From Saprospiraceae bacterium (GTDB lineage Bacteria; Bacteroidota; Bacteroidia; Chitinophagales; Saprospiraceae): 64,000 bases of DNA. Shown piece by piece: positions 1-64,000 of the stretch. Positions within the stretch are counted from its first letter, which is position 1. The number at the start of each line of letters is the position of its first letter. The DNA lies in assembly GCA_029212405.1 (NCBI GenBank), contig JARGNR010000022.1, forward strand, positions 1 to 64,000, given 5' to 3'. The notes beneath the pieces are model-generated. The model worked only from the letters and a program-made list of their open reading frames with translations, was not told the DNA's origin and did no database searches. The translations under genes and the position numbers were made by a program.

Positions 1-62
1 AGTTTCAACCAATCGACCAGCCAATTAGAATTAACGACCAATTCAATTGTGATACCTACTTC

Positions 63-491
63 TTATCTATCCCTCATTCTATAGACAAATTTTAATCCAC
101 TCCAATCCTCATCAATAGAACACACTTTAACATCGACTAACCCTAACTCCAGAATATAATCTCTAATAAAGTCTCTCTTCAAATCGCTAGCAAAAGAAGA
201 ACTGCCTTTAGGCCAACTTACCCAGATCATGCCCGTCTTATTTATCAATGGTTTTGCGTGGACTATTCTATCTATAAACTCTTCTTTATTTTTCACAAAT
301 AAATGTATAAAATCAACTTCTCCCTCTACCCCACTTTTTAAAAAAGTCAAATCAGAAGGAAGATCAGAAAATAATTTATAATAGTGTTTCGGACGATTAA
401 TAATCAACACAGAAAATCCACTTTTAATTCCTAATTTTTGAGCGAGTGGCGTTTGAGCATATCCAGATTGTATGATTTCCATCAGAGGCAC
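63..491 (-). CDS. DUF3052-like small protein
   Basis: 142-aa ORF; pattern 'SGYAQTPLAQKLGIKSG..VLIINRP' and 'IWVSWPKGSS' typical of DUF3052-like proteins. Confidence 0.6.
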   Translation of the reverse strand: MPLMEIIQSGYAQTPLAQKLGIKSGFSVLIINRPKHYYKLFSDLPSDLTFLKSGVEGEVDFIHLFVKNKEEFIDRIVHAKPLINKTGMIWVSWPKGSSSFASDLKRDFIRDYILELGLVDVKVCSIDEDWSGLKFVYRMRDR

Positions 492-637
492 ATTTAATTC
501 GTACTAAATTTACAAAAATCTAAGGATTTTATCCCATTTTATGTTTTCAATCCTATCATGTTTTACATGAATATTTAAAGCTTTAGCACACTAGTATTTG
601 TTATTAATAAATATTTTTTAACCTTTGCTGAACTTTG

Positions 638-657
638 TTTATACTTTTTTGTATAAA
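638..657. promoter_or_regulatory. Inverted repeat TTTATAC-TTTTTT-GTATAAA upstream of sufB, candidate operator
   Basis: Perfect 7-bp arms with a 6-nt spacer, 43 nt before the sufB ATG; operon ends in an Rrf2-family gene. Confidence 0.45.
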
Positions 658-700
658 TAGATATAATAAAGAATTTACCGCAAATAAAACATAAACATTT

Positions 701-2146
701 ATGAGTGATTCGATGCAAGTTTTAGAGGAAAATATCAAAAGTGATTACAAGTATGGCTTTACGAGTGACATTGATATGGAAACCTTTGCAAAAGGCCTCA
801 ATGAAGAGACTGTGCGCAAAATCTCAGCGAAAAAGAATGAACCTCCATTTCTATTAGAATATAGATTAAAGGCATTCGAACATTGGAAAACACTAGTTGA
901 GCCAACATGGCCAAAAGTAAACTATCCTCCAATTGACTACCAAGACATCATTTATTATGCGGCTCCGAAGAAAAAGCCTCAACTAGAGAGCTTAGATGAG
1001 GTCGATCCAGAATTATTGGCAACGTTCAATAAACTGGGAATTCCTTTAGAAGAGCAAAAAATCCTTTCGGGGGTTGCTGTGGATGCAGTCATTGATAGTG
1101 TTTCAGTAAAGACTACCTACAAAGAAAAACTCTCCGAATTAGGAATTATTTTTAGTTCATTTAGTGAAGCTGTACATGATCACCCTGAGTTGGTGAAAAA
1201 ATATTTAGGTACTGTTGTTCCTTACACAGACAATTACTTCGCGGCATTAAATGCTGCAGTTTTCAGCGATGGATCTTTTGTCTACATTCCCAAAGGTGTA
1301 AAGAGTCCAATGGAGTTATCTACGTACTTTAGAATAAATACGGCTAATACGGGTCAATTTGAGCGAACGCTGATAATTGCAGAAGATGACAGTTATGTGA
1401 GCTATTTAGAAGGTTGTACAGCTCCTATGAGGGATGAAAATCAATTGCATGCTGCTGTGGTAGAATTAATCGCTATGGACAGAGCAGAGATAAAGTATTC
1501 TACGGTACAAAATTGGTACCCTGGAGACAAAGATGGCAAAGGAGGTATCTACAATTTTGTAACTAAAAGAGGATTGTGTGCAGGTGTAAGCTCTAAGATC
1601 AGTTGGACACAGGTAGAGACAGGTTCTGCAATTACATGGAAATACCCAAGTTGTATTTTAAAAGGGAATAATTCAATTGGTGAATTTTATTCTGTAGCGG
1701 TTACAAATAATTATCAAGAAGCGGATACAGGTACCAAGATGATACACATTGGTAAAAATACTAAGAGCACTATTATCTCTAAAGGTATTTCTGCTGGAAA
1801 GAGTCACAATTCTTATAGAGGGCTAGTGAAAGTAGGTAAAAAAGCAGAGAATGCACATAATTTCTCTCAATGTGATTCCTTACTGATGGGAGATCGATGT
1901 GGAGCCCATACCTTTCCTTATTTGGAAATTGAAAATAAAACAGCTAGAGTAGAACATGAAGCGACGACATCTAAAATCGGTGAAGATCAGTTGTTTTATT
2001 TACAGGCAAGAGGACTAAGTGAAGAAGACGCGATCAATATGATTGTCAATGGATACTGTAAAGAAGTGTTCAATGAATTGCCTATGGAATTTGCTGCTGA
2101 AGCTCAAAAACTATTAGCCATTAGTCTAGAAGGCTCAGTGGGCTAA
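701..2146 (+). CDS. sufB: Fe-S cluster assembly protein SufB
   Basis: 481 aa; SufB core motifs ([39 protein letters not shown]) and suf operon context. Confidence 0.97.
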
Positions 2147-2191
2147 ACCATCACAAATAAATAATCTAGAAAATTAAAGTATCATATATAC

Positions 2192-2956
2192 ATGTTAAAA
2201 ATTAATAATTTAAAAGCATCAATTGATGACAAGGTCATTTTAGAAGGATTCAACCTTGTTGTAAACCCAGGTGAAGTACATGCAATCATGGGACCTAATG
2301 GTTCAGGTAAGAGTACAATGGCTAATATATTAGCGGGTAGAGATGAATATGAAATACTAGACGGAAATGTAGACTTCATGGGAGAAGACTTATTAGATAT
2401 GGACGTGGATGAAAGATCTCATGCAGGTTTGTTTCTAGCCTTTCAATATCCTGTAGAAATTCCTGGTGTTACCAATGCCACGTTTCTTAAAAGTGCAATT
2501 AATGCTGGAAGAGTAGCTCGTGGTGAAGAGGAATTGAAGCCAGTCGAAATTCTTAAGCTACTGAGGCAAAAAGCAGATATGCTTGGCATGGATCAGAAAT
2601 TCCTTAAAAGATCTTTGAACGAAGGTTTTTCAGGAGGTGAAAAGAAGAGAAATGAGATGTTACAAATGGCATTATTGGAACCAAAATTGGGAATACTTGA
2701 TGAAACGGATAGTGGCTTGGATATCGATGCACTAAAAATTGTAGCGGACTCAGTTAACGCATTGAGAAGCCCTGATCGCTCATTTATTGTGGTTACTCAC
2801 TACCAAAGGCTTCTTGACTATATCGTACCAGACTTTGTACATGTCTTATACAATGGACGAATTGTAAAATCTGGCGACAAGACGCTTGCGCATGAGCTAG
2901 AGAAAAATGGATACGATTGGATAAAAGAAGAAGTAGATAACGCTGCGTTAGCTTAA
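2192..2956 (+). CDS. sufC: Fe-S cluster assembly ATPase SufC
   Basis: Walker A GPNGSGKST, SGGEKKRNE signature, LDETDSGLD; adjacent to sufB and sufD. Confidence 0.97.
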   Translation: MLKINNLKASIDDKVILEGFNLVVNPGEVHAIMGPNGSGKSTMANILAGRDEYEILDGNVDFMGEDLLDMDVDERSHAGLFLAFQYPVEIPGVTNATFLKSAINAGRVARGEEELKPVEILKLLRQKADMLGMDQKFLKRSLNEGFSGGEKKRNEMLQMALLEPKLGILDETDSGLDIDALKIVADSVNALRSPDRSFIVVTHYQRLLDYIVPDFVHVLYNGRIVKSGDKTLAHELEKNGYDWIKEEVDNAALA

Positions 2957-2981
2957 CAATTATCAAAAGAAAGAAAGTAAC

Positions 2982-4322
2982 ATGTCAATAATATCGAAAG
3001 ATAGAGATGCAAACACTCAAGCTTGGCTAGAAGTAATATTCAAAGCCTATGAAGAGCGACTCAATGGATTGAGCAATCATCCTCTTGCAGCTTTTAAAAA
3101 GGAAGCATTTACAAAACTACAATCTTCTCGTTTTCCTACACGAAGAGATGAAGATTGGAAGTATACCAATGTGGGCCCTATTCTTAAAAATTCTTACCAA
3201 CAAGGTCAATCTTCGGAAATCAATTCTGAAGAACTTGATGACTTTCTCTTTGAGGGTTTAGATGTTGTTAAGATTGTATTTATAAATGGAGTATTGAATG
3301 AATCATTGTCTACTCTACATGACATTCCTGAAGGTGCAACAATTACTACACTGAAAGAAGCATTGGAAGATGATGCGAAAACTTCAACCATCAATGCATT
3401 AATTCAACAAAAAAGTGGTACTGCGGTAAATACCTTTTTACCTATGAATTTGGCTTTTGCCAAACATGGATTTTTGATAGAGACTACCGCAAACAGCAAG
3501 GTGGAAAAACCATTCCATTTCATTTATATTAACACTTTAGGTAACGAGTCACATTTTGCACATCCTCAACTATTTATAAAATCTAACACGAGCAGTGAAC
3601 TTACCGTAATAGAAAGTCATCATGGAACGGATCCTGAGGCTGAATATTTCACTAATGTAGCAAACTATATTTACGTAGGTAAAAATTCAAATGTAGATCA
3701 TTACAAGTTGCAATACGAAGGAAAATCTGCCTTTCAAATTAACAATACTATTGTAACCCAGGAGAGAGATAGCGAATATAGTCATTATGGTATTGACTTA
3801 GGAGGTAAAATAGTGCGTAACAATTTAAGTACAGAGCTACTCAATTCAGGTACTCAAACCAACTATTATGGTGTGTATTTAGGTTTGGATAAGCAGCATA
3901 TTGATAATCAAACTTTTATTGATCATGCAGTACCTCATTGTGAGAGTAACGAATTGTACAAGGGTATTTTGTCAGACAAATCTCGAGGGGTGTTCAATGG
4001 AAAGGTATTAGTGAGACAAGATGCTCAAAAGACAAATGCATTTCAACAAAACAGTAGTTTAGTATTATCCAACAATGCAGTAATGGATGCTAAGCCACAA
4101 CTTGAAATTTATGCAGACGATGTAAAATGTAGCCATGGAGCGACCATCGGCCAATTGGATGAAAACTCTATTTTCTATTTAAAAAGTAGAGGATTAAACG
4201 ACCATGATGCACGTAATTTATTACAAAAAGCATTTGTAGGTGAAGTCGTTGGCAATTTTAAGATTCCGCAAATCAGGGAATCCGTGTTGGCCAAAATAGA
4301 CAATAAGTTGAGCAGAGTATAA
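2982..4322 (+). CDS. sufD: Fe-S cluster assembly protein SufD
   Basis: SufB/D family C-terminus (KCSHGATIGQLDENSIFYLKSRGL) and operon position. Confidence 0.95.
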   Translation: MSIISKDRDANTQAWLEVIFKAYEERLNGLSNHPLAAFKKEAFTKLQSSRFPTRRDEDWKYTNVGPILKNSYQQGQSSEINSEELDDFLFEGLDVVKIVFINGVLNESLSTLHDIPEGATITTLKEALEDDAKTSTINALIQQKSGTAVNTFLPMNLAFAKHGFLIETTANSKVEKPFHFIYINTLGNESHFAHPQLFIKSNTSSELTVIESHHGTDPEAEYFTNVANYIYVGKNSNVDHYKLQYEGKSAFQINNTIVTQERDSEYSHYGIDLGGKIVRNNLSTELLNSGTQTNYYGVYLGLDKQHIDNQTFIDHAVPHCESNELYKGILSDKSRGVFNGKVLVRQDAQKTNAFQQNSSLVLSNNAVMDAKPQLEIYADDVKCSHGATIGQLDENSIFYLKSRGLNDHDARNLLQKAFVGEVVGNFKIPQIRESVLAKIDNKLSRV

Positions 4323-4375
4323 GGTATTTTCCTTCTTAGATTTTAAGATTAGTTTGGACTAAATCAAAAGATTTT

Positions 4376-5620
4376 ATGCAAGTTTTAGAAAAAGAACTCA
4401 CACAAGTGGACATAAAAAAAATAAGATCAGATTTCCCTCTTCTTGAAAATACAATGAGAGGAAAACCTCTAGTTTTTCTAGATTCTGCGGCATCTAGCCA
4501 AAAACCACAGGTGGTGATCGACGCTATTTCTGAGTATTACGAAAAACAACATGCAAATGTACATAGAGGGGTTTATGAACTGAGTCAAAATGCCACAGAT
4601 GCATTTGAATTAGGAAGAGAACGAGTTAGAAAGTTCTTGAATGCTTCCTCTTCGGATGAAATAATTTTTACCAGGGGGACATCAGAGAGTATAAATCTTG
4701 TAGCTTCTAGTTACGGTAGAAAATTTTTAAATGAAGGAGATGAGGTGGTTATTTCAACGATGGAACATCATTCAAACATTGTTCCTTGGCAAATGATTTG
4801 TGAAGAGAGAAAAGCAGTATTAAGAGTTATTCCAATTAATGACAAGGGAGAGATACTATTAGAAAAATATAGAGCCTTATTAAGTGAAAAAACTAAAATA
4901 GTTTCTATTGTTCATGTATCAAATTCATTGGGCACAATTAATCCTGTGAAACAAATGATTGATATAGCCCATGATCACAATATACCTGTATTGATAGATG
5001 GAGCTCAAGCAACATTGCACGGGAAAGTGGATGTTCAGGATTTAGATGCAGATTTTTATGCATTTTCTGCACATAAGGTATACGGTCCAACTGGAATCGG
5101 TGTATTGTATGGAAAAAGAGAATGGTTGGAGCGCATTCCTCCATATCAAGGAGGTGGTGAAATGATAGAAACCGTTCGTTTTGATAAGACCACATATAAT
5201 AAGATCCCTTTTAAGTTTGAGGCTGGAACACCAAACATTGCTGGCGCTGTAGGATTAGGGGTTGCTTTAGAATATGTCCAGTCCATTGGGTATGATGCAA
5301 TTTCTAGTCATGAACAACATTTACTAGAATACGCTACAGAGGGATTAATGCAAATTGAAGGGCTTAAAATTTATGGAACTGCCGACAAGAAAGCCAGTGT
5401 AATATCATTTAATGTAGATGGAATTCATCCCTATGATATTGGTACCATACTGGATAAGTTAGGGATTGCAGTTCGAACTGGCCATCATTGTACACAACCA
5501 TTAATGGAACAATGGAACATACCGGGAACCGTAAGAGCATCATTTGCTGTATATAATAATAAAGAAGACGTAGATCAATTGATACAAGGTGTAAAAAGAG
5601 CAGTACTTATGCTTAGTTGA
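4376..5620 (+). CDS. sufS: Cysteine desulfurase SufS
   Basis: PLP aminotransferase class V; AFSAHKVYGPTGIGVLYGK; RTGHHCTQP catalytic Cys region. Confidence 0.96.
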   Translation: MQVLEKELTQVDIKKIRSDFPLLENTMRGKPLVFLDSAASSQKPQVVIDAISEYYEKQHANVHRGVYELSQNATDAFELGRERVRKFLNASSSDEIIFTRGTSESINLVASSYGRKFLNEGDEVVISTMEHHSNIVPWQMICEERKAVLRVIPINDKGEILLEKYRALLSEKTKIVSIVHVSNSLGTINPVKQMIDIAHDHNIPVLIDGAQATLHGKVDVQDLDADFYAFSAHKVYGPTGIGVLYGKREWLERIPPYQGGGEMIETVRFDKTTYNKIPFKFEAGTPNIAGAVGLGVALEYVQSIGYDAISSHEQHLLEYATEGLMQIEGLKIYGTADKKASVISFNVDGIHPYDIGTILDKLGIAVRTGHHCTQPLMEQWNIPGTVRASFAVYNNKEDVDQLIQGVKRAVLMLS

Positions 5621-5643
5621 TCACAAATTGTAGAATAAGAGTA

Positions 5644-6057
5644 ATGACAATAAACGAGATACAGGATCAAATAATTGATGATTTTTCATTTTTTGATGAT
5701 TGGATGGAAAAATATGAATACATCATCGACTTAGGAAAAAGTCTTCCTTTGATTGAAGAAAGACACAAGACAGAAGATCGCTTGATAAAAGGATGCCAAA
5801 GCCGAGTGTGGCTGCATGCAGATGTAAACAATGACAAAATACACTTCACAGCAGATAGTGATGCGGTTATTACAAAGGGGATTATCGGATTACTTGTACA
5901 AGTGTTGAATGACCAATCGGCAGAAGCTATAGCTCAAAGTGAACTGTATTTTATAGATAAGATTGGACTAAAAGAACATCTATCCCCTACTCGATCCAAT
6001 GGATTGGTGAGTATGGTCAAGCAAATGAAATTATATGGTCTGGCATTAACAAAATAA
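5644..6057 (+). CDS. sufE: SufE-like cysteine desulfuration protein (start corrected to 5644)
   Basis: MTINEIQDQII.. start; catalytic Cys in RLIKGCQSRVW; ORF-track start 5617 overlaps sufS. Confidence 0.92.
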   Translation: MTINEIQDQIIDDFSFFDDWMEKYEYIIDLGKSLPLIEERHKTEDRLIKGCQSRVWLHADVNNDKIHFTADSDAVITKGIIGLLVQVLNDQSAEAIAQSELYFIDKIGLKEHLSPTRSNGLVSMVKQMKLYGLALTK

Positions 6058-6069
6058 TAGCATCCTTAA

Positions 6070-6384
6070 ATGGTAGATTTAGAGAAATTAAGAAAAGAAA
6101 TAATTGCAGCCTGTAAGACGGTTGAGGACCCAGAGATTCCAGTGGACATCTATGAATTAGGGTTAATTTATAGTATAGATATTAAAGAGGATGGTCTTGT
6201 AATTATAGAAATGACGTTGACCACTCCGATGTGTCCTGTAGCTGATTCCTTACCTCTTGAAGTTCAGCAAAAAGTAATGGAGTTAGAACATGTTCAAGAT
6301 GTCGATTTGAGGGTTGTCTTTGATCCTAAATGGGAAAAAAGTATGATGAGCGAAGAAGCATCTTTTGTCCTGGACATGATGTAA
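6070..6384 (+). CDS. DUF59/MIP18-family SUF-associated protein
   Basis: DPEIPVDIYELGLIY and TLTTPMCPVADSLP motifs; in suf operon. Confidence 0.9.
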   Translation: MVDLEKLRKEIIAACKTVEDPEIPVDIYELGLIYSIDIKEDGLVIIEMTLTTPMCPVADSLPLEVQQKVMELEHVQDVDLRVVFDPKWEKSMMSEEASFVLDMM

Positions 6385-6425
6385 CATAAGATCGTAGTAT
6401 TATCAAATAATTCAAATTTTAGACT

Positions 6426-6908
6426 ATGAAAATTAACAAACAAGATGAATACGGTATAAGAATATTGCTTCGAATTGCTAGAAGTAAGTCTGATGCAGGT
6501 TTGAGTATTCCTCAACTAAGTGAATTAGAGGGAATGTCGCAACCGTATGTTGGAAAGATAGCTAGAATGTTGAGAATCGCAGGGTTTGTTGAAAGTACAA
6601 GAGGTCAAAAGGGAGGATATGTTTTGGCTCAAGACCCAAAGGAGATCATTATTAAGGATGTTATTAGTTCTTTAGGAGGAAACTTATTTACTAAAGATTT
6701 TTGTGGACAACACAGTGGGGAGATAAAATTTTGCACCAATTCTGTGGATTGTTCCGTTCGATCTTTATGGACTATCCTGCAATACACAGTAGACAAAGTT
6801 TTGGCCAATATTTCATTATTTGACCTAATAGGAAATGAAAATAATGCTAAAAATAAACTGGACGAAATCATAGCTACACAATTAAACCTAGAAGTGGTTC
6901 CTTCTTGA
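6426..6908 (+). CDS. Rrf2-family transcriptional regulator with three clustered Cys
   Basis: wHTH (QDEYGIRILLRIAR..SIPQLSELEGMSQPYVGKIARMLRIAGFVESTRGQKGGYVLA); C-x9-C-x5-C. Confidence 0.92.
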   Translation: MKINKQDEYGIRILLRIARSKSDAGLSIPQLSELEGMSQPYVGKIARMLRIAGFVESTRGQKGGYVLAQDPKEIIIKDVISSLGGNLFTKDFCGQHSGEIKFCTNSVDCSVRSLWTILQYTVDKVLANISLFDLIGNENNAKNKLDEIIATQLNLEVVPS

Positions 6909-6947
6909 TTTCACTTTCTCATTTGACAATCGTATTCCCTAATAACT

Positions 6948-9353
6948 TTATTCTGGAACTAACATAAGTGTACTCGATTCCTTTTCAATTTCTTCTTTAT
7001 CCATCAATTGTGGTCGATAGACACCACTATTAAACATCAGTGCTTGATCATTATAGTGTTTACTCATCACGTTGCCAGATTGACCTGTTGGATTGATACT
7101 TTCAGAACCATAGACATTATCAAAATCTAATAAGATCCGCAAGGCAGGAGAAGAATATACTTGATATACTCCACTACTTGAAGGTTTGTACATCATTTTA
7201 TTGGGAACATCATTCCCACCTCCGATTGCAAATGGCCCCACATTAAATATTTTATCCAATGGCTTTTGGGAACTCAACGGATGGCGATGTGTAATGGTAT
7301 GGACCCTATCCCAAGTCCATTGTTCACGATTACTCCCTAATTGCTCTTCCAGCTCTTCCATTGTAATTTTAAAAGCTTCCTGTACTGCATTTAATCGAGT
7401 TTCTTTTAGCTCAGCTGTTAATATATTATCCCACCAAATCGAATTTTCATTTTTCAGTACTTTCCAAATACTTCCTTTATAGATGTAAGATCCCTGAATA
7501 TCATTAAAGTCATCACTTCCAATTTCATCTTCCATAGCAAGTCGCATAGTGTGATAAATGAACTTGGTATATATGACAGGATTCGTTTCTTTCATTCCAT
7601 AACTCCCAGGCCAGTTGGACAATTCTGTTAATATAGATTGATCTTTTTCCTCAATATCCGAATTGGAGGAAAGTAGTGCCGTACATAATAAGTTGGCTAT
7701 CTTTTTATGCTCATCTGAGGTGTCATCCAATTGAATCTTTTTCATATCCTCTTGAGACCAATGAGATTGTCCGTTCAAATGAAAAGCGATCCGATTATAT
7801 CTATTTGGTGGACAGTAATACCCGGGAAAATAATTCTCACCCACCATACCAGGGTCATTGTTTCCAGAAGCTACAAATCCTGACGCTGGATTTTCTATTT
7901 GGGGGTTTTCATGAAACTCATAATACCCTAATAATTCGTCTTGGCCACTCGCACCATCTAGGATAAATTTCGGGTTAACGTGAGCAGGCCGTTTAGGAAT
8001 TTTACCACATGCCCAATGTGCAATGTTACCTTCTTGATCACCATACAACACATTCAAACCTATAAAATCTATTTGTGATGCACCTTTTTTAGCTTCTTGC
8101 ATTGTAGAAGCATGATTCATTTCATAAATAGCTTGCAATGTCTTTGTAGGTTGATCCAAGAATCCCCACCAGAATGAAATCGGTTCCTTCTCCAAAGAGT
8201 CCAATTCTGATGAAACATCATTTATAATAGGACCATGTCGTGTTACTTTTCTTACAAAATCTACCTCTTCCTGTCCTTTCACTTGAATCTTTTCATGTTG
8301 AATTTCTACAGGAGTCCAATGATCATTTTCCCATACTTCTTGTGCGTTTTCGGGATTTATTTTTTCTCGATAAAGATCAATACCATCAAATGGAAAAATG
8401 GTTAAGCCCCATGCAATATCCTTTGAATGGCCAATCACTCCAAAAGGAACACCAGCTAAATAATTTCCATAAAAGTCGAAGCCTGGATAAGTAATATGCG
8501 CTTCATACCACACAGAAGGTTGAGAAATTCCTATATGTGTATCATTAGATAAAATCACCTTCCCTGATTTTGACTTCTCTGGTGCAATCACCCAAGAATT
8601 ACTACCGTAGAACAGCGGCATGTTGGCCAATCCTAAATAATCTTCTATATTTTGAGGAAGGATTGCACTAAGATCTTCAACTGGACTCTTCCCTATTCCT
8701 ATAGTATCTAAGATCTTTGTATCCAATAGCCAGTCCTCAAAATAGGATTCTCCATTTGTTGCTCTAATTTTTTCCATAATTGGATCTTCATCCAACGCCT
8801 TAGAAAATCCTAATCCCATATACCCTAGAATGGAATATATATCTGCTATATCAAAATCAGTTTTAGGAATTCCAATTATTTTAAATTCTAGCGGAGTCGT
8901 ACCATTTTGAACAAACGCATTTATTCCGTCCAAATATGCTAAGGTATGTTTTTGCCAATCCTCTTCATTTGTATTTAAATTAACTTCAGCATTATGCTCC
9001 GCCATCCTTCTCAATCCCAAGGTTCTGAAAAACTTATCCGTTTTGACAAACTTCTCGCCCAGCACTTCTGACAGTCTCCCCGAACTAACTCTTCGTACCA
9101 TTTCCATTTGAAACAAACGATCCTGAGCGTGAACGTAGCCTAATGCCCTGTAAGCATCTATCGGATTATCAGCATAAATGTGGGGAATACCGTAGGAATC
9201 AAAATTGACCTTTACGCTTTGGTCCAATATAGAAATTTCAGCTTTTCCTTCATAATTGGGTGCAGTTGATCGGAGATACAAGTACAGCCCCAAACAAAGA
9301 ACCGCGATAGCAATAAGGAGATATATGAATACTTTTAGTAACTTTTTTACCAT
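6948..9353 (-). CDS. Penicillin acylase family protein
   Basis: 801 aa; GSNSWVIAPEKSKSGKVILSNDTH and QSGNVMSKHYNDQ family motifs. Confidence 0.92.
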   Translation of the reverse strand: MVKKLLKVFIYLLIAIAVLCLGLYLYLRSTAPNYEGKAEISILDQSVKVNFDSYGIPHIYADNPIDAYRALGYVHAQDRLFQMEMVRRVSSGRLSEVLGEKFVKTDKFFRTLGLRRMAEHNAEVNLNTNEEDWQKHTLAYLDGINAFVQNGTTPLEFKIIGIPKTDFDIADIYSILGYMGLGFSKALDEDPIMEKIRATNGESYFEDWLLDTKILDTIGIGKSPVEDLSAILPQNIEDYLGLANMPLFYGSNSWVIAPEKSKSGKVILSNDTHIGISQPSVWYEAHITYPGFDFYGNYLAGVPFGVIGHSKDIAWGLTIFPFDGIDLYREKINPENAQEVWENDHWTPVEIQHEKIQVKGQEEVDFVRKVTRHGPIINDVSSELDSLEKEPISFWWGFLDQPTKTLQAIYEMNHASTMQEAKKGASQIDFIGLNVLYGDQEGNIAHWACGKIPKRPAHVNPKFILDGASGQDELLGYYEFHENPQIENPASGFVASGNNDPGMVGENYFPGYYCPPNRYNRIAFHLNGQSHWSQEDMKKIQLDDTSDEHKKIANLLCTALLSSNSDIEEKDQSILTELSNWPGSYGMKETNPVIYTKFIYHTMRLAMEDEIGSDDFNDIQGSYIYKGSIWKVLKNENSIWWDNILTAELKETRLNAVQEAFKITMEELEEQLGSNREQWTWDRVHTITHRHPLSSQKPLDKIFNVGPFAIGGGNDVPNKMMYKPSSSGVYQVYSSPALRILLDFDNVYGSESINPTGQSGNVMSKHYNDQALMFNSGVYRPQLMDKEEIEKESSTLMLVPE

Positions 9354-9609
9354 TTTATTAAATTGACTGGCTTAAACATAAGCATTAATTTAAATGGGTT
9401 ATAAAGATTGGTAATAAAAGATGAATTGAGATGATTAGAAGACAGTTCAGGTGCTCCGTCTTCTCTTCTATATAAGAACTTACGAATTCTCAATTATGTC
9501 AATCGAATAATAAATCAACTCTGAATAGAGTGGTCTAGAATTTAGTTTTGAAGTAAAATAGTATCTTCAAGATTATCAAACTGGATACGAGAAAAAATTA
9601 GAACATACC

Positions 9610-10776
9610 ATGTGTATAAAAAAAATGATCTATCTATTCACCATTACTCTTATCCTACTGTCTTGTAAGAAAGCAAACCAAAAGCAGATTTCTCCTGGAG
9701 AATTAGATCAGATAATATCAAGGTACATGGAGGAAGCGGTGAATAATTCTATGAATCAAATTCACGGTGTTTCTCTTGCTATTAAATCTTCATTTCATTC
9801 GTACAAATGGTCAGGTGCAGCAGGTTACAGCAGCAACGAAAAAACAAACCTGCTTGAAGTGGACCAACCATTTAGAATTGCAAGTATTACCAAAACATTT
9901 GTGGCGGTCAGTATACTAAGACTTCATGAAGAAGCTAGATTATCTATATATGATCCATTATCAAAATACATATCTGAAGCTCACCAAAAATTACTCATTC
10001 AAGATGGATATGATCCAAACAAAATTAAGCTGTATCATTGCTTGAATCATACAAGTGGACTATTTGATTATGCCATGAATGGAAGTCCTTATGTTTCTGA
10101 GGCAAGAAAAAATCCACAGAAAAGGTGGACACGAACAGAACAGTTAGCACTGGCGATGCAATATGGAAATCCGAATGGCTTGCCTGGTGAAAAGTATTTA
10201 TACTCTGATACTGGGTATATATTACTGGGAGAAATAATTGAGTCCTTTTATGAAGGAAACCTAGCTAGAGGAATCAGAGAGCTAATTGGATTTGACAAAT
10301 TGGGTATGCAACACACTTGGTTAGAGTCGATAGAAGTCGCTCCTATTGGCATGAAGGCACAAGTTAAAAGATATCTTAGGGGAGAGGATGTAACCGATTA
10401 TGACCCTTCTACAGATTTGTATGGGGGTGGTGGACTTGTATCCACAACTGAAGACCTTACTACATTTCTATTTGCATTGTTCAACCATGAAATTTTTAAA
10501 AAGAAGCCCACTGTCGAGTTAATGTGTACACCCCATAAATTTGGAACGACCTATGTTCCTGATAAAGATCCAAGATTTAAAGATTACCGATATGGGATAT
10601 GGAAGATAAAACTCTTTGGGGAGGATGCTTACATGCACAGTGGCCTGTGGGGAACCACAATTATTCATTTAGAAAAAAGTAATATTTCAATAGCAATAAA
10701 CTTTACCAAAGGATGGAATAATCAACTAGTAAAGAGAGTAAGTCTAATCGCTAAAAATCAAGCTTCACATGAGTAA
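9610..10776 (+). CDS. Beta-lactamase-like serine hydrolase, lipoprotein
   Basis: Lipobox LILLSCKK; SxxK in RIASITKTFVAVSILRL; YSDTGYILLGEIIE; GGGLVSTTEDL. Confidence 0.9.
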   Translation: MCIKKMIYLFTITLILLSCKKANQKQISPGELDQIISRYMEEAVNNSMNQIHGVSLAIKSSFHSYKWSGAAGYSSNEKTNLLEVDQPFRIASITKTFVAVSILRLHEEARLSIYDPLSKYISEAHQKLLIQDGYDPNKIKLYHCLNHTSGLFDYAMNGSPYVSEARKNPQKRWTRTEQLALAMQYGNPNGLPGEKYLYSDTGYILLGEIIESFYEGNLARGIRELIGFDKLGMQHTWLESIEVAPIGMKAQVKRYLRGEDVTDYDPSTDLYGGGGLVSTTEDLTTFLFALFNHEIFKKKPTVELMCTPHKFGTTYVPDKDPRFKDYRYGIWKIKLFGEDAYMHSGLWGTTIIHLEKSNISIAINFTKGWNNQLVKRVSLIAKNQASHE

Positions 10777-11680
10777 TTCTATCCTACAATTAAGAGATGT
10801 TAGTTTTGCCTATACATCAAATGAATTCATTTTAAATGGAATGAGTATGCATGTTCCTGAAGGGAGCATTTATGGCTTTCTAGGAGCGAATGGTGCAGGA
10901 AAAACCACCACATTCAAAGCAATACTAGGATTACTAAAGGGCTATTCTGGAAATATTGATTTTCAAGGAAGTAACATTCGCACAACCTATCCAAAATACT
11001 TAGCAAAAATAGGGACGCTCATCGAGGCTCCTTCCATATACGATCATTTGGATGCATTTAACAATTTGAAAATTTGGTCCAACTATTATGGCCAAACCAA
11101 AAATAGAATTTGTGAAATTCTAGAGTTGGTTAAATTAGAGAATTTAGGTTCTAAAAAAGCGGGTCGTTTTTCTACAGGAATGAGACAACGATTAGGAATC
11201 GCAATAGCATTGCTTCATGATCCCAATGTATTGATACTGGATGAACCTACAAACGGATTGGATCCTTTTGGTGTAGAGGCCTTAAGAGGAATCCTATTTG
11301 ATTTAAATAAACAAGGCAAAACCATTGTAGTTTCTAGTCATATATTGTCAGAAATTGAAAAAACTGCCAATCATTTAGGAATTTTGAAAGATGGTAAAAT
11401 GCTCTTTGAAGGGACAAAATCTGAACTTCATAACCTTAGAAATACTAATCTTGAAGTGAAATTTACGATTGACTCTTCTGCTAAATTGGAAACGTTAAAG
11501 GATATTCATTCCTATCGAATTATCTCGGATCAAGTAATAGAAATGCATGTTTCCAATAAAAACGAAATCCCGATGATAGTTAAATACTTGATCGAAAATG
11601 ACATTAATATTTATGCAGTAAATCAAAAAAACATTGCCTTACAGGATTTATTTCTTTCCATTAACAATACTCAAAACTGA
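10769..11680 (+). CDS. ABC transporter ATP-binding protein
   Basis: Walker A GANGAGKTT; STGMRQRLGIAIALLHDP; LILDEPTNGLD. Confidence 0.95.
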   Translation: MSNSILQLRDVSFAYTSNEFILNGMSMHVPEGSIYGFLGANGAGKTTTFKAILGLLKGYSGNIDFQGSNIRTTYPKYLAKIGTLIEAPSIYDHLDAFNNLKIWSNYYGQTKNRICEILELVKLENLGSKKAGRFSTGMRQRLGIAIALLHDPNVLILDEPTNGLDPFGVEALRGILFDLNKQGKTIVVSSHILSEIEKTANHLGILKDGKMLFEGTKSELHNLRNTNLEVKFTIDSSAKLETLKDIHSYRIISDQVIEMHVSNKNEIPMIVKYLIENDINIYAVNQKNIALQDLFLSINNTQN

Positions 11681-12465
11681 TGATACAATACATCAAATCT
11701 GAAATAATAAAATGCGTGTATGTCCCGATTATTGGCTTGATTGGATTTTCCGTGTTTTCTGTTATTTTCCTCGTGTTCCTGATTCATTATGTAGATGTCG
11801 AATCGATCATGTTTCTAGGCAAAAACCCATGGATCAAATTATGGAATTCAGGAGCAGGATTTATGTCGGTGTTTACTTTTGTTCCATTGCTTATTCTTTT
11901 GATTAGTGCCGTATTTCATATAGAAAATCAAAACAATACCTGGAAACAACTTTTTACTGTTCCTGTATCCAAGCGGAAAATTCTTCTTTCAAAGTTATCA
12001 GCCATTTTTATCCTGATTTTTACTTTTTGCTTTCTCATAATGATTTCAATTGTGGTGATAGGTTGGTATCTTAATCATTTGTACCCTGAATCAGAATTTA
12101 GTTACTATCCTTTACAACCATTTTACTTTATAAAACCAACGTGTATTACATTAATAAACGCTCTTGGAGTTATTGGTATACAATTTTTTCTTAGTCTACG
12201 ATTTAGAAATTTTTTAGCACCAATGACATTGGGTCTATTCATTTTTATTGTATCCTTTCTCATCGGTGTTAATAACACACCTCTATCGCATTATTTCCCA
12301 CATGCCTATACATTGATTGGTCAAGATTTACAAATGTTCACTATTGATAAGATTGGAATTGTGGACTATGGACTTTTTAATAGTATTCAAGTGTATAGTG
12401 TGTCCATGTTCCTATTTTTCATTTCTATGGCCATCTATTTAGAGGAGAAACGATCTAAGAATTAA
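11680..12465 (+). CDS. ABC transporter permease (ABC-2 / lantibiotic-immunity-like)
   Basis: 261 aa, about 6 hydrophobic segments; abuts the ATPase gene. Confidence 0.8.
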   Translation: MIQYIKSEIIKCVYVPIIGLIGFSVFSVIFLVFLIHYVDVESIMFLGKNPWIKLWNSGAGFMSVFTFVPLLILLISAVFHIENQNNTWKQLFTVPVSKRKILLSKLSAIFILIFTFCFLIMISIVVIGWYLNHLYPESEFSYYPLQPFYFIKPTCITLINALGVIGIQFFLSLRFRNFLAPMTLGLFIFIVSFLIGVNNTPLSHYFPHAYTLIGQDLQMFTIDKIGIVDYGLFNSIQVYSVSMFLFFISMAIYLEEKRSKN

Positions 12466-12487
12466 TACGGTTCATGATGCTTAGTAA

Positions 12488-13369
12488 CTAAGATTTAAAG
12501 GATTTAAAGTCGACAGAAGGATCATAATCATTATCTGTTTGGATCGAATGCAATTCACTTCTAGGATCTTTTGACTTTATAAAAGGGAAGAATAATTGCA
12601 CATACCAAGGTTCTTTGAATTGGTTCCAAGCTCCAAATTTAGTAGGATATTTTCTGGTAATTTTTGCGGTACCAAATAAGACATCCCATATAAACAGTAA
12701 GTTTCCAAAGTTTCCATTAGGATGTGAAATTTGATCTTCAGCGGTTAGACCATGATGAGCAAAATGAGTGCTAGGCGTGGAAATAGTCCGTTCGATAATC
12801 CAAGCAAAGGGATGGAGAATTTTATATTTGTATAAGAATCTATCCCACTTTGTTTCACTATGAGCCAGTAATATGACGACCAGTTTTATAGGTAAATAGA
12901 ACAAATAGACATAGCCCATGCCTAGAAATACGAGAATTGCTGAAAACCAAATACCAGGCATCAAAGCATAATACAAAGTAGCATTTCTGTACGTAACCAA
13001 AACACCCATTTCTTCCACAACATGATGAGGTCGATGCAATTTCCACATCACTCGATTGACATGTGACAACCGATGCCACCAATATTGCATCATATCATCA
13101 AGCACCAAAAAGGCTAAAATGTGCCACCATATAGAGGTGTGTATAAAAACATCTTCTAATCCGCTAAAGGATGTTGCCATTACCCAAAGAACCAATAAAA
13201 AAATACCAGGTTGAATTAATGTTGGTAAAATAACAAGGCTTAAAATTTCAATGGTAAAATCATTTCTTGTACGTCGATCCTCTAAATACAACCCTCCGAT
13301 TGCTTCAATTATTCCTAATACCAACAATACAACAGCGGGTATCAATTTACTGAATTGCTCCTCAGTCAT
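12488..13369 (-). CDS. Sterol desaturase / fatty acid hydroxylase family protein
   Basis: His-box motifs WWHRLSH, HRPHHVV, THFAHHG. Confidence 0.92.
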   Translation of the reverse strand: MTEEQFSKLIPAVVLLVLGIIEAIGGLYLEDRRTRNDFTIEILSLVILPTLIQPGIFLLVLWVMATSFSGLEDVFIHTSIWWHILAFLVLDDMMQYWWHRLSHVNRVMWKLHRPHHVVEEMGVLVTYRNATLYYALMPGIWFSAILVFLGMGYVYLFYLPIKLVVILLAHSETKWDRFLYKYKILHPFAWIIERTISTPSTHFAHHGLTAEDQISHPNGNFGNLLFIWDVLFGTAKITRKYPTKFGAWNQFKEPWYVQLFFPFIKSKDPRSELHSIQTDNDYDPSVDFKSFKS

Positions 13370-13567
13370 TTTAATCTATGGATTAGATAAAGAAAATCCA
13401 ATATACAAACTTATCCAACTATCTTTCTGTGTGAATAAAACAAATATTGATTTGTACATGCCTTAGAACAGATACAGATAATAATATGAACAAAGTTGAC
13501 TTTTAAAATGTCATTTCATTACACCAATTCATTGCTCACAATCATCTACTTCAAACAGAACAGTTTT

Positions 13568-13999
13568 ATGGCTAGATATATACTTGTAAGTTTATTTATG
13601 TTAAATCAATTGGGCATTAGTTATTCTCAAACCACAGAACTTAATGATGCCTATGAAGTCATTTGTGATACTATATACGAGGAAGTAGACGCTTTGCCAG
13701 TTTTTGAACAATCAGAAGCCGGTTTATCTCAATTTCATTCAACGCATTTATTTCCAATACTATCTGATTACTGTACAGAAAATGACACAATCATCACAAC
13801 TTTAACATATAAGCTTTATCTATCATCCCTCGGTCAAGCTCTACATGTAGAATTTCAATCAGATATAAAAAATAGACTCCAAAGAAGATTGCGTAGCAAA
13901 ATCTTGAACTTTATGCCTTTTTGGAAACCAGCAATTAAGCGGGATGAAAATGTATGTTGTGTTTTTACAATTCCTATTCGATGTTTGAAATTAGAGTAA
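13568..13999 (+). CDS. Secreted TonB C-terminal-domain-like small protein
   Basis: Signal peptide MARYILVSLFMLNQLGISYSQ; C-terminus MPFWKPAIKRDENVCCVFTIPIRCLKLE resembles the TonB CTD. Confidence 0.55.
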   Translation: MARYILVSLFMLNQLGISYSQTTELNDAYEVICDTIYEEVDALPVFEQSEAGLSQFHSTHLFPILSDYCTENDTIITTLTYKLYLSSLGQALHVEFQSDIKNRLQRRLRSKILNFMPFWKPAIKRDENVCCVFTIPIRCLKLE

Positions 14000-14023
14000 G
14001 TATTCAATAAAATAACCTTGCCT

Positions 14024-15595
14024 TTAATTGACCAATTCCAATTCTTTTTTCTCGAGATTGGCCTTCAGGATAAATACCTTTTCAGACCCTATCCTTTTAT
14101 TAGGTCCAAAAGAAAGTGGAGGGATGAATCCCGATTGAAAGGAGTTCAAATCTTGAAGTTGAGTGATCAATGAGGTTCTATCCACATCATTTCCTACCAA
14201 TTTGAGGACTTCTGTAAATAAAATAATGGATGACAAACTTTGGATTTGAGCACTTTTGTAGTCCTTGTCCAGATTATAGGCTTTTGCCATACTATAATAT
14301 TTGACCATTGCTTTTTCATTCCGTTCAGATAACCACGTAGGGTATGAAAAGTAAATTTTTTGATTCATCTCCATAGGAGCGTCCAACCACTTACTCGATG
14401 CAAATTTACCTGGAATGAGAATCGTCGGAAACCACTCCAATTGTTGCATAGTATTAAGCATAGATAAATTTGAATTAATGCTACTTAAAAGAAGACAATG
14501 TTTAATTCCTTCAGACTTTAAGTCTATCATTTGATTATAAAAATCGTTGTTGTCTGTTTTGATTTTTTCATAACGAAATTGTTGGTCTACAACTACTTCT
14601 TTTAATTCAATTCCAAGATCAGCCAAAGAATTATCATAAAGGATGATAAAATTCTCTTTACTTACATTAAGATTTTCAATTGAAAAATTTTGTAGCACCT
14701 GAATTTGTTGAATAATTCCTGGAAGTAAGTAATAAAATTCATTTTTCAGATAATCCGTATTTTTAGGATTACCTGATACTGCACCAATAATTGGGATTTT
14801 ACTTTTTTCAATATATTCTACTGAGGATTGAGACAAAGATTCGATATCTGAAGATACAAACGCAAGAGTATTTTCATCAGATAAAAACTTGCTTACCAAA
14901 GAATCTGACTTTTGGGCATTGTTATCCAAAACCAACTCTTTCACTTGAATCTTTCGATTATAAATTCCACCTCCCATATTCACTAAATCTACATATGCTC
15001 TTACAGTATTTATCATGGTTTGAGATCTTCCAGGTGGATGATTATTGGGAGGAACGATCATACCTACCACAATAGATGTATCAGATACTCCTGTAATCGA
15101 TTCGTTGCCAAGGACTTTAAAGTAAGCAATTAAATCCTCGACATCTGAATCACTTAACTCATATCTTGGCATTACTTTATCAATTTCATTTCCACTTGGA
15201 TCTATCCCTTCTTTTATGACTTTACCAATTGTATTCTCAGTGTATGCAATCCGTTTTCTCCCATTTTTAAATTCTATGGTGTAAGATTGCGTTAATGTTG
15301 ACCATCTTACGGGCGTAGGAATTATTCCTCCTTCCGCATTTCCAATTCCTTTTTCACCGTGACAATTTACGCAAGGTAGAATCATGGCATCAAAGTTTGC
15401 TCCAGACATAGATGCTTTAATAGGCGTACCTGATACTCTCTTCCCTTGGGTGTAAATTAATTTACCCCGCTCTTGAGAAGGTGTTAACCCTGCAAAATTT
15501 TGGAAAGCAAAAAATGTACTTGATAGGAAAACTAATGTACAAATACACACAGTAGATCTGATACTCATATTTTTGGGGTTATCATTTGAATACAT
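14024..15595 (-). CDS. Cytochrome c domain fused to periplasmic ligand-binding (type 1 ABC substrate-binding) protein
   Basis: CVNCHG heme motif near N-term, then VGMIVPPNNHPPGRSQTMINTVRAYVDLVNMGGGIYNRKIQV periplasmic binding fold. Confidence 0.85.
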   Translation of the reverse strand: MYSNDNPKNMSIRSTVCICTLVFLSSTFFAFQNFAGLTPSQERGKLIYTQGKRVSGTPIKASMSGANFDAMILPCVNCHGEKGIGNAEGGIIPTPVRWSTLTQSYTIEFKNGRKRIAYTENTIGKVIKEGIDPSGNEIDKVMPRYELSDSDVEDLIAYFKVLGNESITGVSDTSIVVGMIVPPNNHPPGRSQTMINTVRAYVDLVNMGGGIYNRKIQVKELVLDNNAQKSDSLVSKFLSDENTLAFVSSDIESLSQSSVEYIEKSKIPIIGAVSGNPKNTDYLKNEFYYLLPGIIQQIQVLQNFSIENLNVSKENFIILYDNSLADLGIELKEVVVDQQFRYEKIKTDNNDFYNQMIDLKSEGIKHCLLLSSINSNLSMLNTMQQLEWFPTILIPGKFASSKWLDAPMEMNQKIYFSYPTWLSERNEKAMVKYYSMAKAYNLDKDYKSAQIQSLSSIILFTEVLKLVGNDVDRTSLITQLQDLNSFQSGFIPPLSFGPNKRIGSEKVFILKANLEKKELELVN

Positions 15596-15745
15596 TCAAA
15601 ATTAAACAAAAGATTTACATTTACATTGACAGGCTGCTTGATCCATTGAAAAAGATTAGGTGAAATCTCTTTTAATTCATAGAATAAAAAGAAAGGTTAT
15701 TTATTATTCTTATTAATATTGATTCTTAGACATAAAATATACTCA

Positions 15746-16315
15746 ATGCCCAAATATACCATACCTATTCTTCTGGGGACCACTCGGGATAACAATCAAA
15801 GTCAAAAAGTTGTAATTCATCTACAGCAGAAAATTTCGGAATATCAAGAAATCAATTGTCTTATCTTAGACTTGGGGAAAGCAAATTTTCCAATGCTAAC
15901 AGAAAGAGTTACGCCAGAGAATTCTATTTCAGAAATTCTTTCAGATTGGACAGATATTTTGACAAAAGCGCATGGTCTGATTATAGTATCCCCAGAATAT
16001 AAATCTGGCTACCCTGGTTCATTAAAAAACTTTCTAGACTATTTGCCCCCAGGAGTATTTAGGTACAAACCAATTGGAATTAGTACAGTAAGTGCTGGTA
16101 TTTATGCAGGAACTAGTTGTTTGCAACAATTGCGACAAGTAATTATTTCTATGGCAGGACTTGTAATACCAGATCGATTTCAAGTAGGCGATGTTGTCAA
16201 TGAGGTCTCTGTAGATGGAAAAATACGATCACCCCAATTACAAAAGACATCTGATAAATTTGTTTCAGAAATGATAAAATATACGGTTCACATGAGCAAA
16301 ATGCAACATAAATAA
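15746..16315 (+). CDS. NADPH-dependent FMN reductase family protein
   Basis: PILLGTTRDNNQSQKV, SPEYKSGYPGSLKNFLDYLP flavodoxin-like motif; likely start MPKYTIPILL within the ORF. Confidence 0.88.
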   Translation: MPKYTIPILLGTTRDNNQSQKVVIHLQQKISEYQEINCLILDLGKANFPMLTERVTPENSISEILSDWTDILTKAHGLIIVSPEYKSGYPGSLKNFLDYLPPGVFRYKPIGISTVSAGIYAGTSCLQQLRQVIISMAGLVIPDRFQVGDVVNEVSVDGKIRSPQLQKTSDKFVSEMIKYTVHMSKMQHK

Positions 16316-16553
16316 CCAATTAATTCATATACATTATCAATAAAAATATATGTCGTTCACAGGTTATTAATGCAATATAGCCAAAATCAACTCAATTTAA
16401 AGGGAAAATTAGTGGTCTCATTACTAGGATTATTCCATTTTTTTTAGAACTTTACAAGGATAGCTGTTTTGTGCTAAGTTTATTTGGCTCAAAATAGTTA
16501 GATAACTAATATAAAACCCTGATTTTGTTTTCATACTCCAAAAAAATCAAACC

Positions 16554-18095
16554 ATGAAAAGACGACTTTTCTTAAAAAACAGTAGTGTAGGACTAGGTGG
16601 AATTTTAGCCATGCCAACTGTGCTGTATGGCTGTTCCACAATAAAGCCCATATTACTTGACAGTCCATCCAAATCAATAGGACTCTTTCAAGAAGGTTCC
16701 AGAATGTTTGATTCTTCCATTGTAGAGTTAAGACTTGCTGGAAGTGGAGAATTGGCTGCAGCTGAAGCAGAAGATGCGGATTTGTCAGGAATAGCAGAAC
16801 AAGTAGCAAATAAAACTGCTGCGATACCTGCGGAAGTTGCAGAGGATTTTGCAGAATCTTCTATTCAATTACTTGATGCAGCAAAACAATTAAATGATAA
16901 TTCCTCAGAACTCTTTCCATTAAATGCTGGAACTCAGGCTGAATTGGCAGACGACTTTATTTTATTAAAAGTGGTCAAAGCATCTACTTTATTAGCTAGT
17001 GCTGCAATGGCAACACCTGATCCATTTCAGAAGGTAACTGCAGCTGAAAACATGATTCGCAGCAGTAAATTGGCCTATAAAGGAATGGCTGAGGGTTCTC
17101 AAGCTGAATTAATGCGTGGAACTTCAAATCTACTGGCTCACTCTGAAGAGTATGTTGGTTCAGCAGAGAAATATTCAGCGGAATTAGGATTTATTGACGG
17201 AGTTGAAACTTTTGAGGGCGCTATTGATGTATTTAAATCGGCAGAAGCAGAAACTGCTGAGAATCCAGCTGAAGCTACGGCGGAGTTGACAAACGGAGTA
17301 TCTGAATTATTAACATCGACAGACAATTTAGCTTTAAGTTCTGAATACTATGTCAACGGTGTAAATAATTTAAATGCAGAAAGATATCACTTTAGACATA
17401 AAGGAGCTGAACCTATTATGAACGCTGAAGAGTTATTTCCATATGCTGAAATATTAGTAGAGACAACTCCTCAGTTTTACAATGCCGCACAAGGAGAAGC
17501 TGCTAAAGCAGGTGCTGCTGAAATGATGGATGGAGCTGAATCAATTGAATTTTTTGCAGAAACCAATGGACAAGTAATTAATTTAGGGCTAGGTGGAGAA
17601 ACATTGGATATAGGAGCAGATCGATTTATAAGCGGGTCAATTACTGATTTCGCTGCTGGGGATTATGATGCTAATTCAATGCTCTATTTATTAGCAGCTG
17701 AAGATTTTCAAGACACCAATAATCCTCAAGGAGAAGCAGAATATGTAGAGCAATTGTCTGAAACGCTATATCCAGAATCTGAAAATTTCTATTACGGAGC
17801 TTTATCTCTTCAATCCATTGGATTCCCTGAAGGGGTACAAAGTGTAAAAAATGCAACAGATTATCTTCTTGCAGGTGCACAAATGCTACTAAGTGAAGCG
17901 GATAATCCATTGTCCGCAGAAGGAGCAGAAGAAATGGTAAAAGGAGCTGCTGAAGCATTGAAAGGAGCAGAAGAGGCAGATGACAATCCGACTACGGAGA
18001 ACTTCCACTTAGAGTTGGGTGCTGAGACCATCGAATTTGGAACAAATATGATACAAGAAGGAGCAGCTAAATTTGTAGATGGCTACTTTAAATAA
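16554..18095 (+). CDS. Putative Tat-exported lipoprotein, Ala/Glu-rich, unknown function
   Basis: N-term MKRRLFLKNSSVGLGGILAMPTVLYGC (RRxFLK plus lipobox-like LYGC); about 480 aa of low-complexity helical sequence. Confidence 0.75.
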   Translation: MKRRLFLKNSSVGLGGILAMPTVLYGCSTIKPILLDSPSKSIGLFQEGSRMFDSSIVELRLAGSGELAAAEAEDADLSGIAEQVANKTAAIPAEVAEDFAESSIQLLDAAKQLNDNSSELFPLNAGTQAELADDFILLKVVKASTLLASAAMATPDPFQKVTAAENMIRSSKLAYKGMAEGSQAELMRGTSNLLAHSEEYVGSAEKYSAELGFIDGVETFEGAIDVFKSAEAETAENPAEATAELTNGVSELLTSTDNLALSSEYYVNGVNNLNAERYHFRHKGAEPIMNAEELFPYAEILVETTPQFYNAAQGEAAKAGAAEMMDGAESIEFFAETNGQVINLGLGGETLDIGADRFISGSITDFAAGDYDANSMLYLLAAEDFQDTNNPQGEAEYVEQLSETLYPESENFYYGALSLQSIGFPEGVQSVKNATDYLLAGAQMLLSEADNPLSAEGAEEMVKGAAEALKGAEEADDNPTTENFHLELGAETIEFGTNMIQEGAAKFVDGYFK

Positions 18096-18105
18096 TAAAA
18101 TTTCG

Positions 18106-18136
18106 TGTCAAGCTATTTATTTTATCTAGCTTGACA
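18106..18136. terminator. Bidirectional hairpin between convergent genes
   Basis: TGTCAAGCTA (18106-18115) / TAGCTTGACA (18127-18136), 11-nt AT-rich loop. Confidence 0.75.
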
Positions 18137-18141
18137 TGAAT

Positions 18142-19515
18142 TTACTTTTTCTCCCACCTAGATGTAGCGGTATGTAAAAATGCATGTATTATATTGACTG
18201 CATCTTCTCTCATTAGTCTACCCTCTCGTAGATAAGAAGCGACCCCGTCACACACTATGCTTAGCTTACTGTTATATAAATTGGCTTTAAATCCCCAAAA
18301 CTCAGTTTCATTTCCCCATAATTCATAAGGCACGGCTAATTCAGGAATAGGTTGTGTGTAGCTCTCAAAATCTGGCCAAATAGATCCACCCCAGCGCATC
18401 AATTTATCTGTTACCAAACTAAGAATTGGATTTTTGAACTTTTCTTTTACACAAAAAGATCCAAAATCAATAACCACTGCACGCCAAGGATCTCTGCCAA
18501 ACTCTCTGGTATGTTGAATATTTACCCCTTCGAAAATAAGTCGATCCTCTTTAATTCTGCTTACTTCCTCAATGTTTTTCAATTGCTCTTCATTCAAACT
18601 ATTGACATGTTTGCCTCCATAAGTCAATTTTAATTTGCCCTTATCTTTCCAAAGTCGAACTTCTGTTACATAATTACAAGATGTGATCCCATATCTTCTC
18701 AAGAGCAATTCTACCTCAATGTGTAGCAGTTGCATATCCGTTTTGAAAGCTGGTAATCCACCAGGATTCTCCGGTCTACGTTGCGCTCTTCTTACCAACA
18801 ATCCAGCCGGTCCAGCAATCCCTCCCGTATTTTTCACATCAAAGTCTAATTTTATAATTGCATATGTGGGTAATGTTTCAAAATTGGAACCACTATGTCG
18901 AAAAGCTGCTTCCACCAATTGTTGATATATATACTCTCTAAATGCCTCTGCCAATGTAAGAAGTCCATTTCCGTGATCATAAAAATGATGTTCTTTCCCC
19001 TCTTCCAGTCCAGTGCCTTTTACATCTATCAACCCATCTTCGTAGCCCATTTCTTCTGCATCAATATTAAGGCCTTTATAATTATTCAATAAAGAAAAGA
19101 CTAGAGCTCTACCATAAAGTACTGGGCGAAAAGCTTCCACTTTTTCTCCAGTAGTTGGAATTTTTGTATTGACGTATTCCTGTTTTGTTTGATTTTCCGA
19201 TACATAACACGTATGTCTGATCAACCACTCATCAATGAGATCTCTAATTATCAATTTTTTTGCCTTACCCTTGACTACTTTTAACTCTGGGTGTAGCTTT
19301 TCAAGATTCTCCAACTTCAAACAAGGAAAATCATGTTGAAGAAGCTCGTAATTTGCCATAATCACTTCTGCACCAGAAGTAGCTATTACCGTCTCTTTTT
19401 TTACCTCTCCTTGTTCCAAATCCTTTATAGACTTTAATATCGGCCCTTTCGAAAATTTTGGGTCGGGTGTAAAATCCACCAATTGAGGAGGTAATTTTAA
19501 ATCAAGTGTAGACAT
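18142..19515 (-). CDS. Divergent SelO/YdiU-like pseudokinase-fold protein (tentative)
   Basis: LIDVKGTGL..HGNGLLTLAEAFREYI..LPTYAIIKL..GPAGLLVRRAQRRP and VVIDFGSF resemble SelO [50 protein letters not shown] and DYGPFGF. Confidence 0.5.
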   Translation of the reverse strand: MSTLDLKLPPQLVDFTPDPKFSKGPILKSIKDLEQGEVKKETVIATSGAEVIMANYELLQHDFPCLKLENLEKLHPELKVVKGKAKKLIIRDLIDEWLIRHTCYVSENQTKQEYVNTKIPTTGEKVEAFRPVLYGRALVFSLLNNYKGLNIDAEEMGYEDGLIDVKGTGLEEGKEHHFYDHGNGLLTLAEAFREYIYQQLVEAAFRHSGSNFETLPTYAIIKLDFDVKNTGGIAGPAGLLVRRAQRRPENPGGLPAFKTDMQLLHIEVELLLRRYGITSCNYVTEVRLWKDKGKLKLTYGGKHVNSLNEEQLKNIEEVSRIKEDRLIFEGVNIQHTREFGRDPWRAVVIDFGSFCVKEKFKNPILSLVTDKLMRWGGSIWPDFESYTQPIPELAVPYELWGNETEFWGFKANLYNSKLSIVCDGVASYLREGRLMREDAVNIIHAFLHTATSRWEKK

Positions 19516-19563
19516 ATGTATGGGGTTTCATTATACTTTACTTGTACTAATTTAGTACTCATT

Positions 19564-20358
19564 TTAAACTCTTCCAAGAATTTCATTCTCCGAAAAGTGT
19601 TGTTTGACAAGTTTATAAAAATATCCTTTTTTTTCAATAACATCAGCAGGTTGCATATCTTTCAGATACCAATCCCAAGATTGTGATTCCCAAAGATGAT
19701 TTCCATAGCTTTCATCGCACCAATATACTTCACTATCAAATAGAATCTTCATACCCTTGGGACTACCAGACGGTTGGAAGAAAGCAGTTACGGGTAGTAT
19801 AGTCGTATACTCTTTGAAATTTTTGGCAAGTAATTCAGGAAAACGAACCGACATTTCTCCCCATCCATCAGGCTTAAATCCAGCTCCTTCTTTTGTGCAA
19901 TCCGGATGGTAAGAATCATACCATGTTTGTACAAAAACAGATTCTTTCTCACTTAAGATTACGCCATTGCAAAGTCCCATTCCATTTTCAATACCCATCA
20001 CAAAATTATGCCCCAATAAATCATCTAGTTTCTTGATTAGGAATACATCGGTATCTAGATAAATACCACCTTCCTTCAGCAATATTCTCAATCGGAAAAT
20101 ATCAGCTTGATGCTCCACTCTCTTGATCGTTATTCCGAATATCTCAGTAGGAGCTGTCACCTTTATAAGATTTAAATACGGTTTCAATAGATCGAACCAT
20201 GGACTTTGGATCTCTTCGTTGTAATAAAAGTTAAATTCAGCTCCTGGATGTAACTTAATAACGGAATATAGACACAAATAATTAGCATACACAAACGGTT
20301 TTCCGCCTCTGCTTGCTGGAGCTTTAAATCTACAAAAATGGAACTTCCGAGGTATCAT
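19564..20358 (-). CDS. DXD-motif glycosyltransferase (Gly_transf_sug-like)
   Basis: RIPRKFHFCRF-like start (MIPRKFHFCRF), KEGGIYLDTDVFLIK. Confidence 0.85.
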   Translation of the reverse strand: MIPRKFHFCRFKAPASRGGKPFVYANYLCLYSVIKLHPGAEFNFYYNEEIQSPWFDLLKPYLNLIKVTAPTEIFGITIKRVEHQADIFRLRILLKEGGIYLDTDVFLIKKLDDLLGHNFVMGIENGMGLCNGVILSEKESVFVQTWYDSYHPDCTKEGAGFKPDGWGEMSVRFPELLAKNFKEYTTILPVTAFFQPSGSPKGMKILFDSEVYWCDESYGNHLWESQSWDWYLKDMQPADVIEKKGYFYKLVKQHFSENEILGRV

Positions 20359-20367
20359 TTGATTATT

Positions 20368-21819
20368 TTATTTGGTCTTAAAAGGTTTTTGAATTAAAAA
20401 CTGATACTCGTAGGTCATTAAGGGAATTGCATGTTTTTCACAAAATGACCAAGAAGCACAGTCATAGGATTTGAAAACTGTGTCATGAATTGAATGATCA
20501 TACCCTCCTAAAATACCACCTTCTTTCAATTTTTCATACCAGGATTCTAATTCTACAGCCAACCTATTCTTTGAACTGTCTGTATCCAAAAATATAAAAT
20601 CTAGTTCTTCTTCCTTAAATAATTTGGTTGTCTCATACGACTCACCTTCTACGACAGTCACATAATCTTGTACATCCGCTCTTTTTAGATTTTTTTGTAC
20701 CAACTGCATAGAGGTATCACTTCTTTCAAAGTGATCGATTGTAGTGAATTGGATATTTTTGCCGCTCGCTTTTATCAATTCTGCCAAAAAACAGGCAGAC
20801 CTTCCTTTATAGGTACCTACCTCAACAATTTTTCCTGATTCTAATCTTTTGATCAAATCGGTAAATACAGTTCCATGGTCAAATGCCCCTTGTATGTTTC
20901 GATATCGATAAGGAAATGATTTTAAATCACTAAAAAATTTCTTAATCCAAACTGCTGGACAATTCGTTAAATACCGCTTACATATATTCCCGTAGTCAGA
21001 AGTAGCTTCTGCATTTCTTAAAACTTGGTCTATTTCGATTTTCCACTCCCCTCCCCAGGCGTGAAACATAACAAATGGTCCATCAAGATCTCCCAAAGAA
21101 TTCCATTGCGGGTCCATCTTCCAATATGTACATTCCGTTTTTTGTATTGCTGCGGCGAGCGGCACCTGATCGTCTAATGGATTTACATCTGCATCATGTA
21201 ACCCTGCTAAATAATAGTGCTCCCATTGCTCAATTAATTTTCTGGCCTTGTAGAAAATTAAAAATCCATTATTAAACTGAAATCCACTTATGTATGATTT
21301 CCAATCCGATCCATAAATACGAGTATAAACATTCAACTTCGCTGATTCATTAGTTTTACGAGTAAAACCAGCTTTATCTTTCTTTTTAAAATATAAATAA
21401 GCATCCGAAGCGCTCAAGAATTCCACTACTCCAGATATCACTGGAAAGATTGATTCATGGTTATTAAATCGCTCTTCAACATGTTTGATTTTTTTATTTA
21501 ATATCTCAGAAAAAGCAACATCTGAGTCAATCATAAAAACAAGATCATCTTCAAATAGCTTGGTAAAGTGCAATCGTGCTAACCTGTTCAATATATTCGC
21601 TTGCATGTGAGCTTCCCACTCACTGACGTCTTTTGTAAAATAATAGACTTCCACTTTTTCTTGAATAGCTTGAAATATCTCTAGATCGGCATCATTCATT
21701 TTTTCACCGCAATAGATTAAAGTAATTATCACATCAGAATGCTCAGCAAAACTGCATGCAGAAAGATAGGTCAACATCAAATAATTTTCATCAAATATCC
21801 ATAGTCCTCGTTTCTTCAT
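20368..21819 (-). CDS. Fusion: GT-A/GT8-like glycosyltransferase N-domain + class I SAM methyltransferase (MTase_24-like) C-domain
   Basis: DLVFMIDSDVAFS, NNGFLIFYK, DDQVPLAAAI; C-half KIVEVGTYKGRSACFLAELI..TTIDHF, DFIFLDTD. Confidence 0.8.
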   Translation of the reverse strand: MKKRGLWIFDENYLMLTYLSACSFAEHSDVIITLIYCGEKMNDADLEIFQAIQEKVEVYYFTKDVSEWEAHMQANILNRLARLHFTKLFEDDLVFMIDSDVAFSEILNKKIKHVEERFNNHESIFPVISGVVEFLSASDAYLYFKKKDKAGFTRKTNESAKLNVYTRIYGSDWKSYISGFQFNNGFLIFYKARKLIEQWEHYYLAGLHDADVNPLDDQVPLAAAIQKTECTYWKMDPQWNSLGDLDGPFVMFHAWGGEWKIEIDQVLRNAEATSDYGNICKRYLTNCPAVWIKKFFSDLKSFPYRYRNIQGAFDHGTVFTDLIKRLESGKIVEVGTYKGRSACFLAELIKASGKNIQFTTIDHFERSDTSMQLVQKNLKRADVQDYVTVVEGESYETTKLFKEEELDFIFLDTDSSKNRLAVELESWYEKLKEGGILGGYDHSIHDTVFKSYDCASWSFCEKHAIPLMTYEYQFLIQKPFKTK

Positions 21820-23318
21820 ACCTGCTCAATTGACTGACTAAATTCCAGTGGCTCCTGTTCACTTTCTGAATTTTCTTTTGGCTTTTCTATAATGAAAATA
21901 TCAAAGGAAATACGTAGTGAAAAATTATGGCTTTTACAAAAATCATAGGTGGCACATTTTGAACCGTAATCTAATCCGATTTGGGAGGTATAGTCATATC
22001 CAGCTATAATTCCTCCAGGTTTCATTTTTGTCCACCACCACTCTAAACTGCTTTTCAATTTATCATAATCGTTTTGCAAATTCAAAAACACAAAATCAAC
22101 TTGATCATCTAAAAAAGGTTCAGGAATCGAATCATGCGATTCAAATAGTTCTATAGGATCTAAATGAAACGATTTAACCAGTTGTAAGAAAGCATCAATA
22201 TCCTGACTTTCCGTAAGTCCTTCTTCAATCCCTATAAACTTAACTTCCTTTTCACCCGCTTTTATCAACTCTAAGAGATAACAAGCGCTTTTCCCTTTAT
22301 TCATTCCAACTTCAACAAAGATTCCCTTATCAATTCCACGATAAACATCTTCATATAAATGTTTATACCCAAAATGGCCATCTATTTTATTGAACAAGTA
22401 AGGTTCAATGTTTGATTGATCTTTGAAAAATTCTTCTTTCCATTTATTAGACAACTGTGGCAGATAGGCTTTGGCAAGATTCGCATACTCAGAAATATCA
22501 TTCTCCATCTTATAAGCCGAAAACAATTGCATCTTCCATTTGGATGATAAGGCATGATATACATGAAAATCGCCCACTAACTTTCCTTTTGAATTGAATA
22601 TCTCGGGCAAGCAGATGACATTCTCTGAGGTCCTATGTATCGCAGCAGCTAGAGGCAATTGATCATCTCCTGGATTCACCTTTTCAAATTTAATACCTCG
22701 CAAATAAAAGTCTTTCCACTGTTCTATGACATCATTACATTTATAAAATGCAACTACTCCATTATTAATAGAAGCACCTTTCAGATGGTGCCACCAATTT
22801 CCGCCAAAAACACTTGCATAAATATCCTTTTGTTCTAGATGAGGTACCACTACATCACGACCACTCGCATCTTGTGTCCTGAAGTATAAATAATCCCGAT
22901 AAGCGATTTGAGCATCCAAGACCCCAGATATCCAAGAGTTATGCTTTTTCGCATTTTGATGAATGGTTGATATAAGGAGGCTACTTTGCGCAGAAAACAG
23001 GGTATCTGCATCCAACAACAATATAATATCTTCATTACTTTGACTTGCATAATGCATTCGTGCAAGTCGATTTGTAATTGTCCCGCTATGAGGATGACTT
23101 ATGTATTCAACAGGAATGTTAAATTGTTCAACATGTATCAATTCATTTAGTGAAGTGAATAGATTTTTTATTCCTTCAGGCACAATCTCACCACATACTA
23201 CGACTACAATTGGAATTTTATTTGACCTTAAAAAGCTACATATAGAAAGATATGCAGGAACAACAAAGTGCTCATCATTTATCGATTTTTCCATATTGCT
23301 TTTAATGCCTTCTTCCAT
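21816..23318 (-). CDS. Fusion: GT-A/GT8-like + class I SAM methyltransferase, paralogue of the next gene
   Basis: DIILLLDADTLFS, NNGVVAFYK, DDQLPLAAAI; FVEVGMNKGKSACYLLELIKAG..IGIEEG, DFVFLNLQ. Confidence 0.8.
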   Translation of the reverse strand: MEEGIKSNMEKSINDEHFVVPAYLSICSFLRSNKIPIVVVVCGEIVPEGIKNLFTSLNELIHVEQFNIPVEYISHPHSGTITNRLARMHYASQSNEDIILLLDADTLFSAQSSLLISTIHQNAKKHNSWISGVLDAQIAYRDYLYFRTQDASGRDVVVPHLEQKDIYASVFGGNWWHHLKGASINNGVVAFYKCNDVIEQWKDFYLRGIKFEKVNPGDDQLPLAAAIHRTSENVICLPEIFNSKGKLVGDFHVYHALSSKWKMQLFSAYKMENDISEYANLAKAYLPQLSNKWKEEFFKDQSNIEPYLFNKIDGHFGYKHLYEDVYRGIDKGIFVEVGMNKGKSACYLLELIKAGEKEVKFIGIEEGLTESQDIDAFLQLVKSFHLDPIELFESHDSIPEPFLDDQVDFVFLNLQNDYDKLKSSLEWWWTKMKPGGIIAGYDYTSQIGLDYGSKCATYDFCKSHNFSLRISFDIFIIEKPKENSESEQEPLEFSQSIEQV

Positions 23319-24195
23319 CTACAAATCCAATCCATTCATTTTCACTTTTTTGGTGCAGATCTAAGTGATGACTACTCACTTTATTCCACTTCTGCTGTCC
23401 AGGTCCGATAATTGGATTCTCTTCAACTATTCTTTCTACATACACTTCAGTTGTCATCGTAATAACCTCAAAGGCATTCACACTGTATCCATAAAATGGG
23501 GAGCAGTTCTGAGCAACTCTATATAATCTTCCTTCAAATTCAAATAATTTTCCAGCAGGCCTAGAGCTTTTACTATCCTTTGATCGAATTGGACTTTGAG
23601 GATGTTCTATCCAGTCACTTTGCAAATCATCTGCATAAAACAATCTCAGTCTATCGTGTTTATGTGGAGCATCACATGTAAAAAGCCACCACTTCTCCTC
23701 TTTAAAATATAAGGTAGAATCAACACTTGATATGGGAAGCAATATTTTTTCTAGTGCCCATTTCAATGGAAAGTCCAACGCTTTATACAATCTTATTTCA
23801 TTTGCTTCAAATGATTCAGGCAGCATGTAAAACTCACCATGCATTTCAAAAACTTGAGGATAAGACAAGTGAAATGATTCTTCTAATACAAGAACTGCTT
23901 TGGTCCACTTCTTCAAATTTTTACTAGTGGTCACATATATTTTTCCTTTCCTTGTTGAAACGCCCATGACTTCAAAAAATAGAACCCATTCTCCATCTTC
24001 ATATAAGGCAAAAGGGTCAGCAACGAAATTAACTGTCCCCTCATCAAAATCATTTCTTGAGACTATAGGATTTTCTACTTTCACATAATTGGACAAATTG
24101 AAAGGAGAATTCCCTTTTAAGATGCCGATTGCATAGGTCTCAACGGGTGTATTTACTTGGACATTATTTATTCTATTGTGCTTCTCTTCTACCAT
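23302..24195 (-). CDS. GH43/32-like beta-propeller protein (glucosamine inositolphosphorylceramide transferase N-domain-like)
   Basis: FVADPFALYEDGEWVLFFEVMG..GKIYVTTSKNLKKW..SYPQVFEMHGEFYMLPES. Confidence 0.75.
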   Translation of the reverse strand: MVEEKHNRINNVQVNTPVETYAIGILKGNSPFNLSNYVKVENPIVSRNDFDEGTVNFVADPFALYEDGEWVLFFEVMGVSTRKGKIYVTTSKNLKKWTKAVLVLEESFHLSYPQVFEMHGEFYMLPESFEANEIRLYKALDFPLKWALEKILLPISSVDSTLYFKEEKWWLFTCDAPHKHDRLRLFYADDLQSDWIEHPQSPIRSKDSKSSRPAGKLFEFEGRLYRVAQNCSPFYGYSVNAFEVITMTTEVYVERIVEENPIIGPGQQKWNKVSSHHLDLHQKSENEWIGFVDGRRH

Positions 24196-24196
24196 A

Positions 24197-24967
24197 TCAT
24201 TTCCCCTTATTTTTTATAATACACGAATGCTGTAATTCAGCAGGATAAAACTCATCGTAGGGGGCTGAAGGAGGGTTTTTTATCACACATTCAAATTGAG
24301 ATTTTAAGAACTCAGGAGAATAATAGGTAAACAATGTATCTACATTACTCTCTTCTGGACATAAATGATAATTATCTTGTGTATATAAATCCTTGCCATC
24401 AAACAATGCCATATAGCTATTTCCTTGTCCATTTAAAAATAGTTCCTGGTCCAAAAAACCGTTATTTAGCTTACGTATTCTCTTCTCTAAGTTGGTAATA
24501 TCTTCATATCCATGATACTCCTTACCTCCGTTATAATCTGCTTTTAAAAAGGTGAAAATCAACGTTCCTCCAGGCGCTAAATAATGGATAAGTTGATTGA
24601 CCTTTTTAATGGTCTCATCTTTCAGAATATGCGTAAAAATTGAATATGCGAATATATAATCATACCGTACACCCAGATCTGGAATTGGTAAATCCAAAAT
24701 TCCTATTGGATTGAAAGATGGATTAAAACAATCATAAAATTTAAAAGTAGCCTTTGGGTATTTATTTTGTCCAATCAAAATGGCCTCTTTCGACACATCT
24801 ATACAATGATAGTTACCTTCACTTATGTTGCAATTCGGATCCGAAAGAATATTGCCATTATTTCCTCCAAAATCTAAGACTTTTTTTCCTGTCCAATCAG
24901 GATGATCTAGTTGAATATCGAAGTATTCATACTGAATAGAAACATTAGAAATGAAATTACGTGACAT
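24197..24967 (-). CDS. Class I SAM-dependent methyltransferase
   Basis: GKKVLDFGGNNGNIL, YHCIDVSKEAI motifs. Confidence 0.85.
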   Translation of the reverse strand: MSRNFISNVSIQYEYFDIQLDHPDWTGKKVLDFGGNNGNILSDPNCNISEGNYHCIDVSKEAILIGQNKYPKATFKFYDCFNPSFNPIGILDLPIPDLGVRYDYIFAYSIFTHILKDETIKKVNQLIHYLAPGGTLIFTFLKADYNGGKEYHGYEDITNLEKRIRKLNNGFLDQELFLNGQGNSYMALFDGKDLYTQDNYHLCPEESNVDTLFTYYSPEFLKSQFECVIKNPPSAPYDEFYPAELQHSCIIKNKGK

Positions 24968-24995
24968 AAATTGGTGTTTTGCTATCCTATTTTAT

Positions 24996-25946
24996 CTATA
25001 GATATTGATTTAATGTAGGGCATTTACCCAATTCATATTCATATTGACTTACATAACTTTTTGCCATATCGAGATAATGAAAATTGTTAATCGCATACGC
25101 TCTGCATTTCTTTGACTGTATTGAATCAACTTGCTCAAGGGCCTGCAGGTAATCATCTTCATTATTACAAATAAAACCAACATCTTCATTTAGCAATTCA
25201 GGACAAGCCCCATTTGATGTCGAAATTACGGGCGTACCAGACATCAATGATTCTAAAATCACTAATGGACACGCTTCATTGTATCTTGAAGGAAAGAGTA
25301 CAGCTTTTGCTCCAGCAAATAATTCTGCTTTTTGCTTCCCATAGACAGGTCCACAAAATTCAGCATTTCTACTATTACACAACCTTCTAAATTGTTCTAT
25401 TTCATTTTCATCTTGACTGCTTCCAGCTATTTTTAATTTTATTCCAGATTTTTCAGCGATTACAAATGCCCTTTCCAGGCCTTTCATCTTTGCTCTGGCC
25501 AATCCCCCAACAATGAAAAATAAGTAATCACTTTTCACATCAGAGTAAATAAACTCATCTGGATCTATCCCATTGAGCGCAAACCTATCCGACCCATATA
25601 GTTGGGCTAGGGTTTTGGAAACATAAATCCAGTTTGGTTTCTTAATATCTAACGGGTAACCTTTAATTCGCACATCACAATGAATTGATCTTACCCAAGG
25701 AACATCAATATCTAGGTTAGCATCGAGTTCGCCTTCATTGATTTGATAAATATCTGCCCCCTTTATTCTAGAAGGAGTATACTTCACCCCTTCCGGAAGA
25801 GCTACTTCAGGAGCTTCCTTTAAATGATAAAAGACGTCATGTCCCAACTCTACCAATCCTTTGACAATGTTATCATGTACCGAATGCGATGCTACTCCGT
25901 ACAGGCTACCTGGATACTTGTGATACGATGTAAAACATATTTTCAT
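24996..25946 (-). CDS. Glycosyltransferase (GT4-like)
   Basis: VLFPSRYNEACPLVILESLMSGTPVISTSNGACPELL. Confidence 0.88.
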   Translation of the reverse strand: MKICFTSYHKYPGSLYGVASHSVHDNIVKGLVELGHDVFYHLKEAPEVALPEGVKYTPSRIKGADIYQINEGELDANLDIDVPWVRSIHCDVRIKGYPLDIKKPNWIYVSKTLAQLYGSDRFALNGIDPDEFIYSDVKSDYLFFIVGGLARAKMKGLERAFVIAEKSGIKLKIAGSSQDENEIEQFRRLCNSRNAEFCGPVYGKQKAELFAGAKAVLFPSRYNEACPLVILESLMSGTPVISTSNGACPELLNEDVGFICNNEDDYLQALEQVDSIQSKKCRAYAINNFHYLDMAKSYVSQYEYELGKCPTLNQYL

Positions 25947-27052
25947 TCTGCTAAATTCGACTTTAAGAGTAAACTTTCTTTTTCTCTAACAAGAGGCAAT
26001 ACATTCTTTCCAAAATATATCATTTCGCTTTGTTTGGGCCAACCAGAAAAAATAAAATGAGTGACACCTGCTGCCTTGTATTCCATTATGGCATCGGATA
26101 ATTCGTCAGGTGTGCCTACCATTGCTATAGTTGGAGCACCAAATGTTTTTACTGCACCGGTCCACAACCATGGAGTGAGCCATTCTTTTTCTGATATGGC
26201 ATACATCTTTTTCATCATGGTTGAATCACTTTTAAGGACAAATTTATTCTCCTTATTTGCTTCTTTTAAGTTGGCATCTACATTATTAATCAGTGCATTT
26301 GCAGCTTCAATAGCCTCTCGTTTTGTATCTCTACAAATAATTGCTAAACGCAAACCAAGTTCCTTTCCAGCCAACAGTACCTCTGCTCCTTCCGATTTCA
26401 CTCTTTCAGGCAAGTCTGGTAACCTCATCCAACAATCCCCTTGGCTAATAGCCAACTCCTTTGCTTTATTTGAGCTCCCTGCAATGAAAATAAAAGGTGC
26501 TTGTCTGTCCGTACTTAGATAAGGAGTTCTCAAGCGACCATTGTGGATAGTATAGTGTTCCCCTTCAAAATTGACTGGGCCCTTCTTGTTCCAAAAAGAC
26601 CTACATACATCCAGGAACTCCTCCGTTCTTTCATATCTCTGATCATGCGCTAGTAAATCTCCATAAAATGCATTTTCATCAGGAGAATGTCCAGCCACAA
26701 TATTTATCAACAGTCTCCCTTTATGAAGAGCTGAAAATGTATTCACCTGTTGTACGAAGTAAGTAGGACTGATCATTCCAGATCTAATTGCCACTAAAAA
26801 CTTCATTTTTTCTGTCTGAGGAATGATACTGCTTGCCAATAATAACGGATCAGGTTTTCCATAACTTATATCGGTCAATAATGACTCAATTCCAGCTTGT
26901 TCTGCTAAACGGCTAAAAGAAGCTTGAACATTAAGATCAGGTAGGGCTACAGAATTGAGTTCAAGTTGTCTTGCCCTACTTAAACCACCATTTTCACCCC
27001 CTTGAATAAGGCGCCAATGAAATTGAATACTTTTCTGGTTTGATCTCATCAT
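25943..27052 (-). CDS. LLM-class flavin-dependent oxidoreductase (SsuD-like)
   Basis: GRLLINIVAGHSPDENAFYGDLLAHDQRYERTEEFLDVCRSFW; FIAGSSNKAKELA. Confidence 0.92.
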   Translation of the reverse strand: MMRSNQKSIQFHWRLIQGGENGGLSRARQLELNSVALPDLNVQASFSRLAEQAGIESLLTDISYGKPDPLLLASSIIPQTEKMKFLVAIRSGMISPTYFVQQVNTFSALHKGRLLINIVAGHSPDENAFYGDLLAHDQRYERTEEFLDVCRSFWNKKGPVNFEGEHYTIHNGRLRTPYLSTDRQAPFIFIAGSSNKAKELAISQGDCWMRLPDLPERVKSEGAEVLLAGKELGLRLAIICRDTKREAIEAANALINNVDANLKEANKENKFVLKSDSTMMKKMYAISEKEWLTPWLWTGAVKTFGAPTIAMVGTPDELSDAIMEYKAAGVTHFIFSGWPKQSEMIYFGKNVLPLVREKESLLLKSNLAE

Positions 27053-27086
27053 TTCAATTTTCCGTTTTCAATTTTCCGTTTTCAAT
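27052..27086. repeat. 14-bp tandem repeat TTTCAATTTTCCGT x2.5
   Basis: Two exact 14-bp units plus 7 bp at the junction of the two LLM genes. Confidence 0.9.
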
Positions 27087-28163
27087 ATTCATGTATGCTT
27101 CTTTCTCTCGTACCTGTGGAAGTACACCTTTAGAAAAATGTATCATTTCTTCTTCATCTGGCCAACCCATAAATAAAAATTGAGAAACACCTATCTCTCG
27201 ATATTCTATAATTGCATTAGCCACTTCTTCGTAAGACCCCACTAGAGAGATAGAAGGAGCACCAAGGTAAGGAACAGCACCTACCCACAAATATGAGGTG
27301 AGCCAATCTTCCTCCTTTTCGCCAATTTCAAGTATAGAGTTAAACGCTTCCGAAACCGAGTTTTTAACAAATTCCTTATGCGCTTTTAGTGAGGACTCTC
27401 CCAATGGTTGTATAAGATTGTAGGCTGCTAAAACCGCTTCTTCTCGGGTTTCTCTGGTAATCAATGAAACCAATAATCCCACCTCAGTTCCTGTTGATAA
27501 AAGATGTTTAATTTTGGGAGCCATGTCTGCTGGTGCATCTGGTAAGGTAAGCAAACATGTTGCATGCTTTTCTGCCAATTCAAATGCGCGCTTGGATTTA
27601 CCACCCAAATAAATTTCAGGATAGTCACTTTTATCGGATACAAATGGGGTATTCAACCTACCATTTTCTACAGAATAGTATTTACCTGAATAATTTACTG
27701 GTTGGTCTCCTTGCCAAAATTGGTGACAGATGGTCAAAAATTCATCTGTACGATCATATCTTTTCAGAGGGTCTAAATGGTCTCCATAGTACTTAAACTC
27801 TTTTGGTGAATGACCAGCCACCACATTAATACAAATTCTCCCATTAGATATAGCGGAAACTGAATTCACTTGTTGTACAAAAAGTGTGGGAGATGCAACA
27901 CCTGATCTACAAGCCACTAAAAAATTGATATCTGAAGTTTTCATGGCTAATGCGGCAGCCAAGGCAATGGGATCAATTCGATGAAAGCCAAAAGCAGTCA
28001 ACACATGTTCAATTCCACACCTTGATGCTAATTTACAGAAGGCTACATGTTGCTCAATATCAGGAATTCCGGACACTTGATCTCTGGCTTTAGATCCTTT
28101 CAACTTCTCACCTACAGATGACATACTCCAATGAAACCTAAGCCTGTTCTCCATATTATGCAA
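27054..28163 (-). CDS. LLM-class flavin-dependent oxidoreductase (SsuD-like), paralogue
   Basis: GRICINVVAGHSPKEFKYYGDHLDPLKRYDRTDEFLTICHQFW. Confidence 0.92.
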   Translation of the reverse strand: MHNMENRLRFHWSMSSVGEKLKGSKARDQVSGIPDIEQHVAFCKLASRCGIEHVLTAFGFHRIDPIALAAALAMKTSDINFLVACRSGVASPTLFVQQVNSVSAISNGRICINVVAGHSPKEFKYYGDHLDPLKRYDRTDEFLTICHQFWQGDQPVNYSGKYYSVENGRLNTPFVSDKSDYPEIYLGGKSKRAFELAEKHATCLLTLPDAPADMAPKIKHLLSTGTEVGLLVSLITRETREEAVLAAYNLIQPLGESSLKAHKEFVKNSVSEAFNSILEIGEKEEDWLTSYLWVGAVPYLGAPSISLVGSYEEVANAIIEYREIGVSQFLFMGWPDEEEMIHFSKGVLPQVREKEAYMNIENGKLKTEN

Positions 28164-29664
28164 TTTTTATCAACTTTGTCTCTAATGCATTTTCAATCAT
28201 TGAGTCTAACATTTTTGCACAAAGTTTATAGGTATTTACATCTTGAGAATGTGGGACTGGAAGTGTATTTTCAGGATCCATGCATACTATTTTCAATGTT
28301 GCCGCTGGAAACTTTTTAATGATATTTTTCTTGTGTGTTTCTGTTATGCAAAAAATAACATTCGCCTTTCTTATCATTTCTAGAGTAAGTTTTTTAGACG
28401 TATGCTCCAAACTAAGAACGTCAAATTCTTCCAGCGCTTTTTTTGCACCATTGGATAAAGGCATTCCAATTTTTGGGTCTATACCCGCACTGGAAACTTG
28501 AATTGTATTGGATTGAATATTTTCTCTTGATAGAATATCTCTAATTCTTTTTCTACATATTTTCTCTGCCATAGGTGATCGCCCCGTATTGCCCGGACAT
28601 ACAAAAAGGTAGGCTTTGTTTTCATTTGCAATTCCAACTATATTGTTCCATCCAAAACGATTTGCCAAGGCCGGATAAGCCAAAAATAATGTAGCTAGTA
28701 TAAGAATGACCGAGCTCAACAATTGAATACCATTGACAAAACTTTCTCCTGTTATCCATCCCAGGACAAGAGAAGCAACTACACCAGCTAGTAGACTTGA
28801 ACATCTGTTGATGGGAATACAAAATGTATTTTCTCTATAATTCAGATATATTCTACTTCCAAAGACATACAAACAAGCGTATAATGATCCTATTATAAAT
28901 GCTGGAATAACCAAAGGAGTCATCGTAAATTCCACAAAACCTAAATAGAGATCTTGACCAATACTCCCAAAACCAATTATCGCTAGCAGTAAAGGAAGCA
29001 AGACAATAGTATACATGGCTATGTACATTTCTTCTGCAAAGAACCTATAGTTGGTTTCTTTATCTCCATCTTTTGCAATTTTGGTCATAAACTGCAATCT
29101 GAACACATATCCCAATAAATAAAATCCAATATTCAATCCCGCGATCATTGTCAGGGTATATCCTCCCTTATCTGAAAAGATTAAAAGTAGGGCAAACAAA
29201 CTCAAAATAAGTGCCGCAATAGAATACCAGTTAACCTTTCTTCGGTAGCCCAAATCAACTAAAGGGGCCATGAGCAATACCCCACCTCGCATTAATAATG
29301 CAGCAAAGACAATGGAAATTCCAACAAAGCTGTACGCCAACGTGGTGGTCATAATAATAAATGCAGTAGCGATACCTGAAAACAGGGTCCATTTATTTGT
29401 TGAAAAAGGGATGTTTTTTCCGAAGATGGTCTTGTGTCCTGCAAATTTATCCCATCCAGTATAGTGCGCAATTATGGCTAAGGTAATGAAGGTGGCAATA
29501 ACAACACTTGGAAGCATCTGAAACCCTGAGATTACTGTTCCAGTTTCAGAAAACAGCCCTTTTGAAAGTGCTTTTGTCATTGCTCCATATGGAACATAAA
29601 ACCCAAAATAACCGAGGGCGAGCATCCATATAGATAGGTTTTTTGATTTACTAAGCGATTTCAT
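28156..29664 (-). CDS. Multi-TM (DMT-like) membrane protein fused to low-molecular-weight protein tyrosine phosphatase-like domain
   Basis: About 10 hydrophobic segments in first 340 aa; then YLFVCPGNTGRSPMAEKI (CX5RS) LMW-PTP signature. Confidence 0.85.
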   Translation of the reverse strand: MKSLSKSKNLSIWMLALGYFGFYVPYGAMTKALSKGLFSETGTVISGFQMLPSVVIATFITLAIIAHYTGWDKFAGHKTIFGKNIPFSTNKWTLFSGIATAFIIMTTTLAYSFVGISIVFAALLMRGGVLLMAPLVDLGYRRKVNWYSIAALILSLFALLLIFSDKGGYTLTMIAGLNIGFYLLGYVFRLQFMTKIAKDGDKETNYRFFAEEMYIAMYTIVLLPLLLAIIGFGSIGQDLYLGFVEFTMTPLVIPAFIIGSLYACLYVFGSRIYLNYRENTFCIPINRCSSLLAGVVASLVLGWITGESFVNGIQLLSSVILILATLFLAYPALANRFGWNNIVGIANENKAYLFVCPGNTGRSPMAEKICRKRIRDILSRENIQSNTIQVSSAGIDPKIGMPLSNGAKKALEEFDVLSLEHTSKKLTLEMIRKANVIFCITETHKKNIIKKFPAATLKIVCMDPENTLPVPHSQDVNTYKLCAKMLDSMIENALETKLIKIA

Positions 29665-30908
29665 GACTTAGAATGAATTTTGGGGTTAAAAAGTATGTTG
29701 TTCTTGTGGTTTTCTGTTTTTTCACCATTAAAAAATGAAACATCATGCAACTCTCCCAAGATTGATTTCCCAATAGTAGAAAGTACTTGGTCATGATTAT
29801 CATGTCTGGTATAAAAAGATATGTCTCTGTGTATTCGTTCTAGCGGACTGGGTTTAATCATCGAACGAGCTCCACAAACATGTATGGCGTGTTGAATTAC
29901 TTCAGTAGTCAACTTTTCTATAAAATATCGAGCACAGTTGCTTGCAAGTTCTGCTTGTTCTATCTCTCCTGATCCCCAATGATTAGATGTCTTTTCCAAC
30001 CATAAGTTGCAGGTATCAATATGCATAGCCATATGAGCAATCCTGTGTTGAACGTAAGGATCAGATTCACGATTTTGCTTTTTCACATAGTTCAGTGCAT
30101 ATTCAAAAGCAGCTTCTGCCCCACCTAAAAATGTAGCTGCATATTGAGGAGTAATTTTAACTTGCCACTTCTCTTTTAAATATTGTCCTGGATACCCCAT
30201 GAGGTTTTCTCTAGGAATAAAAGTTTCATTGAATCGAACCAAATAACTGACTGAAGCCTTCATACCAATAGGCTTCCACCAAGAATCGTCAAATTCAATA
30301 CTTGAATCAGATAAATCACACGCCAACATTATGACATCTGAATCTCCTGAATTATGTCTTGCACCTCCTGGACCAGTCGGACTTACAAAAAGAATGGACC
30401 AATTGGCTCCAGGCGCACTGGTACAGAATATTTTTGTCCCGCTTACTATGTATCCATTCTCAACTTCTTGTATTTGTGTACCAAAACTCATTTTTTGCCC
30501 TGGCTTTTTCACTTGTGGCTCTCCACTCCAAGCTGTCCAAATATCTCCCTTCTCTTTAATGCCTCTGAACCATCTTTTTTTCTGATCTTCATTGGCTATC
30601 TTATCAATTAATAAAACAGCATTAGAGTGACCTTCCCAGCAACGCGCAAAAGCCATATCTGCCTTAGCAAACTCCTTAGTAATTTGCCATTGAGTATTTA
30701 TATTTCCAACCGAATGATTGATACCTTCTCCTCCAAATTCCTGACCTGCTAGTACGGCTAAAAAACTTGCCTCTTTTAAATCATCAAAATTCTGTTTTGG
30801 AAATGCAGCTTTTTCATCATGCATTTCTGCACGAGAGAAAAATTTCTCTTTCGCCAAAGATTTAGCTCTAGCAATGAGGTCATTATGTTGATGAATACTT
30901 TTAATCAT
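29661..30908 (-). CDS. Acyl-CoA dehydrogenase-like flavoprotein
   Basis: AVLAGQEFGGEGI, VSGTKIFCTSAPGANW, FLGGAEAAFEYALNYVKKQNRES, ACAD helical C-domain. Confidence 0.85.
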   Translation of the reverse strand: MIKSIHQHNDLIARAKSLAKEKFFSRAEMHDEKAAFPKQNFDDLKEASFLAVLAGQEFGGEGINHSVGNINTQWQITKEFAKADMAFARCWEGHSNAVLLIDKIANEDQKKRWFRGIKEKGDIWTAWSGEPQVKKPGQKMSFGTQIQEVENGYIVSGTKIFCTSAPGANWSILFVSPTGPGGARHNSGDSDVIMLACDLSDSSIEFDDSWWKPIGMKASVSYLVRFNETFIPRENLMGYPGQYLKEKWQVKITPQYAATFLGGAEAAFEYALNYVKKQNRESDPYVQHRIAHMAMHIDTCNLWLEKTSNHWGSGEIEQAELASNCARYFIEKLTTEVIQHAIHVCGARSMIKPSPLERIHRDISFYTRHDNHDQVLSTIGKSILGELHDVSFFNGEKTENHKNNILFNPKIHSKS

Positions 30909-31258
30909 TTTAATTTATAGAAAAATTCTCTGACAAATAAATTATTATCCGAGTCCGAATTCATTTTAATATAGGTAGCAATGATAATGAGTCCCTTATT
31001 CACATTTCCAGCAAAAAAGCATTCTCTATCGCCCAACTTAACGGATGAATCAAATGCAATACATTGATCACTTTCTGCTGAAGCTGTATAAATGTGTGCT
31101 TTTAAATCATTTATTGATTCCGGTAATAAACCATCCTTAACTCCTTGAATCTTGATAAAAAGGCTGTTATTTATTTCTTCTAGTGTGAATCCCGCGATTC
31201 CAATCGTATTTGATTTTGAGTTTTTCCACGTTCCTGTCACTTGACCAGTTGATATCAT
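30905..31258 (-). CDS. Small lipocalin-like/beta-barrel protein (start likely 31258)
   Basis: GTWKNSKSNTIGIAGFTLEEINNSLFIKIQG aligns with the neighbouring gene product; internal ATG avoids a 20-nt overlap. Confidence 0.6.
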   Translation of the reverse strand: MISTGQVTGTWKNSKSNTIGIAGFTLEEINNSLFIKIQGVKDGLLPESINDLKAHIYTASAESDQCIAFDSSVKLGDRECFFAGNVNKGLIIIATYIKMNSDSDNNLFVREFFYKLK

Positions 31259-31286
31259 TATTATTTCTTTTTTTTGTTGAAAGGGA

Positions 31287-31718
31287 TTAAGACTGAGAAG
31301 GGCCATAAAACTCCCTCGTATAATAATTTAGCCTACCACTTCCATCATTGAATTTTGTGTACGTCTGAATAACCAAAACACCAAGTTTTACATTTGCTGT
31401 TATATCTACGTCTATTTGATCAAAATTAAAACCAGTAATAAACGCTATAGAAGTACCATCATGCGGATTTTCTGTAAATACTTCACATTCCGATTCCCCC
31501 CAGTCTATCAGTCCATTTAGATCTGCGCCATAGACCTTTAAATACAATTTATTATCGGACTCTCTCAGTTCAACTTGGGGCAATTGTCCAGAGTTCTCCT
31601 TTGTATTTGTCCAAGCCCCTAAAAAAGGCGAAAGATTCAGCTTTTGAATATCAGTACCTTCGTGAATTAGATCGTCTTTCTTTGTATAAATATTATTTCC
31701 AGAAGTTTTAACTATCAT
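31287..31718 (-). CDS. Small lipocalin-like/beta-barrel protein, paralogue
   Basis: GAWTNTKENSGQLPQVELRESDNKLYLKVYG. Confidence 0.6.
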   Translation of the reverse strand: MIVKTSGNNIYTKKDDLIHEGTDIQKLNLSPFLGAWTNTKENSGQLPQVELRESDNKLYLKVYGADLNGLIDWGESECEVFTENPHDGTSIAFITGFNFDQIDVDITANVKLGVLVIQTYTKFNDGSGRLNYYTREFYGPSQS

Positions 31719-31756
31719 TTGTTTCTATTAATTTACTCTTACGATTTTGTTAGAAT

Positions 31757-33280
31757 TTAATCCAATTTAAGAAGATTTTCCGTTTTCTCTCTAATTACCA
31801 TTTCTACTTCGAATGGCATTTCTTCACCAGTCAATCCAGTAAACTGTTTTTTTACTTGATGCAGTAAAATTTCTTTTCCTTCAATGATTCTTTTTCCATT
31901 CTTTCTGCAATGAGCTACAAGTTGTGTATCCTTTTTTGCATACGCCATGTCTATAGCAATACTGTTTTGTGTCATCCGTGCAGGATCGAATATTAACTTC
32001 ATTCCTTTTTTTCCAACTGGCGTAGCATTGATAATAATATCAAAGTTTTCAGCCTCAAATTTTTCAATCAAATGAAAAGGTAAATTAAGCAACTTTGAAG
32101 CAAGAATGCCTCTATTTTCAGACCTATTAAATAAATGTATTTCTGCATTTTTATTAGATATTCTTGCAGCTATTGTTCTCCCTGCTCCTCCACAACCTAT
32201 AATGGCTACTTTTAAACCATTCAAATCGATTCCAATTTCCTCCAAAGCAGCAAGAACACCTAAACCGTCAGAAGAATCAGAATACCATTTACCTTCTTTA
32301 TTTATAAGTATGTTGCACGCCTTGGACACTGTTGTTGGCTGACATAAGTGACCAGAAGCAGACTGAAAAGTTTTTTCTTTGTAAGGGGATACCATCGTAA
32401 ATCCACCCAAAGTCAAATCAAGCTCAGCAGCTTCAAAATCCACCGAAATAAATCTCCAGAATTCATCAAAATCATCTATCTGAAATGGAAGATAGAGTGC
32501 TTCCAACCCTAAAGAAGTATAACTTTTATTATGAATTAAGGGTGACATAGAAGTGAAAACTGGATTACCAGCTATCCCAAATATCTGTTGAATAACTCTA
32601 GTTTGATCAATTGAATAATCTGTGGTCAATTGTTCTAAGCTTAAAAATACATCATCTTCTTTGTCTGTTTCCCTTACCGCGTAAATCATTGCACTTCCCA
32701 TGAATGCAGCTAGTATCTGAGTCCAAACCCCAACCGCACTACTTGCAAAAGAAATAATGTCTTTCCGACCAAAATTCTTTACTATTTTTAGTGGCCATAA
32801 TCCTTGAGATATGCTATTCGGGTTCAGAATCAATTGATAAAAACGAGCTTCATAGGTTAACAACTTTTGCATCTTACATTCTAATTCCTCATAACTCTGT
32901 GCATATCCTTGCCATGAAATCAATCTTTTATTTGGAACAATTTGATTAAGAATTTCTGGAGTCAAATCAGTCTCTGCCTCTAACTCAATAAGATCAAATT
33001 GGTTGAGCGCATTTATAATAATCCGATGTCTTTCTTGAAGCGAACCTATAAATTGTCCTCCTTCTCTTTTACTTTTTAATGATAATATCCTCAGTTCATT
33101 GGACAGTTCGATTTGGTTTACATCCTCGATATGATTGAAACAATCTGCTCTAACCACCACTGCTTTTGCAGATATGATATCATAACTTTCACCACTTGAC
33201 GAAGGTGCGTTGAAAAGATTAAGTGCTACAATCGGATTTCCATGTATTATCCTATTACTCATTAGCGCATTTTTCATCAT
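31757..33280 (-). CDS. Type I 3-dehydroquinate dehydratase-like domain + shikimate dehydrogenase (AroD-AroE fusion)
   Basis: N: LRILSLKSKREGG; C: NPVFTSMSPLIHN, GFTMVSPYKEK, SDGLGVLAALEE, IIGCGGAGRTI, GKEILLHQVKKQFTGLTG. Confidence 0.88.
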   Translation of the reverse strand: MMKNALMSNRIIHGNPIVALNLFNAPSSSGESYDIISAKAVVVRADCFNHIEDVNQIELSNELRILSLKSKREGGQFIGSLQERHRIIINALNQFDLIELEAETDLTPEILNQIVPNKRLISWQGYAQSYEELECKMQKLLTYEARFYQLILNPNSISQGLWPLKIVKNFGRKDIISFASSAVGVWTQILAAFMGSAMIYAVRETDKEDDVFLSLEQLTTDYSIDQTRVIQQIFGIAGNPVFTSMSPLIHNKSYTSLGLEALYLPFQIDDFDEFWRFISVDFEAAELDLTLGGFTMVSPYKEKTFQSASGHLCQPTTVSKACNILINKEGKWYSDSSDGLGVLAALEEIGIDLNGLKVAIIGCGGAGRTIAARISNKNAEIHLFNRSENRGILASKLLNLPFHLIEKFEAENFDIIINATPVGKKGMKLIFDPARMTQNSIAIDMAYAKKDTQLVAHCRKNGKRIIEGKEILLHQVKKQFTGLTGEEMPFEVEMVIREKTENLLKLD

Positions 33281-33746
33281 TCCCTAATACTTCCAAATAT
33301 GCTAGTAAATAGTCCATATCTTTTAAGCTCATAGTGTACTTTGGCATCATACTCTTTACTTTTTTGCCATCATGGTTTATACCCAGAGTAATCAGTCGTT
33401 TAATTTTTTTATTCATCTCTTTCTCACTCAGAATCTTATTTGTACCCATTGAATATCGCATAAGATAGCTTGCTCTTCGAATATCAGGAACGATCATACC
33501 TTGTGCTTCTCCTCCTTTTCCACATTGGCCATGACAAGAAGCACACGTAACGATCGACGCAGGTATACTCCGTCCCATAGAAACGGCTTCTATTTTAAGT
33601 TCTGTGGAACCAATACCTTCCATATAAATTTTTTCCCCTTTTAGAATCGATTCGTTTTGGTAAGAAATAGAATTAGTTTCAAACTTTGAGGGTAGATACA
33701 AAGAAAAAGTAAGAATTATTAATATTGTTGTATTTGGGATACTCAT
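33255..33746 (-). CDS. Secreted monoheme cytochrome c
   Basis: Signal peptide; CASCHG; MPKYTMSLKDMDYLLAYLEVLGN. Confidence 0.88.
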   Translation of the reverse strand: MSIPNTTILIILTFSLYLPSKFETNSISYQNESILKGEKIYMEGIGSTELKIEAVSMGRSIPASIVTCASCHGQCGKGGEAQGMIVPDIRRASYLMRYSMGTNKILSEKEMNKKIKRLITLGINHDGKKVKSMMPKYTMSLKDMDYLLAYLEVLGNDEKCANE

Positions 33747-33771
33747 ATACTTTAGGTTAAAATCCTATCCT

Positions 33772-34890
33772 TTAATCAGATTCACCTGTATCATAAACAA
33801 CACTGTCTAACACTTTTATAATTTCGGCAGAACTAGCTAAACCATTTGCCTTTTTCCATAATTTGGTATTCATATTCCCTATTAATAAAATGGTGTCATG
33901 CTGTTCTCTTGACTCTACATATTTACCCAATTTCTTCATTACAGCATTAACATTGCCAACTGATCCAGATAAAAAATGCCATCCAGGTTTTGCATCATAC
34001 GAGGCGGCGTAGTCTTTTAATTTGTCAGGAGTGTCATTTATTGGATCTACTGTTATTGAAAGTAAAAGTACAGAAGATCCTAATTTATCCCCGAGATGCT
34101 TTTGCACATCCTTCATCATGGTATGCATAATTGGACAGGATCCTGGACAATCTGCAAAAAATGGGTTAATAAATACAATTTTATCCTTGAGGAGGTCTGA
34201 ATAGAATCTAAATTTTTCACCATGTTGATTAATCAATTCCAAATCAGAAAAATATCCTAAGTCCGCTTTATTATTAGATTCTTCAATGGCTTCATCTAAA
34301 TATTCTATCACCTTTTCTGCTAAAATATCTGGGCTTGCCAATCCATTAGTTCTAATCCAATTATCATTACTTGCATTCCCCATTATGATAATAGGTGCAT
34401 GCTCATCAATTAAGGGAGTAAATACATCCAAGTCTTTTAATAATTGATCTACGGTGGTCTTCTTACCAGTAAGAAGGGTCCATAGTTGATCATCACCATC
34501 ATCAAATTTATTTTTCCAAGCATTTAATCTTTCAGGTGTATCCGTTGAAGGATCAATACTTATAGACAACATAACCATATTCTCATTTACTCTATCACCA
34601 AGTTTCTTCTTTAGCGCAACAAAATTGGCACCCATTGGAGGACAGATCGTTTTACAGGTAGTGAACATAAAATTCATTACAACAACTTTATCTTTTATCA
34701 CTTCATTTAGGCGCACATTATTGCCTTCATGGTCCGTCAAATCATAGTCAGAAGTCAATACTTTATGAATACTCAATTGACTATCTCCTTCTACTTTTTT
34801 GGATTTTTCACAGCATGCTTGAGTCCATGCATTGGCAGAAATAAAACAACCAATTACTACAATTAATATTTTTAAATTCAAACTTTTCAT
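33772..34890 (-). CDS. Tandem-domain SCO1/SenC family protein
   Basis: Two CXXXC thioredoxin-like units: TTCKTICPPMG and DCPGSCPIMH, each with SISIDP/SITVDP-D-TP motif. Confidence 0.9.
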   Translation of the reverse strand: MKSLNLKILIVVIGCFISANAWTQACCEKSKKVEGDSQLSIHKVLTSDYDLTDHEGNNVRLNEVIKDKVVVMNFMFTTCKTICPPMGANFVALKKKLGDRVNENMVMLSISIDPSTDTPERLNAWKNKFDDGDDQLWTLLTGKKTTVDQLLKDLDVFTPLIDEHAPIIIMGNASNDNWIRTNGLASPDILAEKVIEYLDEAIEESNNKADLGYFSDLELINQHGEKFRFYSDLLKDKIVFINPFFADCPGSCPIMHTMMKDVQKHLGDKLGSSVLLLSITVDPINDTPDKLKDYAASYDAKPGWHFLSGSVGNVNAVMKKLGKYVESREQHDTILLIGNMNTKLWKKANGLASSAEIIKVLDSVVYDTGESD

Positions 34891-34938
34891 AATCGTTTTG
34901 TTTCGGAATTAAAAATTAACACCTGATCCCTCTTCTTT

Positions 34939-36909
34939 TCATATTACTTTGACCAAAAGATATTGCGGATTATTAAAAGGCAAATCTTTAGACAGGCATT
35001 CCACGTATAAATAGTAGACACCCGATTCATCAAATTTCAAATTGTATTTATACACACCTGGAACTCCTGACTCTGTAGCCTGTCCTTCATGAAACCAATT
35101 TCCAGAAGAAGTACCTCGAATTCGTACATCTTGTAAACCAGTTATCGGTTCATTTTTTATTGGATCAAACAGTACAAACATCATATTATACGAATCTCCA
35201 GACTTAACCACTTGTTCTTCTTTCACATGATGCACTGCAATAGATCCCAATTCTGCTTTTAATTGCTCTTTAATAGATTCTTCATTGGGCTTGACGCCAA
35301 CTGAAAAACAGTGCAATAATCGAGGCACATCCACAAAAAAGGGAATATCATAATTGCCGTATCCTCTAATTTTTGCCACAGTTTCATAGACTCCAGGCCT
35401 GCGTTCTTCGAGACTTCTATCTATTACTTCCACGGCTCTAGGCGTTTTATTATAGTTGGAGAAATTCCCCATAGGAGCAGCCATCCCTTCCATATAATAA
35501 TAAATAGTTTTATCCAAGTTATTTGAAATCAACATCGCATTTGCCCCTGGTGCCTGTACCATCAATTCTCCTTTCGAAGGATTATCTATTTTACCTGGTG
35601 GATATTGTCCCCCAGGAAAATCAGCTGCTTGCAATCGTTGTCCTTCCAGTCCGATAACCTCCAAAGGAAACATCAAAATGGTTTCACTTTCTTCATGCAA
35701 AACATACGCCAGTTCGTCTGAAAATGAAACTTCAATAGGTTTCTCTTCTGTTGTTCCATTTTGTACAATCCTATTGCTGGCTGCGTCCAAAATCTGAACA
35801 ATTGATTCTTCTTTCCCAAGTATAAACCCAAATCTCCCCGATGGATCAAATTTTATAGAACTGATTCCAGTTTTTCCTTGGACGATCGAGACTACCTCTA
35901 GTGATTTGCCGTCAATTCCAGTAATATTACCACTGTCTTTGTCAATTACATACAATACATCTGCCATGGATGACCAAGCCATTGAAGTTATGGGACCTCC
36001 AATAGGAATATCTTTCACTTTTTTCAATGAAGCAATATCAATAATGGAGACCGTTTGATCAATGTTATTACTCACAAATACATATGTATTGTCATCACTT
36101 ATTACTATTTGATGTTCTCCTTTACCAGTTGAAATAGAAGCTTTCACTTCATTGTTTTCTGTAGAAATGGCAGCAACCCCAGAATAATTCTCAATTCTTC
36201 GAGAATCAAAATCAGCCCATAAATACGCTTCGTCTGGTTGTAGACATACATTATTAACTATAGCATTTAATTCAATATTTTTCTCTACTTCCCAATTCGA
36301 TGTATTTACAACGGCAATTTTCTCGGATTTAGGCATCGATACATAGACGTTCAATTGATCTTTGGATACTACCCAATCTTCAGGAGTACCATCTAATTGA
36401 ACATAGGCCAAAAGCTGTGATCCTCCAAAACTAAACAATGGGTCCACCACCGAAATACTAGCATCGTCATTCATCACCAATACATAAAAAATATTCAAAT
36501 CCAGTTCAGCTCTTTTAAAAAGAGTACCAGATAGAAATGCACTTATTTTTTGTCCACATTCCGCATTTTGATCCTCGGCATCCACCATAGGTTCCATCCA
36601 TGCTGCTGGAGCCGCACCTGTCACTGCTTTTTTAGATAATGTATCTGTAATTTCAAATCTAAAAAGTACGTCATCATCCTGCGTAAATATCTTTGGATCT
36701 TTTGATTTGTCAATATGATTTAGGCTAAACGTAACTTGTATGCCTTCATGAATGATAGATTGAGAATATACATCATCTTCATTTGCAATCGTTTGACTTG
36801 TTCCTATCAATGGGAGAGTTAATAAAACAATACCAATACAAAACAACATTAAAGGTCTCACTAAGAGACCTTTAATGTTAATTTCCAAAATTTCTTTCAA
36901 CTCTATCAT
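34939..36909 (-). CDS. YVTN-type beta-propeller protein, secreted
   Basis: Repeats such as YVFVSNNIDQTVSIIDIASLKKVKDIPIG, VLYVIDKDSGNITGIDGKSLEVVS; possible alternative start 36849. Confidence 0.8.
   Translation of the reverse strand: MIELKEILEINIKGLLVRPLMLFCIGIVLLTLPLIGTSQTIANEDDVYSQSIIHEGIQVTFSLNHIDKSKDPKIFTQDDDVLFRFEITDTLSKKAVTGAAPAAWMEPMVDAEDQNAECGQKISAFLSGTLFKRAELDLNIFYVLVMNDDASISVVDPLFSFGGSQLLAYVQLDGTPEDWVVSKDQLNVYVSMPKSEKIAVVNTSNWEVEKNIELNAIVNNVCLQPDEAYLWADFDSRRIENYSGVAAISTENNEVKASISTGKGEHQIVISDDNTYVFVSNNIDQTVSIIDIASLKKVKDIPIGGPITSMAWSSMADVLYVIDKDSGNITGIDGKSLEVVSIVQGKTGISSIKFDPSGRFGFILGKEESIVQILDAASNRIVQNGTTEEKPIEVSFSDELAYVLHEESETILMFPLEVIGLEGQRLQAADFPGGQYPPGKIDNPSKGELMVQAPGANAMLISNNLDKTIYYYMEGMAAPMGNFSNYNKTPRAVEVIDRSLEERRPGVYETVAKIRGYGNYDIPFFVDVPRLLHCFSVGVKPNEESIKEQLKAELGSIAVHHVKEEQVVKSGDSYNMMFVLFDPIKNEPITGLQDVRIRGTSSGNWFHEGQATESGVPGVYKYNLKFDESGVYYLYVECLSKDLPFNNPQYLLVKVI
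36845..36879. promoter_or_regulatory. Perfect 15-bp inverted repeat at 5' end of propeller gene
   Basis: AACATTAAAGGTCTC (36845-36859) / ACTAA / GAGACCTTTAATGTT (36865-36879). Confidence 0.7.
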
Positions 36910-36930
36910 AAATTAATAAATACGATATTT

Positions 36931-39900
36931 TTATTTTCTACGATTGATAACCCCGTCTTTATTAGATCCTGGTTCGACAAGCTTTAATGCCGATCTAACA
37001 GGGGCTTTCATTTCCACTCGTTTTGTTGGCGGAGCCGTCAATTGACTTATCTGATCTCTATCGTAGGAAACACTACCGCCTTTCTCTTCATTAAAATAAA
37101 CAGATGTTACCTTCAGGTTGGATCCACTAAAATCTCTTACCGTTGCCGTCCATTCTCCTGTATATGGGTGCACTGCTACATTTGGAACTTCACCCGCTAT
37201 TTGTACAAAATCTGCCATCTTACCCGTTCTTGGATTCACGGTATTAATTCCTCTAATCTCCGTGGTACCGTCTTTAAAATTAGTAATTCTAGTTACCATC
37301 GGTACATCTAGTCCTTCAGAAACTTTAAAGATTCCCCAGATTCCATCCTGGAACGTCTGATTTCTATAATCTCTATACAAATAATCACCAGTCACCGCAT
37401 TGGTGCCTCCTGCACTGTTTATCAAGAGATCAAAACTGTTAAGCGCACCTAATTGTCCTCTAGCACCTAGCCATTGAGATTTAGGGTTGAATCCCATTTT
37501 TGTAGAACGATCCGTATATGGTTCCTCCTGCCAAACATGACCATGAAGATCAAAAGTAGTTCCATCTCCTACACCACCTGGATACATCACTCTAAATCTA
37601 ACTGGAGTTCCAGCCTCTGCAACAAATGTCGGAGTTTCTGGAGCAGCAAGTACAGTGAAATTAGATACGATATCGTATACATCTACTTGATTAAAATTAT
37701 TTTGACCTTGCGCATTAAAAAATTCTCTATTGGCCAATGGTTCGGATTTATAATTCAATCCAGATGTAGCTGTTTCACCAGTAACAATTATGGTACTATC
37801 TGGATACACCATTGGTTCTGAAGGAACACTAATATTGTCCTGGAACATCAATACAAATTCTCTAAATAATGGATCATCTCCTTCTTTAAAAGCTTTTTTG
37901 TCTTTGTATATATTAGCTGATGTAGGATTATTTTCGTCTTCTACCCAGTAAGAGTGTTCAGGTTCTACAATCAAAGCGCCAAATAAACCACTTACATATT
38001 GTAATAATGGATCTGGAGCAGTCAACACAACTGTACCTAATTCCACTGGTTCTGGTGTAAATGCCTTTCCATCACTATTCCATTGCCCAGCATACCATGT
38101 ATAATCAACATAATCGTTATTATAATTTTGAGCCAGCAATTGAGTCCCCAATGCATTCTGTCCAACACTAGTTCCATCACTCGTACTCACATCGTACGTC
38201 AATAACTCTGCATGCATTCCCACGGTAAATGATGTTTCATAATCAAACTTGTTAGGAGTGGTAATGATGGTATCAATTTTTACTTTCTTCTTGACAATAG
38301 ATCTTTTATAGGTAGTATCCTGCAAAGATGCATACGTTATTGATCCTGTATTATTAACAAAATCAGGTGTGATATCATTTCGTACTTTTACTTTCAAACA
38401 ATCCCCTGCATTCGCTCTCAACACTAATGGTCTTGGTTCGTAGTCCATTGAGTTTTTAAACAATTCGATTTCATCTGTATTAATAAATATGATTGCCTTG
38501 GAGTCAAAATTTCGATGGGCTTTATTATAAGTTAATATTCCCCAATTCGGTCCATTTTGTTGATACTTGTCAATGGATATGGCTGTAACATCATAGGTTC
38601 TAACTGGAGCATCATCTGGACAACCGCATCCAGATTTTGAAGCAGGAACTTTCACTTTTGGGTTCAATTTATTATTTGGAAGTTCATGTAAGTCATCTAA
38701 CTTGTCCCTATACGATCTCATCAATCCCCACGTACCTGCTTGTAGTCCATTATCATCTGCATTTGTCAAATAGAGGTAATCTGTATTGCCTTCACTATTT
38801 CCTTTAGGGTAAGGTAACTTGAAATTCATCTCAAAGTGTTCAGACAAACTCATCATTTGAGTAGATCTAAAACCAGAATTTTCAAAAGAAGGTTCGAAAT
38901 ACCATTTTACGCCGTGAATATTAAAAAAGTGAGGATTTACATGAGCTCCAACCAATGTTCTGATTTGGATTTTATCTCCATTGTATGCCCTTGCTAATGG
39001 TGTATAGGGATCTCCATCCTCCATTCCAGGGTTTAAAGCGTTGACTGGCCATTTAAACTTATTAACTCCAGGAGCAATATTGGCTCCTCCCACAGGTTGT
39101 GAGTTCATCGCATCTACGCCTCTATCTAAAAGAGAACTGAATGCATACGCTAAATCTGAAGAATGTTCTCCCCCACCTGGTGCTACACGAACAGGCAATG
39201 GTGAATTTCTATAATTCAAGGATAATGTTCCTCTATTCCCAGTGGTCACTAGTTCTGGTGCTGGTTGATTGTACACTTTTGGTGGAGGGGTGATCGCATG
39301 ATCAAAATCAATCCAACCTCTATAATTATCATTGACATTCGTTCTAAATTTTTCTCTATAATCCGTCAATTGATCTTCAGTTGCATTCGCTGGAGGATCC
39401 CATTCTGGATAAGTCATATTCATTGAATCAATACTACCTGCTAGATAGGCTTGCTGATTATCCTGGAATTCAAACATAAATTCTCTGTACGAATCTTCTG
39501 GATTAGCCATAGAAATAATTGCTTGCCAATCTGTTGGTCCTCCATCCATTATGCTCATAGTTTTACCACTAATTGGAGCACCTTCAGGAGTATACCCAAC
39601 TTGGACATACCTTGAAGAATCTAATTGTGCAAAACCAAGTAATTCACCTGTAGAAGAACTAAGCCATTCAGAACCAGCCGGCTCAATCAATAACCCAGCA
39701 TATAGACCAATCTGCTGATGAGTAGAAGGTCCAAAATGATCATGTGTAAAAACAGTTCTTAACGTTCTGTCCACACCTTCGTTGTCATATAATGGATTTG
39801 AATACCACCGTTGAATGGTAGTTTGTGCTCCGATCCAATTTTGTCCAGGAGGCGCATCTCCCCATATTGCCATCGGTTTATAGGCTACTAGTGTATCATT

Positions 39901-42747
39901 TGAAGGAGAAGGATTGTATGTCAAAGTATTTAGTGCTCCATCATATGGTACCTCAAGGTTTGGAACATAACGTTTTCCCTTATTTATCTCCTTAATATGA
40001 TCTCTAACCAGATCTGTTGCCAATGTACCATCTTCATAGTTCCATCCATTAGCGGCACCATCTGAAGAAGTCACATCAAATTTCACTAAATGGATATGTT
40101 GGCCAATAATATCTGTAGGTGTCCTAACTTGATAATCATCTAATTCATAATATTCTGGCACCAAGTTGGTCGACCAAAACTCAACATATTCTCCAGAATT
40201 TGCTCTCATGAAAAATGGTTCTGGTGGCTTTTCTCCCGCTATTGTAGAAGCTACATCGCCCCATAATACGATCGGACGTTGTTGCGGGTAATGCCATCCC
40301 AATTCGTTGAGGACTGCATCGACCTGAATATTTGCTGCTTTATACCGTCTTAATGTTCCGACTGCATATCCATTTTCATCGACAGCAGGATCAGCAAATG
40401 GTGCTCCAGACACAGGAGGCAATCCATTCAGTATAAAACTTCCTGGGCGTCCAGTTGGAGTCAATGTTTTATGCGTTCTAGTAGCATGAGCTTCCATCGC
40501 TAATTTCTCATAATACGTACCTTCTTCTGGCAGTTGAATGACTTGCAAACTGTCTGTAATTTTTGTCCAGTCATATCTTGTATGATTTTCAAATACGGTT
40601 TTTCCGTCGATAATTACATTTCTTGGTAAGCCACCATTCAAAAAAGTATCTTGGTGCGTTACGCCTGAAGTTGTGGTTACTTCGCCACGTGCAAAATCCA
40701 ACGGTGGATGCGGAGCTCTTTGCCCAGCAACTCCAGGAATATAAAATGGATAACCAGGGCTTCTATCTTTGTCTTCAATTTGAATTTGGCCTTTATCTGA
40801 TAACGTTACTTTTCCTGGTAAAGGAGCCATTGGCAAAGTAGAAATAGGAACCAAGCCTGGAATAGGTGTCCCTGCATAAATTTCATTGTCAGGATAAGCT
40901 CTTGAATTTTCAGCAATTGTTCCATCATCATTCATTACAGTTCCGACTTCTAATACGTCATGTACTCTCCACATCGCCCACATGCCCTGTGCAAAGTGCG
41001 GATAAAAATGACAATGGAAAATTTGATCTCCTACCGTTTTATTTAAATTTCCGCTACCAGAATAGACCATTTCTAAAGTATAACTTGACCCTGGATTAAT
41101 GGTTTGACTATCCAGGTAATGTCCTTTATCACTATTTGGAGAATGCAACCATTGATGCGCATGTTGATGATGGACATGCGTAATCCCAGCTCCACAATGG
41201 TTGATTCTAAATTTCACATGATCACTCATATAACTGTGATATACATTTGAGGGATCATCCGGATACAATACTTTTGTCGCTCTTAAATCTGTATCGAGCT
41301 TTTCATTATCAACAGATAGAGCACCGCTTTCCAATAGAGCAGCATCTCTCAACATGAGGTCTTGTAATGTACTGTCTATAATTTGTTCGATATCTTGATC
41401 AGAACCCTTTGCCGCTAACAATGCATTGGCAGGTATATCCACGACTTGAGCAGGATCTCCCACAGCCCAAGCACTCAAGAAAAACTCTTCGTAGGCACAA
41501 TCTACACATTCTGCCATTGGACCTACTTTAGCTCTATTCGCATAGATCTCAGCACCAATTCCACCCGTACCATAATTAAAAGCAAATTGATCCACTCCTC
41601 CTTGAATCGTTTGTGTGATGTCATTGATAGGATCACCTGTTTTATTATAAAATTCAGGGAAAGCTTGCACTGCATAGGGCGCTTCATGATAATGAATACT
41701 AAATTCACGATAAGCTTGTCTTCTATTCGGTGAGGCGGGAACATTAAAAAAGGAAGGACTTTCATCATAGATTGGAAAATCTCCAGCATTAGGCCCTGTA
41801 ATCATTGCGGTCAGGTCTGAGGCAATTAATGTTCTAACATGAGGTCGTTTCTTTGGATCTTGGTATTCATACATTTGCAAAATGGGTTTACCATTTGAAT
41901 CAACAGCCCCATAATCAATAATAGGAAACCCAACATTTTCCTGATTAAAACCTGCAGGAAGGTCTTTTTTATAAGTAGTATCTCCTTCTACGGTAACCCA
42001 ATACATTGTGGCATCAAATAGTTCTTCCTGCGTTACTTGACTTCTGTACCATTCTGCTTGAGGAGGCTCAACAACCAACGATCCAAAAAGACCATTTGAA
42101 ATCTGTCCTGCTCTAATTGTACCATCGGCAATATTGTCTGCTGTACTATGCAATACATATGTTCCTTCTGCCGCAGCAATGAGCATATACTGTGTAGATT
42201 GATCAGGACCGATCATACCCGACTCAGAAGCAGGTACGAGACTATTCTGATTATCACCTACAAAAGAAGCATCATCATGAGAAGAGTTTGCCCATTCTGT
42301 ACCTATAATATGAACTCCTGCAAATCTTGTTGCAGGATAGATTGAATTTACAGTTTCCTGAGGAGTAGGCCATCCATCATAAAATTCCACTTCATAAAAT
42401 TTGGACGTAGTATCTTTAGGAAACGGTCTTAAGTAATTTGTAAAATTAATCACCAAGACATCTCCCACATTTGCTCTTAACACGATTGGTCTTGGTCTTT
42501 TATGATCTATCAATCTAACATTCCCTGCCTTTTTTATTTTACCTTTTTTAGGAACAATATCCGTTTCAAGGGCAAATATCATCCCTGTTGGTTGAGAAGT
42601 TCCTAACCGATTGTACATAAAGGGCTGATCTAATGCAGCCATATTTATTATAACAGTATCGCCAGAAAGAGTTGGAGGTTGGTCGGTTTGAGCAAACATA
42701 GAAATACTGCAAACCATAGACAAGAGAAGAATCTTGATGACTTTCAT
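36931..42747 (-). CDS. Giant multi-cupredoxin multicopper oxidase (MnxG/MofA-like size class); start corrected to 42747
   Basis: THVHHQHAHQW, HCHFYPHFAQGMW, GQHIHLVKFD, THDHFGPSTHQQIGLYAGLLIEP; signal peptide begins MKVIKILLLSMVCSISMFAQ. Confidence 0.88.
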   Translation of the reverse strand: MKVIKILLLSMVCSISMFAQTDQPPTLSGDTVIINMAALDQPFMYNRLGTSQPTGMIFALETDIVPKKGKIKKAGNVRLIDHKRPRPIVLRANVGDVLVINFTNYLRPFPKDTTSKFYEVEFYDGWPTPQETVNSIYPATRFAGVHIIGTEWANSSHDDASFVGDNQNSLVPASESGMIGPDQSTQYMLIAAAEGTYVLHSTADNIADGTIRAGQISNGLFGSLVVEPPQAEWYRSQVTQEELFDATMYWVTVEGDTTYKKDLPAGFNQENVGFPIIDYGAVDSNGKPILQMYEYQDPKKRPHVRTLIASDLTAMITGPNAGDFPIYDESPSFFNVPASPNRRQAYREFSIHYHEAPYAVQAFPEFYNKTGDPINDITQTIQGGVDQFAFNYGTGGIGAEIYANRAKVGPMAECVDCAYEEFFLSAWAVGDPAQVVDIPANALLAAKGSDQDIEQIIDSTLQDLMLRDAALLESGALSVDNEKLDTDLRATKVLYPDDPSNVYHSYMSDHVKFRINHCGAGITHVHHQHAHQWLHSPNSDKGHYLDSQTINPGSSYTLEMVYSGSGNLNKTVGDQIFHCHFYPHFAQGMWAMWRVHDVLEVGTVMNDDGTIAENSRAYPDNEIYAGTPIPGLVPISTLPMAPLPGKVTLSDKGQIQIEDKDRSPGYPFYIPGVAGQRAPHPPLDFARGEVTTTSGVTHQDTFLNGGLPRNVIIDGKTVFENHTRYDWTKITDSLQVIQLPEEGTYYEKLAMEAHATRTHKTLTPTGRPGSFILNGLPPVSGAPFADPAVDENGYAVGTLRRYKAANIQVDAVLNELGWHYPQQRPIVLWGDVASTIAGEKPPEPFFMRANSGEYVEFWSTNLVPEYYELDDYQVRTPTDIIGQHIHLVKFDVTSSDGAANGWNYEDGTLATDLVRDHIKEINKGKRYVPNLEVPYDGALNTLTYNPSPSNDTLVAYKPMAIWGDAPPGQNWIGAQTTIQRWYSNPLYDNEGVDRTLRTVFTHDHFGPSTHQQIGLYAGLLIEPAGSEWLSSSTGELLGFAQLDSSRYVQVGYTPEGAPISGKTMSIMDGGPTDWQAIISMANPEDSYREFMFEFQDNQQAYLAGSIDSMNMTYPEWDPPANATEDQLTDYREKFRTNVNDNYRGWIDFDHAITPPPKVYNQPAPELVTTGNRGTLSLNYRNSPLPVRVAPGGGEHSSDLAYAFSSLLDRGVDAMNSQPVGGANIAPGVNKFKWPVNALNPGMEDGDPYTPLARAYNGDKIQIRTLVGAHVNPHFFNIHGVKWYFEPSFENSGFRSTQMMSLSEHFEMNFKLPYPKGNSEGNTDYLYLTNADDNGLQAGTWGLMRSYRDKLDDLHELPNNKLNPKVKVPASKSGCGCPDDAPVRTYDVTAISIDKYQQNGPNWGILTYNKAHRNFDSKAIIFINTDEIELFKNSMDYEPRPLVLRANAGDCLKVKVRNDITPDFVNNTGSITYASLQDTTYKRSIVKKKVKIDTIITTPNKFDYETSFTVGMHAELLTYDVSTSDGTSVGQNALGTQLLAQNYNNDYVDYTWYAGQWNSDGKAFTPEPVELGTVVLTAPDPLLQYVSGLFGALIVEPEHSYWVEDENNPTSANIYKDKKAFKEGDDPLFREFVLMFQDNISVPSEPMVYPDSTIIVTGETATSGLNYKSEPLANREFFNAQGQNNFNQVDVYDIVSNFTVLAAPETPTFVAEAGTPVRFRVMYPGGVGDGTTFDLHGHVWQEEPYTDRSTKMGFNPKSQWLGARGQLGALNSFDLLINSAGGTNAVTGDYLYRDYRNQTFQDGIWGIFKVSEGLDVPMVTRITNFKDGTTEIRGINTVNPRTGKMADFVQIAGEVPNVAVHPYTGEWTATVRDFSGSNLKVTSVYFNEEKGGSVSYDRDQISQLTAPPTKRVEMKAPVRSALKLVEPGSNKDGVINRRK

Positions 42748-43049
42748 TTTATTGGGGTTTATTATAAAATATCCAAAAACAATGGGTCTAAAATAATAAA
42801 TATCAATAATAAATAAGAAAATACAACGCAATAATCAAGAACACTAATCTTACCTTCCTAAGTAAAACTTTATTCACCATTTTAACACCACACCCCGAAA
42901 TATAATAAATATAAATCGATTAATCCCCCTATTGAATCAATTATAATTGAATTACAGGTATAAATACGTATGAAAATGGCCTATTAAAATAGTCTTGGAA
43001 ACTTAATTGAATGGGAATGTATGTACAATTTATATAATACGAATTTCCA

Positions 43050-43889
43050 CTATTTCCCATTCCTTCTCGACTTTTCCAATGCATCGACATAAGCTTTGTG
43101 CGCAATTCGCTGCTTTTCTATACACTCAGATAATGTACCTTCAGGAATTGTGTGTTGAATATCGTAATGGCCATAATTATCGGTACCAGAAGCTATCAAT
43201 AGTGGATGATGATGCGAACTTTGGGAAACGGTATCAGCAATATATCGAATAGCAAAACCCATTCTTCGTATTCCTGAAACATTGGCATTTGAACCATGAA
43301 TAGTATTGACATGATGCAATGACATTTGCCCTGCTTTTAATTCTACATCTAAGATCTTGTCTTCCATAGAGGAAACATCTACCGTAGTTCCTCGTTTCAA
43401 AAGATTATTTTCAGTAGGATCAAGATAGTGTTCATACAAGTTTTTGTGGGTCCCTGGAATTACTCTAAGACATCCATTTTCGATGGTACTATCTGCAAGA
43501 GCCACCCAGGCAGACACATATTCATAGGTATTCAATTTCATATTATAGGAATCCTGGTGCCATGAAACAAACTTTTGATCATTAGGATGTTTATGAAATA
43601 ACGTAGACCCATGAACTAATACATTTGGACCTAGAATAGCCTTGATGGGAGCCAAAATCTTAGGATGCATGACCAGTTTGTGTGCCCAAGGAAAAAAGTG
43701 GTGCAACATTGCAAAACTGGAATACGTAACTCGATCTCCCAATAATGCTTCTTGTTCTAAAAAGGAATTTCTATAATATTCAACTTCCTCAGGAGTTAAT
43801 AAGTCCATCGGAAATGAAACTCCATCTCTATCAAATTCTTCGACAAATGACGATTGATTATTTTGATCTAACATTTTTAAAAAAGGCAT
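43050..43889 (-). CDS. Phytanoyl-CoA dioxygenase (PhyH) family
   Basis: SWHQDSYNMK (HxD), NGCLRVIPGTHK, distal His. Confidence 0.9.
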   Translation of the reverse strand: MPFLKMLDQNNQSSFVEEFDRDGVSFPMDLLTPEEVEYYRNSFLEQEALLGDRVTYSSFAMLHHFFPWAHKLVMHPKILAPIKAILGPNVLVHGSTLFHKHPNDQKFVSWHQDSYNMKLNTYEYVSAWVALADSTIENGCLRVIPGTHKNLYEHYLDPTENNLLKRGTTVDVSSMEDKILDVELKAGQMSLHHVNTIHGSNANVSGIRRMGFAIRYIADTVSQSSHHHPLLIASGTDNYGHYDIQHTIPEGTLSECIEKQRIAHKAYVDALEKSRRNGK

Positions 43890-44058
43890 TTTGGTGGCTT
43901 TATGTGTGGTAATATATATACTTTATTATGATTATTTTGCAATAAAGAGAAGATTAGTTTCTTTCTGAATATTCCAGTATTAATTTTTAGTTTCCAAAAG
44001 AATTAGAATTACATTAGCACGATAGAAGGAATTTAAAATAACACCAAAACACCAAATA

Positions 44059-44904
44059 ATGGACTTTACCCCCATCACTAAAGACCAAATTAATTCATTC
44101 AAAAAGGATGGATTTCTGGTAGTGAGAAATGCATTGAACCCAGAGCAGAATCAAGCGGTAAGAGATGCATGTGATAGATTAGCGCACAACTTTCTAAATA
44201 AAGGTGAAGTTCTCAATAAGCCATGGTACAATGACCTGGATATGAGGCCTGGTCTCTTGTACGAAAAAGCATTATTAGACTTAGTTACAAATTCTACCAC
44301 CGTACCGCTAGTCGTACAATTACTCACCCCAAACATTCATTTACATTCCACTGCTCTAACCTACAAAAATCCTGAAAATCCGGAGTATCCCATGTACCGA
44401 AGAGGATGGCATAGAGATATTCGCATTCCAAGAGATTTGGGTCATACCCATTTGCCCATGGTAGGCATTAAGATTTGTTACTGTTTATCTGATTTTTCTG
44501 AACCCGATTCAGGAATGACATTAATGGCAAGAAAAAGTCATCTCGATCAAGAACCATTAAGAATCCCAAAAGATGGAGTAGATCCAATAGGTCAAGATGT
44601 CTGCGAATTAAAATTGAATGAGGGAGATGCAGTACTTTTTGAAAATAGAATCTTTCACACGGCTACTCCAAATAGAACAAGCCGTGTAGCAAAAAGGATC
44701 ATATATGGATATGCATTTCGATGGATGAAACAAGAAGTTTATCTAGATCCTCCAGATGAAGAATTATTAAAAATTTCAGATCCTATTACAAAACAACTTC
44801 TTGGTGGATATCGAGATATAGATACGAGGGCTTGGGCACTGGAAGACTGGGCCATAAAACATAAGGTAATGCCCGATCGAGTCCCATGGCATGTAGAAGC
44901 ATAA
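44059..44904 (+). CDS. Phytanoyl-CoA dioxygenase (PhyH) family
   Basis: GWHRDIRIPRD (HxD), SGMTLMARKSHL, DAVLFENRIFHTATPNRT. Confidence 0.9.
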   Translation: MDFTPITKDQINSFKKDGFLVVRNALNPEQNQAVRDACDRLAHNFLNKGEVLNKPWYNDLDMRPGLLYEKALLDLVTNSTTVPLVVQLLTPNIHLHSTALTYKNPENPEYPMYRRGWHRDIRIPRDLGHTHLPMVGIKICYCLSDFSEPDSGMTLMARKSHLDQEPLRIPKDGVDPIGQDVCELKLNEGDAVLFENRIFHTATPNRTSRVAKRIIYGYAFRWMKQEVYLDPPDEELLKISDPITKQLLGGYRDIDTRAWALEDWAIKHKVMPDRVPWHVEA

Positions 44905-45056
44905 CATCAACAAATCGAAGTACATTTTTAAATTTGGCGTTCTATAGTTCGCATTAGGTAAAACCAACGATTTGAGTATATTTGTTTCAAAGGCTGTTTA
45001 TTCACAGATCAAATAATTAAAAATCAACCTCTTTTTCAGTAAATAAAAACCAACCA

Positions 45057-45824
45057 ATGTCTTTAGCCCCAAGAGCATTCAACAGAAATATTTTCAGCAA
45101 CAGAGAACAAGTCTACTATGGCACAGATGATGGCAGTAGAGATGGGTCATTTGGAGAATTCAAAGCCATCACTGAACACTATACTAATGTTTCAGCTGAC
45201 CGAAAAGAAGATATCCATATGATCAGTGTAATTGGTGGATTATATGGTCTCAACCTCATTCACCTTTGGAAGCCCAAAAAGATTACCTTTTTTGACATTA
45301 ATCCGCTAGCCATAATTTATTTTAATCTAATTCTTCATGTATGGACAACCAGTGATTCCCCTGAACACTTTTTGGAACGACTGACCAATGGAGATTATGA
45401 AGCGACTACCGAAGATGAAATTTTTATAAAAGAAAACATTCAAATTGTACAAAAGACAGGCACTATTTCTGCAGACAGAGGAGCATTCAGCTCTCATGAC
45501 AGAGATTTAGAGAATAGTTGGAGATTGGCTCTAGAAAATTTTGATGAAACAAAAAAGTATCTGCTAGAAGCTGAAATTACTATTCGGACAGAGCCCATGG
45601 AAGGGGAAAATTTTAAGGAGATGATACGATCCAAGTCTCATCACTGGATTTATGCGTCCAACATTACCCAGTTTCATTTTTTTGAATTAGAAATACTAGA
45701 GCCTAGTAATGTTGTGCTATTGCAAATTCATCATGAAGATGCTCAATTATTGGACTTGGCAGAATACGCAGGAAAGCCCGTTATTGTAAAATTTGAATAT
45801 CCAATTCGCGTTGAAACGAAGTAA
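45057..45824 (+). CDS. Unknown protein with Rossmann/SAM-like segment; paralogue of 49584..50339
   Basis: HMISVIGGLYGLNLIHLWKPKKITFFDINPLAI; strongly similar to second copy in window. Confidence 0.7.
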   Translation: MSLAPRAFNRNIFSNREQVYYGTDDGSRDGSFGEFKAITEHYTNVSADRKEDIHMISVIGGLYGLNLIHLWKPKKITFFDINPLAIIYFNLILHVWTTSDSPEHFLERLTNGDYEATTEDEIFIKENIQIVQKTGTISADRGAFSSHDRDLENSWRLALENFDETKKYLLEAEITIRTEPMEGENFKEMIRSKSHHWIYASNITQFHFFELEILEPSNVVLLQIHHEDAQLLDLAEYAGKPVIVKFEYPIRVETK

Positions 45825-45877
45825 ATCTTTACACATAAAACTATACTACTCATAATTAAAAGCTCAACACTAGTTTA

Positions 45878-46276
45878 ATGAAAAAAATTCGAATAGAAAC
45901 GAATGCTGCACCTCCCTCTACTGGTACACATTCTCAAGCACTGCGAGTTGGGGATATGGTCTATACCATCGGTCAAACGGGTCGCGATCCAAAAACGGGT
46001 ATACTCAAAGAAGGAGTAGAAGCTCAAACTCAACAAATGTTAGATAATCTTAAAGCTATACTGGAAGCTGCAGGTTGTACACCAGCCGATATCGTCCGAG
46101 TAACGCTCATCATGAAAGATCTAAAAAATTATAAGGTGATCGATCATATTTATGCTGCGTGGCTACCAGATCGTGGGGAAGCTCCCTATCCAGTACGAAC
46201 TTCTTTGGTTGCAAAAGAACTGCCAGCAGGAGCATTAGTACTTATGGATGTGATTGCAGTGTACCCAAGCATTTAA
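45878..46276 (+). CDS. RidA family (reactive intermediate deaminase)
   Basis: GDMVYTIGQTGRDPKTG, QTQQMLDNLKAILEAAGCTPADIVRVT, PVRTSLVAKELPAGALVLMDVIAV. Confidence 0.95.
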   Translation: MKKIRIETNAAPPSTGTHSQALRVGDMVYTIGQTGRDPKTGILKEGVEAQTQQMLDNLKAILEAAGCTPADIVRVTLIMKDLKNYKVIDHIYAAWLPDRGEAPYPVRTSLVAKELPAGALVLMDVIAVYPSI

Positions 46277-46305
46277 AGTAGATTTCTCAAAAGAATTATG
46301 AATGT

Positions 46306-47190
46306 CTAGGTAAAAATCTTAGGTAAATCAATTAATTGTAAGCCAAATGCTCCAGTGACTGCCAGTTTTTTTTGATCAGGTGACCAAGTCATGTGTGTGG
46401 GCAATAAAGAACTGTCCGTAAGTTTATAACTTTCACTTCCATCGGATCGAATGATCCAAACAGCCATAGGTGTTTTTTCTGTTGGATTCCTTAAAGGTCT
46501 TGTTGAAACGCAAGCCACCCATTGACCATCCGGTGAATATGCTGGGCATCTTCCTTGGCAAGAAACCGAATCACCTTCCTCCAATTCAAAAGATGGACCT
46601 TCAAAATTTGTTTTCCAAAGTCGATTCTCTACTTGATTAAAAAAGCCAGCATGACCAGCAAATACAACATTAGTGTGATCTGGACTCGCTGCCGGTCTTC
46701 CCGCACAAACATGTGGAAATTGGGTAATTTGTACAATGTTCTCATGATTCGTTGGAATCAACCTATAAAGCACTTCATCTCTTTGTACTCCTCCCCTATG
46801 CAAAGAAGCAACAAAAATGGATTTTCCGTCCGCAGCATAACATGGGTGTATCAATTTAATATTCCCTCGAACTGATTCTGGAAGATACAATTGTGACGTT
46901 TTGTTTTCTAGATGATAGACCCAGATCGTTTGATTATCCACATTGTATGCAATTTCACTGCCATCTGGATGCCATGAGGGCCTTTTTGCACCTAAATCAG
47001 GATTGGTAATGGGCACAAAAGTAGAAGGGCTATTAATATCTACAATGCATATATAACAAGTGTTTTGATCTGCATTGTTTGTAAATGCAATTTTGTCTCC
47101 ATTTGGAGAAAAACTGGGCCACCCTGTAAATCCCTTGTGTAGAAAAGGTGCATTTATTATTGATTCTAATTTTGAAAAATCTCCTTGCAT
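46306..47190 (-). CDS. TolB-like/PD40 beta-propeller protein
   Basis: Repeated FSPNGDKIAFTNN, HPDGSEIAYN, YSPDGQWVACVS, WSPDQKKLAVTG. Confidence 0.88.
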   Translation of the reverse strand: MQGDFSKLESIINAPFLHKGFTGWPSFSPNGDKIAFTNNADQNTCYICIVDINSPSTFVPITNPDLGAKRPSWHPDGSEIAYNVDNQTIWVYHLENKTSQLYLPESVRGNIKLIHPCYAADGKSIFVASLHRGGVQRDEVLYRLIPTNHENIVQITQFPHVCAGRPAASPDHTNVVFAGHAGFFNQVENRLWKTNFEGPSFELEEGDSVSCQGRCPAYSPDGQWVACVSTRPLRNPTEKTPMAVWIIRSDGSESYKLTDSSLLPTHMTWSPDQKKLAVTGAFGLQLIDLPKIFT

Positions 47191-47193
47191 TCT

Positions 47194-48096
47194 TTATTTA
47201 TTATTGAATACTTGTTTTTTCCAATATTCGAAATAGATTTTCTCATGATTGTATTGGTTCCACTTTTTCTTCATTTCATGATATTTTTCATTCATTGAAT
47301 CTTTTGTTACTTCTGACCAATCCTCTACAAACCATGCAGGCATATCGTAAAAGCTTTCCATACTCTTATGTTTCATTATAATAGGAATTCCTCCTAATGC
47401 AAAAGTTTCCCAGTTTCTATGACAATCAAAAGCATTCCCAAAAGGACATACTACAAATTTGTGCCTTCGGATTTCTCTAAAAAAATCCATAACAAATTCC
47501 TTATCCGTTCTTTGTTCCTCAAAATTCTGCCGTTGAGTCACCCATGGCCCAAGACTATTAAAATAATCAAAACATGGTTGTCGATCTTTAGGATTCGTTT
47601 CTATGCGGAAGGAGACTAGAATATCTTTTACAACCTCAATATCTTCGTTGACTGCAGAAATTATGTTGCGAACATCACTTTGTGGATGATCATCCATCCT
47701 CCAATGTAAATTTTGAAACCCCATTGGAATAGTGGATACTTTTGGGTGATTACTTACATTATTGTGCGTGTACCAATGAATTATTTTATCAGAAATTTTA
47801 TTCGACAACAAATCATTTACACCACGGTCATTCAATCCAGAAATAAGAATATAGGAGGAATCAATATTCGGATCTACTTCGTCAAAAAAACGATCCAAAA
47901 GTTCTGTGGTCACATAAATGACATCTCCTTCTTTCACACACTCAGCCTTGATGCCATTGGGCAATTGAAGAATATATTTATCATTACGTCCTCCAGACAT
48001 CCATCCATGATCTGCGTAATACCGGAACGTGTAAGCACTAATGTAAGGCAAGCTAACAATGTCATCTTTTAATACCTCTTTATCTTTTTTATCCAC
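47194..48096 (-). CDS. Exostosin-like glycosyltransferase
   Basis: KFVVCPFGNAFDCHRNWETFALGGIPIIM. Confidence 0.7.
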   Translation of the reverse strand: MDKKDKEVLKDDIVSLPYISAYTFRYYADHGWMSGGRNDKYILQLPNGIKAECVKEGDVIYVTTELLDRFFDEVDPNIDSSYILISGLNDRGVNDLLSNKISDKIIHWYTHNNVSNHPKVSTIPMGFQNLHWRMDDHPQSDVRNIISAVNEDIEVVKDILVSFRIETNPKDRQPCFDYFNSLGPWVTQRQNFEEQRTDKEFVMDFFREIRRHKFVVCPFGNAFDCHRNWETFALGGIPIIMKHKSMESFYDMPAWFVEDWSEVTKDSMNEKYHEMKKKWNQYNHEKIYFEYWKKQVFNNK

Positions 48097-48135
48097 GTTC
48101 TATTCCCCTTTTATTATGATTTAAACTACATTCAA

Positions 48136-49308
48136 TTAGTCAAACAAAAATTTACCAATTTCATTGAGCTTTTCATATGTCGCATTGGTTTTTAAACATC
48201 CCTCCCGATATGCCATTGAGATATTTAACTTGTCTTCTACAATTTTGAGCAAGGTCTCCAATCTTAATTTTATATGTATGGTTACTTTTTCGTTGGGCTT
48301 GGGATTGAAAATACATTCCCGAATCTGAAAATCTATCCTCCAGGTTGGATTATCTTCTCCAGAAACATCAATTACCAACATCTCTTGATCCAAAGAAGTG
48401 GGAACCTTACTTTCTTGCAAACGAGAATCAAAATGAGCACTTATTTGTTTTACTACAAAGTTTTTTACCTCGTCAGAAATTTCATTTTGATGTTGTGTAA
48501 AGTTGAAATCTTTCCCCACAGTAGAATATCCAACCAATAAAAGCGCTTCATTCATTCGTCGAAATGTTTTTTCCTTAATATGTTTGATGGGCACCAATCT
48601 TCCTTTACCTGTATTATCCTTAATTTTGTTTGAAGATTGCACTTTTAAGTCCCCTCCTCCTGGTCGATGTGCCTCAAACAAATTTAACAACATCTTTTCA
48701 TCAAAATCCAATTCTAAGAATTGGAAAAGTTTTGTGAGCGTAGGAATCGTATTTTTTACAATATCCTCATAGTTTACTTCATGAATTTTATAAGAAGTAT
48801 CTATTAGGGCTTTACGTTTTTCTGTTTGGTGGCACCAAAAATTCACTAATCCATCTACCATATTCTTGGGGTTCTTCAACACAAACTCTTCAAACCCAAA
48901 CCCTTCAAATCCATATTTTGAAACTTCTAATGCAGAGTGAACAAAATCCAAACAGTCTCGATACAAAAAAATGTATCGTGCATCAGGAAATACAGCCATG
49001 ATTTCATCCAAATGATCAATGGAAGATACAGATTTATCGCACCATATTGGGCTTTTTAGATGAGAACGTACAATATCCTCAACTGTATTTCTAACGTCTG
49101 TATAAATTCGTTTATCTCCATTCGATGTGGATTGAAATTTACCGTTGTTTAATCTATTAAACACGAGGATCATCTTCTTTATCATAGGACCAAGATGCAA
49201 TTCTTGTGGTGCATCAATCAAAGGATGAGCATCCATAATATATTGCAGTAAGGTGGATCCACTTCTTCCAGTACAAATTATAAAGATAGGCGAATATGAA
49301 TTGCTCAT
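48136..49308 (-). CDS. Sulfotransferase family protein
   Basis: 5'-PSB loop IICTGRSGSTLLQYIMDAHP; YIFLYRDCLDFVHS. Confidence 0.9.
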   Translation of the reverse strand: MSNSYSPIFIICTGRSGSTLLQYIMDAHPLIDAPQELHLGPMIKKMILVFNRLNNGKFQSTSNGDKRIYTDVRNTVEDIVRSHLKSPIWCDKSVSSIDHLDEIMAVFPDARYIFLYRDCLDFVHSALEVSKYGFEGFGFEEFVLKNPKNMVDGLVNFWCHQTEKRKALIDTSYKIHEVNYEDIVKNTIPTLTKLFQFLELDFDEKMLLNLFEAHRPGGGDLKVQSSNKIKDNTGKGRLVPIKHIKEKTFRRMNEALLLVGYSTVGKDFNFTQHQNEISDEVKNFVVKQISAHFDSRLQESKVPTSLDQEMLVIDVSGEDNPTWRIDFQIRECIFNPKPNEKVTIHIKLRLETLLKIVEDKLNISMAYREGCLKTNATYEKLNEIGKFLFD

Positions 49309-49583
49309 GTCATTTTCTTTTCATGAAATCCATAGACAAATTGAATCATGTTAAAACTGTTTTTGGGCTTTGCAAACTAATGGCACTTATGTTCCATACT
49401 CCACTAAGGTAGAAATCTTTTTCAAAAAACAAATTACAGAGCTACTTATGTCATAACTGATTTTTTTTCTACATTTAAGTTTGTAACCCCAATTTTAATT
49501 TAAGATCATCCGCTCCACATTCAGGACTCTCGAATAATCTTTGGTGAGCAAAGTATAGTAAACAAAACAAACAAAAAACAGTT

Positions 49584-50339
49584 ATGGCACAAGCCCCAAG
49601 AGCATTTAACAGAGGCCTTCATTCCAATAGGAACCAGGTATTTTATGGAACAGATGATGGGAGCCAAGATGGTTCTTTCGGAGAATTTCCTGACTTCATC
49701 AAACACTACGAAAGTGTGGATCAATCCAGAAAAGACGACATTCATATGATCAGTGTTGTCGGAGGTTTATATGGCTTAAATATGATTCCACTATGGAAAC
49801 CAAAAAAACTAACCATATTTGATATCAACCCAATGGGTGTGGTTTATTTCACCTTGATCCATAGAGTTTGGACAACTAGTAATAGCGCCCAGCATTTTCT
49901 TGATCGATTAGAGAATATGGATTACGATGCGAATACAGAAGATGAAAAATTTGTTCAAGAAAATATCAGTTTAAAGGCAAAAGGAACCCTACCTCGTTCC
50001 AGAGGATCAAGCAAACGATCGTTCTACGATAGCTGGAAGTATGCACTTGATAATTTTGAGATCACCAAACAGATTTTATTAGGTCCATTAGAAATCCGGA
50101 CAGAGCCAATGGAAAGTGAAAGTTTTAGTGCAATGATTCGAAATCAAAACAATTCTTGGATCTACGCATCAAATATTACACAGTTTCATTTTTTCGATTT
50201 GGAATTTGAAGATCCTTCTAATTGTGTAATGTTACAAATTATACATCCTGAACAACCTCAATTATTGGATATTTCTGAATATGCTGGACAGAAAGTAAAG
50301 GTGAAATTTGAAATACCAATGCGTGTGGAGATTATATAG
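49584..50339 (+). CDS. Unknown protein with Rossmann/SAM-like segment; paralogue of 45057..45824
   Basis: MAQAPRAFNRGLHSNRNQVFYGTDDGSQDGSFGEF; HMISVVGGLYGLNMIPLWKPKKLTIFDINPMG. Confidence 0.7.
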   Translation: MAQAPRAFNRGLHSNRNQVFYGTDDGSQDGSFGEFPDFIKHYESVDQSRKDDIHMISVVGGLYGLNMIPLWKPKKLTIFDINPMGVVYFTLIHRVWTTSNSAQHFLDRLENMDYDANTEDEKFVQENISLKAKGTLPRSRGSSKRSFYDSWKYALDNFEITKQILLGPLEIRTEPMESESFSAMIRNQNNSWIYASNITQFHFFDLEFEDPSNCVMLQIIHPEQPQLLDISEYAGQKVKVKFEIPMRVEII

Positions 50340-50369
50340 TAAAGTCTTTTTTCAAAATAAAGATATAAG

Positions 50370-50403
50370 AGGAGTCCATCAAATGATGAACTCCTTTTTT
50401 TGT
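50370..50403 (+). terminator. Rho-independent terminator
   Basis: AGGAGT-c-CATC-AAAT-GATG-a-ACTCCT followed by a run of T. Confidence 0.85.
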
Positions 50404-50438
50404 AAATAGTGTGAGTGTACTCTAGATTTTATTATGGA

Positions 50439-53400
50439 TTACCATAAGCTATTCCAAACTGTTCCATCCCAGACTTTTAATCGATTACTATCTGTAATAT
50501 CCATAATAATAATGCCAGCGTCAGAAGCCCCAAGTCCTACAGGTAAAGTCTGTGGTGTCAATTTGAATAAATCACGAATTGTAACATCAGCATTTAATTC
50601 TAAATCATCATTTTGAAAATCTCCATAAATTAGTGCGTTACCTGCTCCTACAGCTGTATTCTCAATTATTAATTTGTTACTACCTGCTTCGTTTAATCCT
50701 GCATTATAACCAACAAAAACACAAGCCTCTCCTAAAGCATTTTCTCCGGTTGATGATCCCACATAGGTATTAAATCTTCCAAATTGATTATTGATTCCGG
50801 AATAAGATCCTAAGTATGTATTTAATTCTCCGTTTACAACTCCTTGACCACTAAATGTACCAACATATGTACTAAAACCAGCTCCTTGATCTGCATTCCC
50901 TGCATAATGTCCTACGTAAACATTGTGTCCAGCATTGAAGTTTGTAAACTCTCCCGCATGATTTCCAATCATTACATTAAATGAATTTGTACCAGCACTT
51001 CTTCCTGCAGAGGCTCCTACCATGACGTTCCCTCCATCTTCTGAAGTAGAATATTGTCCAGCTTTTGCTCCAATTAACGTATTTTGAAAACCAAATATCA
51101 AATGAGTACCTGCATTAGAACCGACCAAAGTATTATCAAATCCGTTGTTACGATAGCCTGTAGAATCTCCTACAAAAACATTCCAAGCTCCATCAGAATT
51201 CCCATACCCTGACCTAAAACCTAAGGCCGTATTTGAATATCCAGAAGTGGTATTCATCAATCCTTTTGATCCTACCGCAACATTTCTTGTTCCATCCTCT
51301 TCAAGAAACCCGCCTAAACCATTAAAAGCAAGGGCAGAATCTCCTATTGCTACCATATTACTTTTATTTAAATTGTTAACTAAAGCACCATACCCCAGTC
51401 CTACATTATAAGAAGCGTTTCCTCCCAATAATGCATCATCCCCCAATGCGGTGTTATAACTTCCAGAAGTATTTCCTTGTAATGCTCCTTCACCAATGGC
51501 CGTGTTGTGGCTTCCTGAATTATTCCCTCTCATTGCGTATATTCCGACAGCTGTATTCGAATATCCTCCACCACTATTATTCTCCAGCGTATGTGGTCCA
51601 ATTGCTACATTTGCAAAACCATTTGTCGCATTAAGCATCGCTGAATCCCCAATAGCCACATTTTTGTCTCCACTCATATTTGACCGTAAGGCTTTATTTC
51701 CGATCGCTACATTATTATTTCCATCTGTATTGTTTTCTAAAGCCAGTGCACCCACAGCTACATTTTCAATCCCATCGTTTAAAATCATTGTATTGAAGCC
51801 AACTGATGTATTACTGCTTCCAGTATTGCTTCTCATTGCATTCATCCCTACACTCACATTTGAATCTCCTGTATTGGTAAGAGATGATTGAAATCCGACA
51901 GCAGTATTCTGAGCACCTTGCCCAATCTGTAAAGTATAATGTCCCAATCCAGTGTTAAAATTTCCATTATTTTCAAAGAGTGAGCTATCTCCTATTGCAA
52001 CATTCCATGCTCCTGTTGTATTTGACCCTAAAGTTGCTATTCCTAACGCTACATTCGAGTGTCCCGAAGTATTAGCTGTCATTGCTCCTGAACCTATTGC
52101 TGCATTGGAATGGCCTGTATCATTAACTTTCATGGCATCTTTACCTATAGACACATTTTCGTCACCATTATTGGCACGAAGACTGTTGTGACCTAAAGCT
52201 ACATTTCCACTTCCTGAGTTTAAAAGCAATGAATTCATCCCAACACTCACATTTAAACTACCTGAATTGGTGAGAGATGATTGAAAGCCGACAGCAGTAT
52301 TCTGAGCACCTTGTCCAATCTGTAAAGTATAATGTCCCACAGCGGTGTTAAAATTGCCATTATTCTCAAAGAGTGAGCTATCTCCAATTGCAACATTCCA
52401 AGTTCCAGAAGTATTCGACCCTAAAGTTGCTACTCCTAACGCTACATTCGTATGACCGTCGATGTTGGATATCATGGCTCCTGGACCTATGGCTGAATTT
52501 GCATTGCCTGAGTCATTGAGCTTCAAAGCATTTTCGCCTATAGCAATATTATTATTGCCTTTGTTTTTTTCAAGACTATTCTCCCCCATTCCTATATTGT
52601 TATTTCCAGTATTATCAAAAAGAGAATTTAAACCAATACTTATGTTGGAATTCCCAGTACTGTTATAAGATGAGCGAAAACCAATTGCAATATTTTCTTC
52701 TCCTTGTGCATTACTAAGAGCTGAATGTCCCAGTCCAGTATTAAAACTTCCAATATTAGTTAACAATGAACTATCTCCAATTGCAATATTATTGGACCCG
52801 ATGTTGTTATACCTTAATGCATTTCCGCCAATTGCAATATTAGTAGATCCAGTAATATTATTTGACATGGCTTGAAAACCAAGGGCGGTATTATCCGAAC
52901 CTTCTGTTGTATAATACAAAGATCCACCACCTAATCCTGTATTTCGTTGGCCAGTAGTCAACGAATACATGCATACATCTCCTACAGCAGTAGTTTGTGT
53001 TATCGGTTCTGTAGAGGAAGTATCTCCTCTCATTGCATCTTTTCCGATGGCAACAATTCCAAATCCTTTAACTATATTTTTTGCGGCTCCGACTCCAACG
53101 GCAACATTATCTGCAAACGTTTTCGAATTTTTCAAAGCATCTTGTCCAATGGCAACATTATCGTAACCTGATATATTTTCTTTCATACTCCCACTTCCAA
53201 TAGCTGTATTATTTTGTCCTGAAACATTATTTAGCAGAGCTAGTTTACCTATTGCGACATTGTCCAAACCATTTAAATTTTGGAGTAATGAAGAATCTCC
53301 AACTGCTACGTTATTCGAACCATCTATATTTGAAGCCATCGATTGCATACCCAAGGCAGTATTAGAATTACCCGTTGAGTTAGCTTGTAAGGAATTATAT

Positions 53401-54455
53401 CCCACTGAGGTATTATCATCTCCTTCAGTATTACTTTCCAAAGCAGATGACCCCACAGCAGTATTATTTTTTGCATTCACATTTTTGTACAATGATTTAT
53501 GTCCTACAGCAGTATTATCAAAACCATTATAATTAGTTCTCAATGCACGTGATCCGACAGCAGTATTTCGAGATGCATCTGATGGTCCTTCAGGGTCAAA
53601 TCCATTGGCAAATAAGGCAGAATCCCCAACAGCTACAATATGACTTGCATTTTTATTATAAAAGAGGGATTGAACTCCGATTGCTGTATTGTGCCCTCCA
53701 TTTTCATTAGAAAAAGAAGCAAATGATCCCAAGGCCGCATTGTTTTGTCCATTGCTGTTGCTAGCTAAACTTCCAGAACCTATGGCAACATTTAACGAAC
53801 CACCTTCATTATTGTGCATTGCATTAAATCCAGAAACCGTATTGAAAGAGCCTCCTTGATTATTGGTCATTGCACTATCTCCTACTACTACATTTGCTGC
53901 ACCTGGAGTAGTGGAAGAGCCTGTATTGGCACCTATATAAACAGAATTAAAACTATTGTATGGTTCTAGTGCTAAATCACGCATTGTCCATTGAAGAGTA
54001 GAATCCAATTCAAACATTATAAGATCAGGATCTATCGAAGGATCAGTATCTACGCATACTTTGGTATCCCCATCTGCATCTGACAAACAGGCGAGACTAC
54101 CTACAACATTTGTGACGATTCTTACAAATTGATTATTTGTCGCGTAACAAAAACATTGTTGATCTACATCATACAATAATAATCCATCTGCGGGATCATT
54201 TATTGCATCAATTTCTAATGAAGTAAGTCTAGGGATGAGTATACCTCTCTTATCTGATTGAATCTCAAATATTGCAGAAGAGTCTGTACCCGGCGCATCT
54301 GGATCAAAGGAGATTATTATTTTGGCATCTGGATCTTTACCTAATGCATCTCCTTCGAGTAGTATCTTTTCTTGAGCAGATAAGGTTATTGTTAATAAAG
54401 TAAACGCGAATACATAGAACGTACTTGTGAACCGAAAGCTATTATTTGTCTTCAT
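50439..54455 (-). CDS. Large secreted surface protein built of YadA-head/hemagglutinin-like (N)NTAxGxxAL repeats
   Basis: Dozens of about 14-residue units such as NNTAIGSGSMKENISGYDNVAIGQDAL; signal peptide; 1338 aa. Confidence 0.88.
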   Translation of the reverse strand: MKTNNSFRFTSTFYVFAFTLLTITLSAQEKILLEGDALGKDPDAKIIISFDPDAPGTDSSAIFEIQSDKRGILIPRLTSLEIDAINDPADGLLLYDVDQQCFCYATNNQFVRIVTNVVGSLACLSDADGDTKVCVDTDPSIDPDLIMFELDSTLQWTMRDLALEPYNSFNSVYIGANTGSSTTPGAANVVVGDSAMTNNQGGSFNTVSGFNAMHNNEGGSLNVAIGSGSLASNSNGQNNAALGSFASFSNENGGHNTAIGVQSLFYNKNASHIVAVGDSALFANGFDPEGPSDASRNTAVGSRALRTNYNGFDNTAVGHKSLYKNVNAKNNTAVGSSALESNTEGDDNTSVGYNSLQANSTGNSNTALGMQSMASNIDGSNNVAVGDSSLLQNLNGLDNVAIGKLALLNNVSGQNNTAIGSGSMKENISGYDNVAIGQDALKNSKTFADNVAVGVGAAKNIVKGFGIVAIGKDAMRGDTSSTEPITQTTAVGDVCMYSLTTGQRNTGLGGGSLYYTTEGSDNTALGFQAMSNNITGSTNIAIGGNALRYNNIGSNNIAIGDSSLLTNIGSFNTGLGHSALSNAQGEENIAIGFRSSYNSTGNSNISIGLNSLFDNTGNNNIGMGENSLEKNKGNNNIAIGENALKLNDSGNANSAIGPGAMISNIDGHTNVALGVATLGSNTSGTWNVAIGDSSLFENNGNFNTAVGHYTLQIGQGAQNTAVGFQSSLTNSGSLNVSVGMNSLLLNSGSGNVALGHNSLRANNGDENVSIGKDAMKVNDTGHSNAAIGSGAMTANTSGHSNVALGIATLGSNTTGAWNVAIGDSSLFENNGNFNTGLGHYTLQIGQGAQNTAVGFQSSLTNTGDSNVSVGMNAMRSNTGSSNTSVGFNTMILNDGIENVAVGALALENNTDGNNNVAIGNKALRSNMSGDKNVAIGDSAMLNATNGFANVAIGPHTLENNSGGGYSNTAVGIYAMRGNNSGSHNTAIGEGALQGNTSGSYNTALGDDALLGGNASYNVGLGYGALVNNLNKSNMVAIGDSALAFNGLGGFLEEDGTRNVAVGSKGLMNTTSGYSNTALGFRSGYGNSDGAWNVFVGDSTGYRNNGFDNTLVGSNAGTHLIFGFQNTLIGAKAGQYSTSEDGGNVMVGASAGRSAGTNSFNVMIGNHAGEFTNFNAGHNVYVGHYAGNADQGAGFSTYVGTFSGQGVVNGELNTYLGSYSGINNQFGRFNTYVGSSTGENALGEACVFVGYNAGLNEAGSNKLIIENTAVGAGNALIYGDFQNDDLELNADVTIRDLFKLTPQTLPVGLGASDAGIIIMDITDSNRLKVWDGTVWNSLW
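51842..52463. repeat. Imperfect direct repeat with 393-bp period inside the head-repeat gene
   Basis: 51842-52070 and 52235-52463 nearly identical (e.g. GAGATGATTGAAA.CCGACAGCAGTATTCTGAGCACCTTG at 51881 and 52274). Confidence 0.85.
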
Positions 54456-54765
54456 AAATTAGAATGTTGATTGTTTGAGACAAATGTGCAATCAATTTTT
54501 TGCCGAAAGCTAGCATATGATTTATTGGTATACCTACATTATTCATTGGTATTCTTAGTTATTTCATTTGCATTTTGAAGGCTCAAAAACAAATTACTCA
54601 ATAAAACCAACCAACTACTCAGGCAAAGGTCACACTGAAAAAAAACAGGGTTTTTCCTGTGCAAACTACGGGGTGTTAATGTTCATTTACTCATGTATAA
54701 AAGCATATTACTATTTAGTCCTAAATGATTCAAGAATTCCACTTACATTTATTTATAAAAAATAT

Positions 54766-55527
54766 ATGCGTATGATAAAGGCGATACTTATTGATGATGA
54801 ACCTCATTGTTTAGAAAGCTTGTCCCTTGATTTAGCAAAATACTGTCCAGAAGTAGAAATTATTAAAATGCTTTCTTCTTCTAAAGACGGCCTAAAGTAC
54901 ATAAAGCGAGCAAATCCAGATGTTTTGTTTCTAGACATAGAAATGCCTTGGATGAATGGTTTTGAACTTCTTGAATATTTAAGTCCGATAGATTTCGAAG
55001 TAGTTTTTGTGACGGCCTATGATTCGTATGCAGTCAATGCATTTAAAGTTAGTGCTGTAGATTATTTGATGAAGCCTGTAGATAGGCATGATTTGAAGTC
55101 TGCTGTAGATAAAGTAAAAGCAAAGTTAGTTTCAAAAAATGGCAATAATGATAGAATTCATAGTTTACTAGATCAATACTTTAATTCTAAAACAAATCAA
55201 AAGATTGTCTTCTCTGAAAAGGATCGTCAAAAGTTTGTAGACCCAAACCATATTATATCTGTTAAAGCAGAAAGCAATTATTCCAAAGTTATTTTAGAAG
55301 GTCAAAAACCATTGACGCTTTCGATTACCTTAAAGGCGATAGAAGAAAAATTAGAGGGAATGGGTTTTATGAGAGTTCATCACTCTTACCTTGTCAATAT
55401 GAATAAAGTGAGTCAATATGTAAAATCTGAAGGAGGTTATCTTGTGATGAGTGACAATACGATTATTCCAATCTCAAGATCAAAAAAACCTAACTTGAAA
55501 ACCTTTTTAGAAAGAGACTTTAATTGA
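54766..55527 (+). CDS. LytTR-family response regulator (start corrected to 54766)
   Basis: MIKAILIDDEPHCLESL..DVLFLDIEMPWMNGFELL..AVDYLMKPVDR; LytTR domain VKAESNYSKVIL..RVHHSYLVN. Confidence 0.93.
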   Translation: MRMIKAILIDDEPHCLESLSLDLAKYCPEVEIIKMLSSSKDGLKYIKRANPDVLFLDIEMPWMNGFELLEYLSPIDFEVVFVTAYDSYAVNAFKVSAVDYLMKPVDRHDLKSAVDKVKAKLVSKNGNNDRIHSLLDQYFNSKTNQKIVFSEKDRQKFVDPNHIISVKAESNYSKVILEGQKPLTLSITLKAIEEKLEGMGFMRVHHSYLVNMNKVSQYVKSEGGYLVMSDNTIIPISRSKKPNLKTFLERDFN

Positions 55528-58500
55528 AAAATTCATGCATCTATAGTATCATTTTCTTGTGCTTTATCCATTGGGCTGATGCACAAATTACAGGTCATGA
55601 TTTTCCTACTTCAAAATGGACCAATTGGAATGGCTTGAATAGTAATTCAGTAAGTGACATGGAAGAGGATAGTAAAGGAATTATCTGGGTCAGCACCGAC
55701 GAAGGTATTTACATGCATAAAGGAGATAGGTTTATAAACATAAACACCTTAGTAGAGAATTCGCCTTTTGATGACCCCATTAAAGTCTATGATATCTATA
55801 TAGACAAAAACGATTGGTTATGGATTGGCACCGTAGAAAACGGATTGATGCGCTACGACATTAAAAAAAATACGATTCGAATATTTACATTTAAGATAAA
55901 TGGGAAAGATAACATATCAAATCTCCGTATTTATGGACTCCATTCGTTGAATGACAGCATTTTCAGGTTTACTTCGCACTCACATGGATTTATCAATTAT
56001 AACATACATCAAGATTCTTTCAGGTTGGTTACTTTATACACAGATACTACAGAATTAGAAAGGTTGGATGGTTTTCAATTGATGGCGCGGCCCATTGCAG
56101 ATCATAAATCCAACTTTATAGAAAATTGGTATAGCACTTTAACAGGTATCATTCAATACGTACCTCAATTAGACTCATTTATCTATTATCAAGGACAGGA
56201 TCATATTAGAATTAGGGACGCTGTCATGGATAAGGATTCCACCATATGGGGAGTAACATATGGACAAGGTTTGTACTCTTTTGATATCACAACAAAAAAA
56301 ATTCAAAACTATAGATGCAGTCCTGGTGAAGACTGGAATCATCCTTGCATGACCGGCGCTAGTCTAACCATTTATAATGACAGTACTTTACTGATTGATT
56401 CGAGAGGAATGCTCACTTATTTTAATAAAAATCAAAATAGTTTTATTCCATTTGATCATATCATGAAAAATGGACAGTGGCCCGAAAGTACAATAAAAAT
56501 GAAATGGATAAATGATGCCTTGTGGTTAGGTTCATATTCATCTGGTATCTATAGACACAATAAACACACTCAAGGAGTACGCTCGTTTTCTACTCTGGGG
56601 TATATGGATGAAGTGATCTATGATTCAAAAAACAAACGATATCTAAGTACTTCTACCCCAGACATATTATCCTTTCATTCGGAAGATAGCTTTGAAGAAA
56701 TACGCATGTTTGACTACATCCAAGATGACAGCTATATAGAAGGAGCAACGATAGACCAAAAAGGAAATATTTGGGTATTAACCAGAGAACAAATTTACCT
56801 CTTCAATGAATTAGACAAATCTTTTACCAATTACTTTGAAAATATATTGGAACCTATTCGTCTCGATATCACTTTCAGAGAAATTGGTACGCACCCTGAT
56901 GGTGATATATGGGTAGCCTCTCATGACGGGACAATATTCGTTTTTGATCCCGTCACCTTACATTATGAAATATACGGCAGTTCTAACCAGGGCAGTCATC
57001 CGCTTGAATTTAGTTATAGATCAATACTTGAAGGTTTTTCTGTCGATGGTTTTGCGTGGTTTTCAGCACAGCAGGGATTCTTTGGGATTGACCATAAAAA
57101 CAAAAAATATATATTCAATAAAAATATCATTGATAGTAAGACAAAAGAACTCTTAACTATTTATAGTCCTTCTTTTGGTATAAGTCAAAAAAATATTATT
57201 TGTTTTGGCTCCATGTTACACGAGCTTTACACTATACACAGAGATAGTATTGTAAATGGCGCAGCACATCCCATTGAGTTAGACCCGCTAATCCCAAATA
57301 TTAGCGTAAATGATATTGAAATAGATGCTGACAATGTAATATGGGTGGCTACAAAAAAAGGAATAATAAAAATTGATCAAGACAAGAACGAAACTAGTGT
57401 ATTCGGTGACTCTCAAATGCTATCATCTTCTGACGGATTAATTATTCAAGAAGGTAAATATCCTATTGTAACTAGCGGTAGAAGCATTCATATTATTGAT
57501 CCTGATACGATCAAAGAACTCATTGGTGAGCCTAATATCCAATTATTAGGTGTAGAATTGGATTCTAAAGAGATAAAGGATTCCAATGGAAATAGGATTC
57601 GAACAGGAGGAAAGATTAAATTGGGTCCCAACGATGAATATCTACGTATTCAGTTTAATGATTTTAACTATACCTCTTATAAACCTAAATCGTATGCTAT
57701 AAAGATCGAAGGGCTGCACAATGAATGGATTGATTTGAAAAAAAGAACTGAATATGGTTTCTCAGGATTAAAATCTGGTCACACCAAAATATGGATTAAA
57801 TCTAAATTAGAATTTTCTACCTCGTATTCTCAGCCTATACTCTTATTACAGATGGATGTTACGCCTCCACTGACTCAACGCAAAAGCTTTTGGGCCTTTT
57901 GTATGGGCACACTCTTACTTTTGTTTTATTTGGGATATCGTGTCCGACTCAATCAACTCAAAGAAAAACAAGCGTTAATGATCGCTTTCAATAAAAAATT
58001 GGCAGAAACTGAAATGAAAGCTTTGCGTGCACAAATGAATCCACATTTCTTGTTCAATGTCTTAAATGCAATAAAATTAAATGTGCAAAAAAATCAACAG
58101 GAAGATGCAATTGACTTTATCACTGATTTTTCAAAACTTATCCGATCTGTTTTACAAAATTCTGGCAAAAAAAGAATTACGCTAAAAGAAGAACTGAACA
58201 CACTTGAATTATACATTAAAATTGAACGGAAGAGGTTTTCTACCGCTTTTGGATTTGAGTTTGTCATAGATCCTAAAATCAATACTAATTTGATTACCAT
58301 ACCACCAATGCTCTTGCAACCCTATGTAGAGAATGCTATTTGGCATGGTATATTACACAAATCTGAAAATAATGGAATTATATCCATACAAGTTCAACAA
58401 AATCATGCAGAAATAATCATAGAAATTGTAGACAATGGAATTGGAAGAGAAAAAGCAAATCAACTAAAACTAAAAACTGCTCAGCGAAAAAAGTCGATGG

Positions 58501-58646
58501 GAATGCAAATTACCAAAGATAGAATGGCTATCAACAATATGGTATCGAATGATCAAATTAAGGTAGAAATAATCGATTTATATACAGATCAAAACCAATC
58601 CAACGGAACTAAAGTAATCGTAAAAATAAATCAGTATACAAAATAA
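55524..58646 (+). CDS. Two-component-regulator propeller sensor histidine kinase (LytS/His_kinase type)
   Basis: Propeller motifs (DIYIDKNDWLWIGTVENGLMRYD), Y_Y_Y-like segment, RAQMNPHFLFNVLNAIK, VDNGIGREKA; 4-nt overlap with regulator. Confidence 0.93.
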   Translation: MKNSCIYSIIFLCFIHWADAQITGHDFPTSKWTNWNGLNSNSVSDMEEDSKGIIWVSTDEGIYMHKGDRFININTLVENSPFDDPIKVYDIYIDKNDWLWIGTVENGLMRYDIKKNTIRIFTFKINGKDNISNLRIYGLHSLNDSIFRFTSHSHGFINYNIHQDSFRLVTLYTDTTELERLDGFQLMARPIADHKSNFIENWYSTLTGIIQYVPQLDSFIYYQGQDHIRIRDAVMDKDSTIWGVTYGQGLYSFDITTKKIQNYRCSPGEDWNHPCMTGASLTIYNDSTLLIDSRGMLTYFNKNQNSFIPFDHIMKNGQWPESTIKMKWINDALWLGSYSSGIYRHNKHTQGVRSFSTLGYMDEVIYDSKNKRYLSTSTPDILSFHSEDSFEEIRMFDYIQDDSYIEGATIDQKGNIWVLTREQIYLFNELDKSFTNYFENILEPIRLDITFREIGTHPDGDIWVASHDGTIFVFDPVTLHYEIYGSSNQGSHPLEFSYRSILEGFSVDGFAWFSAQQGFFGIDHKNKKYIFNKNIIDSKTKELLTIYSPSFGISQKNIICFGSMLHELYTIHRDSIVNGAAHPIELDPLIPNISVNDIEIDADNVIWVATKKGIIKIDQDKNETSVFGDSQMLSSSDGLIIQEGKYPIVTSGRSIHIIDPDTIKELIGEPNIQLLGVELDSKEIKDSNGNRIRTGGKIKLGPNDEYLRIQFNDFNYTSYKPKSYAIKIEGLHNEWIDLKKRTEYGFSGLKSGHTKIWIKSKLEFSTSYSQPILLLQMDVTPPLTQRKSFWAFCMGTLLLLFYLGYRVRLNQLKEKQALMIAFNKKLAETEMKALRAQMNPHFLFNVLNAIKLNVQKNQQEDAIDFITDFSKLIRSVLQNSGKKRITLKEELNTLELYIKIERKRFSTAFGFEFVIDPKINTNLITIPPMLLQPYVENAIWHGILHKSENNGIISIQVQQNHAEIIIEIVDNGIGREKANQLKLKTAQRKKSMGMQITKDRMAINNMVSNDQIKVEIIDLYTDQNQSNGTKVIVKINQYTK

Positions 58647-58781
58647 CTCAATAAAAGCTCTGTAAACTAATGCCTTTTATTTATCTAAAATAGAATGTTA
58701 CTTTGAATGTTTATCCGTCCCCAAATAAACAACTTAAAATGTTAACTTTGATAATCATCTTTATCATTCAATTGTTATCAA

Positions 58782-60914
58782 ATGCCCAAGTTATTCTCTT
58801 TTGTTTTTGTCCTATTCATTACTCAATTGTCGTTCTCACAAGCAAAAGTTGATTTGGATCGATCCGTTCCACTATGGATGGATTACAATCCTAGTACTGG
58901 AGACGCTACTTTGAGATGGATCAACGATGATGATGCTTCTATTTACTATGTCAGTAAAGTAGATGAATTTCAAAATTTAGAATTGATTGAATCTCTTGAT
59001 GGCTTTGTAAACGAATTTCATTTGGGAACCTTAATAAAGGGGATTCCCTATCCTTACCATATCAGAAAAGGACTAACAGGAAGAGGGATAATCACAGTAG
59101 GGCTTGAATTACCTGCAATTCATCAACGAGGGAGATGTTTATTAGCGATAGATTCTAAGTTGTCAGATCCACTTCAAGCTGAAATCGCACAAACCATTGA
59201 TGACATAGAAATGGATGGATGGATCGTGGATACATTACATATTGATGCAGGAGAAGCGGTAACTGACGTAAAGTCAAAAATAACAGATTGGTACATCCCT
59301 TCTTATGAAATGGATCAAATGCTTTACTTATTAGGACATATACCAGTGCCCTATTCTGGAAATTCCGCACACGATGGTCATAGCAATCATCAAGGTGCCT
59401 GGGCCGCAGATCTTTTTTATGGCGACATGGATGGTAACTGGACAGATGTTTTTGTAGATAATACATCGCCAGCAAGAGAGAAAAATAAAAATATACCTGG
59501 TGATGGTAAATACGACAATACTGCTAATCCATCCAATATTGAATTACAAATTGGGAGAGTTGATTTCAATGATCTTCCAGCATTTGAATTGGATGAAATA
59601 GAATTGACACGGAACTATCTCAACAAATCTCACGCGTTTAAGATGGGCCAAAATGACTACCCTAGACGTGCCTTAGTAGAAAATAATTTCAGTGGGTTTG
59701 CCGAAGGGTTTGGTCAAAGTGCATGGCGTAATTTCCCTACACTATTTGGAGGTGATAGTGTCTCCATACAGAATTATGAAGTTGTACTTGAAAATGACAA
59801 ATACTTGTTTTCATATGCATGCGGTGGAGGATCGTACACAAGTTGTAATGGTGTAGGAACCACTCAAAATTTATGGGCATCAAAAGATATACAGACCATT
59901 TTCACTTTTACTTTTGGAAGTTATTTTGGAGACTGGGACAGTCAAAATAATTTTCTTAGATCCGCATTGGGAAGTGGCGATGTATTAGTCAATGCATGGG
60001 CAGGAAGACCGACATGGCAAGTATATGAGATGGCTCTGGGTAAGACCATTGGATACTGCACTCAAAAAACACAAGATGCTGGAGGATCATTTTATAATCA
60101 AGGAAACAGCTCAAAAAGTGCCCACATAGCGCTGATGGGAGATCCTACTTTACGCCTGCACGCTGTCCGGCCGCCTGAAGAGGTATCTATTGATCAAATT
60201 GAAGGAGATATACACGTATCTTGGACGGAAAGTATAGATGCTACTCATGGCTATATGGTCTATCGAAGTATTAATGAAGCGCCTTTTGAATTAATGTATG
60301 AAAAATTACAAGCTGCTTCCTTACTAGACACCTGCTTTCAAGCCAACTCTACTTATCGATATATGGTTAAATCGATAAAATTGGAACAAACTGGAAGTGG
60401 TTCTTATTACAATACCAGTTTGGGCAAATCAATTCAAATTACAACTGACACCAATGATTTCATTATGGCCTATTATCTAGATGAAGACATGGATGGTTTT
60501 GGAGCTGGAGAAATTCAATTCTCCGCATGTTCAGCCAATGAAGGGTACAGTTCAAATGATCTGGATTGTGATGATACTAATGCCGATATCAACCCCAATG
60601 GAACTGAAATAATCAATAATGGTATAGATGAAGATTGTGATGGTGAAGATTTTACAGTCAACAGTATAGAGACTAAAATAGAAGGGTTAGCCCTCTATCC
60701 TAATCCTAGCCCTAATAGAATTCATATCAAAAACAGTCTCAATTTGCCATTGAACTATTCCCTGTATTCCATGAAAGGTATTAAAATTGAATCGGGAAAA
60801 TTGGGTACCTATCTTGACATCGAAGAATTGCCCACGGGCCTTTATCAAATTAAGATTTCCAACACAGTAAATGGTAGAAATGAATTTCAATTTTATACCA
60901 TTCAAAAGATATAA
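58782..60914 (+). CDS. Gingipain/C25-like secreted protein with MopE-like metal-binding motif and T9SS type A sorting domain
   Basis: LLGHIPVPYSGNSAHDGHSNHQGAWAADLFYGD, FSYACGGGSYTSCNG, HIALMGDPTLRLH; DEDMDGFGAG..DLDCDDTNADINPNGTEIINNGIDEDCDG; LYPNPSPNRIHI. Confidence 0.8.
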   Translation: MPKLFSFVFVLFITQLSFSQAKVDLDRSVPLWMDYNPSTGDATLRWINDDDASIYYVSKVDEFQNLELIESLDGFVNEFHLGTLIKGIPYPYHIRKGLTGRGIITVGLELPAIHQRGRCLLAIDSKLSDPLQAEIAQTIDDIEMDGWIVDTLHIDAGEAVTDVKSKITDWYIPSYEMDQMLYLLGHIPVPYSGNSAHDGHSNHQGAWAADLFYGDMDGNWTDVFVDNTSPAREKNKNIPGDGKYDNTANPSNIELQIGRVDFNDLPAFELDEIELTRNYLNKSHAFKMGQNDYPRRALVENNFSGFAEGFGQSAWRNFPTLFGGDSVSIQNYEVVLENDKYLFSYACGGGSYTSCNGVGTTQNLWASKDIQTIFTFTFGSYFGDWDSQNNFLRSALGSGDVLVNAWAGRPTWQVYEMALGKTIGYCTQKTQDAGGSFYNQGNSSKSAHIALMGDPTLRLHAVRPPEEVSIDQIEGDIHVSWTESIDATHGYMVYRSINEAPFELMYEKLQAASLLDTCFQANSTYRYMVKSIKLEQTGSGSYYNTSLGKSIQITTDTNDFIMAYYLDEDMDGFGAGEIQFSACSANEGYSSNDLDCDDTNADINPNGTEIINNGIDEDCDGEDFTVNSIETKIEGLALYPNPSPNRIHIKNSLNLPLNYSLYSMKGIKIESGKLGTYLDIEELPTGLYQIKISNTVNGRNEFQFYTIQKI

Positions 60915-60937
60915 ACCACTAGGCTTCAAAATAAAAA

Positions 60938-60963
60938 CCCAGTGAAATTTTACTTTCACTGGG
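60938..60963. terminator. Bidirectional terminator hairpin
   Basis: CCCAGTGAAA / TTTTAC / TTTCACTGGG between convergent genes. Confidence 0.88.
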
Positions 60964-60986
60964 CTACCCAACTGATTACTAAACTA

Positions 60987-61424
60987 CTATGATATTTCTA
61001 TTTCTTGTCGTTTTGTTTCATGGCCCTCCAGTTTTGGCAAGCTAATGATCAACACTCCATTTTCATACACTGCTTCAATGGAATCACTATTTATATCTTC
61101 ATTTAAGGCAAATTGTCTTACAAAGCCTGAAGGTGAATATTCCTTCCTTTTCCAATTTGCTTCATTAGACTCTTTATCTTTTACTGAAATCGTCAATTTT
61201 TGATCAATCAATGCGATAGTAAAATCACTTTTGATGTATCCTGGTGCAAACAAATGCAATTCATATTTCTCATCTTTTTCGAGAACATTAGCTCGAGGAG
61301 TACTTGACATTTTCATCCATTGATCTTTCCAAGCTCTTCGCTTTTCATGTCTCGCATTTCCATAATAATCATTCATTCTATTCTGATTCATTTGTCTTTT
61401 ATAAAATCTGTTGTTACACATCAT
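60987..61424 (-). CDS. Hsp20/alpha-crystallin family small heat shock protein
   Basis: PRANVLEKDEKYELHLFAPGYIKSDFTIALIDQKLTISV; YENGVLIISLPK. Confidence 0.92.
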   Translation of the reverse strand: MMCNNRFYKRQMNQNRMNDYYGNARHEKRRAWKDQWMKMSSTPRANVLEKDEKYELHLFAPGYIKSDFTIALIDQKLTISVKDKESNEANWKRKEYSPSGFVRQFALNEDINSDSIEAVYENGVLIISLPKLEGHETKRQEIEIS

Positions 61425-61479
61425 TGTTGTTGTTTTTAGTATTAATAAATTAAATTAAGCGGGTTGATCAATCTATCAA

Positions 61480-61809
61480 TTAGATAGCGTCAATAAACCG
61501 TATATTTTTTGCAGGAGTTCTAGGAGTGACTTGAACCCCATAAAATAAAGGCTCTACTTCATTCATTCTATTATGGTGTATCTGTTTGTACTCATATTTA
61601 GGGATATAATGATTTCCATATCTATCGTACGTAATAAAGTCTTTCACTCTTCTGAAAATCGCATAGGTTATACTCATAACAGCTGCTATTACAAAAGCTA
61701 CTAGTGCTACGCGAATCACAAAAAGAAAAAGTAATCCGACTAAAGCAATTCCAAAAAACATTTTAAAAGGTCTCATTTTTATTTTTTTTATTGGTGAATA
61801 ATCTCGCAT
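61480..61809 (-). CDS. Small membrane protein, unknown
   Basis: 109 aa with one or two TM segments; in minus-strand group with Hsp20 and sigma factor. Confidence 0.55.
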   Translation of the reverse strand: MRDYSPIKKIKMRPFKMFFGIALVGLLFLFVIRVALVAFVIAAVMSITYAIFRRVKDFITYDRYGNHYIPKYEYKQIHHNRMNEVEPLFYGVQVTPRTPAKNIRFIDAI

Positions 61810-62007
61810 TTTCTTAAGTCATCCTGTAAGTAATTTGCGTATTTAGTATGGAAGACGCAGCACTTCAATTTTTACTTTAAAAAAAGAGGAAATAATTTAA
61901 AAACATTTCAACATTTTACATACAATACTGAATATCATTACTTTACAAACAAAAAAAATCTGCAAAAAATTAATTTTACAGATTCCATATTCATTTTGTG
62001 GAGGCTA

Positions 62008-62370
62008 TTATTCTTTTTCTTCTTTACGTTTAGAACAATATTCTTTCCATCTTGCTTTCGCATCTTTTCTTTCTTCAGGTGTCATACCCATCCATTTTTT
62101 CCTCCAAGCTTTTCTTTTTTCTCTAGATTTACGACCCCAACCTCTACCTATGCCTCCAAAAAGAATTTTGGCAAGTAAAAGCAAACCTGCAGCTTTCCAA
62201 AAATTCAGTGGCTTCACCCCTATGGAATCAACCAAAATTGCATTCCACAGAAACATTACCACCCACGATACGGCTCCTGCAACTGCGACAAAAAATAGTA
62301 CAGCTACAACAATTTTTATTGGCTTTTTCATTTTTCCTTGATTATTCATATTCTTATATTTAAAAACCAT
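62008..62370 (-). CDS. Small membrane protein with basic cytoplasmic tail
   Basis: Two TM stretches then KSREKRKAWRKKWMGMTPEERKDAKARWKEYCSKRKEEKE; follows sigma factor gene by 6 nt. Confidence 0.6.
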   Translation of the reverse strand: MVFKYKNMNNQGKMKKPIKIVVAVLFFVAVAGAVSWVVMFLWNAILVDSIGVKPLNFWKAAGLLLLAKILFGGIGRGWGRKSREKRKAWRKKWMGMTPEERKDAKARWKEYCSKRKEEKE

Positions 62371-62376
62371 AAAAGG

Positions 62377-62979
62377 TTATTTTTCAAAAAATTCAGCATA
62401 CAATTCTTCCAGTCTACCTCTTAAGTGTTGAACAGCATATCGTTTTCGCGAAATCAACGTTTTTATATTATCACCCGTACGATCAGCTATCTCCTGAAAA
62501 GTTTGATCTTCTAATTCATTCCACACAAACACATCTTTCTGTTTATCGGGTAGTTCGTCCAATGCTGTAAATAGCTCTTCCCAAAATATCTCTTTTAAGT
62601 TTTCGTCTTCTGGACTTTTTGAATCTGCCATCAATATGTCCCTAAAAATAAAATTCCCATCTCCCGAATCGTACTCTTTATCTACAGTCAGTTCTGGTTT
62701 TTTCTTTCTATACGTATCAGTTATTCGATTTCTTGCTACTCTAAACAACCAACCACTTACCTGCTCAATAGAATCCAACTCTACTACCCTACTCAGTTGA
62801 TACCATACTTCTTGAATAATATCTTCTGCATCAGCATTGGATGGAACTTTCCCGCGAATAAAACCAAAGAGCCTATTGCCATATTCATTGACAACATTAC
62901 GTATTTTTTGCTCTCGTTTTTCTGTCATTTCTTCGGACATTTGTATCGTCATAATACATTCAGACGATTGACTCAACAA
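62377..62979 (-). CDS. ECF-type RNA polymerase sigma factor
   Basis: Sigma70 r2 (DAEDIIQEVWYQLSR..ISGWLFRVARNRITDTYRKKK-like) and r4 (LPDKQKDVFVWNELEDQTFQEIADRTGDNIKTLISRKRYAVQHLR). Confidence 0.93.
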   Translation of the reverse strand: MLSQSSECIMTIQMSEEMTEKREQKIRNVVNEYGNRLFGFIRGKVPSNADAEDIIQEVWYQLSRVVELDSIEQVSGWLFRVARNRITDTYRKKKPELTVDKEYDSGDGNFIFRDILMADSKSPEDENLKEIFWEELFTALDELPDKQKDVFVWNELEDQTFQEIADRTGDNIKTLISRKRYAVQHLRGRLEELYAEFFEK

Positions 62980-63192
62980 ATTACTTTAAATTGTTTGAGA
63001 TTTTTTCAAAATTATTCAAAGATGATTGTTTTGTGATTTTTTCTATTGATTCTACATCAACCGTTGCACTGAGAAAATCAGGTATTTATACCCATAGTTA
63101 TTAGTCCTGAGTTTTATATTTTTATTCCGAAAGGTGAAATCATAAAGATCAAATCCGCCTCTAATAAATTAATAACCTCAATTCCAAGTAAA

Positions 63193-64000
63193 ATGAATCC
63201 TAAAGAAATTGTATCGCTCGCTATCTACCCTCCTATTGGAATCGCAAGAATCGGTAATTCAGATGAATATTTTCTAGCATCGGATGAACCAGGCGTAGCT
63301 CCGAAATCTCCGGGAGGATACAAAGACTCTGAAGGACGGGTAAAAAAACAAGTTGCCCGTTTTCGAATTTATGCGTTTGATAAAAGAGGAAAAGTTTTAG
63401 GCGAAATTAATGCTAACGATGCCAAAATCAATTGGCGAGTACATGTTGCAAATGTTAAATCAGCATGGTATGAATTTAATAATGCATTGGATCTTCCTGA
63501 AGCTGGTATCCCTTCTGCCTTCAGAAATGCAGATGTCTCAGGAGATGATCGGAAGCAATTGGTCATCAACCCAGGATCTAAATCTATAACTGGGACAAAT
63601 ACAAAAGGAAAAAAATATCAATTGGATCAAGGTGAATTTTACGGTACTAAGGTACCATTGGGTCATTTGGAAACAGATAATGAAGGGCGTTTGTTATTTT
63701 TTGGGGGCGACGGCGATGCTGCTTCAAAAAATAATTTACCAGCCATCACTTTTGCAAATAATGATGGCTTTCACGATGATACCTGCGATGGGGTGGTTCG
63801 AGCAAGTGTTGTCATCAATGGAAAGAAAATCGAAGCGGAACCGGCAATGGTTGCAGTTACACCACCGAATTTTGGACCAGGTTTATTTGGCGTTGTTACT
63901 ATGAATGATGTAGTCCAAGATTTATTTATCAGAGAGATGAATTATCCTGATCCTGCACAAAATGGAGTTGACTTTTGGGAGCACATCTTTCCGATTCTGA
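63193..64000 (+). CDS. LodA/GoxA-family CTQ-dependent amino acid oxidase-like protein, truncated by window edge
   Basis: Manual translation from ATG 63193: MNPKEIVSLAIYPPIGIARIGNSDEYFLASDEPGVAPKSPGGYKD..., open to the end of the window. Confidence 0.82.
   Translation, partial: MNPKEIVSLAIYPPIGIARIGNSDEYFLASDEPGVAPKSPGGYKDSEGRVKKQVARFRIYAFDKRGKVLGEINANDAKINWRVHVANVKSAWYEFNNALDLPEAGIPSAFRNADVSGDDRKQLVINPGSKSITGTNTKGKKYQLDQGEFYGTKVPLGHLETDNEGRLLFFGGDGDAASKNNLPAITFANNDGFHDDTCDGVVRASVVINGKKIEAEPAMVAVTPPNFGPGLFGVVTMNDVVQDLFIREMNYPDPAQNGVDFWEHIFPIL

Follow-up and report, generated by a model that had tools for sequence, protein, structure and literature searches.

A dehydroquinate dehydratase–shikimate dehydrogenase fusion with a probably inactive dehydratase half in a conserved operon of two Chitinophagales lineages

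The window, that is, the whole stretch of DNA analysed here, comprises 64,000 nucleotides of contig JARGNR010000022.1 from a Saprospiraceae bacterium. From position 42831 down to position 18142, all the main genes are co-directional and many of them overlap by a few bases, with overlaps of 4-8 bases at several operon junctions. Within this series lies a gene for an AroDE-like protein, in which a type I dehydroquinate dehydratase (DHQase)-like half precedes a shikimate dehydrogenase (SDH)-like half (Table 1). The downstream end of the operon holds 457- and 513-aa proteins without a Pfam match (18142-19515 and 16554-18095), and matches to promoters and terminators in the window are at chance level only. 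Elsewhere in the window, a 1338-aa secreted protein (50439-54455) with many short NTAIGxxAL-type repeats resembles a trimeric autotransporter head, and the neighbourhood of two paralogous proteins of 255 and 251 aa without a Pfam match (45057-45824 and 49584-50339) includes genes for a sulfotransferase and two PhyH dioxygenases.

Table 1. The AroDE-like gene and its operon neighbours, with positions counted in the window; G046 is a genome from another family of Chitinophagales.
Feature	Position	Strand	Basis
MnxG-like giant multicopper oxidase, 1966 aa	36931..42831	-	NF041487, 1043.7 bits, under the equivalog cut-off of 3100; 50-60% orthologue in G046
Secreted beta-propeller protein	34939..36909	-	49% orthologue in G046
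Tandem SCO1/SenC protein	33772..34890	-	PF02630; 55% orthologue in G046
Cytochrome c	33255..33746	-	PF00034
AroDE-like fusion protein, 507 aa (P0001)	31757..33280	-	Open reading frame without internal stop
Type I DHQase-like N-terminal half, about residues 1-225, catalytic residues lost	32606..33280	-	PF01487 and alignment
Q124 codon, at the catalytic His143 position	32909..32911	-	MAFFT alignment
Q149 codon, at the Schiff-base Lys170 position	32834..32836	-	MAFFT and 2GPT profile alignments
Q188 codon, at the substrate Arg213 position	32717..32719	-	MAFFT and 2GPT profile alignments
SDH-like C-terminal half, residues 231-507, catalytic residues kept	31757..32590	-	PF08501, TIGR00507 and alignment
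K301 codon, equivalent to E. coli AroE catalytic Lys65	32378..32380	-	MAFFT alignment
D338 codon, equivalent to E. coli AroE Asp102	32267..32269	-	MAFFT alignment
S1, 143 aa, predicted 8-strand beta-barrel protein	31287..31718	-	Adjoins the AroDE-like gene in G046 too; homologues on cyanobacterial plasmids
S2, paralogue of S1	30905..31306	-
Acyl-CoA-dehydrogenase-type (ACAD) flavoenzyme, SfnB/DszC-like	29661..30908	-
Predicted multi-TM domain (DMT-like, by inspection) fused to a low-molecular-weight phosphatase domain	28156..29664	-	PF01451, 54.5 bits; 50% orthologue in G046
LLM_A, SsuD-like flavin monooxygenase without the SsuD sulfonate-site residues	27054..28163	-
LLM_B, second SsuD-like flavin monooxygenase	25943..27052	-

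The initial annotation had described this protein as a fusion of the two shikimate pathway domains, and profile searches bear this out, with matches to both halves in one open frame. By profile, the N-terminal half belongs to the AroD fold family (PF01487 on residues 37-207, 50.5 bits, cut-off 22.2) and falls outside the AroD equivalog (TIGR01093, 31.8 bits, cut-off 139.3). The C-terminal half matches the shikimate dehydrogenase N-domain (PF08501 on residues 236-323, 36.9 bits, cut-off 27) and, over residues 233-494, the aroE equivalog TIGR00507, whose score of 163.8 bits stays below the cut-off of 200.2. The bifunctional AroDE equivalog PRK09310 reaches 126.3 bits against a cut-off of 598. 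An AlphaFold model of the fusion, built from an alignment of two rows, has a mean pLDDT of 44.5, which is too low for any structural claim.

MAFFT was used to align both halves with E. coli AroD and AroE (sequences from NC_000913, whose numbering is used for both enzymes), archaeal AroD and AroE, and three canonical Bacteroidota DHQase-SDH fusions drawn from aroB-aroDE-aroA loci (L056-L058). All canonical references retain the DHQase residues E46, R48, R82, E86, H143, K170, R213 and Q236. These columns read V, R, K, E, Q, Q, Q and F, respectively, in the window protein, where S232 is changed as well, to E. The Schiff-base lysine, the catalytic histidine and the substrate arginine are therefore all replaced by glutamine, as had been proposed by eye. 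The motif LKSKREGG, described at the same time as kept, is so for E86; its R82 is a lysine. A profile built from the window and G046 proteins aligns end to end with the plant DHQase-SDH from Arabidopsis (PDB 2GPT; E=5e-38, profile positions 41-501), and its columns for the plant Lys and Arg agree with those of the MAFFT alignment. No replacement was found in the half, where all the lysines (K3, 39, 69, 71, 118, 136, 139, 165, 168, 173 and 207) lie outside the Schiff-base column and all the histidines (H13, 50 and 85) outside the catalytic His column. The alignments thus confirm a DHQase/SDH fusion in which the substitutions read by eye hold.

The ordinary shikimate pathway is encoded elsewhere in the 6.8-Mb genome of this bacterium. 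The fusion is its sole type I DHQase match, and a separate type II DHQase (AroQ) with normal motifs is present, together with a standalone AroE, which groups with the AroE of its family in the SDH tree, and one AroB, beyond which a search of the genome for a second DHQ-synthase-like cyclase found none. The search for a second dehydratase and dehydrogenase suggested by the initial annotation thus has a positive answer, and a type II AroQ is likewise carried by G046. Since AroQ, the standalone AroE and AroB are all present, the fusion is an extra gene, dispensable for chorismate synthesis. With the Lys, the His and the substrate Arg gone and these enzymes encoded elsewhere, the predicted loss of DHQase catalysis is upheld, and it is well supported at the level of sequence that the N-terminal half would no longer be catalytic.

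The SDH half, on the contrary, retains S14, S16, K65, N86, D102, Y215 and Q244 of E. coli AroE, as well as the nucleotide-binding loop (GxGGxG as GCGGAG) and an NADP-type NRS..R loop. This agrees with the earlier view that the catalytic Lys and the NAD(P) loop are kept, which had missed two changes, N59T and T61V (T295 and V297 of the fusion), common to the window protein and its relative. In the work of PMC2789096, the Thr equivalent to E. coli T61 touches shikimate at its C3 hydroxyl, and acid-base catalysis is performed by the Lys. The best reading of this half is a functional NADP-type dehydrogenase, as judged from its residues, which may act on a quinate- or shikimate-like substrate. A change of substrate is suggested by the two altered residues, the sub-cut-off scores and the genomic context. 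It seems unlikely, though worth weighing, that this half instead performs ordinary shikimate dehydrogenation, or the oxidation of dehydroshikimate (for example, to a phenol), as a second AroE feeding the operon. Such a role would suit the seven of nine substrate and catalytic residues that are canonical, the best solved relatives, which are shikimate dehydrogenases and the plant DHQase-SDH, and perhaps the multicopper oxidase of the operon, for which a phenolic product would be fitting. It is at odds with the aroE score (163.8 against 200.2 bits) and the far lower bifunctional score (126 against 598), with the valine that both members have in place of the Thr contacting the C3 hydroxyl, and with the housekeeping AroE already in the genome.

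The AroDE-like protein is rare. Orthologues were found in two of 399 sampled genomes of Chitinophagales, namely that of the window and G046, where the protein (contig JANQFB010000338) has 508 aa and is 35% identical. A search of 60 relatives of G046 found no further orthologue. A scan of a contig collection with the window protein alone gave no match. With the two-row alignment, the scan recovered G046 again, along with a contig from an archaeon whose aroD and aroE are ordinary, separate genes. Such scans start from short peptide seeds, and distant members can escape them. In the SDH-domain tree, the window and G046 proteins form one clade (100/99), outside the clade of standalone Bacteroidota AroE (100/99) and apart from the canonical fusions (98/95). 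The deeper placement is unsure because of long branches.

The two members differ in how their halves have been conserved. The substrate and catalytic columns of the SDH half, which include the non-canonical T59 and V61, are identical in nine of nine cases against a background of 36% (hypergeometric P = 8e-5, in a test that is thin for a family of two known members), and selection has therefore clearly held the SDH site. This retention, together with the open 507-aa frame, the tight operon and the same operon position in another family, whose protein is 35% identical, makes it very hard to regard the gene as a decaying, functionless relic of a bifunctional AroDE, a notion to which the strong divergence of the DHQase half would lend itself. 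In that half, a single one of nine aligned active-site columns is identical (background 28%, P(<=1) = 0.22, which alone is not significant), and the two-member comparison gives no sign of selection on the DHQase site.

The DHQase half of G046 keeps E46, R48, R82 and K170 in the MAFFT alignment and shows R213D, E86L and a gap at Q236; its catalytic His is possibly kept, in a column made ambiguous by a one-residue gap. Since K170, E46, R82 and possibly the His persist there, the family is not uniformly stripped of DHQase residues. This could mean that the family has a barrel with another Schiff-base reaction, kept or newly gained, which was lost only in the window member. Such a reaction would draw on the K170 and possible His of G046, where R213, E86 and Q236 are nonetheless lost; it is a quite improbable reading, given that a Lys is missing from the site and its vicinity in the window member and that the other barrel sites are not conserved between the two members.

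The claim that the AroDE-like gene stands within a cluster proves stronger than when it was made, as 11 genes are found in the same order in the window and in G046: multicopper oxidase, propeller, SCO, cytochrome c, AroDE, S1, S2, ACAD, DMT/phosphatase, LLM_A and LLM_B. In G046, contig ends cut the oxidase (C130 and C303) and the propeller (C303, then C437), and their place in the order is deduced from the break points of the two genes. The cytochrome of the operon is a lone domain in the window; in G046 it carries a fused periplasmic binding domain, as does the window protein at 14024-15595. This combination of cytochrome c with Peripla_BP_6, seen at 14024-15595 of the window and at 8725-10332 of locus L037, is unusual. 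The fusion of the DMT-like and phosphatase domains, which has an intact CX5R motif, was found only in the window genome and G046. The operon has three enzymes of the flavin monooxygenase type. A sulfonate-utilisation operon, considered on account of the SsuD/SfnB-like enzymes and an FMN reductase, is disfavoured: the LLM proteins lack C54, H228, R297 and Y331 of SsuD (numbered without the start Met), its sulfonate-site residues, and cleavage of alkanesulfonates by the operon is therefore unlikely.

S1 and S2 are homologous small proteins (123-143 aa) that match nothing in Pfam or NCBIfam. An AlphaFold model of an S protein shows an 8-strand barrel with a mean pLDDT of 78.6, whose Foldseek matches are avidin/lipocalin-like but weak, all with E above 0.001. 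Relatives of these proteins occur in another phylum. A plasmid of the cyanobacterium Gloeothece PCC 7822 carries four tandem S proteins near an ACAD (55% identical) and an LLM enzyme (44%), and the same region encodes an FMN reductase (38% to the gene at 15719-16315 of the window), a multicopper oxidase and a glycosyltransferase (44%); no AroDE is annotated there. In the search of plasmids with the ACAD, identity falls from 55% to 28%, which marks a distinct group, and among 398 sampled genomes of the phylum the operon-type ACAD was found only in that of the window. Because the Gloeothece region shares S proteins, ACAD, LLM, FMN reductase and multicopper oxidase, the oxidative cassette is common to two phyla, with the AroDE-like protein so far in two Chitinophagales only. 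Besides this region, a plasmid of Nostoc UHCC 0926 carries two tandem S proteins beside octopine-dehydrogenase-like and nitrogenase-like genes. On a plasmid of Pseudoalteromonas xiamenensis (L071, 14004-15083), an LLM enzyme 39% identical is clustered with three ATP-grasp proteins, a DUF6421 protein and a DAHP synthase/chorismate mutase, possibly as an uncharacterised natural-product cluster.

Among known systems, a close parallel in the barrel is Aro1 from Candida albicans, a pentafunctional AROM protein. Its type I DHQase domain, with the His changed to Gln and no usable Lys, has no activity and joins in dimerisation, and it coexists with a type II DHQase, Dqd1; in the Candida species examined, the type II enzyme is present wherever the catalytic dyad is mutated (PMC9074039). 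An inactive DHQase domain in a fusion, with a type II enzyme as its backup, is thus already known, and the window protein repeats this arrangement at the sequence level. Contrary to Aro1, whose SDH domain is an essential housekeeping enzyme, the window genome has a standalone AroE, and the fusion is a two-domain bacterial protein in a non-shikimate operon rather than a five-domain one. The canonical DHQase-SDH proteins (PRK09310, Arabidopsis 2GPT and the Bacteroidota fusions) share its domain order and align over the full length, but keep all DHQase catalytic residues, the Bacteroidota ones in aroB-aroDE-aroA loci. YdiB, a quinate/shikimate dehydrogenase, and other SDH paralogues have the same SDH fold, the Lys/Asp pair and altered substrate residues; they have no fused DHQase barrel, and the residues at 59 and 61 are G and S. 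A search of the open-access literature for a dead bacterial AroDE found none.

A further parallel is offered by the fungal repressors QutR, Qa-1S and GaaX, proteins with DHQase and SDH domains derived from shikimate enzymes, whose enzymatic role is believed to be lost (PMC6528562). Following this example, and considering that R48 and E86 are kept in the window protein, the DHQase half could be a ligand sensor and the whole protein a regulator or an allosteric enzyme. This seems improbable, however, as SDH catalytic residues intact and identical in both members would not be expected of a pure regulator, the shikimate-kinase-like third domain of the repressors is missing, and the gene lies inside an enzyme operon.

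The interpretation favoured here, with some reserve, is that of a rare, diverged DHQase-SDH paralogue that would combine a dead structural barrel with a working SDH half of altered substrate, in the oxidative pathway of the operon. The DHQase half would not dehydrate dehydroquinate, in vitro either, and would be retained as a structural barrel, probably for dimerisation or docking; assembly is its likely role because the inactive DHQase domain of C. albicans Aro1 mediates the dimer (PMC9074039). The SDH half would be an NADP-type dehydrogenase or reductase of a shikimate-like hydroxy or keto compound, probably not shikimate itself, and would perform one step of a single oxidative pathway encoded by the conserved 11 genes. 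A fuller version of this proposal is put forward tentatively: the dehydrogenase would be neofunctionalised and the barrel repurposed, and the protein would belong to an undescribed 11-gene oxidative pathway of two Chitinophagales lineages that is partly present on a cyanobacterial plasmid.

For annotators, the AroDE-like gene is a warning, as it is not to be labelled bifunctional aroDE. If the favoured interpretation is true, it would parallel in bacteria what is known from fungi, where a fused DHQase dies when its step comes to be covered by a type II enzyme, with the loss seen at two stages: the Lys kept in the G046 member and lost in the window member. The operon has no described product and recurs in part in cyanobacteria, and the substrate of the dehydrogenase would provide a handle on its pathway.
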